A DNA stretch of 64,000 nucleotides from Sphagnum magellanicum. Taxonomy: Eukaryota > Streptophyta > Sphagnopsida > Sphagnales > Sphagnaceae. Below the pieces are notes generated by a model that was not told the origin of the DNA, ran no database searches, and was given only the letters and a program-made list of their open reading frames with translations. Shown here one piece after another: positions 1 to 64,000 of this stretch. Each line of letters begins with the position of its first letter. The stretch's first letter is position 1. The stretch spans positions 20,743,390 to 20,807,389 of the forward strand of contig CM038911.1 of assembly GCA_021904315.1 (NCBI GenBank). Direction: 5' to 3'. The position numbers and the translations under genes were made by a program.

Positions 1-2321
1 ATTATACATGCACATGCACAAGAAGTTTGAGGACTTTAACCACTTCCAATGCAGCCTTGAGACCTAATTACAGGATGCTGACTGCAGGTTCTCACAGTTC
101 CATAGGTTAGGGGGTGAGTCAATGCATTTAGCTTGCTGTTTTAATTCATCTTGATGTGGTAGGTGAATCCCTTGTTTTTCCTCTCAAGTTTTCTGGTCCA
201 TGACCTTGCTTACACTCTCCTGACAAATCTCTGAGCAGCATTCTGTATGATCAGTGCTGCAGTCACTGCCCATGATGATATTATTCTATGTGACAAGTAA
301 AGCATCTTTTCTAAGACAATTTGGAACTGGGTTTTGGAAACTTGTGAAACTGGTCGCACTCACACTATGACAACCTATTGCTGCTATGGGATGATGCACA
401 AGGCTTTAAAAAGTCAATCAAAATCAGAGACAACTCCACAGGATTAGCCCAGGATTACCTAGACAACTCCCAGAATCCACCAGGTAATGTCTCCCCAAAT
501 TGTAACATGGTCACTGATCTATGCACAATGAAACTCCCTGAAAATATATGTTGTCGACAGACAGCCTTTCCTGATATATATCAACTCCAATGTCCAACCA
601 TCTGAAAAGCTTATGCTAAACTAGAGGCAAACCTCTTCAGCTTCTTCCTTCGAGGTCAATCAGTATACATGATTCTGTCTGATGAGTGCCCACCAATATA
701 CAGAGCCTGAAATGAATCTGATCTTTGCAGGTGGTTCAGTTTGCAAGACAATGGCTGCAGCACACTTTTTCCAATTTAGTGTATACATATGCATATATTG
801 TGGGTGCACAGGCCTTTTTGCCAACTTGACATCATCATGGGCCTTTGGGCGGTCACCACTGCCCTTGAGCTTTAAGATTGAGCATGGTGATAACTAGCAA
901 AGGAAGAATGTTATTAACTTACTGGGACAGGCTCCTTTCTGTGCCCCTCCACTCTCATGCTTTGTTCCTGAAAATAAAATATGAAAAACAGTAAAAAATA
1001 GACAAGCAGCTTGCCCATCGCACATTGGCTCTGCCCTTCAAATGACATCCATAAGGATTATAAATATTCAACATACTAATTTGCAAACACATGGTGGTTA
1101 GCGTGGTAAAGCCCAAGTGGATCCTTCAGTTATGCAGGAAATATTTCTATAGTGGACTCCACATGACCCTAGAATGCAGGAAGGCCAAAGTTTAGCCCTT
1201 AAGTGAATGCATTCCAATGTGAGTCTCTACCCTGAAGGACAGAGCCAATAAGGAAGTATTCTATCATCAGTTTGCTCCTGCTCCTGGCAGTTATGCTAAA
1301 GTTGGAAGAATTAGACTTGTCATGTTTGGGAGGGAAGAATATGCATAGTTGAGCTTCCTACGCTTTCAAGTAATTTTCCTGTGCTTCATGGGAACATATC
1401 CTGACGGCCGGTGTGATGGTTAGCACCGTGGTTGTGGGAAATTTGTGAGAAGGATTCCTTGTTGTATGGTTTTGGATATTATTGGCAACCCATTGCAGGC
1501 AGTCAATTTTTTTTGCAAAGTTTCACACTGTTGCCAAATCTGAAAATGAGCTGCGACCCTCTCAAAGTGTTCTTTTTGTGAAGATTTTCAAAAATTTAGC
1601 CAGAAAAGTAGAGGAAAAAGAAAAAGAAAAAAAAGCTGAGTTCACCACATTTAGACTTTGTGGTCCTACAGGTAGTTAAAAAGTAGCAGGATTCTACAAA
1701 ACTTTTAGCTTCCTATTGTCCTGTAGCAAAACCTGACTAAATCCTCCTATAGATGGTTGCCAGTCACAAAATTGAGGAAAAAACCCCCTGAAATTTTCAG
1801 ATAGCGCTGGTTTTCAAATCTTGAAAATTGTTTCAAAAAAGCTGTGTTCCCTTGTAATTCAATCCTGGGCCTAGGAATGTCTCTGTGCTTTCTCGAGATG
1901 CTACCCTGCATAATATAGTTTTGGCGCACAGTCACCCCACAATCTGAATAATTGGAGACCGCTTATTTCAGACGGAATCCAGTAACCCAACAACTGGATT
2001 AGGTACAAGTTTAAGAAGGATCTACTCAAGATTTTTAACAATATATATAACTGCCTCCATATTACAAATTTTCAGCTGTAATACTTATCAAAATTCTTCT
2101 TCAATTCCTGCAAAGATTCTAACTTATCTCTCTTAGAGTCTTTGCCATACATGTGTCTCAACTATTAAACCTTTTCGCACGTTAAAATATAGAGTGATAG
2201 GTTGCCTGTTGGCTAGAAAACTCCCAACAAAACCTCAATGCACTTACAAAAAAATTGGGAAAAAGGATGTGGATCCTCGACTTAATTTTATTTTCCAGTA
2301 CTTTCAAAAAATCAGTCAGAC
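1..2321. other. Spacer, no gene recognised
   Basis: Only short open frames occur (at most 75 codons) and none resembles a protein family I know. Composition is less AT-rich than the later spacers. A purine-rich run lies near 1615-1640. I see no retroelement domain, LTR pair or RNA gene. Confidence 0.5.
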
Positions 2322-2603
2322 TTATTTTCCTCCGTCCTCTCCACGTCCACAGGGGATTTGAGAAGGATGAGTGTTTCTTTTAGGAGACCAACCAACAGAA
2401 AAGGCAACAACAGTACAGAAACCCACGCTGTAGCAAAAAAGCTTCCTGCCGGATGGTCCCACGGAAACACAAGCCAGGCTGTGTTTTATTCTGTAGGCAA
2501 TATCTGGTGCAAAATGTAAATTATGAAGAAGTTCTTCAGACGTCTTTATGGCAGGCTGCAGCGATCGCATTGCCACAAGGTATTTGTTGGCCTTGCCTAC
2601 CAA
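2322..2603 (-). CDS. Hypothetical 93-aa open frame, possible exon remnant
   Basis: An open frame of 93 codons on the minus strand, somewhat richer in GC than its surroundings. The protein has an amphipathic N-terminal half and then a hydrophobic stretch (about residues 57-71, FCYSVGFCTVVAFSVGW) that could span a membrane, followed by a short charged tail. I do not recognise it and see no neighbouring exon, splice signal or promoter that would confirm a gene. It may be a chance frame or a fragment of a decayed gene. Confidence 0.2.
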   Translation of the reverse strand: MVGKANKYLVAMRSLQPAIKTSEELLHNLHFAPDIAYRIKHSLACVSVGPSGRKLFCYSVGFCTVVAFSVGWSPKRNTHPSQIPCGRGEDGGK

Positions 2604-4630
2604 GGCAAGGATATTGTGTTTAGATTCATTTTAGTATGGTAGCTTAAGGGATTTTAGCCACTAGGTAATAGGTCTATTTTTATATGATGACTTTTGAAAG
2701 ATGGTATTTTGGCTTGTGATGATACTTGAGATTAGTTATAGAGTTATATTATCTTGAATGATTTTGGTTTCTTTAAGAGGATTTTTTTGAAGATTATATT
2801 TTTGCATGGTGAAATATTTGAGTTTTCATACTTCTTCTTTTGCCTTAAGATACTTTTTAATGTAAATGGCAAGGCCATAGTGTGACATACCCCTTGTTAA
2901 AACTTGGTATGCCCCCACTGGCCAGGGTGAACCTATAGAGGTACCTTCGCCTTCTTAAGTGAGAACACAAAGTGGCTATATTAACCTGAAATGTTAAACT
3001 TGGACAGAGCAACCCTGATTAAGACTTAGGATCAGGCATTTACGATGTTTACAAACAACAACTTAAAAATTTGGTGTTTGTATCAGTGTTGGTATGGTAA
3101 AGTGGAAAAGTCTGTTATCAACCCAGGTATACGCTACCCTATCTGCAAAGTACTAGATTTTTTAGAAACCCTCGATACCCATGTGCCTGTGTATTTTATT
3201 TGCAAAAAAGCCCTTCGAAACCCTACAAGCCAGGGGTTAGGGTTCACATTTCTTGTGTCATACCAGACCTCTTCAGTGTGCTAAACAAGTATCAGCAAAC
3301 AGGTACCCAGGGTTTTAGCACGGGTGGTATATGCTTATGAGTGTTCCTCCTTTAGCATTGACAGCAGAATTCCTCAACATGTATTCCATAGTTCACTGTT
3401 GCTTGTCGTTTGTGAAGATTCATGCTTCACTGCTGATTTATAATCCTGACCAGTAACTTTTTTACAATTGCAGACAAGTTCATTGCAAATTCAGAGTTCA
3501 GTCAATATTAGAATACAAGGTTCATATTTGGCCACATCAGGCATCAACATACCATTGTTGATACCCAGTTTGCAAATTCACATACATAAACTATTCATAT
3601 ACCAATTTTTTGTGATTTTCAATATTAAAAACCTTACCTAATATCAAATTAATATCATTTTATTACCACAAACCTTGAAGTACTTAGAAAGTACCATACC
3701 ATAGTGCCTTAGCAGCTTCAATAATCATATCATTTGTAGAAATGTTGAAATTTTCCAAAAATATTTTTTTCAAAGAACAAACTTTTGTGAAGGAAAATAG
3801 AAAATCTTTTGAAATATTTGAGATTTTTTTTTTTAAATATCAAACTTTCAAAATTAATTAATTTGTCATGCACTACCACATCTAGGCAACTACATCAATT
3901 ATCCAACAATCTCCAATATATCACAATATTCTCTTGCTTAACAAATGCACAATCTTATTAAAAATCTTAATCAATTCTTAGTTATCAAATCTTACTCAAT
4001 CACATCTTGTGGGAATTGCAAGCCCAAAAGTTTCAAAACACCAAACAAGCACAACATATTTCACAAATCTTTGAGACTTTGGTGTTTCAAAAAACCAAGA
4101 ATGAGACTCCAAAGCACAAACATGAGGCATTATCCTTAAACACCAAAAATCTAGAACCTTATTCACACTAAACTAATTCCAAACATAACTAATCACACAA
4201 TAAAATTTGTTACTAGGATACTGGTTGATCCTAACTGAGATTAAGCCTAATACAATAAACCTACTTAAGTAGACTATGTAAAACTCCTCAAAAATTATTC
4301 AATGGACATGTGTTGAAGTTAACCTTATACCACAACACTAGATCAACACTAGTTTTTAACACTGTACAAATATGAGTGCTAGTTCGCCCCAAGCCACCAC
4401 TAGTTTAATATAATAGTACAATAAATAAAAACAGGCAAGACAATGCCAACATAATTAGTTATGTCCATAAATTGGATTTGTTTGGCTCATTATTCATGAT
4501 TTTATTTGTCACTTTCATATTTCAATTTTTAATCTTGTCTATATATAAACAAAGATTATAATATTCATTATAATATTCATATAAAAGGTGTTGAAAAGGT
4601 TTTTGTGTAGGTGTACAACGCAAATGTTAT
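2604..4630. other. Spacer, AT-rich
   Basis: No gene recognised. From about 3550 the sequence becomes strongly AT-rich with poly-A/T runs. The stretch near 2880-3330 is more GC-balanced and could be an old retroelement fragment, but no domain can be read. Confidence 0.4.
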
Positions 4631-4633
4631 GGC

Positions 4634-4905
4634 AAATGAAATTGTTGGATTTGGCGGTCTAAATTTTTTACGTTAGTTATTTTGAATGAAATAAAAATTA
4701 AATGTGTAATAAGGTTTGGTAGATTTGTGGGATCTTTAAAAGACCAATGGAAATGCTACAAAGGGATCATTCTTTTCAATGTTTAACATAATAGGGTTGT
4801 TTCCAAATCAATGGGATGGTTGGATTTGGTGGTTTAAATTTGTTTTCTTAGTTATCTTGAAGGAACTAATAGTCGATGTGTGATAATTATTTATAGACAT
4901 GGTTC
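4634..4905 (+). repeat. Imperfect tandem duplication, ~180 bp period
   Basis: The block starting near 4637 (ATGAAATTGTTGGATTTGG) recurs near 4818 as ATGGGATGGTTGGATTTGG, and about 75 bases of similar text follow each. This gives two diverged units about 181 bp apart. No coding potential is apparent. Confidence 0.6.
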
Positions 4906-5099
4906 TAGCACATTATTGGTACACTTTGTTGTGAAATATACTAGTAGTCAATTTTTCATATAACTAATTAGCCTTTGACCCAACAACTTTGGACAGATAA
5001 CCAATGCACATGTTTTTATACATTCATTTGCTTGTTTCATTTTGAACCAACGATGCTAGGAAGACATGTGAGTATGAGTGTGAGCTTGTGAGGATGAGC

Positions 5100-5630
5100 C
5101 TACGAGCAGGAACGAAAATATTTGGAATATTTTGATGATAGGGATAGATACTGACCTTTGTGTTTCATGAAGTAGACCCACACCTTCCTTATGTGGTCAT
5201 CAATGAAACTCATGTAGTACTTGCATCTTCTAATGGATTTTGTCTTCGTGGTCCACACATCTGAGTGGATCATTTCCAAAGGTTTGGAACTTACATGAGT
5301 TGTTTGTGCTAGGAATGGATGTTTAACTTGCTTCCCCAATTGACATGCTTCACAAACTTTTGACATCACCTCTTCTGTTCCAAATTTGGGAAGGCCTCCA
5401 ACAAGATTCTTTTTCTCCATCTGTTTAAGACATTGGAGATTAACATGGCCAACCCACTTGTGCCAAATTCGAATGTCTCCAACTCCTTTTCCATGTGTGA
5501 ATAACATGGAATTCACTTCAAGCATGTTCACATCCAAGGTGAACATTCGTCCATTCCTTTCCCTTTTTGCAATCAACTTGCCTTGGTTCTTCATGTCTTC
5601 CACAAAACATCCATTTGGGTTGAATGTCAC
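5100..5630 (-). pseudogene. copia-1 GAG-pre-integrase and partial integrase
   Basis: An open stretch of 176 codons. Residues about 55-105 hold the zinc-binding pre-integrase domain (IWHKWVGHVNLQCL ... VCEACQLGKQ, an H-H-C-C pattern). The integrase core starts at LEMIHSDVWTT, where D of HSDV is the first catalytic aspartate. It continues YYMSFIDDHIRKVWVYFMK and then loses similarity near 5110. The second Asp and the Glu are absent. Confidence 0.85.
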
Positions 5631-5929
5631 CTATAAACCTTATTCCACCATCTGGCCTACGGAGACCAAATTTTTTGTTATGGTTGGAACATGAAATATA
5701 TTTTTTAGGTATTATGTTTGCCCATCTTGCATGGACAATGGCACCTTGCCAATTTGTGTGATGGGATGTGTAGTGTCATCACCAGTTTCCACAAACCCTG
5801 GTGTCTTCAAATCCTTTGCGTTTCTAAACCATTCTCCATGGCTAGTCATGTGGTTTGAAGCTCCAAAATCCGCATATTAGACATTGTTGTTTGATACACC
5901 TCCTATCATTGAATTTACCATGTGCTACA
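5631..5929 (-). pseudogene. copia-1 aspartic protease remnant
   Basis: Continuing the minus strand from gag, the frame reads YADFGASNHMTSHGEWF, the copia retropepsin site. The active-site triad normally D-S/T-G is D-F-G here, which a single C-to-T change explains. Downstream KNIFHVPTITKNLVSVGQ is the conserved segment before the pre-integrase domain. Several stops are present. The protease would cut the Gag-Pol polyprotein in a live element. Confidence 0.75.
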
Positions 5930-6901
5930 TCACAAACAATTGTTCATCACATTGATTATTAGTTGATGCATAATTCCTTTGTTGTAGTTTTCAATTTCGT
6001 GCATCATGCTCCCTTTGATAACAGTTATTTGCCATGTGCCCAGGTTTCCCGCAGTAGTAGCAATTTGAATCGTTATTTGGTTGTTGACCTCGATGACTTC
6101 CACCACGACCTCCACGACTTTCTCGACTTCTTCGACTTCCTTTTCCTCCAAAGTTTCCTCATCCACCTCCATGAGCTTGACTTTCATGTTGATGATGTCC
6201 AACATGCGAGCTTCCGTGTCGACCTCGAAATGAAGTTTTGCCACCTCTACCTCTACCTCTATTGGTATTTGAGTAGAAAACATTTTCTTGTGATCCTCCA
6301 TTGGAAGAGGTGCCAACAATTATCATCTTTTCACTTATAAGTAGTGTTATTAAGTCTTGGAAGTTGGGAAATGTTTCTCGAACTGCAATTGAAGTACAAA
6401 ACTGGCTATAGTTTTTTCCAAGTCCATTTAAGGTCACGGCCATTAAATCTTCATCATCTACAAGGGCTCCTATAGATGCAAGAACATCTGCAAGGTTTTT
6501 CACCTTTGTAGAATAGTCATTGATGTTCATTTTGTTTTTCTGTAGATTATGCAACTCTTGCTTGAGCTGCATTTTGCAGGCTTATGTATTGGTGCCATAC
6601 ATATTCACCAATGTATCCCAAGCTTGCTTGGGTGATTTTGCATCTTGAATATGCACAATCATGGAATCGGACACACTCATAGAAACTAATATAAAACTTT
6701 TCTTGCTTTTTCATGCCAAATTTTATTGGCTTGAATTTGTTATTGTGTGGGGTTTTATGGGAGAGGAGGTTCTTTCTCATCACCAATTATGAATTCCAAG
6801 TAGCCTTTCCCCATCAAAAAATTCATAATACTAAATTTCCACACTTGGAAATTATTCTTGTTTAGTTTTTCAATTGCAATTTGAGAAAGACCATCCGCCA
6901 T
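5930..6901 (-). pseudogene. copia-1 gag (nucleocapsid) pseudogene
   Basis: Gag packages the element RNA in cytoplasmic virus-like particles. The start at 6901 gives MADGLSQIAIEKLNKNNF, the usual opening of plant copia gag (a GG/NN-F-W pattern follows with FQVWKFSI). The middle part (about 6640-6340) matches the gag-polypeptide/UBN2 domain with AWDTLVNMYGTNT and LADVLASIGALVDDE. Near 6060-6010 a zinc knuckle reads CYYCGKPGHMANNC. The reading frame changes at least twice, once between 6640 and 6570 (with a TAA stop near 6587) and once before the knuckle, so no functional gag can be made. Confidence 0.8.
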
Positions 6902-6959
6902 CTCTTAAGGCAACATTTAATGTCTTCTTGGGGTTTCACAAATGATTTTAATTCCTTCC

Positions 6960-7026
6960 TTAGGTTTTTAGGATTGGGATTAGGGTTTTTTTTAGGTTGA
7001 TAGGATTAGGGTTAGGGTTAGGGTTG
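6960..7026 (+). repeat. Telomere-like TTAGGG/TTTAGGG tract in the copia-1 leader
   Basis: Repeated GGATTAGGGTTAGGGTTAGGG-type sequence, degenerate and about 60 bases long. It lies between the gag start and the primer-binding site of copia-1. It is interstitial, not a chromosome end. Confidence 0.6.
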
Positions 7027-8019
7027 AACAAGATGGACCTTGCATATGTATGTATGTCTTGAGTATTATACGAAATTCTATATTATACATAGGTTTTACA
7101 TATATGTACGTATCTCGTATAAATATTTCGTATGGTATTAAATACATGATTACATACCACACTTTTGAATGAAGGTCTTCATAATGTATTTGCACTTCCC
7201 AATCTTCAAACTACTTCCTTCAAGTTCTCCCAAGTTGTATTTGCTCCACTTCAAAAAATTATTTTGATGTCTTCTCAAAACAAACTTTCGTCACAACAAC
7301 TTTGCAAAGCTACACCACTCACATATGACCTTAGATTGATTTGAAATTTTTGTGAAACATGAACAATTATGTCTATTACCTTCTTTCAAAATTTCAGCTC
7401 ATTTAACTTCATAAAATGAAAGATCTTGCCACTTCTTTGAAGGCACCTCAAACTAAGACCTGAACACAAAATGACTTACAACTTGTTTTCAACACCTCCA
7501 AACTCCTTGAGATTTTGGGAGACACATTAGATGTATGTCTTCTATATATGTTCGAAATTTCAGTTCTATTGATGATGACCACAAAGAGTTATCACTTTCA
7601 AAATGAACTGACTTCAAAACTGAAACTGAAATTTTAAATGCTTGAATCTCTCTCAATACAAATCCAAATGACATGAAATTTCTCTCACATATATATTCCT
7701 TTATGATCTATACGATCTTAATGTTATAGATCCAAAAAAGCTCAAACAAAGGAAATATGACCAAAAAACCAGATCTAGCACAAAGTCTTCAAAGGCTCAT
7801 AACTCTCACAAAATATATCGTTTTTTTTATAATAGAAACGTCTTATAGTCTTCTATAATTTCTCCAAGTTTCAGTCCAAGATCTTTTCACAGTAGATCTA
7901 AATCTAGATTTAAAGATCTGACTTCCACGACCCTTGATATGTTGATATCTTTTCACCTATTTTCTTTCTCTTCACATTCTTTCCTTTCCCCGTTTCTCTT
8001 TTGCACTTGACAAACTCCT

Positions 8020-8090
8020 ATGATATTACTAGAGACTCTCAAGCTCTAGTCCTAGAGACTTTCAAGCTCTAGTCCTAGAGACTTTTTTGC
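8020..8090. repeat. Short tandem repeat in the copia-1 leader
   Basis: The phrase CTCTAGTCCTAGAGACT recurs in tandem about every 24 bases with small changes. Each unit contains the palindrome-like CTAGTCCTAG. Confidence 0.6.
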
Positions 8091-8127
8091 TTTAGATCTT
8101 TTTCAACTTTCTCATTCAACAACCTAA

Positions 8128-8139
8128 GTTCTGACACCA
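8128..8139 (-). other. Primer-binding site (initiator tRNA-Met type) of copia-1
   Basis: The minus strand reads TGGTGTCAGAAC immediately after the LTR end. This matches the usual plant copia site TGGTATCAGAGC at 10 of 12 positions, the site that pairs with the 3' end of initiator tRNA-Met. Confidence 0.8.
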
Positions 8140-8452
8140 TGTTAACAAATAAGAGATCTACTCAAGTGCAAACACAAATCTTTATTGAAAGGAAACTATA
8201 ACATGAAGTTCACAACACGAAACATAACATCAAGAACACTTAAAGGTTCTTATCTCATGAAATACACAAACTTGTGTAATGAAGAAAAGAAAGCCAAACC
8301 ATTAACACCAAGGTATTTAACTAAAAGACCAAACCACAAATAACCAAACTAATATAAGTAAAGAAAGTAATTCAACCTTGTGAAAGTAACCTAATTACTT
8401 TCCTACTTTAATAACTAATGAAACCTAATTAGTTGAGTTTGAATTCTCAACA
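8140..8452 (-). repeat. 5' LTR of copia-1
   Basis: On the minus strand it begins TGTTGAGAATTC and ends TTTGTTAACA, so it has the TG...CA ends typical of LTRs, and it directly abuts the primer-binding site. Length is 313 bp. No second copy is present because the element is truncated, so the outer boundary rests on the terminal TG and the consensus of the family type. Confidence 0.75.
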
Positions 8453-9347
8453 ACACCTTCAGCTACAGACCATTAACCAACACAACATAAAACAAGAATA
8501 CCACGATTGATTTGTTTTGAAATGATTATGGCTTTGTAGTAATGTTTAATATATTTTTGTAGCACCAAACAACAATTGCTTGATTTCGGAAGACAACGTT
8601 AAATTTGCCAAATGTTGTCCCCACACAGGCACTCAAAGACCTCCACACCATTGTGGGTGATAATAATAGGTCGTTCGTTTCCCAACTAACAAGTAGTTGA
8701 TTAACGTCATTGCATTGGCCATGGACGAAAGAAGTTCACCCAATCATGTCGATGTGAATTTACTTCTCACCCAGGTGGAAGGTTTGCTTTGCATTTGACT
8801 AATCCAAACATTTCCTCACTTTCTAAGTGCAATATTCTAACAGAAAGACCAGAGGTTGAAGTGTACTTGGCAATTGTAGCAACAATTTCAACTAGGTCCT
8901 TTGATTAACTGGCCTTATGCAAGCATAATTTATTCTTGTCCAAACCGGTCTCGTATGCATCTCCTTATAAAAAGGCATAATATAATGAAAACTACTTGAA
9001 TGTTCGCACATAATTGTCGAACGTTGCAACAAAGAGGCAAATACCCTTGTTGCCAAATTGTTGGAGCCAAATGTTATGGATTGTCCAAGATAAATTATAA
9101 GTTGGCATATCAACTTCCTCCTCCAAAGAAAATTTTTAAAAGCACATAAAAGGAATGAGTTAGAATTTAGGAAGGACAAATGGAAAATAAAATTTGAACA
9201 AAGTAACATGGAAGAACATACATCTAACATGAAGCCTCCCCATTGTCACACACGAAAGTGCCAAAAGCCGACTTAATTGTTGAGCTCGTGATTGGTGCCC
9301 TCGCTTGTAGTTCAGAACGAGTACCACCAAGACCAAATGGTAGCATG

Positions 9348-10055
9348 TCAAAGGTTAGCTTCCTCCAAGGACATGGTTTTTTTGTACTCATAATAAAGGG
9401 TTTTGTGTTGATCATGGAACTCTAGTGCGATTAATTGCTTGGTGTGTCTATCCAAAGATTGAATCCAATTGAAAAAACACATCCACTCTTTGTCAACCAT
9501 CTTGACCATAGGATCTCCGGTCACATAAATAATGCAAACAACATTCCTGCTTGCTTGCACATCATCCGCCATGAACCCCTTGAAATGTGCATACCCAATT
9601 CTTTCTTCTCAAAAATTGCATTTAATTTCCTCCACATAATGCATTGAGCTTCCATGTCATAGACCACAATCGTCATGACCTTACAATATTATGGGTCATA
9701 AATGTGATAGGCCATGGTTGTCCATCCTTGAACATGTTTTATCTGATCGAACATCATCCATGCATTTTGCAGATCATCATTCAATTACATTCCCCAAACC
9801 AGATCAAATCCGAACATAGTTTAATCAATGGACATCTTGAATAAATAAATTTTCTACCTAGCCTATTGACCAGGAAAAAATTGTCCTAAATATAGTCATA
9901 ACCAAATAGTGCCTTCAATTTTAGGATATAGTCAATGGAGCCGAAATTATCGAAACAATGTTTCAGTGAAATAATGAGATTATGTATGCCATGGGAGCAA
10001 AAAGGAATGAATTTTAACAACATTTGATTTAGTTTTTCACCTTTGAAAAGTTCTA
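9348..10055 (-). pseudogene. Transposase-like remnant, copy 1
   Basis: Read on the minus strand, fragments in several frames join into one protein-like sequence: FKGEKLNQMLLKF, FCSHGIHNLIISLKH, LKALFGYDYI, then FMADDVQASRNVVCIIYV, GDPMVKMVDKEWMCFFNW and IQSLDRHTKQLI. The GDP..MVDKE....F.W.QSLDRHTKQLI pattern recalls transposase-like proteins of land plants of uncertain superfamily (perhaps MULE-like). The same region recurs in opposite orientation at 20990-21736. Stops and frameshifts are frequent. Further sequence to about 9160 (FDMLPFGLGGTRSEL) may belong to it. Confidence 0.45.
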
Positions 10056-10902
10056 GAAAACTTGAGAACATTTCCCTAGACAATGGCCTAAGATTTGGGT
10101 CTCCCTGCAAGAACTTTTCAAATCTATCGTTCTTTTCCTTCTAAAGAGGCCCCCATGATGACTCAACAATTAGAACAACAATCTCTTTACCTTGCCAATT
10201 TGTGGGGGAAACAAAGAAGACCTTCTCCCCCTACTTATAACCCATTTGAAAGGCATGTTCTATTTTGAGCACATCAATTTTAAGAGCAAGCTTGACAATG
10301 GGCATGGTAATGAGCCTACACAATGGAATGTTCATTCAAGATTTTCTCTTGGGATAAATTTTGAATTTCTCTAAGACCTCATTAGTGTTGAACTTGTTCT
10401 TGCTTTAGATCCCCTGAATTACATTCTCACATGATGTTGGAATCAAATACATTAACAATTCATGAAATGGAACAATTAAATCTTTAATGAAAGTTGATGT
10501 CTAGTAACTCTTCTATTGAAAACTAGATAATTATGTATTATTCACTAGTTGATTAATGGCATACGTAAAACATAAGAAAGTAGACCAATTACAATATAAT
10601 TTTGCAAAGGAACCTAGCCATCTAAAGAGGGATGTGTTTGTAATGTTAATTAACATCGATTAACTATTTCTAAAACCTTGTCTAGGCACCTTGTATACAA
10701 GAAGCACATCAACAAAAATGACTCATAATTTGACGCAAATCATCAATGGGAATTAGCTCATGGAAAACGATAATTTTTTAGTCATCAATTGTCACCAACT
10801 AATTGCTTGTCAAACATTCTTACCGCACCTCTTTGACAAACAATAATGACTTTCATTTGGTTCTAAATTGTCACAAGAAATGACCTTTGTAGTGATGGAA
10901 GT
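10056..10902. other. Spacer, no gene recognised
   Basis: The text next to the transposase-like remnant shows no domain and no similarity to the partner copy upstream of 20990. It may hold the flank of the old element. Confidence 0.35.
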
Positions 10903-11096
10903 GTTAGTCAATGCTGACTAACACTCCATGCACATTCTAACTAAACCTCCTAGAGAGATTTAAAAATCAAATTTAGCTATGGCTATACCAATATAAAGAG
11001 TTAGTCAATGCTAACTAACACTCCATGCACATTCTAACTAAACCTCCTAGAGAGATTTAGAAATCAAATTTAGCTATGGCTATACCAATATAAAGA
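10903..11096 (+). repeat. Tandem duplication, 97-bp unit, two copies
   Basis: Copy 1 (10903-10999) and copy 2 (11000-11096) are nearly identical. Each opens with a small palindrome: in copy 1 GTTAGTCA and TGACTAAC pair around ATGC. Their near-identity suggests a recent event. Confidence 0.9.
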
Positions 11097-11450
11097 AATT
11101 ACCTTCAGTTGGCCTCAATCAAGGTTGAATCATCATACTAAAACACATTTGTGAAAAAAATGAGGAAAACCAATTCAAATCAAAGGTTTAAGACCCACCT
11201 TTTGTTGAAACATAGATGCAAAAACCCAAAGTATAACTAGTGTATCCATAATAGAAAGGTGTTGCAAATTAGCTTGGAGAATGGAAACATTACAAACCAA
11301 CACATAATATTTTTAGACAACCTTAAATTAAACGTGAACAATTGTGATAAAAAATTGAATTCAAATATTTTAAAAGTATCATTTCTTAGAGAAACTTATT
11401 TTTTCATGGTCCATAACTCATATTGTCGAATCTAGATCCTTTTCCTTGTT

Positions 11451-12272
11451 TGACGCGCTCCCAAGTCACGAGGTGAAACCCCTCTTGAGGGTTTCACAAA
11501 GTCAAGTTGCGGAAAGTTGAGACTTGGTAGCACGCTCTTGGCTTCCAACTGTAGAAAGGGGTAGAGGGTCGAGTTGGGAGCCCCGAGATTAGACTAAGAA
11601 GAGGGACTAGCTTAGCTCGTGTGAATCTGCATCCAAAAACCAACCAAATCGGGTTAGTTTAGCATTCGGGACACCCTTTGGTGTTGGGACTTGCCATGGG
11701 CATTTGGACACACAAGACTCATCACGGCCCGGACTCGGGGGAAGCCACCACCTTCCCCCATATAGTATTCTCTGCGGCTGGTCACGGAGGCTACATCCGA
11801 ATGGCACATTTTGTTGGGACTCCCGAAATGGAGTCTTGAAAGTGTCCCAGTTGAACTCCCGGAACTTTGAATGGCCATAGCTCCTCGCCCCGAACTCGGA
11901 TCGGGACGAATCTTGAATCAATGTTGTAGCTCTCGTCAAGAGATTTCCAATGCCATGTCGCAATCTTCAAGGCGACGACGGGAAGAGGTCGATTCCCGAC
12001 TTTTAGTGGTCGGGAGTCAAACTGCCAGTTTGACTCCCTGCCCTTCTTTTGCCCATAACTTGAGCTGTAGATGTCCGAATTGCCAATGCGAGGTCATTTT
12101 CGATATCTACGTTTCAAGACCTTTCCAATGACACCAAGAACACCCCAATGCGAGGTGTTTTGAGCCTTTCTATCGAGCTCTAAACATTCGGGAGTCCCGG
12201 AGGACTCTAAACCTCCAACTTTTCCAAGTGTTGGGCTTCACCCCCACACTTGGCCAAAGTGGGGTTGCGACA
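11451..12272 (+). mobile_element. F3 element copy i (solo-LTR-like), TSD TTGTT
   Basis: The unit begins TGACGCGCTCCCAAG and ends GGGGTTGCGACA, giving TG...CA ends. The five bases on both sides are TTGTT (11446-11450 and 12273-12277), a perfect target duplication. The same unit recurs at 14777, 24267, 29670 and 51257. No integrase or RT lies inside. The + direction is assigned arbitrarily as TGACGC to GCGACA. Length is 822 bp, the shortest of the five. Confidence 0.85.
12012..12038. other. 12-bp perfect inverted repeat inside F3 copy i
   Basis: GGGAGTCAAACT, a GCC loop and AGTTTGACTCCC form a perfect 12-bp stem. Similar stems occur in the other four F3 copies at 15335-15361, 24663-24690, 32569-32595 and 51586-51611. 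Confidence 0.85.
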
Positions 12273-12659
12273 TTGTTTGCTTCCTATTCATCAAATTGAC
12301 GTAGATGGTGAGTAAATTTTTTGTGTCATAACAAAATGGAAATTTCAAGATTTATATCTTAAGCTATAAGTGGAAAAGTTTGCTGGTTATACAAGACACG
12401 TACCACAAGTTCTACAAGAAACAAATCATTGGTTGTACAAAAAGCAAATCCCTCTTTGTGCAAGAAATAAAACATTCATTTTAACAAAACTAATTTGTTG
12501 GTTTTTGTAAAGACAAATTGCTATCAAAATCAACCTAAGTAAATCATTTACACAGATAATGGTTAACCAAGCTTGAAATGCATACCTCTTCCAACATCGA
12601 GTTTATATTTGACATCTCCAAACCCTATACACCAATTTATATGCAAGCCATTAGAAGAT

Positions 12660-13052
12660 GTCGAAAGAAATCCAAAACCCTAAATGTTGGAACATGAAAC
12701 CCTACATCTTGAAATCCAAAACCCTAAATTATGGAACCCTAAAACCCTAAATCTTGGTGCCAAAACCCTAAATTTTAGAACCCCAAAACCTTAAATAATG
12801 GAACTTAATCCTTATATCGAAGTGCCCTGAACCCTAAATTCTAGAAGCCTAAAACCTTAAATCCTAGAATTCTAAACCTTAAAATTGAAATTCTTGGATT
12901 CCAAAACCCTAAATCTTGGAAACCTAAATCCCCAAATCCTAGTACCTTAAACCCTAAATCATGTTAACCTATAAACCTAAATCTTGCAACTTAAAACCTA
13001 AATCTTCATACTAACCCGAATTGTTAAATTTTATAACCCTAACCCTAAATCA
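12660..13052 (+). repeat. Degenerate CCCTAAA telomere-like tract
   Basis: About 390 bases dominated by variants of AACCCTAAA joined by short insertions such as TCTTGGAA, giving a higher-order pattern of roughly 20-30 bases. CCCTAAA is the plant telomere repeat unit. The degeneracy and internal position indicate an interstitial, expanded satellite-like tract. Confidence 0.75.
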
Positions 13053-13501
13053 TTCAAGAAAAATCTTCCTAGATTTCGATATCATTAACTCATGAGAGCT
13101 CCATGGATTTCTAAGAGTTCAATCCATGTTAAGCTTCAACCTCACAATTAGTGTCGATTAAGCACCCAAAGATTGACCGCTTGATGTTTGTGTGTTTTTT
13201 AAAATGTAGTTGATAATTTGAAAAAAAAACTTTGATTTAGAAGAAATCTCAAAATCAAAGCTAGGGATCCTTGAACTCTATAGTGCACTCTATAGAACAC
13301 ACAAGCTCGATTTGGAATAAAGGAAACTAGACCTCATGTTCCATTTTAGAAGCCCTTGGTTGGTGCCGACTGAAAACCTCAGAGCTATGCTGGTCTTTTA
13401 CGCTTAATGAGCAGTCAATTATGGCTTTAAATCTAAGGTTATTTGATCTATCAAGAACCATACCTAAAAAAACCTTCTTCCTTAATGAAATTGACGTGTT
13501 T
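13053..13501. other. Spacer before F1 copy A
   Basis: No gene seen. It borders the left end of F1 copy A at 13502. Confidence 0.4.
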
Positions 13502-14093
13502 TGTGAACCATACTAACAAAACCATGTGCGATAGTCTCAAAATTTAAGAGTTGCATTAGGGTTATTTGAGTGTGCCAAGGTTATTAGGGACTTTTAGTAA
13601 CTTCATAAGGGTGATGAATGCGCGTGGTTGCATGGAGGGGTTGTTTTCTTTTTTTAAATACGATATTGGTGAAGAAGGTGTTGGATTAGTTCTTTTCTTC
13701 AACAAAAAGCCGGTAATCATAATTTTAGAACCTCAATTGTGTAATTAAGGGTGAGAAATCTCTAGAGGGTTGGGGGTAGAAGCAAACACCAAAATTTGTG
13801 ATTTTCAACAAAACATTGGTCTTGTTCTAGTATTTAGTAAGTAGCAAGGATGTTTGAGATTCATGAAGCAATTGAAGGGGTGTCAATGAAAGGTCCATTA
13901 AAAATAGAACGATCTTCAAGCCTCATGAACATAAGATTAACTCAAAATAATTTAACAATTAAATAAATAGTGTGATAGGATGGTAATGGCAACATGAATG
14001 TTGTAATGAATAAAACATTTATTTAGAGTAGGGATAAGCTCAACAAAGAGCTACAATTACATGTTGAGTCCTAGGCTATGCCTCAATGATAGT

Positions 14094-14502
14094 TTATAAC
14101 TACAAGAAATCTAGGTTGCGTCAAATGATACAAACTAAGTAGTCTGCCTTGCTATTAAGAGGTAGTCACTGAATCGAACCGCGTAACCAATGTCGAGAAT
14201 TGAAGACCATGCAAAGATAGAGGTGTCTTCAGTTTCGTAACAACCTTCATAAACAATTTCCAAGTTCATCGCCAGAAGTAAGGTCGACTTGCAACAAGAT
14301 CACTAAGGTGTAAAGGTTTAGAAAGATGCGATATTACTAGCTCGAAAGGGTTGAACTTCAAGACGAACACGCACCTTTCGAGGTTCAAGATCTTCATCAT
14401 GAGGATGTTGTGTCAATGTCAAATTTAAAGATGTTTTTGGAGGAGATTCTTCATTCATTTATGCAGCTTGAGGCCGTAAGATGTCGTCATACGCAACGCC
14501 AT
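14094..14502 (-). pseudogene. Decayed F1 ORF (GHYRWLRGPI family), copy A
   Basis: The minus strand from 14502 opens ATGGCG and then follows the intact ORF at 37082, including the segments encoding TSYG near the start and the closing DFL-L-stop. The span is 409 bases, not a multiple of three, so at least one frameshift is present, and a TAG replaces the lysine codon two residues before the end. It is therefore a broken copy of a protein of unknown function. Confidence 0.7.
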
Positions 14503-14589
14503 AATTTCAAGGAAAGGAAAAAAAAAATTCAATCGAAATCAAATCAACAATGAATGTGTGGAAGATTTATTACATCAAGATGCGGGGTT

Positions 14590-14600
14590 GTAATTTATAG
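14590..14600 (-). promoter_or_regulatory. TATA-like box of F1 copy A
   Basis: The minus strand reads CTATAAATTACAA about 90-95 bases upstream of the ATG at 14502. The same box occurs at the same place in the other two F1 copies. Transcription from it is inferred. Confidence 0.55.
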
Positions 14601-14776
14601 ATCAAGGAAAAAGAAGGAAATGCGTAAGTAATAGCCTAAAACCACGATAAAGTAAAACCTTAATATTAATGGAAAAAATGAAGGTTTAAGTAAAATTTAT
14701 TGGGGGGAAAATGGGGAGAGGGGAAAAGGTGTTTTTTCTTTTCTTTTCATTGGTCACCCAAGCAATGGAACCTTCC

Positions 14777-15748
14777 TAACACACTCTCAACTCCTTAAAA
14801 GACTCAAATGTGAGTCCAAATAGAAGATAGTGGAAGAAAAAGAAGTCGGGGTATGCTCCTTAATTCATAACACTTTGAAGGGTAGAGGGGTGTGTTGGAG
14901 CTTCGAGATGGGACTAGGAAGAGTTGACAAGCTTCACTCACTCACATGAGCTTGCACACAACCCACACAAAGTGGTTAGTGCATAGTTGGAGCACCTTTG
15001 GTGCTAGGACGAACCATAGGCAACACAGACACACTAGACTCACCATGGCTCGGACTTGGGGGAAGCCACCATCTTCCCCCTTATAGTATACTTTGTGGCT
15101 GGCCACGGAGCCTACATCCTAATGGCTTTTCTTTCCCGGGACTTTCGAATGAGAGTCCTGAAATCGCGCCGGTTAGGACTTCCACAACTTTAGATCCCCA
15201 TAACTTTGCGAGCAAACCTCAGATCGCAATGTAGTCTACAACAAAGTTGTAGCTGTTGTCGAAAGCTTTCCAATGGTATGTGGCACGCCCTTTACAGCCA
15301 AGTAAATCGAGTCGATTCTTGATTTTTTCTGATCGGGAGTCAAATTGGCAGTTTGACTCCCGACCCTTCTTTTGGCCATAACTTGTGTTTTAGATATCCA
15401 AATGAGTAATGTGAGCTCATTTTAGACATTTACGTTCTAAGAGCTTTCGAATGATATAAAGAATGCCACAAGCCATTGAGTTTTGACCCCTGAAATTGCT
15501 CTATGAAATTTTGGGAGTCCACTAGGACTCCATCTCCCAAAGTGGAAGTTGCCTTGTGAGTGTGAGGGTTCACTCCCTCATACTCCCTCACATTTTCTTA
15601 TACTTTCAGGAGTGTGTGATGTGACTCTTAGGCTTCTTTTTGGCCCGCACCCTTGTGGCTTCTTTGCCTTGACTCCCAAGCTCCCACTTGGCCCGCACCC
15701 TTGCAAGCCCTTTGCCTTGGTCGTGAGCCCAAGGCTAGGGTTGCGACA
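14777..15748 (+). mobile_element. F3 element copy ii inside F1 copy A, TSD CTTCC
   Basis: Begins TAACACACTCTCAACTCC (TG decayed to TA) and ends AGGGTTGCGACA. It is flanked on both sides by CTTCC (14772-14776 and 15749-15753). The insertion splits the 26-bp minisatellite of F1 copy A, so this F3 is younger than that F1. The conserved 12-bp stem is at 15335-15361. Length is 972 bp. Confidence 0.88.
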
Positions 15749-15753
15749 CTTCC

Positions 15754-15845
15754 AAAGGCCACAAAGCATGGAACCTTTCAAGGCCCACCAAGCAATGGAA
15801 CCTCCCAAGGGCCACCAAGCATTGGAACCTTCCATTGGCCATCGA
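15754..15845 (+). repeat. 26-bp minisatellite of F1 copy A
   Basis: About four units of the type AAGGCCACCAAGCATGGAACC remain here, plus one unit left of the F3 insertion. The same array has about 10 units at 36587-36836 and about 2 at 56094-56145. Confidence 0.75.
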
Positions 15846-16089
15846 ATTGAGATATTCTTTCACCTTTTTCCTTTCTCTTTTTCTTTAAAAGGGCAAATTC
15901 GAATCATTGAGGTTCTCTTTTCCCCGGGATAATTTTCAATTCAAATCTTGAGAATACTTATTCCCACAACCTTGTTGAGGAAGAAAAGAATGATTAGTTT
16001 TGGTAGATGGTAGGAAGAAGGAGTGTAGATTAGACATTTGTAATAGTTTTGAAAGAATGGAAGTGAGTAGGAATAATGTTGGGAGGTTG

Positions 16090-16690
16090 AAATCTCTTAA
16101 AAGTCTCATAAACCCTCTCGGATTTGGTAACATAACTTCTTACTGGTTTAGTTGCAAAGCTTAGGATTTGGTAGCAAGGTGCGCCTTGTAATTAGTTTTT
16201 TAATAAACTAAGGCAAACTAGATTTAAATAACATATGTGTTAGGAATAATATTTCAAGTGACTAATGGTCTGCAGCCAAGTTGAAGTTATTACCCTCGTA
16301 AAACCCTCTCAAATTTGGTATCATAATTTCTTACTGGTTGAGATGCAGAGATTAGGATTTAGTAGCAAAGTGCAACTTGTAATTAGTTTTCTAAGGAACT
16401 AAGGCAAGCCAAATTTGAATAATATATGTGTTAAGAATAATATTTCAAGCGACTGGTGGTCTACAACCAAGTTGAACTTACTACCTTCGTAAAACCCTCT
16501 CAGGTTTGGTGGCATAGCTTCTTACTGGCTTAATTGCAGAGCTTAGGATTTGGTAGGAAGGTGCGCCTTGTAGTTAATTTTCTAATGAGCTAAAGCAAAC
16601 TAGATTTGAATAACATATGTGTTAGGAATCATATTTTAAGTGGTTGGTGGTATGTAGCTAAATTGAACATGGTGTTGAACCCTTAAAGGT
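16090..16690. repeat. ~190-bp tandem repeat of F1 copy A, three units
   Basis: The phrase GGTTTGGTAGCATA..TTCTTACTGG followed by AGGATTTGGTAG..AGGTGCGCCTTGTA recurs with a spacing close to 190 bases; the GGTCTGCAGCCAAGTTGAA-type segments start near 16262, 16452 and 16642. Confidence 0.8.
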
Positions 16691-16932
16691 TGGTTTAAAT
16701 GAATGACAATTTGACATAAAATTCTAAGATTTCATGTGTTTGAGCTTGGAAAATAGATCTATCAATTCTAAACCATAAATGATGCATAGGAGGCAAGTTA
16801 ATTGGTTTCAATTATAAATGTAATTTAACATCTAGAAATACACCTGTATTTTTCCTTCACCGATAGCGTATATACTTTCAAGTATAATCACTTCATAAAA
16901 CCGAGAGTAGAGGGACAGAAAGTTGTTTCACA

Positions 16933-18640
16933 CCCTCCCCTACTACAAGGAGGTCCCTTAAGCTCTAAAACTTTGTACAACCCAGTAGCTCGAATCATTG
17001 CATTTTCTTTGTGAGTTTAAATTCCTTAGTTCATCTTGGAAGTTTTCAATTAACACTAATTGAGCACCTCCAAAGTTTTTTTGGTTCATGAAATTTCTTG
17101 AGAATCTAGAAGTGGTTTTAAATCTAATCTACTCTAAAGGATCATTTAAAAAAAATACATATACAAACTTGATTTCTTAAAGAAAACTACTAATTAATAT
17201 TATTCCAAATAGCTTCGTTGAACTTTTTGGTGCTTTACATGGCACCAAAGAGTTGTAGTAAACGCTGGAGATCTCTAAACAATAATCTTATTTGATTGCT
17301 TTTTAATTTCATGTGTTGCTGTAAAATGGCCATTGCGTTAACATTCATTTGAAAACTCTTCCAAAGTTTAGAAAACAATTTGGTCTTTGTAAGGTCAAAA
17401 TTGAAATTGAAATCAAAAATGAAAATGGGAGAGTAACTTGCCCCTTGGATTGTGTTGGTTTGAGTTGGAGATGGCTCTGCTTGAAAATTTGAAACAAATA
17501 AATTTATGAATCTTTACAACCTTGAGAAATTGTCATGTAAGTTTGAAAAACTTGGAAAATGTTCATTCTTCATGAAAAAAAATTATCACTTCTTGGTGCT
17601 ACAATTGAAGGTTTCTTTTCCTTGATTTTGCCATCTACTTTCTTTTCAAATGTTGATTTAAACTCGTCCACATAAAAGATGTCCCTCTCCTTCTCTTAAG
17701 CTTCAATCCCACAATTGTGTGTTATTATTTCAACATTTGCAGACTTTTGTATGACTTAGATCTAGTTTTATTTCAACAACTTGTACTTATACTAGCACTT
17801 GTTAACACTCAAATTTGACAACCTGTCGTAACTGTGCATTGTGAACATTTGGAGTTTTCCAAGAAACCATAATAGTTTGTTATTGTGGTTCCAACCTTTC
17901 TATTCACACAAACCAATTTGTAACTAATTATGTTACTTTTTGAAGTTCAACAAAATATTGTTAATCATCTTTTATATATGTTCATATTAATTTATAATTG
18001 TTAAGCAATTGCTGGAATGTAAATTGATAGTGATTGATGCTTTGATCTTCTAGCATGAAATCAATTATCAAACCTACTAGTGTTCTTGCCGGTATTTTCT
18101 GCCATGTTACCTACTTTCAAGGCTAATCTAATAATGTTGTAATGTTTATAAAATTTGGCACACATACTCTTAACTTTTCTTAAATTAGGCTATATAATTG
18201 AACCCTAATAATATTTAAAAATTTGTGTTTGGATGGGTTATGATTTGTGTCGCGATATCAATTCTTTTTTTTCCTACACACATGTCCATGTAGTTATTAC
18301 TTTATAAGAAAAAAAAAATCATTTCTTTTTGTTCCATTAATGATTTAATCCCAAAGAAAATACCATTAATTTTGACAAGTTTTTATAGAAAATAAATAGA
18401 TTATGACACAACTTTTCTAAGGCTTCCACCAATATTTTATTAGGTTCAAATTTATTTACATTGAGTTATTAAAAATTGGGACTTTCTAGATGGCATCATT
18501 GTTTACAAATGATGGGAGAATTAAGGTTGTCAATGGACATGATTCGTACCATAGGATTTTTCATAAGTTTCATTTTTTTTTGCATTCTATCACTTTGAAC
18601 ATATTTATTTTATTTGTGGGAAAATTGGACATATGAAAAT
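16933..18640. other. AT-rich spacer
   Basis: No open frame of note, no LTR and no coding domain seen on either strand. Confidence 0.45.
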
Positions 18641-18645
18641 TTGGC

Positions 18646-18710
18646 CATGAGCACTTCGTTACACCAAATTTGGCCATGAGCATTTTTTTTGGTGTAACGA
18701 AGTGCTCATG
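18646..18710. repeat. Perfect 20-bp inverted repeat with 25-bp spacer
   Basis: CATGAGCACTTCGTTACACC (18646-18665) is the exact reverse complement of 18691-18710. The spacer repeats the left arm's opening TTGGCCATGAGCA. The single-stranded form would make a strong hairpin. It could be the core of a small foldback element, though no outer target duplication is evident. Confidence 0.85.
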
Positions 18711-20985
18711 TACACTATCATATCGTTTGGATTGGGATTCTCTTAATGTTTTTAAAGCCACAGGAATTCTTTTCTAGCTCGGTAGTTTGTAATAAATGTT
18801 AAATTATGTTATTTCTATTCAAGCCTTGTGCTACTACCTTCTTTGTGCTTCTTTTATGTTCCCTACAATCCCCTTGGAATTTTTTTCCCCTTGGGACCAT
18901 TTCAATGCTTTCACTAATGGGATTACACATTCAAATAGAAGGTGTTCCTAGGACAATGGTCTACTATGGCCATCATTTGGTTTATGTTAATGACGTTCAC
19001 CACCATCTCTTTGGCTCTTTAATTGGCCCCACTGTATTGAGCTTTTTTAGGTAGGGATGTCATAATTCTATTTTCTCCCGATTGTTCTTATTATTGTTCC
19101 AATGATACTTTTCGCCACGTATATCTAATTAGGAATCAATCATTTGGAGTATCCCAAGACATATTGAACAACAATGGTGTATTCTGATGTTATTGTTTGG
19201 GGTTTATTAAAGTGACCTTATGGCATATTTGCTTGACATTCCTAGAATTAGGTATTTCCTTAAATGACCATCACCCCCAATACTCTAGTTCTAGTATTGT
19301 TGTTAGGTTCATTGTTTCCCTTGCACATTTACGTGCCTTTCCAATGTCGTACTGTGTCCAATGTTGGGATTATTGTCAATATTTTTTAATGCATTGTGTA
19401 GGGTAATGTTTAGTTTTATTTTTGCTGCCAATACTATTGTTGTTGCTACATTGTTAACTATATTGATGAAATTTTATGTGAGAAGAAAATTGTATCCATT
19501 TTCTAATTTAATTCTTTGTAATCCTTTTGCATTCTTCCTCATGACATGAGATAACCTTTTGTGCGCTATTGTTACTCGTCAATTCATTTTACTAATAGTA
19601 TGTTTCTATCCTTTTGTATTTCCCGTTGAATTTTCTAGTTCCAATTCCTCGTCTACTTCTCAATTTGAGTTCTTGATGCAATGGTGTTTTATGTCTTTTA
19701 ACTATGATATTGTTGTGAGATTTATCTTAGTGTTTGCCTTTTTAAAAAAATTTGATGGCTATTTTCCATGCTATAGGAAAGCTAGATCTTATCATCTTGG
19801 TTTTTAATTTTGGAGTTGTCCAAGTGACCGAAAATGTCCTTTGTGCAATGTTTGTGTTTTGGTGGGGATCCCTATATGTTTCTAAAGATGTTTCTTACGT
19901 CGAAAACAACATTGTTTTAAGTTCTGTTTATCAAATTCTTGATGTGAATTTTGAAGGGATGTTTTGGACTATCACCAATGGAAGGTATTAGATTGTCGGC
20001 AAGCACATGCTCAACAATTTTCATAATACTATTCTAACACCAGGCACAACTGCATCAGTGATAAACATTATTGTGGAAGGTGTTGTGATGAAGGAAGAGC
20101 CGAATCTAGTTTCCCAAGACTTGAAGTTTTCTATCCTGATGGTGGAATCATTGTTTATTAACCTTTGTGATTCTTCTAACAAAAACGGCCCATCCTTTTT
20201 TGATGTGGTTGTCCCTCTTTGCGTGAATTCCTGACCTGTCAAAAAGTAGCCTTTGCCTTTGGATGCCATAAGTAGTTCCTTTGACCAATGTTGTAATTTG
20301 CTAAAGGTAATGTCTCTAACCCCGAACACTTCTTTTGAACTAAAATCCCTTGATTATAATGCCATCACAATTGAGTTTGTGAATTGTCTTCCCACAAAAT
20401 TCAATGGTGACATTTTCTTTGAACTTCTTCCTATGTGTCACCTGTTGGGACTTTTTTGACAATTACAAGGTATGGATAGAAAGTATGATGGTCATGTTTG
20501 GTGTAAGTTGCAAACTAGTAACATCCAAATTTTGGTTGATTGGACTTCAGAATGACCAAATGCCTTGGACATTTGTGTTGTCGGAATGATTTTTTGTCCT
20601 CTATTTCAACATTCTTTTGCACGCAATGAAGTTAGTTGGAGTGGCAATTGACTTAGCTACCAATATTTGGGTATTGTTTCATGAAATCCCTTATTTGTAC
20701 CATCATTTGTAAGTTCTACAACTCTTTGCCCACCTGTCTATAAACTTGAAGTTGTAGAATGTATTATGTTGTTCACAAATTTTTAAATATTTCAAGAGCC
20801 ACAATCCACTTGGGTACCCATTCACATTTAGTTATAAGAAAGGATGTGTAAAGATTCCTTCCAGGATATGAAGAACCTAGTTGCAAATTAAGTTTGTTGC
20901 ACACAATTACTACATCTTCAACTATTGCTTTGTCGATGAGTAAGGCTTTTCTTTCTCATCACTTGTTCAATGAGGATGGAAAAGG
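18711..20985. other. Spacer with short unidentified open frames
   Basis: Several plus-strand frames of 60-82 codons lie one after another between 18806 and 20589. They are rich in Phe, Leu, Val and Cys, as expected of T-rich DNA. A decayed gene leading into the transposase-like remnant at 20990 is possible, but no motif supports it. Confidence 0.3.
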
Positions 20986-20989
20986 TCTT

Positions 20990-21736
20990 GTGGAACTCCT
21001 CAAAGGTGAAAAATTAAATCAAACATTGTTAAAGTTTGCTCCTTTGTGCTCTCTTGGCATACGTAATCAAATTATTTCACTTAAGCATCTCTTCGATAAC
21101 TTGAACTCCCTTGACTATATCTCAAATTGAAGGCACTGTTTCATTACAACTATATTCATGATAAATTTTTTCATGGTCAACATGTTGGGAAGAAAGTTTA
21201 TTTGTTCAAAATGTCCATTGATGGAACTATGTCTAGATTTGATTTGGTCTAGTGAATGCAATGGGGTGATGATTTGCAGAATGCAATGGGGTGACGATGT
21301 GCAAAATGCATGGATGATGTTCAATCACGTAAAGCATGTTCAAGGATGCATAACCATGGCTTGTCATGGTTACAACTTGATCTATTATAAAGTCATGACA
21401 ATTACGGTCTATGACATGTAATTTGAGGACACAAAAGCTCAATGCATTTTGTGGAGGAAGCTAATGTAGTTGTTGAGAAGAAAGGGTTGGGTATGCCCAT
21501 TTTCAAGGGGTTCATGGTGGATGGTGCGTAAGCAAATTAGAATGTTGTTTGTATTGTTTATGGGATTGGAGATCCTACGGTCAAGATGGTTGACAAAGAG
21601 GGAACATGTTTTTTCCATTAGACTCAGTCTTTCGATAAACATACCAAGTAATTGATCACTCCAGAGTTCCATGTTCAACACAAAGCCTTCTGTTATGATT
21701 ACAAGAAAGCCACGTCCTTGGAGGAAATTAACCTTC
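20990..21736 (+). pseudogene. Transposase-like remnant, copy 2
   Basis: Inverted homologue of 9348-10055. Plus-strand fragments read LLKGEKLNQTLLKFAPLCSL, GIRNQIISLKHLFDNL, GRKFICSKCPLMELCLDLIW, then across frame changes VKMVDKE, FSIRLSLSINIPSN-region (equivalent to IQSLDRHTKQLI in the partner) and a final SLEEINL-like segment. It ends where the copia-2 LTR begins at 21742, whereas the partner copy continues, so copia-2 inserted into it. Family assignment is uncertain, as for copy 1. Confidence 0.45.
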
Positions 21737-21741
21737 AATAT

Positions 21742-22273
21742 TGTTAGAAATACTATTCATTTCTAATTCCCCAATGTTGATGAATGTGTTAAACATTCAT
21801 CAAAAGGATGAATAACACTCACATCCTTATAGTAGTTAGGTTAGGTTGAAAAGTGGTGGTTAGGGTTTGGAAGTGGAAGCTACTTAGGGTTTGGCAGCAA
21901 CTAGGGTTAGGTTTTGGTGGCGGCTAGGGTTAGGGTTTAGCGGTGGCTAGGGTTAGGGTTTGGCGGCGGCTAGGGTTAGGGTTTGGTGGCAGTTAGGGTT
22001 AGGTGACGGCTAGGTTAGGGTTAAGTGGCGGCTACTTTAGGGTTAGGAGATAATATATATTGGAATGGTTTTGAGTTGTCTTTCATTTTCTCCTTTCATG
22101 GTTTTGAGTGCATGTAGAACCTTCAAACCTTGTTAGTAGTTGCAAACCATAGTTTTGTGATTGTAGCATTTGAAACATACAACCTTTGTGATTTCTTGTT
22201 AGTTAATATGATTGTTCCATTTAATGAACCTTGAATGTTTTATTTCTTGTTTGTTTTCAAGTTGGTTCCAATA
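21742..22273 (+). repeat. 5' LTR of copia-2, with a TTAGGG-type minisatellite
   Basis: Begins TGTTAGAAATACTATTC and runs to TTGGTTCCAATA. The extent is supported by a second copy (55526-55991) that starts and stops at matching points. From about 21885 to 22045 it contains tandem units of the form GGCGGCTAGGGTTAGGGTTT with a period near 23. The 3' end is TA where CA is expected. Confidence 0.8.
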
Positions 22274-22286
22274 GGTTATGAGCCCA
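22274..22286 (+). other. Primer-binding site of copia-2 (degenerate)
   Basis: GGTTATGAGCCCA directly follows the LTR. It resembles the initiator tRNA-Met site TGGTATCAGAGCCA with small changes. Confidence 0.5.
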
Positions 22287-22813
22287 CACCAAGCAAGAAA
22301 AATGACATTGTGTTAGAATAAGAAATAGTCAAGGGTTTAGCTTGTATAACATAGAAAGGGAGAATCCTTTTGAGGGAAGGCTTTTAGTTTGCAAGGTTGC
22401 AAAGAGAGTAGAAGTCCATTTCTAAGTGAGTGGGAGGTGTGAAAGAGATTTCTTCAAAGTGTTGTAAGTTTTTCAAGTGTGAAAAATTTATTCTTCAAGT
22501 TTTTTGAAAATATCAAGTTTCAAGGTGAAAGTGTGTGAAAGAAAGTTCTTCGATTCATTGAAAGTTTGAGGTGTGTGAAAGAAAGGTCTTTGAGTTGTTG
22601 AAAGTATGAAGTTTTCAAGTGTGTCAAAGAGAGTTTTTCGCATTGTTGCAAGTTTCAAATGAAATTTCAAGCTTGTGTAATAAAAGATTTGTAAGTGCTA
22701 GAAGTTTTTTCTTTTCAAGTTTACGTGAGGGGTCAAAGATTTCTTCCAAAGCTTTCAATCTTTTGAAAGAGTGTTTGTTATAGCATTTGTGCTCAAAATG
22801 TTTTCTTTTCAAA

Positions 22814-23556
22814 TGGGGTCCTTGAAAGTCATGGAGAAGTTTGATGGTGGCAACTTTCACCTTTGGAAGTTCAAAATGTGCATGATGCTTTCTAAACATG
22901 GGCTTTGGAAATTTGTTGATGGGAGTGCCACCTTGCCAAGTGAAGAAGTTGCAAGGGCCGATTACAACGAGAAAGAGACAAAGGCTTTTGCATTACTTTG
23001 TGAACATCTCATAAATGCCCAACTTGCACACATTCAATATTGTGACAATGTGAGAAGTGCATGGGAGGCTTTTTGTGGTGTGCATGAAGCTAAGACAATT
23101 GGTAACAAGTTGTTCTTTCGAAGGAAATTCTTCACCATCAAAATGCAAGAAGGAAATGACATGCTTGTGCACATCAACACGATGAAAGCCCTTGCAGACC
23201 AACTACGTTCCATTGAGGTGAACATTACGAATGAAAATGTTTACATAGTACTCCTCATGAGCCTTCTTCCATCCTTTGATAACTTAGTCACAAGCTTGGA
23301 GTCCATGTCCACAAAAGATGTAAACCTTCAATTCATTGTAGCAAGGTTGCTTCACAAAGTGTCCAAAAGAAAAGAATGTGAGAGTTTCGAGACTACCGCA
23401 TTAATGAACAAAACTCACAAGTCAAATGAAAAGCTTTGTTTCTATTGTAAAAAACCTGGACATTTTGTGAGAAATTGTTTGAAGAAGAAAAATGATAAAA
23501 AGAAAAAGCTAATCAAGCTTGTGAAGATCATGAACACATGTTTGTTGCGGCATTGA
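22814..23556 (+). pseudogene. copia-2 gag, nearly open
   Basis: From the ATG at 22814 the frame opens MGSLKVMEKFDGGNFHLWKF, the usual copia gag start. The UBN2-type middle domain is present (AWEAFCGVHEAKTIGNKLFF, MKALADQLRSIEVN). A CCHC knuckle reads CFYCKKPGHFVRNC near residue 215. An upstream in-frame ATG at 22771 also exists, but family members begin near MGSL. The frame leaves the true path in a lysine-rich run near 23510, where the correct continuation (CEDHEHMFVAAL) lies in another frame, so gag is separated from protease by a frameshift. Confidence 0.85.
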
Positions 23557-23990
23557 GTGCCAATGATCATACCATGTATGATTGGATTGTCGATTTTGGT
23601 GTAACATAACACATGACATTCGAACAAGAATGGTTTACCATGTATGAACGCATTTCCCCAAAAAGGGTGTTCATGGGCAATGACATCGTTTTAGAGGCCA
23701 TTGGCAAGGGAACATAAAAGCCACAATGCAAGTGGGAGGCAAATTGACACACACAACCATCACCCAAGTTCTTCATGTTCCAAAACTAAATAATAGTCTC
23801 ATTTCGGTGAATAAATTCATTTCGAAAGTTTCAAAGTGGAGTTTGACAAGGATGGTTATAAGGTCAATGATGTTCGAAGAGTTGTTGTGGCGGAAGCACG
23901 AAAGGACAAAAACTTTTACCTTCTTAATGTGAAGGTGCGTAAGGACACGACACACATTGCAAATTCTTTGGAGGAAGGTGTGATGCTTTG
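23557..23990 (+). pseudogene. copia-2 protease remnant
   Basis: Reads WIVDFGVT followed by a stop and HMTFEQEW, the copia retropepsin site with the active D-S-G changed to D-F-G. Then KRVFMGNDIVLEAIGKGT and TITQVLHVPKLNNSLISVNK, the conserved segment leading to the pre-integrase domain. At least two stops and one frameshift are present. Confidence 0.75.
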
Positions 23991-24266
23991 ACATCAAAGA
24001 CTTGGCCATTTCAACATGGCATGCCTTCAGGAGTTGGATGCCATGGTGAATGGCATGAATTTAAAAGAAGTGTCGTTGCATTGCATTTGTGAAAGATGCA
24101 TCAAAAGCAAACATCAAGGAACATCATTTCCCAAGGACGGACTAACGACGGCTTTGAAACTTCTAGAGATTTTCCACACTGATGTGTGCAGGCCAATGAG
24201 CACTACATTGCATGGTGGAGCACGATACTTTCTCACTTTCATTAACGATTTTTCAAGGAAAATTCA
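23991..24266 (+). pseudogene. copia-2 pre-integrase and start of integrase
   Basis: HQRLGHFNMACLQEL ... CICERCIKSKH is the H-H-C-C zinc-binding domain. The core begins LLEIFHTDVCRPM (first catalytic Asp) and runs to FINDFSRKIHV, where the F3 element interrupts it. The interrupted reading frame resumes at 25254 as YLLKAKGETFEKF. Confidence 0.85.
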
Positions 24267-25248
24267 TGTCGCAACCCCAGCTTTGGGCTCGCGACCAAGG
24301 CAAAGGGGTTACAAGGTTACGAATCAAAAGGAAGCCCAGGAGTCAAGACAAAGAGGTCACAAGGGTGCGGGCCAAGAAGAAGCCCGAGAGTCACATCACA
24401 TACTCCCGAGAGTGTAAGAAAGTGTGAGGGAGTATGAGGGAGTATGAGGGAGTGAACCCTCACACTCCCAAGGCAACTCGCACTTTGGGAAATGGAGTCC
24501 CAATGGACTCTCGAAACTTCAGAAAGCAATTTCAGGAGTCAAAACTCAATGTCTTGTGGCGTTCTTTATATCATTCGAAAGCTTTTAGAACGTACATGTA
24601 TAAAATGGGCTTGCATTTTTCATTTGGACATCTAAAACATAAGTTATGGCCAAAAGAAGGGCCAGAAGTCAAACTGCCAGTTTGACTCCTGACCAGAAAA
24701 AGTCAAAAATCGACCCAATTTACTTGGCTACAGAGGGTGTGCCACATACCATTGGAAAGCTTTTGACAACAGTTAGAACTTTGCTTGAGACCGCATTGCA
24801 ATCCAAGGTTTGTTCACAAAGTTATGGGGATCCAAAGTTGTGGGAATCCCAACCAACACAATTTCAGGACTCTCACTCGAGAGTCCCGGGAAAGAAAAGC
24901 CATTAGGATGTAGGCTCCGTGGCCAACCACAAAGTATATTATAAGGGGGAAGATGATGGCTTCCCCCAAGTCCGAGCCGTGGTGAGTCTAATGTGTCCGT
25001 GTTGCCCACGGTTCATCCTAACACCAAAGGTGTTCCAACTATGCACTAATCACTTTGTGTGGGTTGTGTGCAAGCCCATGTGAATGAGTGAAGCTTGTCA
25101 ACTCTTTCTAATCCCATCCCGGAGCTCCAACACGCCCCTCTACCCCTCAAAGTGTTATGAACTAAGGAGCGTGCTTCGACTTCTCTCTTTTCTGCTATCT
25201 TCTACTTCGACTCACATTTGAGTCCTTTAAGGAGTTGGGAGTGCGTTA
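24267..25248 (-). mobile_element. F3 element copy iii in copia-2 integrase, TSD ATTCA
   Basis: On the plus strand it starts TGTCGCAACCCCAGC and ends GAGTGCGTTA; read on the minus strand this is the usual TGACGC (here TAACGC) to GCGACA. ATTCA flanks both ends (24262-24266 and 25249-25253). Removing the unit and one ATTCA restores the integrase frame across IHV-YLL, which fixes both boundaries exactly. Length is 982 bp. Confidence 0.92.
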
Positions 25249-25253
25249 ATTCA

Positions 25254-26211
25254 TGTCTATCTTTTGAAGGCCAAAGGAGAAACGTTTGAAAAATTCAAAC
25301 AATACAAGGCATTGGTGGAGAACGAAATTGGTCACAAAATCAAAGTGCTACAATCTGACAATGGAGGAGAATTTGTGTCTAAGATGTTTGACGCATTTCT
25401 TGTGGAATGTGGAATTCAATGACAAATAAGTGCGCCCTATTCCCCACAACAAAATGGTGTTGCAGAACGTGCCAATAGAACCATCATGGAATGTGCAAGA
25501 AACATGATTTTTGCACAAAGGTTAAAACTTGAATTTTGGGGTGAAGTAGTGAACACGACAGTGTACATAAAAAATTGATGTCCAACCAAGGCTCTTGATT
25601 CCAAAACCCTTCAAGAAGCATGGAATGGTAGGAAACCCGATGTGTTTCATTTGAGAGTTTTTGGTTGTAAAGCCTTTGCACATGTCCCTGATGAGAAGAG
25701 GACCAAATTAGAGTCCAAATCCATGCCTTGTGTGTTTTTAAGATATTATGAAAGCACCAAAACGTATCGCTTGATGTGTGTAGAAACCAAGAGAATCATC
25801 AAAAGTAGAGATGTCGTGTTCATTGAAGGGTCAAAGGAAATAGGTGGTGTGCTCCATCCTGAAAAAGAAGAAAATGTAGTTGTGCACGAAGAAGTGGAAG
25901 GAGAAGAACCATTGACCTTTAGTCAAGATACACCGTTGAATGAAACAAGAATGGAAGGTGTGCAAAGTGAATCCACACCAAGTTTTTCATCGAAAGAAAG
26001 ATTTGTTGTTTCGAATGATAACCTATCTAATGAACCTTCACAAGATGTGCTAAGGGAAAGACCTCAAAGGCAACAAAGGGAATGGCCTCGAAATTGGTGG
26101 ATTGCTACCAAGGAGGTGGAGCGTGCCACCGTTGCATTTTTGGAGGAGCCCCAAAATATTGAAAAAACATTGACATGTGAAAATTCTAAGGAGTGGGAAT
26201 GTGCGATGTAA
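25254..26211 (+). pseudogene. copia-2 integrase, remaining part
   Basis: Contains VLQSDNGGEFVSKMF (second catalytic Asp), SPQQNGVAERANRTIMECAR (catalytic Glu in VAER) and the copia-specific C-terminal part FHLRVFGCKAFAHVPDEKR and YRLMCVETKRIIKSRDVVF. Stops occur in FLVECGIQ-stop and VYIKN-stop. From about 25880 a charged, low-conservation linker leads toward RT. In a live element integrase inserts the cDNA into the genome. Confidence 0.85.
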
Positions 26212-26745
26212 GAAGAATATGATTCCTTCATGACAAATAACACATGAACTTTGATACCACTTCCCATTGGTAGGAAACCCGTTTCTTGCAAATGGGTGTT
26301 CAAAATCAAACAAGGCACAAATGGGGAGGTGGAACGCTATAAGGCTAGATTAGTGGCAAGAGGTTTTACCCAAACCTACGGAGTGGATTACAACGAAACT
26401 TTTGCGCCCGTCACAAAGTTTACATCTATTCGTTGTATTCTTGCATTGGCGGCCTTGGAAGACATGGAGATCCATCAAATGGACGTGAAAACTACATTTC
26501 TCAATGGCAAGCTTGAAGAGGAGATTTACATGGAGCAACTTCAAGGGTTTGTGCACCAAGGAGGTGAACATCTTGTGTGTAAGCTTCACAAGTCCTTGTA
26601 TGGTTTGAAACAATCTCCAAGGGCATGGAATCAAAAGTTAGATGCGTTTATCAAAAGCATTGAATTTATGAAAAGTGAGGCTGATCCTAGTGTGTATGTT
26701 GCACAAGTGGGGACCATAGACTTCAAGTTTGGTTCTCATATATAG
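26212..26745 (+). pseudogene. copia-2 reverse transcriptase, N-terminal half
   Basis: Reads KPVSCKWVFKIKQGTNGEVE, RYKARLVARGFTQTYGVDY, TFAPVTKFTSIRCILALAA, MDVKTTFLNGKLEEEIYMEQ (first RT catalytic Asp in QMDVKT) and LHKSLYGLKQSPRAWNQKL. All are RVT_2 signatures of copia. It ends about ten residues before the YVDD box would occur, so the polymerase could not function. Confidence 0.88.
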
Positions 26746-28235
26746 AAAAAGTGCATCCATTTGACGTGGATTAGCACATCCATGTGGACAATTTTGTGTT
26801 TAATAGCAAGAGCGACCTTATAGAACTCCTCACAACAATGACAGAGCTTAACAAGTAAGCTTGCTTTGTTCTTGCATTTCCATCTATTCTTCGAGTTGAA
26901 GATTTAAAAATAACACTACTTTTGATGTCATTGTGGCAATGGAAGTCCATTAAATTGGACCATGTGAAGCCATCTTTGGTCCATGAGTTTTTTAGGATCT
27001 AGAGTATATGAATGATACCCTTGCAACAATTTAAAGAAGTCATTCTAGACAAACAATTCAAAAAGTGCGAGGCCAAAACACCAAAAACTTGGTACAACCT
27101 CACAACATGAAGTCTTTTTTATTATATGTACAAGGCAAGACTATTTCCTTCTACTATTCCAAATTTAATACCATCTTTGAAAAATTGAGTTTAGTTTTTT
27201 GCCACTGATCATATCTCAACTTTCCAGAGGGAGCTGGTCGTGGCAATTGATATTGCCCATCAACTATATTATGCAAACATTGTGGACCCAACCTTAAGAA
27301 ACACTAACCAACTAGAAACCTTGAGCAACAAGCTATGGACGTGGTTTGCAAGGAGCACATGACCACTTTCCACAAGTGGCTTCGTGTATACAATCCTTCA
27401 TTAGGCCCAAAGTTTGTGCATAAGGTTCAGATTCATTACAATATGAATCCAAAGTCGAAAATGCTTATTGAAAAATTTCAAATGTTAATTTGACTTATGT
27501 TAGTACAAACTAGAAATTTTTTTGGCTCAAGCAATGGAATAAATTTGGAGTTATCAAGGAAGCCCAAAAATTCCCAAAGCAGGGATTTCCAAATGCCATG
27601 TTTGATAAATAGCTTCATAAAACCACATTTTGGCACCAGGTTTGATTTTCAAGTAACTTCTTAATCTTGTTTTCCATGAACAGATATCAACATCTTTTCT
27701 AGAATGTCAATCATCTTTTAACTTTATGGACATCTTCCTAGAATTTTGCAACTAGAGGTGGAGGTAATCAAGTTGTTTGACTCCACTACAAGGGACTTCA
27801 ATGTCACCATTGATCAATCTATGAAGGTTCCATCTCTCTTTGATTATATTCAAAAATGAAGACTTGAGTTATGGGAATTGGTGCTTTACTAGGAGTTCAA
27901 AGTGAAGAGTGGTATCACACGAGGAAAGATGTGGGAGATTCAAATTGGAACAAAAAAAGCATTGAAACATGTGCTTTATAGGTGAAAAATCCTATGAATT
28001 CATGAATAATTTACATTAAGTCCCTCAATTGTTGATGCTTGCTATAAGGCTCCATTCTTTGCATCTATTGTGTCAAATATATTGGAGCCATATATTGTTA
28101 TAGATAACTATTTTCTAATTCAAAAGAACTTGATTAGGACTTAGTTGATTTTGATTCATAGTACATTAATGCTAAATTACTTTGGATAACATTATCCTTT
28201 TGATTAGTAATCAATTGATGTTGACTAAGGTCTCG
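26746..28235. other. Spacer after the copia-2 truncation point
   Basis: No LTR, RNase H or other domain follows. Scattered phrases near 27100-27480 look faintly coding in mixed frames, but I cannot assign them. Confidence 0.4.
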
Positions 28236-28239
28236 AGAA

Positions 28240-28415
28240 GGACCCAACCACTTCTATAGGACTCAGTTGGTGCCAATTGAAATGAATTTGGTTTTTGAAA
28301 AAGGCTTAGTCCATGCCAATTGAGATGAATTAGGTTCTTGAAAGGGGCTTAGTACCAACCAACTAAGATGAATTAGGTTTTCAAAAAGGGTTTAGTTGAT
28401 GTCAATTGTAATCCA
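28240..28415 (+). repeat. 43-bp tandem repeat, about 3-4 units
   Basis: GAATTAGGTTTTTGAAAAAGG followed by CTTAGT and a variable CCAATTGA-type segment recurs every 43 bases, with substitutions between units. Confidence 0.7.
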
Positions 28416-28589
28416 TTAGTGCCTTCTATGGGTGTTGCAAACCCTCAACATATCCAATATATATGGGTTGGGGATCAATGGTGCCAGTTAAGCAATTCCA
28501 AGGCTACTCTTGCTAGTTGATGTTGAGGGTTGTTTTGTGTTTAATTCTTGCCTAACCCTTTACCAATTGAATTTCATAGGTACTTTTTG

Positions 28590-29664
28590 CATGTGCTTCT
28601 TCAATCGAATGTCATCCAAGAAATGTTTGGATTCTTCTGTATTTGGTACGATCCGAAATCTAATAACATTATGTACCGAAATGAGCTTATCAAAGACTAG
28701 GGCTCCTTTCATTTGCCTTATTGTGGTTGGTACCTTGATTGTCCTCCATATTGCATTCATGTTTTAAAGAGGTTAGGGCGAGAGAAATTTGATCTAGGAT
28801 TCTTAGAAAAGCTTGTTTCCTTTCAAGGAAATAAGGAGGATATTAAGAAGATGAAGAAGAAAAAGAAAGATGTCAAAGTTTCAAGCACTCCAGGGGCGGG
28901 CCACTCAAATTCCAACTGACATTAAGAACCTTGAACAATATGTAAATGTTGAGTTACCTAAGTTCCAAGATTCTCCTAACCGTGTTGCTCACAAGGAAGA
29001 CTTTCCTAAAGCTTTTAAGAGTAGGAAAGGTCGTGTTATTGAACCATCATCATACACGCAAAGGAGGAGAAGACTTGTGCAAAAGTCATTTGAGACTTCA
29101 AAAGGGAGATCTAATTTTCAACCACCTTGAAGCCCAGTATCCATTGCCATCCACAAGACCCCAAGGTTGGTTATGAAGGTTCAATATCAATTGGCCTTCG
29201 TTAGTGATGACAAAAGTTTCAACTCATGTTTGGCCCCTTGTCTTTCAATATATAAAGGATTCCTGGATGAAGGTAAATATTAGTTTGAAACCTTATTCCT
29301 CATCATATTACCTATTTTTATCAAATTTAATAATTAGGATCATCTTGAATTTTCAGAAGATTCCCTAAAGGACAAAGTGGACCTCATCATTGTTGAAATC
29401 CCAAGAAATTTGCTTGTTTCACATATGTTTGACCTTGTCTCAACTATCCCCAAGCAAAGTGCAAAAGTTGACAATTATGTTGTCTCCATTTTTGGATTTA
29501 CGAACAATTATCTTGCAAGGGATGGTTCCACCCTCTTTTTTTATGATGACAACTTTCGGGTTTTGAAAGACATCAAGTTGTACTTGGAGAACTATAAGTT
29601 CAAAATTCATTCATAGTTTGTAGTTGTCAACAGTATGCACCGCACACATCTCGAATTCTCGAAT
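28590..29664 (+). pseudogene. Remnant of an unidentified plant gene, truncated by F3 copy iv
   Basis: A coherent plus-strand protein can be followed with frame changes: VIQEMFGFFCIWYDPKSN, ELIKD-stop-GSFHLPYCGWYLDCPP, KRLGREKFDLGFLEKLVSFQ, KFQALQGRATQIPTDIKNLE, then at 29377 DLIIVEIPRNLLVSHMFDLV, DNYVVSIFGFTNNYLARDGS and FRVLKDIKLYLENYKFKIHS. The DLIIVEIPRN-type strand followed by a G-S-LFFYDD turn is loosely reminiscent of Rossmann methyltransferase-like domains in repeat-associated plant proteins; I do not claim the function. The F3 insertion (TSD AAAAA at 29665) ends it. Confidence 0.4.
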
Positions 29665-30309
29665 AAAAATGACGCACTCCTAACTCCTTTAAGGATTCAA
29701 ATGTGAGTCCAAATAGAAGATAACGGAAGAAAGAAAAGTCGGGGCACGCTCCCTAGCTCACAACATTTTGAGGGGTAGAAGGGCGTGTTGGAGCTCCGGG
29801 ATGGGACTAGAAAGAGTTGACAAGCTTCACTCATTCGCATGGGCTGTGAGCCATGGATCATAGCTCAACAATTAATTAAGCCTTAGTTCCGTAATTTTCC
29901 TTAGTACTAATGATTTGAATGCTTATAAGCCTCCAAGTAGTGATTATTAATAGTTGAATCAGCTTTTGTGATATTTCCAGGCATATATTACTTCTTTATT
30001 TTAGTTGATGTAACGCTTAATCAGTTAAGCACTTAGTAAACCTTTTAAAGTACATTATCCCTTTTATGTTGGAGAGAACGGAAATGGGATGTAAAATTAT
30101 ATGTGATTTATTGATATATAGGAAATACAAGCCCATAATTAACAATAGCATTTCGCCATGACAAGGTTAAGTTAGTTTGTAGAAAAATCTTCAAGCACTA
30201 ATGATGTACTTGTAAGATTTTTAGGATGTAGTCCTAGTATATCTTTATTTAGTTTCACTTCTATCAGACTTTTAAATAGAATCAATTCAAACTTAAGTAT
30301 TAACATTTC

Positions 30310-30329
30310 CGCCTGAGTAGCCTCAGGTG
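30310..30329. other. Stem-loop downstream of the F2 ORF, minus copy
   Basis: CGCCTGAG, loop TAGC, CTCAGGTG. It lies about 35 bases past the ORF stop. The equivalent at 41712-41731 keeps pairing through a paired change. Confidence 0.6.
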
Positions 30330-30362
30330 AATTACAACTTTATAACCGACTTAAAGGATAGA

Positions 30363-30776
30363 TCACAATTGCAAAAAATCTAGAATGCGACGAATGGTGT
30401 GAGCGAGGTACTCGGCTCAATGCTCCATGAGAAGGGGGTTGATTGGCCCTCGTAGCCAACGATAATGGCCATCACCGGGAACCCACGTTTAACAATGGAG
30501 ACAGACATCATCATCTTCGCATTGACATTCTTCGAACCTTTCTGGCGCGGTTCCACGAGCAGGAACGAATTTTAAGTAAATTGTTAAAGCATGTGGGTTA
30601 GGAGATAGTTGACGATCCCATGCCAAACAATCGACTCGAGTGCGCACCATTCGCCTGGGCGGTTCTTCTTCGCGCGGCTGTTGAGAAACAATCACGTTGA
30701 GCGATGCTTCTTCAAACTCTTCATATTTTACTCGTGTAACTGGAGGATTCAAAAGTGTAGTGACATCATCCGCCAT
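30363..30776 (-). pseudogene. F2 ORF (GHYRWLRGPI family), one stop, otherwise intact frame
   Basis: From ATG at 30776 the frame runs MADDVTTLLNPPVT ... RRMVRTRVDCLAWDRQLSPN ... ERFEECQCEDDDVCLHC, then a single TAA, then TWVPGDGHYRWLRGPINPL, AEYLAHTIRRILDFLQL and the natural stop at 30363. The second F2 copy has Arg (CGA) where this TAA lies. Total length is 414 bases, identical to the copy at 41263-41676, with no indel. The protein would be 137 residues, acidic in the N-terminal half, with a conserved C-terminal 45 residues. Function unknown. No signal peptide or membrane span seen. Confidence 0.75.
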
Positions 30777-32987
30777 GACTAGTTCTCACCTGCATCAATA
30801 AAAAAAACCAAGAAGGTAATACGAACAATGTGGTACTTGCGTTCAGAAGGGGTCGAGGCTTTTTTATTTAACAAATTAGGGTAGGCGTAAGGTGTGGGAG
30901 TGACGACGAAACTTCACGAAACCTCGAACATCTTAGATCTAAAGGATTCATCAAACCCTAATTTCGTCAACGGATCTATAAGTATGTGGGGGTTTTTGTG
31001 GTGCAAATTTACTTCCAATTTACTATGTATTACATAGTCAACTAGTACATGGTAAAATAAATAAGTAGGGGATATAAAGAGAGTAAATAGTACAAGGGAA
31101 TGTTAATTCAACCATTGAATTAGTCAAGTAAGAATTCAAGGATGTTACTAATTACTACCGATAAACTATCCTAGTAGTTAATTACTTGAAGTAATTAGGA
31201 TGAAAAAATAGGATGTGAAGGTCAACGAACGGAAAGGATAAGGATCAAGTTCAGGAGACCTCATCAAGATATCCAAGATAAAAGAAGGGATGAATCCTCC
31301 AATCCCATTAGTCATGAGGATTGTCATCCTATTTGATTGGAGGATGGAGTTTTCCTTGTGTCTCATTGGGCCCAAGAATTCTCATCCTAAACTCAATTGG
31401 ATGGCAATTTATTCTTTATTCTCATTGGCTCAAGAAGGATGAGGAGGCCATTGATTGGAGCAATGGATTACAAAACTTTCATTAGACAAGGGGAACAAGC
31501 TCAAAGAAGGTCATGGAGGCTTACCAAGGGAGAAGGTATTGTGTGTATGTGGGAAGGAAAGAAAGAGGAGGAGGAAGTGTGAGGAAGAATGTTTAGTCCT
31601 TATGTGTGGAGAGGTGTTCATGGAAAGAAAGTGTGCAAGAATCAAACATGGAAGGAAGTTGTGTGTAACAAGTACTTGTAGCAAAGCCTCTAGAATTTTA
31701 CTTCAATTAATTGTTCCTCCCAAATCCATCGTTGGATTTGTGTCAAAATTTAATCAGTTTTAGTTTGGAAGGTGTAAAAGTTTCTCCCAAAATTTCAGCA
31801 TCATCAGAGTTGTTGTAAGGGAGTTACACTTGTTGGAAGTAGAGGGGGTCGAATTGTTTGTTTTTTCTTTCAATCTAAGCAAGGTGGTTTCTAGTTCAAA
31901 GTTTAACTCTTGATAAAAAAAAACAATAATAATAAAACTAAAAACTTATGAGATTTTATACCATGGCTCCTTTAGATTAGTTTTTTTTCAAAAATCCAAT
32001 GCATGTTAGATTAGGATGTTATGTGTAGATGTTGGACACAACGCATTAGATCATTAGTGAATTTCATTACTTACCTTGAACCGCCTTACGTGTTAGACTA
32101 CAACTACATAGTAGTTCCACTCCAACCGGGTTTTTTGTGAATACATATCTTAATGGTGAAGGTGTGCAAGAATTCTTCACACGGGCCTACACATAACCCA
32201 CACAAAGTGGTTAGTGCATAGTTGGAGCACCTTTGGTGCTAAGACGAACCACGGGCAACACGGACACATTAAATTCACCACAGCCTGGACTTGGGGGAAG
32301 CCACCACCTTCCCCCTTATAATATACTCTATGGCTGGCCACAGAGCCTACATCCTAATAGCTTTTTTTTCCTGAGACTCCTAAGTGGGAGTCCCGAAATT
32401 GTGCCGGTTGGGACTCCCACAACTTTGGATCCCCATAACTTTGCAAGCAGACCTCAGATCACAATGCGGTCTCAAGCAAAGTTATAGTTATTGTTGAAAC
32501 CTTTCCAACAATATGTGTCACGCCCTCTGCAGCCAAGTAAATTAGGTCGATTCTCAACTTTTTTGGTCGGAAGTCAAACTCGCAGTTTGACTCCCGGCCA
32601 TTCTTTTGGCCATAACTTGTGTTTTAAATGTCCAAATGAGCAATGCGAGTTCATTTTAGACATGTGTGTTCCAAGAGCTTTCCAATGATATAAAAAATGC
32701 CACAAGCCATTGAGTTTTGACCCCTAAAATTGCTCTTTGAAATTTCAGAAGTGCACCAGGACTCCATCTCCCAAAGTGGGAGTTGCCTTGGGAGTGTGAG
32801 GGTTCACTCCCTCATATTCCCTCACACTTTCTTACAAGCTCGGGAGTATGTGATGTGACTCCTGAACTTCTTCTTGGCCCGCACCCTTGCGACCTCTTTG
32901 CCTTGACTCCTGGGCTTTTTCTTGGTTCGCAACCTTGTAACCCCTTTGCCTTGGTCACAAGCCCAAAGCTAGGATTGCGACAAAAAA

Positions 32988-35496
32988 GGTAAATGTTTTT
33001 TGAATTCCACCAAGGCTTCCTACATCCGTGTGAACTCAATATTAACATATCTCTCTATACGTAACAAATTCTCATGAGTAGGGTTATTCTCCTTATGCAT
33101 GAGAATGGAAGTTTTGTTTTTTCAAGGGATACGCAATAAAGAAACATTCAAGATGATGATGTCTTTTTCAACTAGACCACCCAAGATACTATGACAATGT
33201 TGAATAGTGGTTTGCCTTTTATAGAGTTAGAGACAAGATCCACCTTGACACTTTCTAATATAATCACTTTTCCATGCCTTGTCATGTCATGGGAGTTTGG
33301 TGGTGGACATTAATTCTTCCTCAAGTCTTTTTCAATTCCTTTTGCGTTCAACTTTGTCCAATTTTATCCCTTTCTTTGTTTTGCTTCATCTTTTTCATTA
33401 TGTCTTGTAAATCTTGTTAAGAATTATCCTTGTTTAGTAAGTAACTATTTGAAACATGCAAAATCTTGGAATACATGTTCTTTTGTTTAAGTCGGCTCGA
33501 GATGTTTATCTTTAGTTTTTACAACTATTGTTGGATATTCTTGAAGAGGAAACGAATGTTGTGGAGGAGGAAAATAGAAACCCAAATGCTCATGTTCAAA
33601 AGAAGTCCATACTTGATCTAAATTGTGAGTAGGGTCAAAGTAAAATAAAGTATACAGAAAAAAGTAAACGTTTCCATTTTAACCTTGTGCTGCTCATATA
33701 ACTACCATAAAATAACATCAAATTAGGTGAAAATATGTGTCAAGTAGCATTAGTTTGTTCTATTAAGTTTATAAAATTTTAATTAAAAAAAAAAATTTTA
33801 AAAGAGATTAAAAATACATTTGAAACTAACTGAAAAATACATGTTCAAACCTACTTTTTGGTTAGAAAAATTAATGAAATTGATATGTCATGAGTTAGGA
33901 AATGAAGATCAACATATGTTTTAGCAAGTCATAAAAAAAAAATCTATTTATTTTTTGTAAGAACCTATTTTCACCTACTGGAAACTAAAAGCTCATAATG
34001 AAAAGTAGACGTCAAAAGTTACTTTATTTTGAAAAACCTACTTAAAACCTACTTTTACAATTTGAAATATGAAAATTAGTGAACATCAGTGTAACCATAT
34101 ATTATATTTAATCATTGAAATGAAATCATTCAATGTTCCATAATTCTATAATGGGTTTTGTTGTTATTTAAAATCTACTTGTTCCAGTTTTGACAAGGTA
34201 ATCAAGTTGTTCACTTTATCTTGCTTACACCCAATAAGTTTAACCTTCACAATTCAAGTATTACATGTGGGATTTTGGTTAAGCCTTGATAATTAATATT
34301 GAATTGCTTGACACAAATATTGGTCACCTACAAGGTAAAGGACAATTCCTTTTTTTGCCAGTGAGGAATATTTCCCCAGCCCGCCATTGAATCTTTCATT
34401 GTCAAAATATTTAGAAGCAATGTCTTGTTGTTTTCCACCATTCCATCTCCGCTTATACAGAGAAAACGTTGTAGATATAGTAGCTTTATTTTGCGCTACA
34501 TTGAGGATGAAGCTATAGAATAGGTTCTTATAAACTCTTGCTACTTCTTCAAGTCTTCATTATTTGTTCCAATTTTTCCAACTTGTTTGATCAACGCAAT
34601 GTTCTCACATTTCGTCTCAAACCATTTAAATGATTGTTTGATTTTATTTACAAATCCTAACAAATATAATTTACCTTTGCACATATCATAAATCCAAATG
34701 AAATCTTAATCCAATAGAAGAAATTTACTAATTAAGCTTCAAAGAAATTGAATTTTGAGTATTTTTATCATTGAAACTTTAATAGAAATCTAAACAAATC
34801 TTTAGGGAAATTAAATAAATAACCCCAATGGGACGAAATTCCATCAAACTTTGATGTGAAACACATGGGTTAAACCTATACTTGTGTTGTTGGGTTTCCC
34901 ATGGAAAAAATCACCCAAAATGTCTAAACTTCAAAGGAAATAAGTTCCTAATTTGCCAAACCTATATGATAAGTTCAAATCAATTTGTCCTCATCTTTAT
35001 TTGTCTATTTTAAAATGTTATAAAGGAAAATTATTATTTTGAATACTAGAGTATTAGAATATATTGGGTATCAAGATTGTTATTTTACAAACTACTATCT
35101 TCAAAATTGAATAGAAAAAATAAATAGTGATGAATTGCAAATATTTTTTCTTAATTCTTTTGTTGCAAGTGTCCTTTTTTAGGACAACAATTTGTAAGAA
35201 TGTTTGCAAATTTGAAAACTATTATTGACTCTTCAAGACATCTGGCTTTAGTGTGTGCACATAATCCCTTTATACTTCTACCATAAATCCATGATGTGTA
35301 GTGTACAAATGTTGTTATGTAACCATGTTTCATTTCTCATCATTATATTTGCAAGTGTTGGCTCTTGGCACGTATGCATTTGTTGAATATATTGATTACA
35401 TTATTCTCCACAATGGAGTTCACAACCTTATATATTTGAAACTAAAGTAGAGTTCAAAATTGTTATGCTAAAATCAAATCATAAATATCTTATATG
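32988..35496. other. AT-rich spacer
   Basis: After the F3 duplicate (AAAAA) the sequence resumes what was interrupted at 29664, but no coding continuation is readable past about 33050. From 33650 to 35200 it is strongly AT-rich with no open frame over 60 codons. Confidence 0.45.
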
Positions 35497-35759
35497 AGGA
35501 ATATGAGATGATTTTTCGTCCCTCTACTCCCGGTTCTACAAGGTGATTATGCTTGAAAGCACAAATGCTACTAGTGAAGGAAAAAATGCAAGTGTAATTT
35601 TAAATGTTAGATTGCGTTTGTAGTTGAAATTAAGTAGCCCACCTCCTATGCATCATTTATGATTAGAACTGATGGATATATTTTTTCAAGCTCACACACT
35701 ACACATCCTAGGACTTCATGTCAAATTGTCATTCATTTAAACCAATGTTTAAGGATTCA

Positions 35760-36345
35760 ACACCATGTCCAACATAGCTGTAGGCCGCTAGTCACTTGAA
35801 ATGTTGTTTCTCACACCTATGTTATTCAAATCCGGCTTGCCATAGCTCTCTAGGAAGCTAACAACAAGGCGCATCATGCTACCAAATCCTAGGCTCTACA
35901 ACTAAACCAGCAAGAAGTTATGCTACAAAACGCGAAAGGGTTTTACAAAGGTGATAATTCAACCTTGATGCATACCATTAGTCACTTAAAACATCATGTT
36001 TAACACATACATTATTCAAATCCTGATTGCCTTAGCTAATTAGAAAGCTAATTACAAGGTGCACCAACCTATCAAATCTTAAGATCTGCAGCTACACTAG
36101 CAAGGAGTTATACTACCAAAACCGAGAGGGTTTTTGTGAAGGTAGTCGGCTCAACTTGATTGCAGACCCGTAGTCACTAAAAACCTCATTTCTATCACAT
36201 ACTTTATTCAAATCCGGCTTGCCTTAGCTCGTTAGAAAGTTAACTACAAGACACAACTTGTTATCAAATCTCAAGATCTGCAACTAAACTAGTAAGAAGT
36301 TATGCTATGAAACCCGAGAGGGTTTGTGAGATTTCTTTAAAGTTC
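35760..36345 (+). repeat. ~190-bp tandem repeat of F1, three units
   Basis: The anchor TAGTCACTTGAAA recurs near 35788, 35981 and 36170, each followed by ATTCAAATCCGGCTTGCC, AGAAGTTATGCTAC and a GAGAGGGTTTT-type phrase. Unit length is about 187-193 bases. Confidence 0.85.
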
Positions 36346-36586
36346 CAACCTTCCAACACTATCACTACCCACCCCCATTCCTTCAAAACTATTACAAGAT
36401 TTTAATTCTACTTTCCTTCCTTCTTCCCTCTACCAAGACTAATCATTATTTGCCTCTTCAAAAAACTTGTGGAAACAAGTATTCAAGATTGCATGAAAAT
36501 TATTTCCGAAGCAAGAGAGAGCTCCCAATGATTCGAGTTCGCCTTTTAAAAAGAAGGAGAAAGGAGGTGAAGGTGGATCCAAAGCT

Positions 36587-36836
36587 TGGTGGCCAATGGA
36601 AGGTTCCAAAGCTTAATGGCCAATGGATGATTCCATGCTTGGTGGCCAATGGAATGTTCCATGCTTGGTGGCCAATGGAAGGTTCCATGTTTGGTGGCCA
36701 TTGGAAGGTTCCATGCTTGGTGGCCATTGGAAGGTTCCATGTTTGGTGGCCATTGGAAGGTTCCATGCTTGGTGGCCATTAGAAGGTTCCATGTTTGGTG
36801 GCCATTGGAAGGTTCCATGCTTGGTGGCCAACGGAA
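36587..36836 (+). repeat. 26-bp minisatellite of F1, about 10 units
   Basis: Unit GGTGGCCATTGGAAGGTTCC plus ATGCTT or ATGTTT. Because 26 is not a multiple of three, the array is open in several frames on both strands (up to 130 codons); these frames are repeat artefacts and are not annotated as genes. Confidence 0.95.
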
Positions 36837-36980
36837 CGTGAAGGAAAAACACCTTTTCACCTCTTCCATTTTCCCCCAACAAACTTTACTTAAACCTTCA
36901 ATTTTTTCCTTTGACCTTATGGTTTTACTTTACCATGGTTCTAAGCCGTTACTCACGCCTTTCTTTCCTTTTTTTTTATC

Positions 36981-36990
36981 TATAAATTAC
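36981..36990 (+). promoter_or_regulatory. TATA box upstream of the F1 ORF
   Basis: TATAAATTAC lies 101 bases before the ATG at 37082 and is conserved in F1 copies A and B at the equivalent place. If F1 is an LTR, this would mark the U3/R border and the ORF would lie in R-U5. Confidence 0.6.
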
Positions 36991-37081
36991 GATTGCGCAC
37001 CTCAATGTAACAAGTCCTTCACACCTTCATTGTCAATTTGATTTTGATTAAAGATCTGACCTTTTTCCTTTCCTCAAAATT

Positions 37082-37504
37082 ATGGCGTCGTGCATGGTCA
37101 CATCTTACGGACCGCAAGCCGCACAAGTGAATGAAGAATCGCCTCTGGAGTCGTCTCTAGATCTTACCTTAACACAACATCTTCGTGATGAAGAACCCGA
37201 ACTTCGAGAGGTGCATGCTCGTCTTGAAGTCAAACCCCCTCGAACCTGGTACTATCGTATTTCTCCAAACTCTTGCACCCTAGTGATCTTGTTGCAAGTC
37301 GACCCCGCTTCTAGTGACGAACCCGAGACCGTTTATGAAGGTTATTACGAAACTGAAAATATTTTTATCTTCGCATGGTCTTCAATTCCCGGCGTTGGTC
37401 ACTATCGTTGGTTGCGCGGTCCGATTCGTCGATTGCCTCCTAATAGCAAGGCGGACTACCTAGTTCGCACCATCCGACACATCCTAGATTTCTTGAAGTT
37501 ATAA
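37082..37504 (+). CDS. Intact 140-aa protein of unknown function (GHYRWLRGPI family)
   Basis: Open from ATG 37082 to TAA 37504, with higher GC than its surroundings. The N-terminal third (MASCMVTSYGPQAAQVNEES) is variable and acidic. The middle has RLEVKPPRTWYYRISPNSCT, matching MVRTRV...W.RQLSPN in the F2 proteins. The last 45 residues hold PGVGHYRWLRGPIRRL and YLVRTIRHILDFLKL, the most conserved part across five copies in this window. It is mostly hydrophilic with no signal peptide, membrane span or Cys/His metal site, and resembles no retroelement enzyme. A TATA box lies 101 bases upstream. The conserved basic and aromatic patch suggests a nucleic-acid or protein contact, but this is a guess. 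Confidence 0.65.
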   Translation: MASCMVTSYGPQAAQVNEESPLESSLDLTLTQHLRDEEPELREVHARLEVKPPRTWYYRISPNSCTLVILLQVDPASSDEPETVYEGYYETENIFIFAWSSIPGVGHYRWLRGPIRRLPPNSKADYLVRTIRHILDFLKL

Positions 37505-38100
37505 ACTATCATTATGGCATAACTCAGGATTTTACATGTATTTGCAACTCCTTGTTGAGCTTATCCCTATTATAAATAAATGTTTCAATTATCATCAAAC
37601 TCCTATTGCCATTGGCACACTATCATACTATTTATTTAAATCGTTGAATTGCCTCGAATTAACCTAATGTTCAACGACTCGAAGATTGTTCTATCTCTAT
37701 TAAACCTTTCATTAACATCCCTTTAATTGCTTCAAGAATTTTTAACATCCTTGCTACTCCCTAAATACCAAAACAAGACTAATGTTGTGTTGAACACCGC
37801 AAATTTTGGTGTTTACTTCTACCCCCAACCCTCTAAAGATTTTTCACCCCTAATTACGCAACAAAGTTTCTAAAATTATGGTTATTAGCCTCTGTTGAAG
37901 AAAAGAATTAATCTAATTCCTTATTCACCAATAACGCATTTCAGAAAAGAAAACAACCCCCCTTCGCACCAAGCACATTCATTATTCCCTGTGAAGTCGC
38001 TAAAAGCCCTTAATAACTTTACCTCACTTAAATAACCCTGATGTAACTCTTAAAAATTAAGACTACCGCACATGGTTGTGTCGATATGGCTCACAAGGAA

Positions 38101-38609
38101 TTGTAGATGAGTTCAAAATTGATATGTTGAAAACATGTCAAAAATATAATTTATACGACATTGCAATTAGGTTCAAAATTGCTATGATGGCAACAAATCA
38201 CAGATTCCATATTAAAATTTTATTTTATCACTAATGGCGTCAAGTTGATCTTAATTTCCATATTCAATTCTTGGTTTATCTATAATGTCTTTAAATTTTT
38301 AACTATCTTGCAACAAATCCAAATTTAACATATATATGACCTTGCAAATGAATTCATAATCATTCTTTTGGAATTAAATCATAATTTTCACATTGCAGAT
38401 GAGTTCAATCATGTTATGGTGGACACAAATCACAAATTTCATATGCATTGCATTGTTGGTGACTTTAAATATGTTTTGGTGGAAAAAGATGACAATTTTC
38501 ATTTATATGATAATCAAAATGAGTTGAATATTTTACTTCCATTTCCTCCCTATTTTGATAAAGTTGAATATGGACACATTCAATTTATCATTCATGTGTT
38601 TTTAAGCTT
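38101..38609. other. AT-rich spacer
   Basis: No gene recognised. A plus-strand frame of 81 codons at 38368-38613 consists of repeated FNHVM/DDNFH-like phrases from AT-rich imperfect repeats and is not persuasive as a gene. Confidence 0.4.
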
Positions 38610-39032
38610 TTAAATGTCCCTATATGTGACAACTCGCATTTCATCCTTGTCTTTTTTGTTTAAAGATGTTGCATCCTTTGCTTCTTCATCGCTTAAAATA
38701 ATTAAAAGTACACTATTTTTCAAGATCTCTTCCTTGTGTGGTGTTTTACATTTACAACCATTTTTCTTTTTGGAGGCAAAAAGATTAAAATTGTTTACAA
38801 TTTTTTTTGTCAATTCTTCAATTATGCTCAAATGCTTACATCCTAACAAAGTTGTTTTGTTATTTTCACTATCTCTAGCGTGCCTATTCACATCACTTTT
38901 TTGAAGGCTCTCTGGCAGAGTCAATAACTCTTCAATGTTGGTTTCTTTTGGCATCTTTCCCAACTTCATTTTCTCGCTATGTTCTTTGCTAATTATATCC
39001 ACTGCACATAGTGAATCAATACTATGAAACAA
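38610..39032 (-). CDS. Hypothetical 140-aa open frame, Lys/Glu-rich
   Basis: Open from the ATG at 39032 to 38610. The protein is charged throughout with KKKNGCKCKTPHKEEILKN near residues 88-106 and a C-terminal DKDEMRVVTYRDI. The composition is protein-like and unlike the reverse strand, so it may be an exon or gene fragment. I do not recognise it. It is unrelated to the F1/F2 ORF despite equal length, and lies outside both elements. Confidence 0.3.
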   Translation of the reverse strand: MFHSIDSLCAVDIISKEHSEKMKLGKMPKETNIEELLTLPESLQKSDVNRHARDSENNKTTLLGCKHLSIIEELTKKIVNNFNLFASKKKNGCKCKTPHKEEILKNSVLLIILSDEEAKDATSLNKKDKDEMRVVTYRDI

Positions 39033-40012
39033 GATCTATCAAGTTTAGCTTCTTCTTCTTAACAATGGCATGTGTTGTTTGTGGGGCATTCCAATTTTTT
39101 GCAAAAAATGGGGTACTTATAATTTTTCTGACAGTCCTCACTTGGATGTGTGCCTATGGTCACGAACATATGATGGTGACCCACATCCAACTTGATGCTA
39201 CAATTTGACATTGACTTGGTTATTTGACCCACAATAATATTTATTTATGTTTTCTACATCTTCTCCTTTTTTTGATGCTGATTACAATGGTGTTTTTGGC
39301 TTCCCTTCTTCCTCCTCCAATAAGGCTCCTTCTTTTTGTTCAACCAGCGCTTCTTGGATTGCATTATATTTTTAAATTGGCAACTCATATTCGTCATCAT
39401 CTAGATCACTTTCATTCTCTAGCCACTTCTTGCAAGTGACTTCTACTAATGAATATTGGTCTACTCTACTTGTCCCCAATAGATATTATGTTTGGAGTAA
39501 TAAACGGGTCATGTAGTTTTGGTTTGTTGATTCAATTGGCCACAAATTGTCCCCTGGAACTTTGTGAGGCATTCTTACACACCCTTAACATGAAGATATG
39601 CACTCACAAACCCGTTTGGAAGTGGAACTACTATGTAGTTGTAGTCTAACAAGTAAGGTGGTTCTATGTAATGCAATGAAGTTCACTAAGAATCCAATGT
39701 GTTGTGTCCACTTGGAAGATACAAAGACATTGTGGGAGAATCGTAACTCACCATGATGGAATGTGAAGGGGCATTATGTTGATGTTCATTCAATGTCACG
39801 CTTGACGGTTGAACCCTTTTTGTTCCATTCGTCATAACATCTACACATAACCTCCTAATCTAACATGCATTGGATTTTTGAAATGTTAATCTAAAAAAGA
39901 ACCATGGTACAAAATCTTTAAGTTTTTATTCTTTTGATCAAAAGTTAAGCCCTGGGACTAAAAATCACTTTGCTTAGATTGAAGAAAAAAAACAGACAAT
40001 TTTAACCTCCTC

Positions 40013-40395
40013 TACTTCCGGCAAGTGTAGCTCCCTTACAACAACCTTGATGATGCTGAAAATTGGAGAGAACCTTCTAAACAAAAACTGTTTAAAGTTT
40101 GACACAAATTCAACGCTGGATTTGGGGGGAACAATTATTTGAAATAAAACTCCAGAGGCTTTATCATGGAAATCCTTCCATGAACTCCACTACAAACACC
40201 TTTTACTTCCGGCAAGCGTAGCTCCTTTATAGCAACCCTGATGATGCTAGAATTTGGAAAGAACCTTCTACACCTCCTAAACAAAAATTGTTTTAAGTTT
40301 GACATAAATCTAATGCTGGATTTGGGAGGAACAACTATTTGAAATAAAACTCCAGAAGTTTTATCATGGAATTCCTTCCATGCTTATTTCTTGCA
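40013..40395 (+). repeat. 191-bp tandem repeat in F2 plus copy, two units
   Basis: TACTTCCGGCAAG begins each unit at 40013 and 40204, followed by GTAGCTCC and GATGATGCT, then CTCCAGA.G.TTTATCATGGA. The F2 minus copy carries only one unit (about 31680-31850). Confidence 0.85.
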
Positions 40396-41166
40396 CACAT
40401 CTTTTTCATGAACAACCTTTCCACACATAAGAACTAATCTTTTTTTCACACATTCATTATCCTCGTTTTTTTTTTTTCCCACATAAGATACTCCTCTAAT
40501 CTCCTTTGGTAAGCCTCCATGACCTTTCCTTGAGCTTGTTTCCCTTATCCAATGGAAGCTTCGAAATCCTTCCGTCTAATCAATGCACCCTTCATCTTTC
40601 AAGAGCCAATGAAAATTGAGAATGATTTGCCCTCCAATTGATTTTAGGATGAGAATTCTTGGGCCCAATGAGACATAAAAAATATTCCATCCTCTAATCA
40701 AATAGGATGACAATCCTCATGACTAATGGGATTGGAAGACTCATCCTTTCCCTTATTTTGGATATCTTGATGAGGTTCTTAACCTTGATCTGTATCCTTT
40801 CCGTCCGTTGACCCTCACATCCTACTTCTTCATCTTAATTATTTCAAGTAACTAATTATTAAGACAATCTATCGGTAGTAACAAGTAAACATCATTGAGT
40901 CCTTACTTGATTAAATCAATTCAATGGTTGAAGTAACATTCACGCATACCATTTACTCTTTTGATATCCCCTACTTATTTTTTCTTCTATGCACTAATTA
41001 ACTATGTAGTACATAGTAAATTGGAATTAAAAATTGCATCACAAAAACCCCCACATACTTCTAGATCCACCGTCGAAATTAAGGTTCGATGACTCCATTA
41101 GATCTAGGATGTTCAAGTTTTCATGAGGTTCCGGCGTCACTCCCACACTTTAAGCCTACCCTAATT

Positions 41167-41180
41167 TATTAAATAAAAAC
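41167..41180 (+). promoter_or_regulatory. TATA-like box of F2 plus copy
   Basis: TTATTAAATAAAAA lies about 85-95 bases before the ATG at 41263. The minus copy has GTTAAATAAAAAA at the same distance. This position matches the TATA box of F1. Confidence 0.45.
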
Positions 41181-41262
41181 ACTTGAACCCTTTCTGAACG
41201 CAAGTACCACATTGTTTCTGCTACCCTCTTGGTTTTTTGTTGATGCAAATGAGCATTTAATC

Positions 41263-41676
41263 ATGGCAGATGATGTCACTACGCCTTCGAATCCTCCAAT
41301 TTCACTAGTAAAAAAGGAAGAGCTTGAAGAAGCACCGTTTGATGTGAAGGTCTCTCAATAGTCATGCGAAGAAGAACCGTCCAAAAGAATGGTGCGCACT
41401 CGAGTCGATCATTCGGCATGGGATCGTCAATTGTCTCCTAACCCACATGCTTTAGCAATTTATTTAGAATTTGTTCCTGCTTGTGGAGCCGCACCAGAAA
41501 GGTTTTAAGAATGTCAATGTGAAGACGACGATGTTCGTTTTCATTATCGAACTTGGGTTCCCAATGATGGCCATTATCGTTGGCTGCGAGGCCCAATCAA
41601 TCCCCTTCCCATGGAGCATCGAGCCGAATACTTAGCTCGCACCATTCGTCGCATTCTGGAGTTTTTGAAATTGTGA
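41263..41676 (+). pseudogene. F2 ORF (GHYRWLRGPI family), two in-frame stops
   Basis: Same length (414 bases) and frame as the copy at 30363-30776. It reads MADDVTTPSNPPISLV, then a TAG where the other copy has Gln, RMVRTRVDHSAWDRQLSPN, then a TAA where the other has Glu (ERF-stop-ECQCEDDD), and PNDGHYRWLRGPINPL, AEYLARTIRRILEFLKL. No indels. The first stop is a simple C-to-T change. Since the two F2 copies carry different stops, each probably inserted intact and decayed independently. Confidence 0.8.
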
Positions 41677-41711
41677 TCTATCCCTTTAAAGTTGTTTACT
41701 AAGTTGTAATT

Positions 41712-41731
41712 CACCTAAGGCCACTTAGGTG
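41712..41731. other. Stem-loop downstream of the F2 ORF, plus copy
   Basis: CACCTAAG, loop GCCA, CTTAGGTG: a perfect 8-bp stem with a 4-base loop, 36 bases after the ORF stop. Confidence 0.65.
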
Positions 41732-42199
41732 GAAATGTTAATGCCTAAGTTTGATTTTGATTTTATTTAAGAATTTAATAAAAGTGAAAACTAAATAAAG
41801 ATGTATTAAGACTACATCTCAGAATTCTTTCAAGTACATCATTCGTGCATGAAGATTATTTTACAAACTAACTTAATATTATCATGACGAGATGTTATTG
41901 CTAATTATGGGCTTGTATTCCCAATATATCAATAAATCAAATCTAATTCTATATCCCCTTTCCCTTCTCTACAACATAAAAGGATCATGCACTTAAAAGG
42001 TTTACTAGGTCTTAAAATTAACTAAGCCTTGCATCAATTTAAGTAAAAAAGTCTTCTACGCTGAAATATCCGAAAGCTAATTCAACTCTTAATGAATATT
42101 ACTTGGAGGTTTATCAGGATTCAAATCATTAATACTAAGGAAAATTATGGAACTAAAGCTTAACAATTTGTGGTATTATAATCCATGACTCACAAGCTT

Positions 42200-43495
42200 G
42201 TTAAAAGTTGTTCACAAAATTTGGGTCAAACATCTATATCACTATGGCATACATTTTTTATTCATGCATGTTATTTCTTGATGCCCAATATCCCATTATA
42301 ACACTATATTTTACATCTATCAATTTCATTTATCTCTAATCCATTGTTGGATACAATAAATTTTTTGAAGTTCTAATAGGCATTATCACAATTTCAAACC
42401 TACACTTGCAATGGAAATTTTGTTTCCACCGTGCCTTTTTCTCATTATATATAATCATTCAGGACATTTGTGTCTATTTTCTAATTATTATTTTTTAACG
42501 TCCCTCTTAATGTGTGGGATGGTAACATTTATGGTGATCAATTATTAATGTTCTATTATTTGATCAATGATTGTTTATTTCAATAGTCATAGCATATGTT
42601 TCCTTATTGATCGCTAATTTAATGCACGATGTTTCAAATTGTGCCACTTAACACCATTGTTCATTTCGAAATTCAACACCATTTTTTAGATCACAAAATG
42701 ATCTTACTACATCTTGCTAAATCTTTTACACTAAACACATTGACTTTCTCCTTTATGTCAAAAGTACTAATTACATATGCATATGTAGAACTTTTCATTC
42801 ATTATTGCCTCCATTTTGCTTCTCAATTGTAGTACACATTCAAGGTCTTATTTTCCCTTGCTTCTATTATCACAAATGTCCCTATAGTTTTCATAATACT
42901 ATTATTAACAAAATCAAATTTTATTTGTAATTACAATTAAATCCATTTTATTTCAATCAAATTTCCATTGATTACATCTAATTTTAACATATAGACATTA
43001 CAAATATTATTTGTACTACATGGTGTGATTAAATAAACATCAGACAAATAGTAAATAACAAGAAAATGTAATTAAAAAATTATTAGAAATTAATGATAAT
43101 GTAATCAATATATGAATCTTTATAGGCTTCTGGTTGAGTTCTAGGGATTCATTGGGTATTGTATATGTGTCCTTTGGAGTTTTAGGGACTGAATGTGCAT
43201 TGTAGATGCGTCCTTTGGAGTTCCAAAAATCAAGGATTTCTTAGGATTTTTCAACAAACAACTCTTGTGTTCAACTTCAACCTTAATTCATATCAAAAAG
43301 TCTATTGAACCACAAATTACTAACAAGAATGGTATTTTGGTTTTTCCTTCAATTGTTGGGACATTTTTTTTTTCTACTATCATTGACATTTTGTGGTTTT
43401 GAGGCCAAGCCTATCGTTTGACAATTCACATGTTTTATCACTTTGTTCCTTAAATCTTATGGTACCTAGGTTCACCTGCTTGGAGTTGCATATAA
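42200..43495. other. AT-rich spacer
   Basis: No recognisable gene. A 67-codon plus-strand frame at 42629 is not supported by any motif. Confidence 0.4.
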
Positions 43496-43990
43496 TCATC
43501 TACTAGGTTCCATAAATTTTGTTGAAAGGAGGTTCCCAAGGGTTACCAAATCCTTTGTTGACAAATCCTTCAATAAATTTGTAAAAAAATGTTGTGGAAT
43601 CGGCTTTTTCAAACTTGCTTGTTCTTGGAAGAAATTCATAACATGTGTAAACATCACCCAGTGGTAGTTTTCCATATCCTCCTTTGGAATGTTTACAGTT
43701 TGTTTGAACAATGTAAGACTTTCTTTGTTAATCTTCGCATTCACCCATCACCATGCCGCCCATTCATTTGTTTTGTCAAAAAAATTCTCCCATTATGATC
43801 CCCATGTTCTAATTTCTAGCAACTACTCCCCGTCTAGCAAGGTGGGATTTCTTGGATATTCCAAAGGTGCTTTTATCATTTTGCATATTATATCTAGTAT
43901 GTTTGATATTAAAGTGTATTCAATCATAATTTCCAAGGTGTTTGGTGTGACCATTGATGTGAATTTTCTTTTTGCCATTATAAATTAGAC
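43496..43990 (-). pseudogene. Unidentified coding remnant
   Basis: The minus-strand frame 43744-43496 reads INKESLTLFKQTVNIPKEDM, ENYHWVMFTHVMNFFQEQAS and FFTNLLKDLSTKDLVTLGNL. Upstream pieces to 43990 (MIEYTLISNILDIICKMIKA) continue it with stops. The composition is protein-like and may be from a retroelement gag or a gene fragment. I cannot name the family. Confidence 0.3.
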
Positions 43991-44076
43991 GTTTAGAAAT
44001 TGTAAATGGGTTGTAATCATAGAAAAGTTGGAGCTAGGTAGTTCTAGTGGAGAGGGGGAATTTTTTTGATTCTTCA

Positions 44077-44600
44077 AGTAACAAGAATGTTCCTAAACAT
44101 AAGAGGTTTGAAAGACTAAATTCAAATAAACAATAGGTTAAAACGGTATAAAAAGTGTGCAATTTCATATTGTTTCAATTCCTTATGGGAACATGCCTCT
44201 TGGAGATGAACATGTGGTGTTTCAATTGACACATACCTCTTGGTTGTGAAGATGTAGAGTTTGGATTGACACATAACTGTTGGTTGTGAAAATGTTTTGT
44301 TCATCCTTTTTTTCATTTAAAAAAAAATTTCATCCATTTTATCCTTTAAGTAGCAAGAATATTCTTAGACATAAGAGGTTTGAAAGATTGAATTCAAATA
44401 AAAAATAGATTGAAATGGTGTAGAAAATATGTAGTCTCATACTATTTCAATTCTTAAGGGGAACATACCTCTTGGAGACGAATAAGTGGTGTTTCGATTG
44501 ACACATACCTTTCGGTTGTGAAGAGGTAGTGTTTAGATTGACACATAACTCTTGATTGTGAATAGGTTGTGTTCATCCTTTTTTCATTCATTTTAGTTTT
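44077..44600 (+). repeat. Tandem duplication, ~269-bp period, two units
   Basis: AACATAAGAGGTTTGAAAGA and following text at about 44096 recur at about 44367, and both continue to a GTTCATCCTTTTTTTCATT-type end. Within each unit a ~55-base sub-repeat (TTGACACATACCTCTTGGTTG) occurs twice. Confidence 0.8.
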
Positions 44601-47600
44601 TCATCCATGTTTATTTTTATCCTTGGTCACATGGTAGAATATTCCTCCACATCGTGCAATATTATGTGCCATGTGTCAATGAAATATTCCCAAAAAATTC
44701 GTTCATGTTCACTTGTTCACGTTCACTAAATAACAATCTCCAATTTTTCAATGTGTTTTTAGAATAGATTTTTCACAATAATGTTGTTAGAATGATGAAA
44801 ATATATTTTGACAGAAGATTTTTGTATTATATATATATAATTATTATATTTGACCATATGTGTTTTGTTGACAAGTTCATGTTACAACTATGTTTAACTT
44901 GCCCCCCATTGCAACGACCTCGAATGATGTGGTAATGTAAAGTATGCTTTTGCTAACAATTAATATTTTGCCACATAGGACATGTTTGACACCAGGGGCA
45001 AGATTCTTAATAAAGGTGCCAAATTTTTATTTTTTTTGCTTTAACACATGGGGCGCCAACCTTGGTAGATTTTTGCGTTTATGTTGAATTGAACAAAGAC
45101 ATTATTATCAGGTGTCCATGTGGCGAATCCATGTGGCAGTGATGATGTGTGAATTATTGTTAACATGGCAGGAATATAATTTTTTGTCAAGGTATATTCT
45201 AACATGTCATCAAAATCTATTAGGGAATATTCTAGTTGACATGGATGGAATAAATTGGAATATGCCTTCCAGCTCTTGTTCATAGGCTCACACTTCATTC
45301 ACACACTCACCAAATAACAATCCCCATTTTGAACAATCCATTTATTTTTATAATAGATGGGATTATTGATCAATTGACCTAGTTGCTCTATCATTTTTTC
45401 TTTTGAACATTTGGGACCATTCATCTTATTAACACAGCTTTAGGAGTTTGATTATGTTGGTGATTATGAAAATCCCAATGACACTTTTTAAAAACATTCT
45501 CAAATGTAATTACTTTTGAAATTGTTGTGTTACCATATCGATATCTACACCTATCATTATCCCCACATCACACAAAATAACATAGGAACATCTTAATTGA
45601 CATATTGTACTTAAACCACTTTCTATTTAAGGCTAAGGTCCCCCTAGATTAAATAATATCATAGCAAACTCCTGCTATGATATCCACTATGTAGTGTTGC
45701 TACAAACTACATAATTCGTATTTATGGTGTTATTTGTTACATGTACACATAATTTCTTGGTTCAAATCTACAAACTCAAGGGTGATAACCACCTCTTTAA
45801 TTAGTGGCATAGTGCAAAATATCCCAATGTTGAACAATTGCCATATTCTCCATAGCCATTGGCGTTACACACCAAAACAAGGTTATTTGTTATTCACATG
45901 CCTAAAACCACACATTTAGATCATCAAAATTCATTATTGCCATAACATCACATCAAATTAAAGCTAATAGTTTGGGCTCACAACCAATCAATAATAAATA
46001 TGGTGAAAAATATGCAAGAACGGCATGGTAACTAAACCTGTTTCCCATAGTTAACCATGGTAATTGTAAATCTTAGTTTCTAATATGGCCCTTTTGGAAC
46101 CCATATTTACCTAAACCTCATTTCACCATCTACACCATCTATTCAGCTAAACAATTTGCTTTAAGATGATTTCATGAAGTCATATGATGTTCAATTAATG
46201 TTTTCTCACATAACTTTTGGAACTTTCCATGGAATTCCATACCTTGGTTAGTGAATACTTTAGTTGGAGCCCTAAACCTATTGAATACCTTATCTAGAAC
46301 GCACTACATGTAACACCTTCATTGCTGTAATTTGGCAATGGCACCAATTTTAACCACTTCAAAAGTGTTCAATCATAATCAAAACATATTGATTATGTCG
46401 AACAATAAAACTCAATGGGTTGGAAAAACTTAATCTCCACTTATACCCAAGCCCCATGATGGGCAATGGCTGTAAATGAAATGTAGGTGCATTGAATGAT
46501 GCTCACATTATGTCACACACCACACACCAAGAAACAAACTATTGAACCTACAATTGCATCCCATGCCATCAATATTGTGTTTAGAACATATTGTTTAGGT
46601 CCATCAAACCCCAAAATGACCAAATCTTCATGAACATGTCATACAATACCTCTATGTTGTTTTAGGTGAAACACAACCTACACTAATCCATCCACACCCC
46701 TGGGAGGGAATACCTCCCCACTTGAATTATTTGGTTTTATGCATAATTTGGTCACATTCATTACTATAATTCATGGTTTTTTAGAATGAAAAATATAGTA
46801 AAAAAGGACCCCAATTGGATAGGCATAAAAAAGACCACCTTGTCAATTTGGACAATGCAATTTGGACTTGTTTAGCATGAGTGGGTGGTCGTTTTGACCA
46901 AGCCTAAGTTGGCATTTTTGACTAATCAAATTTGTCACATTAGCAACTTGATTATTATTGGTCAAATTAATAACATGTTGTTTCATTTTTAGCCACCACA
47001 TGGTGTCATTTCATTTGCACCTCATTAGTCAATTTGTACCATTGTTGATTTAACTACTAATCAATGTGCCAGTCAAAACTTAATGAAATGTGGCACCATC
47101 TTGGTGGAAGGATGTCACATGATTACAACTTGCCTAATCATTTTGACAAAGTGTCGAATTGACCATGGGGTGTAATTGTTATGTGGTGCCACGTGTCATC
47201 ATATGAGTGGTCTTTTAAATTTCACATGTCACATTTATGGACGTCCATGTGTCATCGTGTGATTAGTGTCATATACCACGTGTCATTATTTAACTCATCC
47301 CCATTCTCACAAACTAATGGCTTGTTTAACCAATTAACGTCAAATAAGCCACCTACCTATTTGACCAATTAAAGTCAAGTAAACTACCTACCTATTTGAC
47401 CAAATAAAGCCAAAATGACCCTTGTCATAATTGACCATGTAATGTCAAGATGAACATTGAGAAGTGGGTGCAGTGGATTATTTGATTTGACAAGGTCACA
47501 ATGAACCTTGACTTAAAGATTGAACTTGTATTAGTCAATTTGACATTTTGTAGTGCATGAAGACCTTGTGTTTTCAAACTAATTCTTGTGTAAAATACTT

Positions 47601-49509
47601 AGAAATGATATATTCATCTGGACCAATTGTAGTCTAAACAATAAAGTTTGTTTGTTGGTTTTGTTGACTAACCATGGTCTTATGATAAATAGGTTTTTGC
47701 AAACCAAGTATTTGACTACATTTGGTTGTAAAATAGCTCCATATTTACATGCAAAATTCATTATCATTGATGGGTCAAATAGCCAAATGGAAGTGAAATG
47801 CCACAACAAAATGCATAAAATGTTCAAACCAAGTTTTAGATTATACCATGTTTTATCTCTTTTTCGATTCTTTACAAAATTGACCTATGTGGGTTACGAA
47901 ATAATGCCTCTTGACTAATTAGACATAACTATATGTCCACTTACATACAATTATGTCTTTATCATGCCACAAAACAATTTCATTCTCCGTGCCTTTCATC
48001 TTTGTCCCATTTAAAGTTGGAAATGGTAATCTAGTTGACCTTTTTTTGATAGTTGTAATAGATATTGTATAAGACCCATGTGCAATTGGGGCTTGATGGA
48101 ATGTCATGCCCGTTTCACATACAAGACTTGAAGTGCATGGGACTCGATTTGATGGGTCAAAAAGTTAAACCTTCATCCTTGGTTTTAGGTGGGTTGGCTG
48201 CAAGCAAGTCACACATAATACTTTTCAGAATTTGTAGGTGTTTACAATGATATACAAAAGAAATTCAATGAACGTATACTCTTTTCCTTTCAATATGAAG
48301 GGCAAAGTTCATATTACATGTTTTGAAAAGTGTAATTTGCAACCAGTGCAAACAAAGGAAACATCCTCAGTAGCTTGGTTACTAACATGTACCAATCTTG
48401 ATTATAGCCCACTATGCCAATTAGAAGGAACATGGAAACCAAAAAAATCCAATTTGTAAGCACCAAAATTCACTTTGGCAGTATTCAACTATGGCATTTA
48501 ATCTATAGTAAAATCTACATATAACAAAAGTTAAGGCAAAATTTATGGCAAATGGCAAAACTTGGAGCGTAAAATGCAAAGTACTTATGCTTTTGTAGAC
48601 CTCAATTTGTGAAAAGGTGATATAGTCAAGGCAACCTTAAAGCTTTTGCTACCCTATTCTAATTTTTTTTCACATGTGGCATAATAATTAAAAGACAATG
48701 GAAATAACACATAAGCCCACAAGTAATGTAAGAACATAAGGGGAGTAGCATTCATATTGACCAATTGGCACATAATCAAGCAATCACAACTATAAGTGCC
48801 CCATACAAAACAAAATGTACCTCTATGGTTGTCTTCTTATTCAAAGACTTGTAATTATATTGTTTTTTCATGTTCTTTACAACCTTTCGATCACCTAAAT
48901 TTGACTTCTCCAAGCCCATGACTACGTTGGTTTTCTTGCCAATCTTTTGAATGGTCTACATCATTGAAATATATACATAATTTGTTGCTTTGAAACATAA
49001 TGTTCTTGGACTATATTTAGTTTTTTAATATTAAGGTGACATCTTTTTCAAAAGAAATTCAAGTAAATGTTGATGGTTTATTTGTTTAGGGCTACCATCA
49101 ACTAGGGTGCTTCATTGAGCATTTGCCACTTCGGAAATTTATTTAGATGCACCCACAACATGCCCTTCATCAAGCTACACATACACATAGTATAAATTTT
49201 TTTTAGTTCATAGTCATAGCAAATGGCACCAAGTGTTACATTGGAAACATTCTTAAGACAACAATGAATTTCAACCAAAAGCTAGGAAGGCCAAAATCAC
49301 TATTCAAAAGGGTATATCTAGTTTAATGAAATGATATGACTTTTAATTTATTTGACATTTCATTGTTGAAACAACATAGACAACTTGAAACATGAATCCA
49401 TTCAAATCATGCATAACACATAATTGGTTCTAGAAGTAAATTGCATGCAATAGGCCTTAAAAGGCACTAGTCAAAAAATTACCATCGGATTTCCATGGGA
49501 GACCCCTAA
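44601..49509. other. Long spacer, no gene assigned
   Basis: Scattered minus- and plus-strand frames of 60-110 codons occur (for example 45041-45298 minus and 47586-47918 plus), but none has a recognisable motif and the longest overlap each other on both strands. TTGAC/GTCAA words are frequent between 46850 and 47560 and look like decayed simple repeats. No LTR pair found. Confidence 0.4.
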
Positions 49510-49790
49510 TTAAACTACAACTACAAGTGCATTAAATTCAAATGTTTTGTTAAGATGACATGGCAAAATCTTTGTGCTCATGCATTGGGCATTAGGGGGT
49601 TCTTCTGCATTTTGGGCAGGTTCCAATGGTGCTAGTGGTGAATTGATTTTAGACACAATAGCAACAACTTGCGCCACCAAGCCTTCCAATGCACTAAGCC
49701 TATGTTGCCAATTGGCAACATCATTCCCACTTGGTGTGCACTGGTCATTAACCCCTAAGGTTGAGTTTTACTAATGGATCCAAGCATGAT
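49510..49790 (-). pseudogene. Retroelement-like coding remnant (possible gag N-terminus)
   Basis: A minus-strand frame reads TLGVNDQCTPSGNDVANWQH, RLSALEGLVAQVVAIVSKIN, SPLAPLEPAQNAEEPPNAQC and on to NKTFEFNALVVVV. The heptad-like Leu/Val stretch followed by a Pro/Ala-rich segment is typical of the N-terminal part of plant gypsy gag proteins, but no diagnostic motif is present. It lies on the same strand as the gypsy element at 51-61 kb. Confidence 0.35.
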
Positions 49791-50599
49791 TGGGGTACCA
49801 CATGATTTGAACCCTAAGGATTCACTCCAAGGACTCCCAAATTCATCTTGTTTTTCACTTTTCTCATGACCTATTTTACATACACCTCTATGGTTTACTA
49901 TACTTCCACCTATATTTATGTGGATAATTGTTCTTCCATTTCAACAACGTTCTCCTCCCTTGCATCTTTTTACGCTATCTATGCTTCCACAAAACATTGT
50001 TCTACAACTTTTTTTTCCTTTGATTCTTCAATGAACATGGAATCTATTGATGTAATTCTTGGTCATGTCTATTTTCTTGCATGCCAATGTCTTCTACTTT
50101 TGCACGAAAACTCAATTGTAAATGTTCCAGTTGTATCTATGTCCAGAATTATCATCTATGCAAATTATATATTCTCATTATCCACCTTCCCTTTTGCACA
50201 TTCCAAAGATGATGATGAATGTGGCAATAACCTTATAGCCAATGACCGAATATTCAACATGCCTTCTCTTTACTCTTCTCAACTCCTCTTCTATTAATGT
50301 TTTTCCCAACAATTCCGCTTCCTCCTCTTGCTTTTATTTGTGTTCACTCCTTTGCACTTCCTTTTCCCTTGCTATTATTTGTAATTTTTCAATGGCATTC
50401 TTTACACTCATGATGTTGTGAATTCTAGAATTTTGAAAACACACACAACTTTTAACAACAAATGCAAATTGCTTTTAATATTTACCTTTTTTCGTCCTTA
50501 AACATCCTGCTTGTCACATTCTTTTTTTTATTTACCCGTTGTTTTTTAATTAACACATCTTCCTTGAAATTAATATAACCCATCATTACAAGTTTATGT

Positions 50600-51115
50600 G
50601 TTTTGTATAGCCATGTGGAAGCATTTCACATCATCATTATGAATGAATGTTGTAGATTTCATCTTCCGATTATTCCACATTGTTAATTTCCCTTTTTTTG
50701 TTGTATTGATTCCACCTAGTTTACCTTGTACTCCTTCTGATGACTATGCCCAATCATCTACTAAAACTATCAACTCGTCTACTGACTGTGACCACACATT
50801 TGTTAAATATACCAATTTTTCTACTGACTATGCTAACAAATTTGATGATTGTGTGAATACCCTTGATGATCAAGCGAATATTGTTGTTGATTCAGTTGAT
50901 ACTCCTAATAAATCATTTTCAAATCTTTGCATCCCAAATCCCTCACTTTTGCAATTATTACTCATAGACTTGTTAGTCATTTGTAGATCAAAAATCAATA
51001 TTATGTTGACCATAAGATCTTCCATCTATTTTGTACTTTGCATATGTGGTTTCTGTATTTCACAGTCTTCAAATTCCTCCTTTATATCAAAATTATTTGC
51101 TTAAACTCCATCTGC
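50600..51115 (-). pseudogene. Unidentified coding remnant next to the gypsy integrase
   Basis: On the minus strand a frame with a few TAG/TGA stops runs NNFDIKEEFEDCEIQKPHMQ, CKSEGFGMQRFENDLLGVST, VEKLVYLTNVWSQSVDELIV and SSEGVQGKLGGINTTKKGKL. The text is clearly protein-like and probably belongs to another retroelement. It joins the integrase fragment at about 51115, which looks like a deletion or insertion junction. Confidence 0.4.
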
Positions 51116-51256
51116 ACCATGTTTCAATAAAAAATGATCTATCAAATACTTGATGACATCATTAATGAAATGAACTCCCTAATATGTGACTATAATCAAA
51201 AGACATCCAAACTTGGTTAATATGCATTCATACAAAAAAATTGCTATGACTATTAT
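51116..51256 (-). pseudogene. gypsy integrase core, second fragment
   Basis: Continues from the upstream fragment after the F3 insertion: FLYECILTKFGCLLIIVTY, then GVHFINDVIKYLIDHFLLKH. This corresponds to the integrase segment that includes the second catalytic Asp (normally in TDQG, here lost to a Y-stop). It ends at about 51116, before the catalytic Glu. Confidence 0.75.
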
Positions 51257-52191
51257 TGTTACAACCATAGCCTTGGGCTCATGACCAAGGCAAGGGTTTG
51301 CAAAGGTGTAGGTCAAAACTAAGCCCGAGAGTCACATTTCATGCTCCTGGGAGTGCAAAAGAGTGTGAAGGAATGAACCCTCACACTCCCAAGTGAACTC
51401 CCATTTTGGGAGTTGGAGTCCCAATTGACTCCCGAATCTTCAGAGGGAGATTGCAGGGGTCAAAACTCATTGGATTGAGACGTTCCTTATATCATTGGAA
51501 AGCTCTTAGAACGTAGATGTTTAAACTAGCTTGCATGACCCATTTGGACACTTTAAAAAAAAGTTATGTACAAAAGAAGGGTCAGGAGTCAAATTGGCAA
51601 TTTGACTCCCGACCACTAAAAGTCAGGAATCACCCCGATTTCCTTCCGTGCAAGTGGCGTGCAAGTGGTGTGCAAGTGAGGTGCGACATATTATTGAAAA
51701 GCTTTTGACAAGGGCTATAACTTTTCTTTAGACATCATTTCAATCGAAGGTCTATAGACAAAGTTATGGGCCCCTAAAGTTGTGAGAGTTCTAACTCTGG
51801 GAATTTCGGGACTCCCACTTGGGAGTCCTGGGACAAAATGCCATTTGGATGTTGGTCCCATGGCCAGGCACATAGTATACTATAAGGGGGAATGTGATGG
51901 CTTCCCCTAAGTCTAGGCTGTGATGAGTCTTGTGAGTTTGAATTTACCCGTGGTTTGTCCTAACCCCTAAAGTGCTCCAATTATGCACTAACTAACTTGT
52001 TATTTAACTTATGTAGGTCCATGTGAGTGATTAATCGCTTGTCATTCTTCCTAGTCCCATCCCAAAGCTCTAGCACACCCCTCTACCCCCAAAGTGCTAC
52101 GAGCGAGGGAGCGTGCCCCAACTCTTTATTTTTCTATTGTTTTCACTTTAGATTCACATTTGAGTCTATCAAGGAGTTTGGGAGCACGTCA
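51257..52191 (-). mobile_element. F3 element copy v in gypsy integrase, TSD ACTAT/ACTAC
   Basis: Plus-strand ends are TGTTACAACCATAGCC and GGAGCACGTCA, so on the minus strand it reads TGACGT to TGTAACA. The integrase frame is restored by removing the unit, one 5-bp repeat and three extra bases (TAT at 51254-51256), giving ACTAT (51249-51253) against ACTAC (52192-52196). The three bases look like slippage in ACTATTAT. The conserved stem is near 51586-51611. Length is 935 bp. Confidence 0.82.
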
Positions 52192-52700
52192 ACTACAGTA
52201 TTAGTTCTCAATGTTCTTACTTCCACCCACTTTGGTAACATAATATGTGGTTACAAGAATATATTTGTTTCTTATATACTTTCCTTCTGGCTTAATTGAC
52301 CCCATAAAATCAAATCTCCAGTTCATAAATGGTTCCTTTAGAAGATTTATCACCGACTTTACAAGACTTTAAGTTGCCAATCCTCTTGTTATTTGACATG
52401 TATCACAAGATTTACAATAATCATGCACATTTTTGTACATAGTTGGCCACTAATATCTAACATATAATATCTTCCTTTGTGTTATTTTAGTTATGGTCCT
52501 TCATGTAGTTTTCTCATCACCATTTGTGCTTCTATAGTTGTCAAACATGATCACAATCTATTGTCTTAGCCCATTTTGTACAATTCACCATTCTTTAGTG
52601 TGAAAGGTTTTGCTCTCTTAACCAATCTTTACTTCTATTATACCAATAATGTGCTTTCAATTTGTCATGTTCTCAAAAATTCTTTCACCTCCTTTAGCCA
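52192..52700 (-). pseudogene. gypsy integrase, zinc-binding region and start of core
   Basis: Reads WPTMYKNVHDYCKSCDTCQ (end of the HHCC domain), [20 protein letters not shown] (first catalytic Asp in DFMG) and [17 protein letters not shown] followed by [10 protein letters not shown] at the F3 boundary. Several stops and a Trp lost from the usual TKW.E segment show decay. Confidence 0.8.
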
Positions 52701-52836
52701 TTCAAGCTCAATGTAAAATAAATTTGCATTGTGGTTTGATCAAGCACACTTGTGGGTTTTGTAATATCTAGTAGTCTTAACATGCATCTTCAACTACATG
52801 AGTTTTGTCTAGCTTATACACTACTGTAAAGTCATA

Positions 52837-53205
52837 TTATAGGAATAATAACAACCATCTAACTATTCTCCCTGAAACTTGTGGTTTGTTGAACAAATAA
52901 ACCAATGCCATATGATCTAAATAAAAGACAAACTTTTTGCCCAAAAAATAACGTTTAAACTTGTGCAAAGTAAAAATCACTATTAAAGTCTTTCTTTTTG
53001 TTGTGCTACAATTATGTTCTACTTTGTTGAAAAGCTTAAAAGCATACACTATTGGTTGATCATTTTTTTTTTATTACATTCAGAGATAACATGGCCCCCA
53101 CAACTAACAAGGATGCATTTGTATGAACATGAAACTCCACCTGCTAGTTTGGTGATATTAATATAGGTGCTTCAATATACTTTTGTTTTATCAATTCCCA
53201 AGCCT
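52837..53205 (-). pseudogene. gypsy RNase H remnant
   Basis: The open part (53049-52837) reads LFNKVEHNCSTTKRKTLIVI, FTLHKFKRYFLGKKFVFYLD and HMALVYLFNKPQVSGRIVRW, the RNase H-like domain that follows gypsy RT. The usual E of the Y-S-T-T-E-R-E motif is K here. A stop follows LLLFL. Confidence 0.85.
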
Positions 53206-53207
53206 TC

Positions 53208-54361
53208 TTACATTCTTTTGTCCAAAGAAAAGTCTTTGTTTTTCAGGTTAGTGTAGTGATATAATAACATCAAAGTTTTTGATAATATGTAAAATTGTGC
53301 CATCCCATTGAATAATCGAATCTCTTGTGGATTCTTGGGTGGTGGCATGTTTATTATTGCTTGTATCTTCTTTGGATCTAGTATTTTCCCTTCTTTGGAA
53401 ACAATAAAACCCAAGATCATCCTTAAAAACACCATAAATGCACATTTGTTTGGGTTTAGACTAATGCCATATTTTTTGCACTTTTGAAAACATAATATGA
53501 GTTTTTGCAAATGACTTTCCATGTCACTGTACACTATAAAATCATCCAAAAATATCTTCATAAAATTGTCCAAATATTCTTTAAATGTTTTGGTAACAAC
53601 TCTCTAAATATGTTGGAGGTCCATTTTTGATTCCAAACGGCATCACCTTTTATATAAAAGCCCCCTAGTCTATAACAAATGTAATATTGTATCTGTCCTT
53701 TGGAGCTATAGAGATTTGATGATATCTTGAATATCCATTTAAGAAAGAATATGCTTCATACCATGTTACTATGTTCAACACTTCATCTATGAAAGGTAAT
53801 GGGTATGGATCTTTCTTTGTGGTTACATTTAGTTTTCTGAAATTTATACAAATATTTGGTTTGTCATAGTATTACTATGGGTGACAACCATGTAGCCTCC
53901 TCTACAAATTGTATAAATCCAGTTGCTTACAACTTGTTTATATTTTATTTGACTATTGTAGCATAGTTTGGATTTAATTTGTCCCTGACCTGATGTGCTG
54001 ATGATATATTAATCTCCAACTCAATTTTATGTTGTGCCAACTTTGGTGGAATCCTTTTCAAATCTTTGTATGTCCATGTAAAAACATCTTTGAATTCCTT
54101 CAATAGTTGTTCTAATTCCAACACCTTTTATGTTTCCAACTATGCATTGATTTTCACCATCTATGGTTTTGCATCAGTTCCCATATTAAGCTTCATCAAT
54201 TGTTGATCTTAAATTAACTTCTATCTACCTATTTGCAATTATTGTGCTTTTATTTTTGTTAGAGTTTCATCCACTACAACACTCCATTGTTGATGATTGT
54301 AATATGTTTTTGGATACTCCTTATCCTCCAAAGCTACTTTTGGCTCATATTTGTTGCCAAA
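53208..54361 (-). pseudogene. gypsy reverse transcriptase
   Basis: From 54361 the frame fragments read KYEP.VALEDKEYPK, LEQLLKEFKDVFTWTYKDLK, NPNYATIVK, FVEEATWLSPIVIL, ICINFRKLNVTTKKDPYPLP, AYSFLNGYSRYHQISIAPKD and VMPFGIKNGPPTYLES. The best open part (53573-53208) contains the catalytic box FLDDFIVYSD, GISLNPNKCAFMVF and LGFIVSKEGKILDPKKIQAI. This is the RVT_1 domain in gypsy form. Many stops and frameshifts. Confidence 0.85.
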
Positions 54362-54962
54362 TGTGAGCTATACTGACATGACCATGTGCGGTAGTCTCAA
54401 TTTTTAAAAGTTGCATAAGGAATATTTGAGTATGGTAAAGTTATTAAGGGTTTTTAGCAACTTCATGTTAGAATAAGGAATGATGAATGCCCATGGTTGC
54501 ATGGGGGGGTTTTTTTTTTTTCTTCTGAAATACGATATTGGTGAATAAGGTGTTGGGTTAGTTCTTTTCTTCAACAAAATGCTGGTAACCATAGTTTTAA
54601 AACCTTAGTTGTGTAATTAAGGGTGAGAAATTTCTAGAAGGTTGGGGGTAGGAAACACCAAAATTTGTGGTGTTCAACAAAACATTGGTCTTGTTCTAAT
54701 ATTTAGTGAGTAGTAAGGATGTTTGATATTCATGAAGCAATTGAAAGGGTGTCAATGAAAGGTCCAATAGAAATAAAACACTTTTCAAACCTTATGAACA
54801 TAAGATTAATTCGAGACAATTTAACGATTAAATAAATAGTGTGATAAGGTGGCAATGGCAACATGAGTTTCATAATTAATGAAACATTTATTTAGATTAT
54901 GGATAAGCTCAAAGAAGAGTTTCAATTACATGTTAAGTCCTGGGCTATGCCACAGTGATAGT

Positions 54963-55384
54963 TCATAATTGCAAGAAATCTAAGATGCGTGAAATGGTGC
55001 GAATCAGGTAGTTCGCCTTGCTATTAGGAGGCAATTGGTGAATCAAATCGCATGACCAACGATAATGTTCAATGCCGAAAATTAAAGACCATGCAAAAAT
55101 AAAGGTGTATTTAATCTCTAACAACCTTCACAAACAGTTTCAAATTTATCACCAAAAATAAGGTCGACTTGCAACAAAATCACCAGGGTGCGAGAGTTCG
55201 GAGAAATGTGATAATACCAGGCTCAAGGGGGATCAACTTCAAGACGAACACGCACCTTTTGTGGTTTGGGATCTCCATCACGAAGATCTTGCATCAATGT
55301 CAAATATAAAGATGACTTTGGAGTTAGTTCTTCATTCACTTGTGCAGCTTGAAGCCCGTAAAACATGGCCATATGTGATGCCAT
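54963..55384 (-). pseudogene. Decayed F1 ORF (GHYRWLRGPI family), copy B
   Basis: From the ATG at 55384 to the TGA at 54963 the minus strand follows the intact ORF at 37082. The span is 422 bases against 423, so at least one single-base deletion is present. The closing codons for DFLQL are preserved, as is the start region (MASHM..CFTG-like with altered frame). The TATA-like box lies at about 55475-55485. Confidence 0.7.
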
Positions 55385-55525
55385 AATTTCAAGGAAAGGA
55401 ATAAAGATCTTTAATCAAAATCAAATTGGCAATGAATGCGTGAAGGATTTATTACATCGAAATGCATGGTTGTAATTTATAGATCAAGGAAAAAAAAGAA
55501 AATGCGTAACTAATTGCCTATAATT

Positions 55526-55991
55526 TGTTTAAAATACTATTCGTTTCTAATTCCCAATGTTGATGAATGTGTTAAACATTCATCAAAAGGATGAATAATA
55601 TTCACATCTTTGTAATAGTTAGGTTAAGGTTTAGAAGTGGAAACTATTTAGGGCTTAGTGGTGGCTAGGGTTAGGGTTTGGTGGTAGCTAAGGTTAGGTG
55701 GTAGCTAGGTCAAGGTTTGGTGGCCGCTAAGTTAGGGTGAAGTGGCGGCTAGGGTTAGGGTTATGAAATAGTATATAATGGAGTGGTTTTGAATTATCTT
55801 TCATTCTCTCCTTTCATGGTTTTGAATGCACATAGAACCTTCAAGCTTTGTTAGTAGTTGTAAGCCATAGTTTTGTGATTCTAACATTTGAAGCATACAA
55901 CCTTTGTGATTTCTTGTTAGTTAATAAAATTATTCCATTTCATGAACCTTGAATGTTTCATTTTTTGTTTGTTTTCAAGTTGTTTCCAATA
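55526..55991 (+). mobile_element. Solo LTR of the copia-2 family inside F1 copy B
   Basis: Begins TGTTTAAAATACTATTCG and ends TTGTTTCCAATA, matching the copia-2 LTR at 21742-22273 end to end, with fewer TTAGGG-type units. In F1 copy A the uninterrupted target reads GCCTAAAACCACG. Here it is GCCTATAATT before and GAACCATCG after, consistent with a decayed duplication of AAACC. No internal region is present, so LTR-LTR recombination is inferred. It lies just upstream of the F1 TATA box. Confidence 0.8.
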
Positions 55992-57040
55992 GAACCATCG
56001 TAAAGTAAAACCTTAAGATCACTGAAAAAATGAAGGTTTAAGTAAAATTTGTTGGGGAAAGTGGAAAGAGGTGAAAAGGTGCTTTTCCTTTTGCTTCCAT
56101 TGGCCACCTAGCATTAAAACCTTCCATTGACCACCGAGTTGGGATCTTTCTTCACCTCCTTCCTTCTCCTTCTCTTTAAAAGGGCGAATTCGAATCGTTG
56201 GAACTTTCTCTCTTTTCCAAACATAATTTTGATTCAAATCTTGGGAATACTTGTTCCCACAACTTTTGTTGGGAGCAAAAAAATGATTAGTCTTAGTAGA
56301 TGATGGAAAGAGGGAGACTAGATTGGATGTTTATAGTAATTTCGAAAGAATGGAAATGAGTAGGGGATAGTGTGGGGAACTTGAAATCTCAAAGAAATTT
56401 CACAAACCCTCTTGGGTTTGGTAACACAACTTCTTACTAGTTTGGGTGCAAAACTTGTAAATTAGTAGGTAGATGCGCTTTATAGCTAGCTATCTAATGA
56501 GCTAAGGAGAGCTAGATTTGGATAACATATGTGATAAGAGTAGTATTTTAAGTGACTAGTGGTCTATAGCCAAATTGAACTTTCTACCTTTGTAAAACCC
56601 CCTTGGGTTTGGTAGCATAACTTCTTATTGGTTTAAGTGCAGAGCTTAGAATTTGGTAGGCATATGTGCCTTGTAGTTACCTTTTTAATAAGTTAAGGCA
56701 AGCTAAATTTGAATAGCGTATGTGATAGGAATAATATTTTAAGTGACTAATGGTCTGCTGCTAAGTTGAACATGGTGTTGAATCCTTAAAAGTTGGTTTC
56801 AATGAGTGACAATTTAACATAAAATTCTAGGATTTGGATTGTTTGAGCTTGGAAATTATATCTATCAATTTTAAATCATAAATGATGCATAGGAAGTAAG
56901 CTATTTGGTTTCAACTACAAATGTAATTTAACATGTAGAAATACACTTTACATTTTTTTTCCTTCACCAATAGCATATGTACTTTCAAATATAGTCACCT
57001 CAAAGAATCGGGAATAGAGGGACAAAAAAGTCACCTCACA

Positions 57041-57700
57041 CCAAGTATCTTCTTTTCTATGCTTTGTACTTCAAATTCTTGTTATGAAATAGTAGTCTTC
57101 ACATTTATATCCATGATCTCCACATCTATCGTTTTCACATATTGAATTATTTCAGGTAAATTGATTGTTCTTATTGAGAACGATTTTGGCTTTATAGTAA
57201 AGATGATATCTTCTTCTTCATATGTGATGCCATTCTAATAGTCGTAGCATAACAACATTTATGGTCTTCTTACTTCAACTCCCAAATGTTTGGTGACTAT
57301 AATTGTTCTGATTGTCTCATTCCTTTGTATGGTAATAGTGTTGCTCCCCCAATCATGTGCCACTTTAACATCCCTCAACCATGGTCTCCCCAATAACATG
57401 GAATAATTAGAATCTACCACATATTATGAAATATAGTAAACATAGTTATGTAATGAATGCCATGAACATATATATATCTTCAGATCTCTTATCAACCCCA
57501 TAGGTTTTGTGGTTGTTGATATCCCATCCTTAGATTATACGGTGCAGGTTTAAGTTGTGGAAGCCCCAACCTTAATTTCAACTGTTTTATGATAATATTA
57601 ACTCCATAACCTCCATCCAACAACACATCGTTTATTGTATTCTTCCCAATTTGTATTTGGATAACTACAATATGATTATCTATTGCTACAACAACTTTCC
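57041..57700 (-). pseudogene. gypsy protease remnant
   Basis: On the minus strand the fragments read IDNHIVVIQIQIGKNTIND, VLLDGGYGVNIIIKQLKLRL and GLPQLKPAPYNLRM, then VVDSNYSMLLGRPWLRDVKV-like text near 57400-57330. The retropepsin site D-S/T-G is D-G-G here. The segment stops at the F1 boundary (57041), and the frame resumes at 54361 as KYEP. Confidence 0.7.
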
Positions 57701-58197
57701 TTACTTCTAGTAATAAAAAACCAACTTGTTTTTATGTGGTTAATTTACTTAAATTCTGAATTTTTTTTGGTTTTCGTTTTTGCCTAAGATATCTTTTTAA
57801 CTCAAGAGTTATTTTAAGTAATTGTCCCAAGCTTAAAATATATATATATTTTTAACATTTTCTTACCAATGTCCAAAAAAATTTCTTCTACTATGATTAA
57901 TTTCTCTTGTGAATTCACTACTTTTTAATATTTCTGTGCTTCCACAAGAGTAATATTTGGCATACTTGGCCAAGTTGTGTTCCATCCCTCCATGGATGTG
58001 GATGGCCTTTTCTAAGTGTACTGTTTTTTAAAAATTTGTTGAATTGTTTCCACCATTGATTTCTTCAACCATTTTTCTTTCCAATTAGTAGTACTTTTTG
58101 CTTTTCTTGGCTCTTTATCCTTGAACACCTGTTCTTTAGTTACTTTATTTCTTGTGGTAACATTAACATCCACCACATTCACATTTGCAGTGACTGT

Positions 58198-60560
58198 TTA
58201 TGTATTAGTAACAAGTTGAACCTTTACTACTACCACATATTTCCCATGAAACATCTTCTGCATCTTAGCAAACTTTGGACAATCTATCATTTTATGTCCA
58301 TTTAAACCACATATGTGGCATGCATATGAAGATGTTTTATGTGGTTTTGACTTGGTTGTGTTGCCTTTGTGATTGTCACCGTGGTTTATTTTTTCTTCTT
58401 TTTGCATGTTTCCACATTGTGATTTGTCATCCCACAATTTGTGCAATGTTTGTCGGTCTTCCTTATATTACTCCATGTTTTCATCGGTGCTGCTTGTTTT
58501 GTATTATGTGGTATTGAATGTGCACTCTTTGCTTCTATCATAATCATGCCTTCATAACATTGTCGTCTTCTTATGTTGTTGTAATGTTGACCACTTCATG
58601 TTTACAGTCGTAATTATGAGGTATGATTATAAACCATTCTAAACATAGTAGTTAGAAAACTATTTGTGGTTGGTACTTGTAAACCATGAGTTGGCTTCTA
58701 AATCCACTCATAGTAAACCTCCACCCTTTTAATCTCCTCTTGCTTCATGTTCTTTAGCTCCATGTATATTTGCTTGTCATTCTGAGTCTTCTAATGACGT
58801 TTGCAAAATGCTTGTGTAAGCTTTGAAAAAATAAAATAAAGGAATTTTGACATGTAATTATGACATTAGTTTGATGTTATATCTTTAAGCATATAGCTAA
58901 ACACATTAATGATATACTTTTTAGAATTCTTTGCATTTATTTTTACTACAAAATTAAACATTCTGACATGAACATTTGGATCAACATTTTTTTTGAAATT
59001 AGGATATTTAAAAGCTACCCTATTTGGCCTAACATAATGGCCATCTTTGTGATTAAAAAGTGGTACAATTATAGCATATGCTTATTGATATCCTCCTCTT
59101 ATATCGTTACATTTGCACTTTTGTACCTTCCAATAGCCATTGGGCTCATTAATGGTCGATATGCAATCCTATTCACATGAGTAGTCATTATCGAATTGGT
59201 AAACACCATTTGAAGTGATTCAACAAATCCAATAATTGCTATTGGTAATGTCGTACTCCCACTCAGTTTCCTTCTTGCCAAAACTCCACCCAATCCACTA
59301 CCCAATTGTGCTACAAATCCAATTAGTACTCCCTTTTTAACAACATTTATGTTGGGTGTAACAACTGTTTTCCAAGCCTATGGTTGTTAAACTTGCATTA
59401 AGTGATTGAATAACTCCTACTCTAGCAGATTATTTTCGGGTTTCAATAACTATCACTTTTGACACTATTGGTGAAGTTATGTTGATTTGAAATTGATGAT
59501 GTTCCATTCTATGGTTACCCATTGGTATCCTCTATGGTGTAGAATGTGGATATGAATACCCCTTTGGTTTTCTGTTCCTGGTTTAAATATATGGACGAAT
59601 TTATCGACTCTGTGGTCCTAATTGGCTTCCCAACTCCATGCCTTTCAATCTATTATAAACTATAGGAATTCCTGGTTCTTGTTCATGTGCTTGATCCATT
59701 AATGCTCCTACCACATTCTATAACTCCACATGTCTAGCATTACATGTTTTGATGTGAAAAGGCACAAAAGGACAATCCATGATTACATGTCCTTCTTCCT
59801 CATAGAATGCATAGATCTTTGAAAGTAATGTGACCATATCTAAATCCATAGATTCATGATCTCATGTTTCAACAATGTACCTTTTTTTATCCAACTCTGG
59901 ATTCCTTTGATGTGAGTATGACTATGGTACTTCGTCCAACACATTCACCTATGCCTTTGCATACTCAGATGACTATAGGTAATTTTCCTCAATCTCTTCA
60001 ACCACATCAATATTGGTGTTTTCTTCCACCTCTTAATTTTCCACTGGTTCATAGTAATTTGGAGATGCAAACTGACACACAAACTTGGGTTGTATACCTC
60101 CTATAACATCCCTTCCTTGGCTATTCACTGACTCTGGACTTGAAATTTCTTGTAGTTGATCAAGTATTACAAAAGTCCCTATTCCGTTTTGATTTCTTCA
60201 ACTCTAAACCATAGATTGTAGTTGAGAAGTATACTACACCCATTCATTTGGGTGAGTAATTGACTACATTTTTCTCCATGGAGATTATCGTCTATAATTG
60301 TGGCTTCTTTGAAGACCCCCAGTCTACATTTCACATAGTACCACCTCTTGTAGTAAAAACAACCTGTGCCTCGCAAACCTTTCCTTTGCTATCAAAACTT
60401 GTCTTTTCAACATTAGATTTCGATATGGGGTTTCTATAAGCCTTGCATACTCCTCTCCATTTTCAAGATTGTCATTTGTTTGTTTTTCAATGACTTACCA
60501 ATTTGCCTCCAAGTCCAATTGTTAATGTAAGCTTCGGGTCACTATTCGATTCATCTTGTT
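58198..60560 (-). pseudogene. gypsy gag with two zinc knuckles
   Basis: The gag text runs on the minus strand with many stops: EGHVIMDCPFVPFHIKTCNA near 59790, VQKCKCNDIRGGYQ-like near 59110, NRVAFKYPNFKKNVDPNVHV near 59000, QIYMELKNMKQEEIKRVEVY near 58740, then the knuckles CTNCGMTNHNVETC (about 58455-58410) and CHICGLNGHKMIDC (about 58320-58275). The two knuckles are separated by a frameshift. The span 58446-58198 is the longest open piece. Gag would form the particle shell and bind element RNA. Confidence 0.72.
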
Positions 60561-60763
60561 TCGCAATTCTTCATCTTTAGAGTCTGTAGGTTGCTTTGTA
60601 GTCCTTATGGCATCAACTGCTTGGACCTTTGATACTTTCTAACATACCCTTTTAAATTTTAAATTAAAAAACAACACTATTCATTTGAATAGTTTCGTCT
60701 ACAATATGCAACAAAATTTGTAGAAAACCTTCCCATTACTGAAAGAGAAAATAGAAAAAAAAA

Positions 60764-60784
60764 TTCCCCACAAGATGGTCACCA
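60764..60784 (-). other. Possible gypsy primer-binding site
   Basis: The minus strand reads TGGTGACCATCTTGTGGGGA, of the form TGG-G-CC...GGGGA common after plant gypsy LTRs. It follows TTTCTACCA, which could be the LTR end (60787). The tRNA is not assigned. Confidence 0.45.
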
Positions 60785-60787
60785 AAT

Positions 60788-62570
60788 GGTAGAAATGAAA
60801 TTTAATTCTTACAGAATATTTCACACTACTATAACAACATATTTGCATTTCACATGCATACATTCATTATTTCTACCTTAATTCTCAACATGTTTAACCC
60901 TGTCATTCATTAAAACACCATATTCATGGTTATTTCATATAACTAGAATATGCATTTAAGAATACATTGTAAAAAAAACTCCAGAAACAAGATTTCATTT
61001 CATCATATTCTCATACTAAAACAATTCACACAACAATATGAACATAAAATTCATTGTAGAAGTTTGTACTTCTTTGTATTATTGTAATCACAAATCAAAA
61101 TTATAGCAAGATCCCATGTTTTGTTGAAAAAAAATCCCAAAACAACAATTAAAATCTATGGTATATCAAAAACAAAGTTTGTGGTTTTCTACTGCAAGTA
61201 CCTACAACTCCTCTCACTTTTCTTTCCAAAACTATGTATTTAAGAATTTCCCCCCTATTTTCCTGAACTCTTTCCTTTTGAACAATCCCTAGTCTCCTCA
61301 TCATGATCAAAACCAACAAGAATTCAAAATTTAAACGAACTAAGTTCCCTAATCAGTCCCTATCCTAAATGCCTTGTTCATCCAAAATCATGTACTCATC
61401 CTACCCCTTAACATTCCTATAAACTTTGTTTCTATAAACTTTGGGTCACCATGCTTTTCATGTTCATCCCCGTTCCATTGCTCTTTTTGGTAAAATAAAT
61501 AAATTTACAAATTGAAATCCTTACAATAATTATTTTGTTCAAATTAGAATCATGGTCCAACTTCTTAACAAATTTTAAATTTGTAAAACTAGAGAAAAAC
61601 AACAATATCACATAATAACTTTTTTATGCTTATAATAAAAACAACCAAAAACAAAAACAATACATAGAATCTTGAATTTTCTACTCAAAATTCATTCTTG
61701 GGGATGGTTGCTAAATTGTAAATGTTAATATTCTTTTAATATTCTAATTTTCGATTTGTACTTTAACATATCATTATTTAGATATTCAAAATATGCAGTG
61801 ACAATAAACTACATAAATAAAAAACCAAATAAAAACATATTTTAGAATCCATATTTGAACTAGTATCAAATTACAATCATTTAAAACAAAATTTAAAATA
61901 ACATGTAATTCCCAATAGAATATAAACAACAATTATAATCGTCAAAACTATTCTTCTCCATAAAAAATCTTTTTCCCTTTTTCACATGAACTTTTCTACC
62001 TCAAAATTAACACACTCGTCCCCTAATCATCCCAAATTTAAAACTCTTCCAAATGTCGACCATCCAGTCCTAATCAATTTAGCCTCATGCTGCCTATTGT
62101 ATCCAATAGTGACATTACACCTTTGTCCACTTTGTCCAATAGTTATAGCATAGGTTTGCCCATAATAGATGAATTGCAAGTTCATAATAAAAAAAATTAT
62201 GGACTCCAATATTTGTTTTTAATACAATTTGGACAAGTTGCTTTCAAAGATATTGATTTACATGGACCACTTCAGATGTTGTAAAAAAACTCGGCTTTAT
62301 AATGAAGAACATAAAGAAAATATCTACTAATACAAAGAGATAAAAACATAGATACAATATGTTTAATATATATAAAAAAGAGGTTTTGCAAAAACATATA
62401 GTAGTCCATGCAACCATTACAAGTCCATGCATATTATGCTAAGGTGTTAAGGTGGGAAAAATTATTTAGAAACTAACAGTTAAACATTCACATGTCTAGG
62501 ATTTGGTGTTAGTAGTGTAAATGATTATTCTACAAGTGTAGAATGTAAAACAATTCAAAGAATAACAACA
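60788..62570. other. Probable decayed gypsy 5' LTR and spacer
   Basis: If the PBS at 60764-60784 is right, the gypsy 5' LTR begins here and extends upward, but I could not fix its outer end. The region is AT-rich with no coding domain. A second PBS-like string (minus strand, near 61727-61700, TTTAGCAACCATCCCCAAG) hints at another LTR end. Confidence 0.35.
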
Positions 62571-62626
62571 TTCCCATTCATTGTCATAATTATATAATGG
62601 TCAAATGTTCACTTAAATCTTCGCGC
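62470..62626 (-). other. Possible start of the copia-3 3' LTR
   Basis: After the RNase H stop the minus strand carries ATGAATGGGAA followed by TGTTGTTATTC near 62573, which could be a weak polypurine tract and LTR start. No partner LTR is in the window, so this is tentative. Confidence 0.3.
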
Positions 62627-63370
62627 TCATTGATTATTCTTGGATCCAAGAGTGAGGAGAAAATGAAATCGTTGAAATTTATCCATATGTAGTGCCTTGG
62701 TAAAAACATCAACAATTTGATCATCTATTGAAACATATTGAAGATGAATAAATTGATGCTCTTGGGATTGATGAATGATGTGATATTGAATATCAATATG
62801 TTTTGTATGACAATGAAATTTAGGATTGGAACTTAGTCGGATGGCATTTTGATTGTCTAAAAAAAACATTGTTGGAGTAGATTGTGAGTACCCAAGATTT
62901 GCAAGAAGATGGCGTAACCAAACAATTTCCTTTGTAGCCATGACAACATCAACATATTTAGTTTTGGTGGTCAAACTTGCAATACATTGTTGTTTGTGAC
63001 TAACCCAAGTAATAGGACCTCCATTGAGAAAAACAACGTAACCACTTTGTGACTTGTGGTCATTGAGATCATCAGCATGGTCAACATCTACATAAACCAT
63101 TAGAGTATTAATGGCATGGTGACCAAAGAAACATAGAAGTTAATGAACAATACCTTTGAGATACTTCAAAAATTTATGGACAACATTACAATGTACATGT
63201 TTAGGTTGATGAATTTTTTTGGCAAGTATCCCAATAATAAAAACAAGGTCAAGATGAGTCCTTGACTTTACAAACATAAGATTACCAACTATTTGGGCAT
63301 GGATGAGCTCAAACGAGCCAAAATTGATGTCAAAACATCAATTTTTATGTAGTTCTTAATACATTTGTTT
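62627..63370 (-). pseudogene. copia-3 RT C-terminus and RNase H
   Basis: The 157-codon open part (63100-62627) reads VDVDHADDLNDHKSQSGYVV, FLNGGPITWVSHKQQCIASL, TTKTKYVDVVMATKEIVWLR, NQNAIRLSSNPKFHCHTKHI and VSIDDQIVDVFTKAL, the Ty1/copia RNase H domain (usual D-W-A-G, E-A-E-Y and D-I-F-T-K-A-L motifs, here altered to DHADD and TKYV). Upstream, to about 63370, GSFELIHAQIVGNLMFVKSR and a KYLKGI-type piece are the end of RT, broken by stops. Gag to the RT core is absent within the window. Confidence 0.88.
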
Positions 63371-64000
63371 ATGTGGTGCCACTTTAATGGCATGTGAATC
63401 ATGGAAAATTGTGCTTATTGAATAATATGGATATTAAAAAATCTAAAATGAATCAAACAAAATTCCAATATCAAAGCTTGGTTTGAATTAATAATTTCAT
63501 TCAATGACACTACTTTCATAAAAGGCCCTTTAATTTTTATAATATAATTTATTTCATCTTCAAATTTTTATAGTAATAGGGTACTATTAAACACATCTAA
63601 AAAAAATACAAATTTTCATATTTTTTCAATTTTGTGTTTATCAAAAATTAAGGTTTTAAAACAATTCATGAGTCTTTTTCGACATGTAAATGTGATGCAA
63701 TGTATATGTTATTTAAAGAAAGCTTGTAGCTTATAACATAAGAAATTAAACTTGAAAGTGTTAACATGTTTTAGTATGATTTGAAATTATGAAGAAATTT
63801 CAAAATGAAACATAAAATCTGGCAAAATCTGTGCACTTTCAAAAAATAGTATTTCTCCAAATTTGATTGTAAACAACATATGACATATTGGGGCAACTAT
63901 AAATACAATATATAAAAAGTTTCAAAACATTTCATTTGAAAATTCCTCTTTAAGAAAACATGTTTTTTGGGAAAAATGACCCCAAAAAGGACAATAGTCA
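63371..64000. other. AT-rich spacer at the window end
   Basis: No open frame of note. Apparent loss of copia-3 RT similarity near 63370 suggests an internal deletion or truncation of that element. Confidence 0.4.

What the first reader, a model, noticed from the sequence alone, without database searches (positions are those of the whole stretch)
35502..38095. Two related families of 2.2-2.6 kb TG...CA elements (F1, F2) that carry their own promoter and a conserved ORF
Seen directly: five units (13502-16932, 29845-32181, 35502-38095, 39563-42194, 54362-57040) begin TGTGAR and end YTCACA or close variants. Four have 5-bp flanking duplications (TGGGC/CGGGC, AGGAA/AGGAA, AACTT/AGCTT, CCAAA/CCAAG). 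F1 and F2 differ in most sequence but share the internal order: ~190-bp tandem repeats, TATA-like box, ORF of 137-140 codons, 0.5-0.6 kb tail. TG...CA ends with a 5-bp duplication are LTR hallmarks, so the simplest reading is solo LTRs whose R-U5 encodes a protein. That is unusual. The alternative is a self-contained mobile unit moved in trans by an integrase-type enzyme.
Basis: partly seen in the sequence, partly recalled or inferred. Interest (0 to 1): 0.87.

Follow-up and report, generated by a model that had tools for sequence, protein, structure and literature searches.

The report
Retrotransposon LTRs carrying a backwards gene
These repeats are the end sequences (LTRs) of a moss jumping gene, mostly left behind alone, and each end carries on its opposite strand a complete, evolutionarily conserved little gene of unknown function, which is an unusual place for a gene.

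Summary
The five units are real, and they are LTRs of Ty3/gypsy retrotransposons, mostly solo. Each LTR type (F1, F2 and a third, F3, found elsewhere in the genome) occurs followed by TTT and a primer-binding site for the genome's own tRNA-Gly(UCC): 18 nt exact at the F3 locus checked, one base different at the two F2 loci read. At C4, gag, RT, RNase H and integrase follow. At two loci pol-region sequence runs into an F1 LTR. One C4 element has two LTRs identical over 2283 bp, in an arrangement best read as a later inversion.

It is a compact antisense gene wholly inside the LTR, with a TATA box about 100 bp upstream (27 of 28 F1, 7 of 8 F3, 0 of 20 F2 copies) and AATAAA downstream. The protein is under purifying selection between families (F1-F3 dN 0.063, dS 0.58).

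Antisense ORFs are known in plant Ty3 elements, but between pol and the 3' LTR. Placement inside the LTR, so that solo LTRs keep the gene, is a new variant. Expression and function are untested.

The parts
35502..38095 (-). F1 solo LTR (retro-sense on minus strand), TSD AGGAA at 35497-35501 and 38096-38100
   Evidence: LTR identity by homologues with PBS and gag
37082..37504 (+). intact 140-codon ORF, antisense to retro-sense; the conserved LTR-embedded gene
36981..36988 (+). TATA box of the antisense gene, 101 bp before the ATG
37575..37580 (+). AATAAA about 70 bp after the antisense stop codon
35789..36331 (.). about 190-bp tandem repeats (three imperfect units) in F1, upstream of the antisense promoter
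36584..36839 (.). 26-bp minisatellite (about 10 copies) in F1
   Evidence: TRF unit positions 1083-1335; BLAST to 1338
13502..16932 (+). F1 LTR copy, no TSD, interrupted by a ~970-bp repeat at 14777-15748
14103..14473 (-). broken (frameshifts, stops) copy of the antisense ORF in the 13502 unit
29845..32181 (+). F2 solo LTR, TSD TGGGC/CGGGC; itself inserted in a copy of the ~970-bp repeat (29672-29845 + 32177-32982)
   Evidence: F2 LTR-PBS junctions
30366..30776 (-). F2 antisense ORF copy with in-frame stops
39563..42194 (-). F2 solo LTR, TSD AACTT/AGCTT
41263..41673 (+). F2 antisense ORF copy (1 TAG, 1 TAA inside)
40013..40382 (.). F2 tandem repeat (two units, 84%)
54362..57040 (+). F1 solo LTR, TSD CCAAA/CCAAG, with an insertion at about 55525-55992
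54966..55384 (-). broken copy of the antisense ORF in the 54362 unit

Best explanation
The units are the 2.3-2.6-kb LTRs of a group of Ty3/gypsy retrotransposons in a plant (probably moss) genome, mostly reduced to solo LTRs. Each LTR carries, on the strand opposite to gag-pol, a compact gene of 137-140 codons: in F1 and F3 a TATA box, a short leader, the ORF, and a poly(A) signal. Shown: LTR identity, antisense orientation, gene-like anatomy in F1/F3, and purifying selection on the protein between families. Inferred: the gene is transcribed from its own antisense LTR promoter, independently of genomic RNA, and its product (acidic N-terminal part, basic C-terminal part) acts in trans as an accessory regulator of the element, perhaps through the tandem repeats beside its promoter. 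Since the gene lies inside the LTR, every full insertion carries two copies and a solo LTR still keeps one. Selection acts through elements that transpose; inserted copies then decay, mostly by transitions.
For: LTR: TG..CA ends and 5-bp TSDs. Junction CTCACA-TTT-TGGTGCGTCTGCCGG: 4 exact and 19 with up to 3 mismatches genome-wide, 0 in the control. The PBS read at C3 matches 18 nt of the genome's own tRNA-Gly(UCC) with CCA added. C4: gag, RT, RNase H and integrase; C3: gag by Pfam; C20 and C5: internal sequence matching that of C3/C4. F2: same TTT-PBS at two loci, each with one base different, and weak same-strand matches to the F3 gag region beyond them (C2:35532377, C21:180256). Pol-region sequence runs into an F1 LTR at C15 and C1; a matching 94-bp piece precedes an F3 LTR at C4. 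The two F3 LTRs at C4 are identical over 2283 bp and the ORF is open in both. Antisense: 11 of 19 PBS junctions could be assigned to an F1, F2 or F3 LTR; the ORF hit itself is on the opposite strand at ten, and at C20 the LTR's orientation says the same. Selection: F1-F3 dN 0.063, dS 0.582 over 84 pairs of intact copies; pairwise F1-F3 divergence by codon position 0.092/0.076/0.284; ORF identity 86% against 69% in either 300-bp flank (48 pairs), and each of the other five frames holds 2 or more stops in every intact copy. F1 and F2 proteins are 35-41% identical with an in-frame 3-residue gap. TATA in 27 of 28 F1 and 7 of 8 F3 copies; AATAAA at +70 in 24 of 28 and +64 in 7 of 8. Acidic/basic parts. 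Within-family ORF differences are 92%, 97% and 85% transitions in F1, F3 and F2.
Against: No transcript, protein or function data. Pfam and PDB profile searches gave no significant match and the fold model is unusable (pLDDT 42). TATA in 0 of 20 F2 copies. No consistent sense-strand TATA was found (3 of 6 F3 stretches share a TATA-like motif at -217). No purine tract abuts the 3' LTR at the three loci seen. Within families dN/dS is higher (F1-F1 0.34, F2-F2 0.39, F3-F3 0.60), and many copies carry stops (F1 16 of 28, F3 1 of 8, F2 11 of 20). The loci compared were picked by similarity to the unit or protein, so intact frames are over-represented.
Confidence: 0.8

Rival explanations
1. Sense reading: solo LTRs whose R-U5 encodes a protein translated from genomic RNA.
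For: Single TG..CA copies with TSDs, TATA box upstream of the ORF on the same strand.
Against: PBS and gag-pol lie on the other strand at all 11 junctions that could be assigned. On the ORF's 3' side the 36 F3 and 43 F2 listed flanks look different from one another by eye, as expected for the outer edge of solo LTRs; one of them (C4:13518525) is the internal 3' end before a 3' LTR.
Confidence: 0.02
2. Self-contained mobile unit (no internal region), moved in trans by an integrase.
For: Among 84 exact F1 outer ends none has a same-strand neighbour within 20 kb (read by eye; a partner with a mutated end would be missed). First-look ORF candidates 1151 for F1/F3 and 1041 for F2, 150 scored each, against 17 pol-3' and 29 gag candidates, all scored.
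Against: LTR-PBS-gag loci, pol-to-LTR junctions and an identical LTR pair exist. Trans-mobilisation of lone LTRs has no known reverse-transcription route (recalled). Solo formation by LTR-LTR recombination explains single copies with TSDs.
Confidence: 0.05
3. The antisense ORF is a passively carried or host-derived sequence, or its conservation reflects a DNA/RNA regulatory constraint rather than a protein.
For: No known domain; no expression data; four of five copies in the window are broken.
Against: Third-position-biased divergence with dN/dS 0.11 between F1 and F3, a 3-residue in-frame gap to F2, conserved start and end, and stops in all other frames.
Confidence: 0.1

Closest known systems
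Antisense additional ORFs (aORF-3R) of plant Ty3/gypsy elements: maize Grande gene23, rice RIRE2, Silene Retand, and PvRetro13 (PMC7264820: passages and section 5 read; PMC11963269: passages read)
   Same: LTR retrotransposon with a conserved ORF antisense to gag-pol, often with tandem repeats nearby; function unknown; the sources suggest a regulatory role, and gene23 is reported as nuclear and transcribed from its own promoter.
   Different: Those ORFs lie in the internal region between pol and the 3' LTR; here the whole gene lies in the LTR. The Retand Transposase_28 (PF04195) domain does not match here.
HTLV-1 HBZ (recalled; passages of PMC7264820 and PMC11963269 mention the HTLV antisense promoter inside the 3' LTR and HBZ)
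   Same: Antisense regulator made from an LTR-located antisense promoter.
   Different: HBZ coding sequence lies mostly outside the LTR (recalled); no sequence relation tested.
MMTV superantigen gene in the LTR (recalled, no call)
   Same: A protein coded within an LTR.
   Different: MMTV sag is sense-strand (recalled); this gene is antisense.

Membership tests
LTR retrotransposon LTR | TG...CA ends | tested here: met
   (a few copies have a mutated end such as TATGAG)
LTR retrotransposon LTR | short fixed-length target-site duplication | tested here: met
   20 of 34 perfect and 7 of 34 one mismatch by script, 5 more perfect by eye, 2 none; chance 0.1% and 2.7%
LTR retrotransposon LTR | PBS complementary to a tRNA just inside the 5' LTR | tested here: met
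   F1, F2, F3 loci; 18 nt to own tRNA-Gly(UCC) at C3, one base different at the two F2 loci
LTR retrotransposon LTR | two near-identical LTRs in direct orientation flanking the internal region | tested here: inconclusive
LTR retrotransposon LTR | polypurine tract abutting the 3' LTR | tested here: not met
   at three loci the bases before the LTR are ...GATGGTC(G/A)CCA(C/T)G, not purine-rich; a purine-rich stretch lies roughly 70 bp upstream
Ty3/gypsy superfamily | Retrotrans_gag, RT, RNase H, then integrase downstream of RT | tested here: met
   one element (C4): order, Pfam matches (RVT_1, RT_RNaseH, Integrase_H2C2; rve 32.0 bits, just under its 32.6 cut-off)
Ty3/gypsy lineage (Tat/Retand, Athila, Phygy, chromovirus) | RT phylogeny | not tested
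Retand-type antisense aORF-3R | ORF antisense to gag-pol | tested here: met
   11 of 19 PBS junctions assigned, all opposite, one of them by LTR orientation only
[quoted passage not shown]
   ORF is inside the LTR, present in solo LTRs
Retand-type antisense aORF-3R | Transposase_28 (PF04195) domain | tested here: not met
   PF04195 not among the matches at E<=1 of 26 proteins

The most novel reading that the evidence does not exclude
The LTR itself is a gene: a Ty3 lineage has placed an antisense trans-acting accessory gene (promoter, ORF, poly(A) signal) wholly inside its LTR, so that full elements carry it twice and solo LTRs keep it. Hundreds to perhaps over a thousand solo LTRs, some with intact frames, then form a dispersed pool of regulator genes that could activate or repress the few remaining full-length elements and nearby host genes. 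F1 and F3 elements, with LTRs only 71-74% identical but internal regions 94-95% identical, suggest that LTRs and their gene move between elements as modules.
Probability: 0.4. Interest if true: 0.75.

Novelty: new variant of a known kind. Interest (0 to 1): 0.6.

Why it matters
Antisense accessory genes of plant Ty3 elements have no known function (PMC7264820, section 5). A version inside the LTR separates the gene from gag-pol: it persists after solo-LTR formation, which makes it a natural test of whether such proteins act in trans. It would also mean that many of this genome's 'solo LTRs' are potential promoter-plus-gene units rather than inert scars. The codon-level selection signal gives a clear prediction (an antisense transcript from the TATA box) that strand-specific RNA data could test.

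Tried and rejected
Searched for a tRNA-iMet PBS after the unit's GCTCACA end: no match, because I was looking at the wrong end of the LTR. Shared 3' flanks on the ORF side for F3 and F2: the 36 and 43 listed flanks look different by eye, for the same reason. Pfam, a PDB profile search and IMG/VR for the protein: nothing significant. AlphaFold on three window sequences: pLDDT 42, not used. Sense-strand TATA: none consistent. Ordinary uninverted LTR pair: one candidate 3' region (C1:28027100-28029600) held no LTR, and another (C20:546-555 kb) could not be fetched. Rejected: TRIM/SMART element (no direct terminal repeats inside the F1 or F2 unit at E 1e-3; very short ones would be missed); integrase-moved independent unit; DNA transposon (PBS and gag-pol present). 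Not tested: RT lineage, expression, other mosses (one search says this genome has no relatives in the search), the prokaryote collection.

Full report
Setting. The window is part of a 439-Mb, 31-contig genome (G000:C5:20743390-20807389). The size equals that reported for Sphagnum divinum (439 Mb; PMC13120521 and PMC9946827, passages read). That is circumstantial, and the paper's chr. 20 of 5.4 Mb does not equal C20's 4.7 Mb here, so the species, and even 'moss', is an inference.

Observation. Self-BLAST confirms the five units and two families, with homology ending at or near the stated ends. Genome-wide, the 35502-38095 unit has 66 matches from 40 scored of 685 candidates; the 16 best begin within 18 bases of its start and reach its last base. 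Both ends were located in 37 of 63 stretches; three of those are 5' LTRs with a PBS. Of the remaining 34, 20 have a perfect 5-bp duplication and 7 have one mismatch (chance 0.1% and 2.7%); five more are perfect by eye; L020 and 13502-16932 have none. In the window only one of five ORF copies is intact (37082-37504); the others are broken.

Families. Protein searches showed 1151 first-look candidates for the F1-type ORF and 1041 for the F2-type; 150 of each were scored, all 150 with E-values below 1e-63. The two candidate sets may overlap. Among the first set is a third LTR type, F3 (L012, L016, L018, L019, L026, L029-L031), about 73% identical to F1 in DNA but 83-86% in protein (seven of the eight).

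Why LTRs. All copies first looked single: among 84 exact F1 outer ends none has a same-strand neighbour within 20 kb (read by eye). The decisive locus was C4:13517500-13534600, where an F3 unit, read on the strand opposite to its ORF, runs ...CCTCACA-TTT-TGGTGCGTCTGCCGGGAGG into gag, RT, RNase H and integrase. A genome-wide search for this junction gave 4 exact places and 19 with up to three mismatches, with 0 in the control. Eleven of the 19 could be assigned: six F1 (C5:2776682, C20:3849694, C19:5982518, C19:5999220, C1:28020752, C14:552799), three F3 (C3:13823841, C4:13531353, C13:11049502) and two F2 (C21:179953, C2:35531192); eight were not assigned. At ten of the eleven an ORF hit lies on the strand opposite to the PBS; at C20 the orientation comes from the LTR alignment. 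LTR followed by PBS and internal sequence was read directly at C3, C4, C5 and C20. The PBS at C3 equals, over 18 nt, the complement of the 3' end of a tRNA-Gly(UCC) gene of the same genome, CCA added; the two F2 PBSs differ from it by one base each. The other end: at C15 and C1, internal sequence continuing from the pol region runs directly into an F1 LTR start.

A pair. At C4 the two F3 LTRs are identical over 2283 bp and the ORF is open in both. The right one has the PBS; the left one is preceded by 94 bp also found before the C15 and C1 3' LTRs. They are inverted relative to each other. The first 270 bp of an older F1-like LTR lies beside the left one, and the rest of it lies in opposite orientation further right. 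The simplest reading is one young element later cut by an inversion with a breakpoint in the neighbouring F1-like LTR; an assembly error is not excluded. The flank of the 5' LTR (CCCCT in retro sense) and the poly-C/CCCCT next to the other LTR are compatible with a TSD, but the LTR end there is damaged.

Solo excess. F1 alone has 317 outer ends within two mismatches in 19 bases (reversed-pattern control: 2), whereas all families together have 19 PBS junctions within three mismatches in 24 bases, 17 pol-3' candidates and 29 gag candidates (all scored, several fragmentary). The counts differ in stringency, so I claim only that solo LTRs exceed full elements by roughly an order of magnitude or more. 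A published survey notes a high solo-to-full ratio in the moss Physcomitrella patens as well (PMC7251063, passages).

The antisense gene. Between intact F1 and F3 copies (84 pairs) dN is 0.063 and dS 0.582; within families the ratio is higher (F3-F3 0.60, F1-F1 0.34, F2-F2 0.39), as would be expected if individual copies decay with little selection. Within-family ORF differences are mostly transitions (F1 92%, F3 97%, F2 85%). ORF identity between F1 and F3 is 86% against 69% in the 300 bp on either side, and all other frames contain stops. F1 and F2 proteins are 35-41% identical, aligned with one 3-residue gap and a strongly conserved C-terminal part. A TATA-like box lies about 100 bp before the ATG in 27 of 28 F1 and 7 of 8 F3 copies, but in 0 of 20 F2 copies. 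AATAAA follows the stop by 70 bp in 24 of 28 F1 and by 64 bp in 7 of 8 F3; in F2 it lies at +117 in 14 of 20. These loci were chosen by similarity to the query protein or unit, so intact frames are over-represented. The window protein has an acidic first 50 residues (pI 4.4) and a basic last 40 (pI 11.4). No Pfam family or solved structure matches significantly, and the fold model is too poor to use.

Mechanism. Shown: LTR identity, antisense orientation, gene-like anatomy in F1/F3, selection between families. Inferred: transcription from the internal antisense promoter and action in trans on the element. I prefer a regulator of LTR activity (activation, or protection from silencing) because the gene sits beside tandem repeats, as in Retand-type elements, and because its charge pattern would fit a DNA- or RNA-binding regulator; I put about 0.4-0.5 on that functional part.

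Comparison. Plant Ty3 elements with antisense ORFs between pol and the 3' LTR are known (PMC7264820, PMC11963269). In the passages read, neither describes one inside an LTR. My searches for LTR-located ORFs listed no paper that by title or start of abstract is about such a gene; none of those listed was opened. They cover open-access papers only, and work such as Steinbauerova et al. 2011, cited in those papers, was not read. The review's remark that these ORFs are conserved but of unknown function applies here too.

Modularity. Internal regions of F1- and F3-bearing elements are 94-95% identical while their LTRs are 71-74% identical, so LTR types appear to have been exchanged between closely related elements.

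Noticed in passing
L066, L068, L070 and L061 (C3, C20, C5, C4): F1- and F3-bearing elements share 94-95% identical internal regions although their LTRs are only 71-74% identical, as if LTRs had been swapped.
   Followed up: partly
L071, L072, L060:950-1043: No polypurine tract abuts the 3' LTR; instead a conserved stretch with the palindrome-like CTATTCAATYGAATAR lies about 20 bp before it.
   Followed up: no
G000:C19:5980207-6001554: Two F1 5' LTRs with PBS and gag face each other about 17 kb apart with near-equal scores, like an inverted duplication.
   Followed up: no
L060 and L061 (C4:13517500-13534600): Element with identical LTRs apparently cut by an inversion (or misassembly) with a breakpoint in an older F1-like LTR.
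   Followed up: partly
window 24267-25248, 14777-15748, 29672-32982 (split), 51301-52178: A separate ~970-bp repeat family, possibly another solo LTR, hosts and is hosted by these units.
   Followed up: no
window 5100-6572, 22798-26211, 62627-63100: Decayed copia-like coding fragments, judged from the translations by eye.
   Followed up: no
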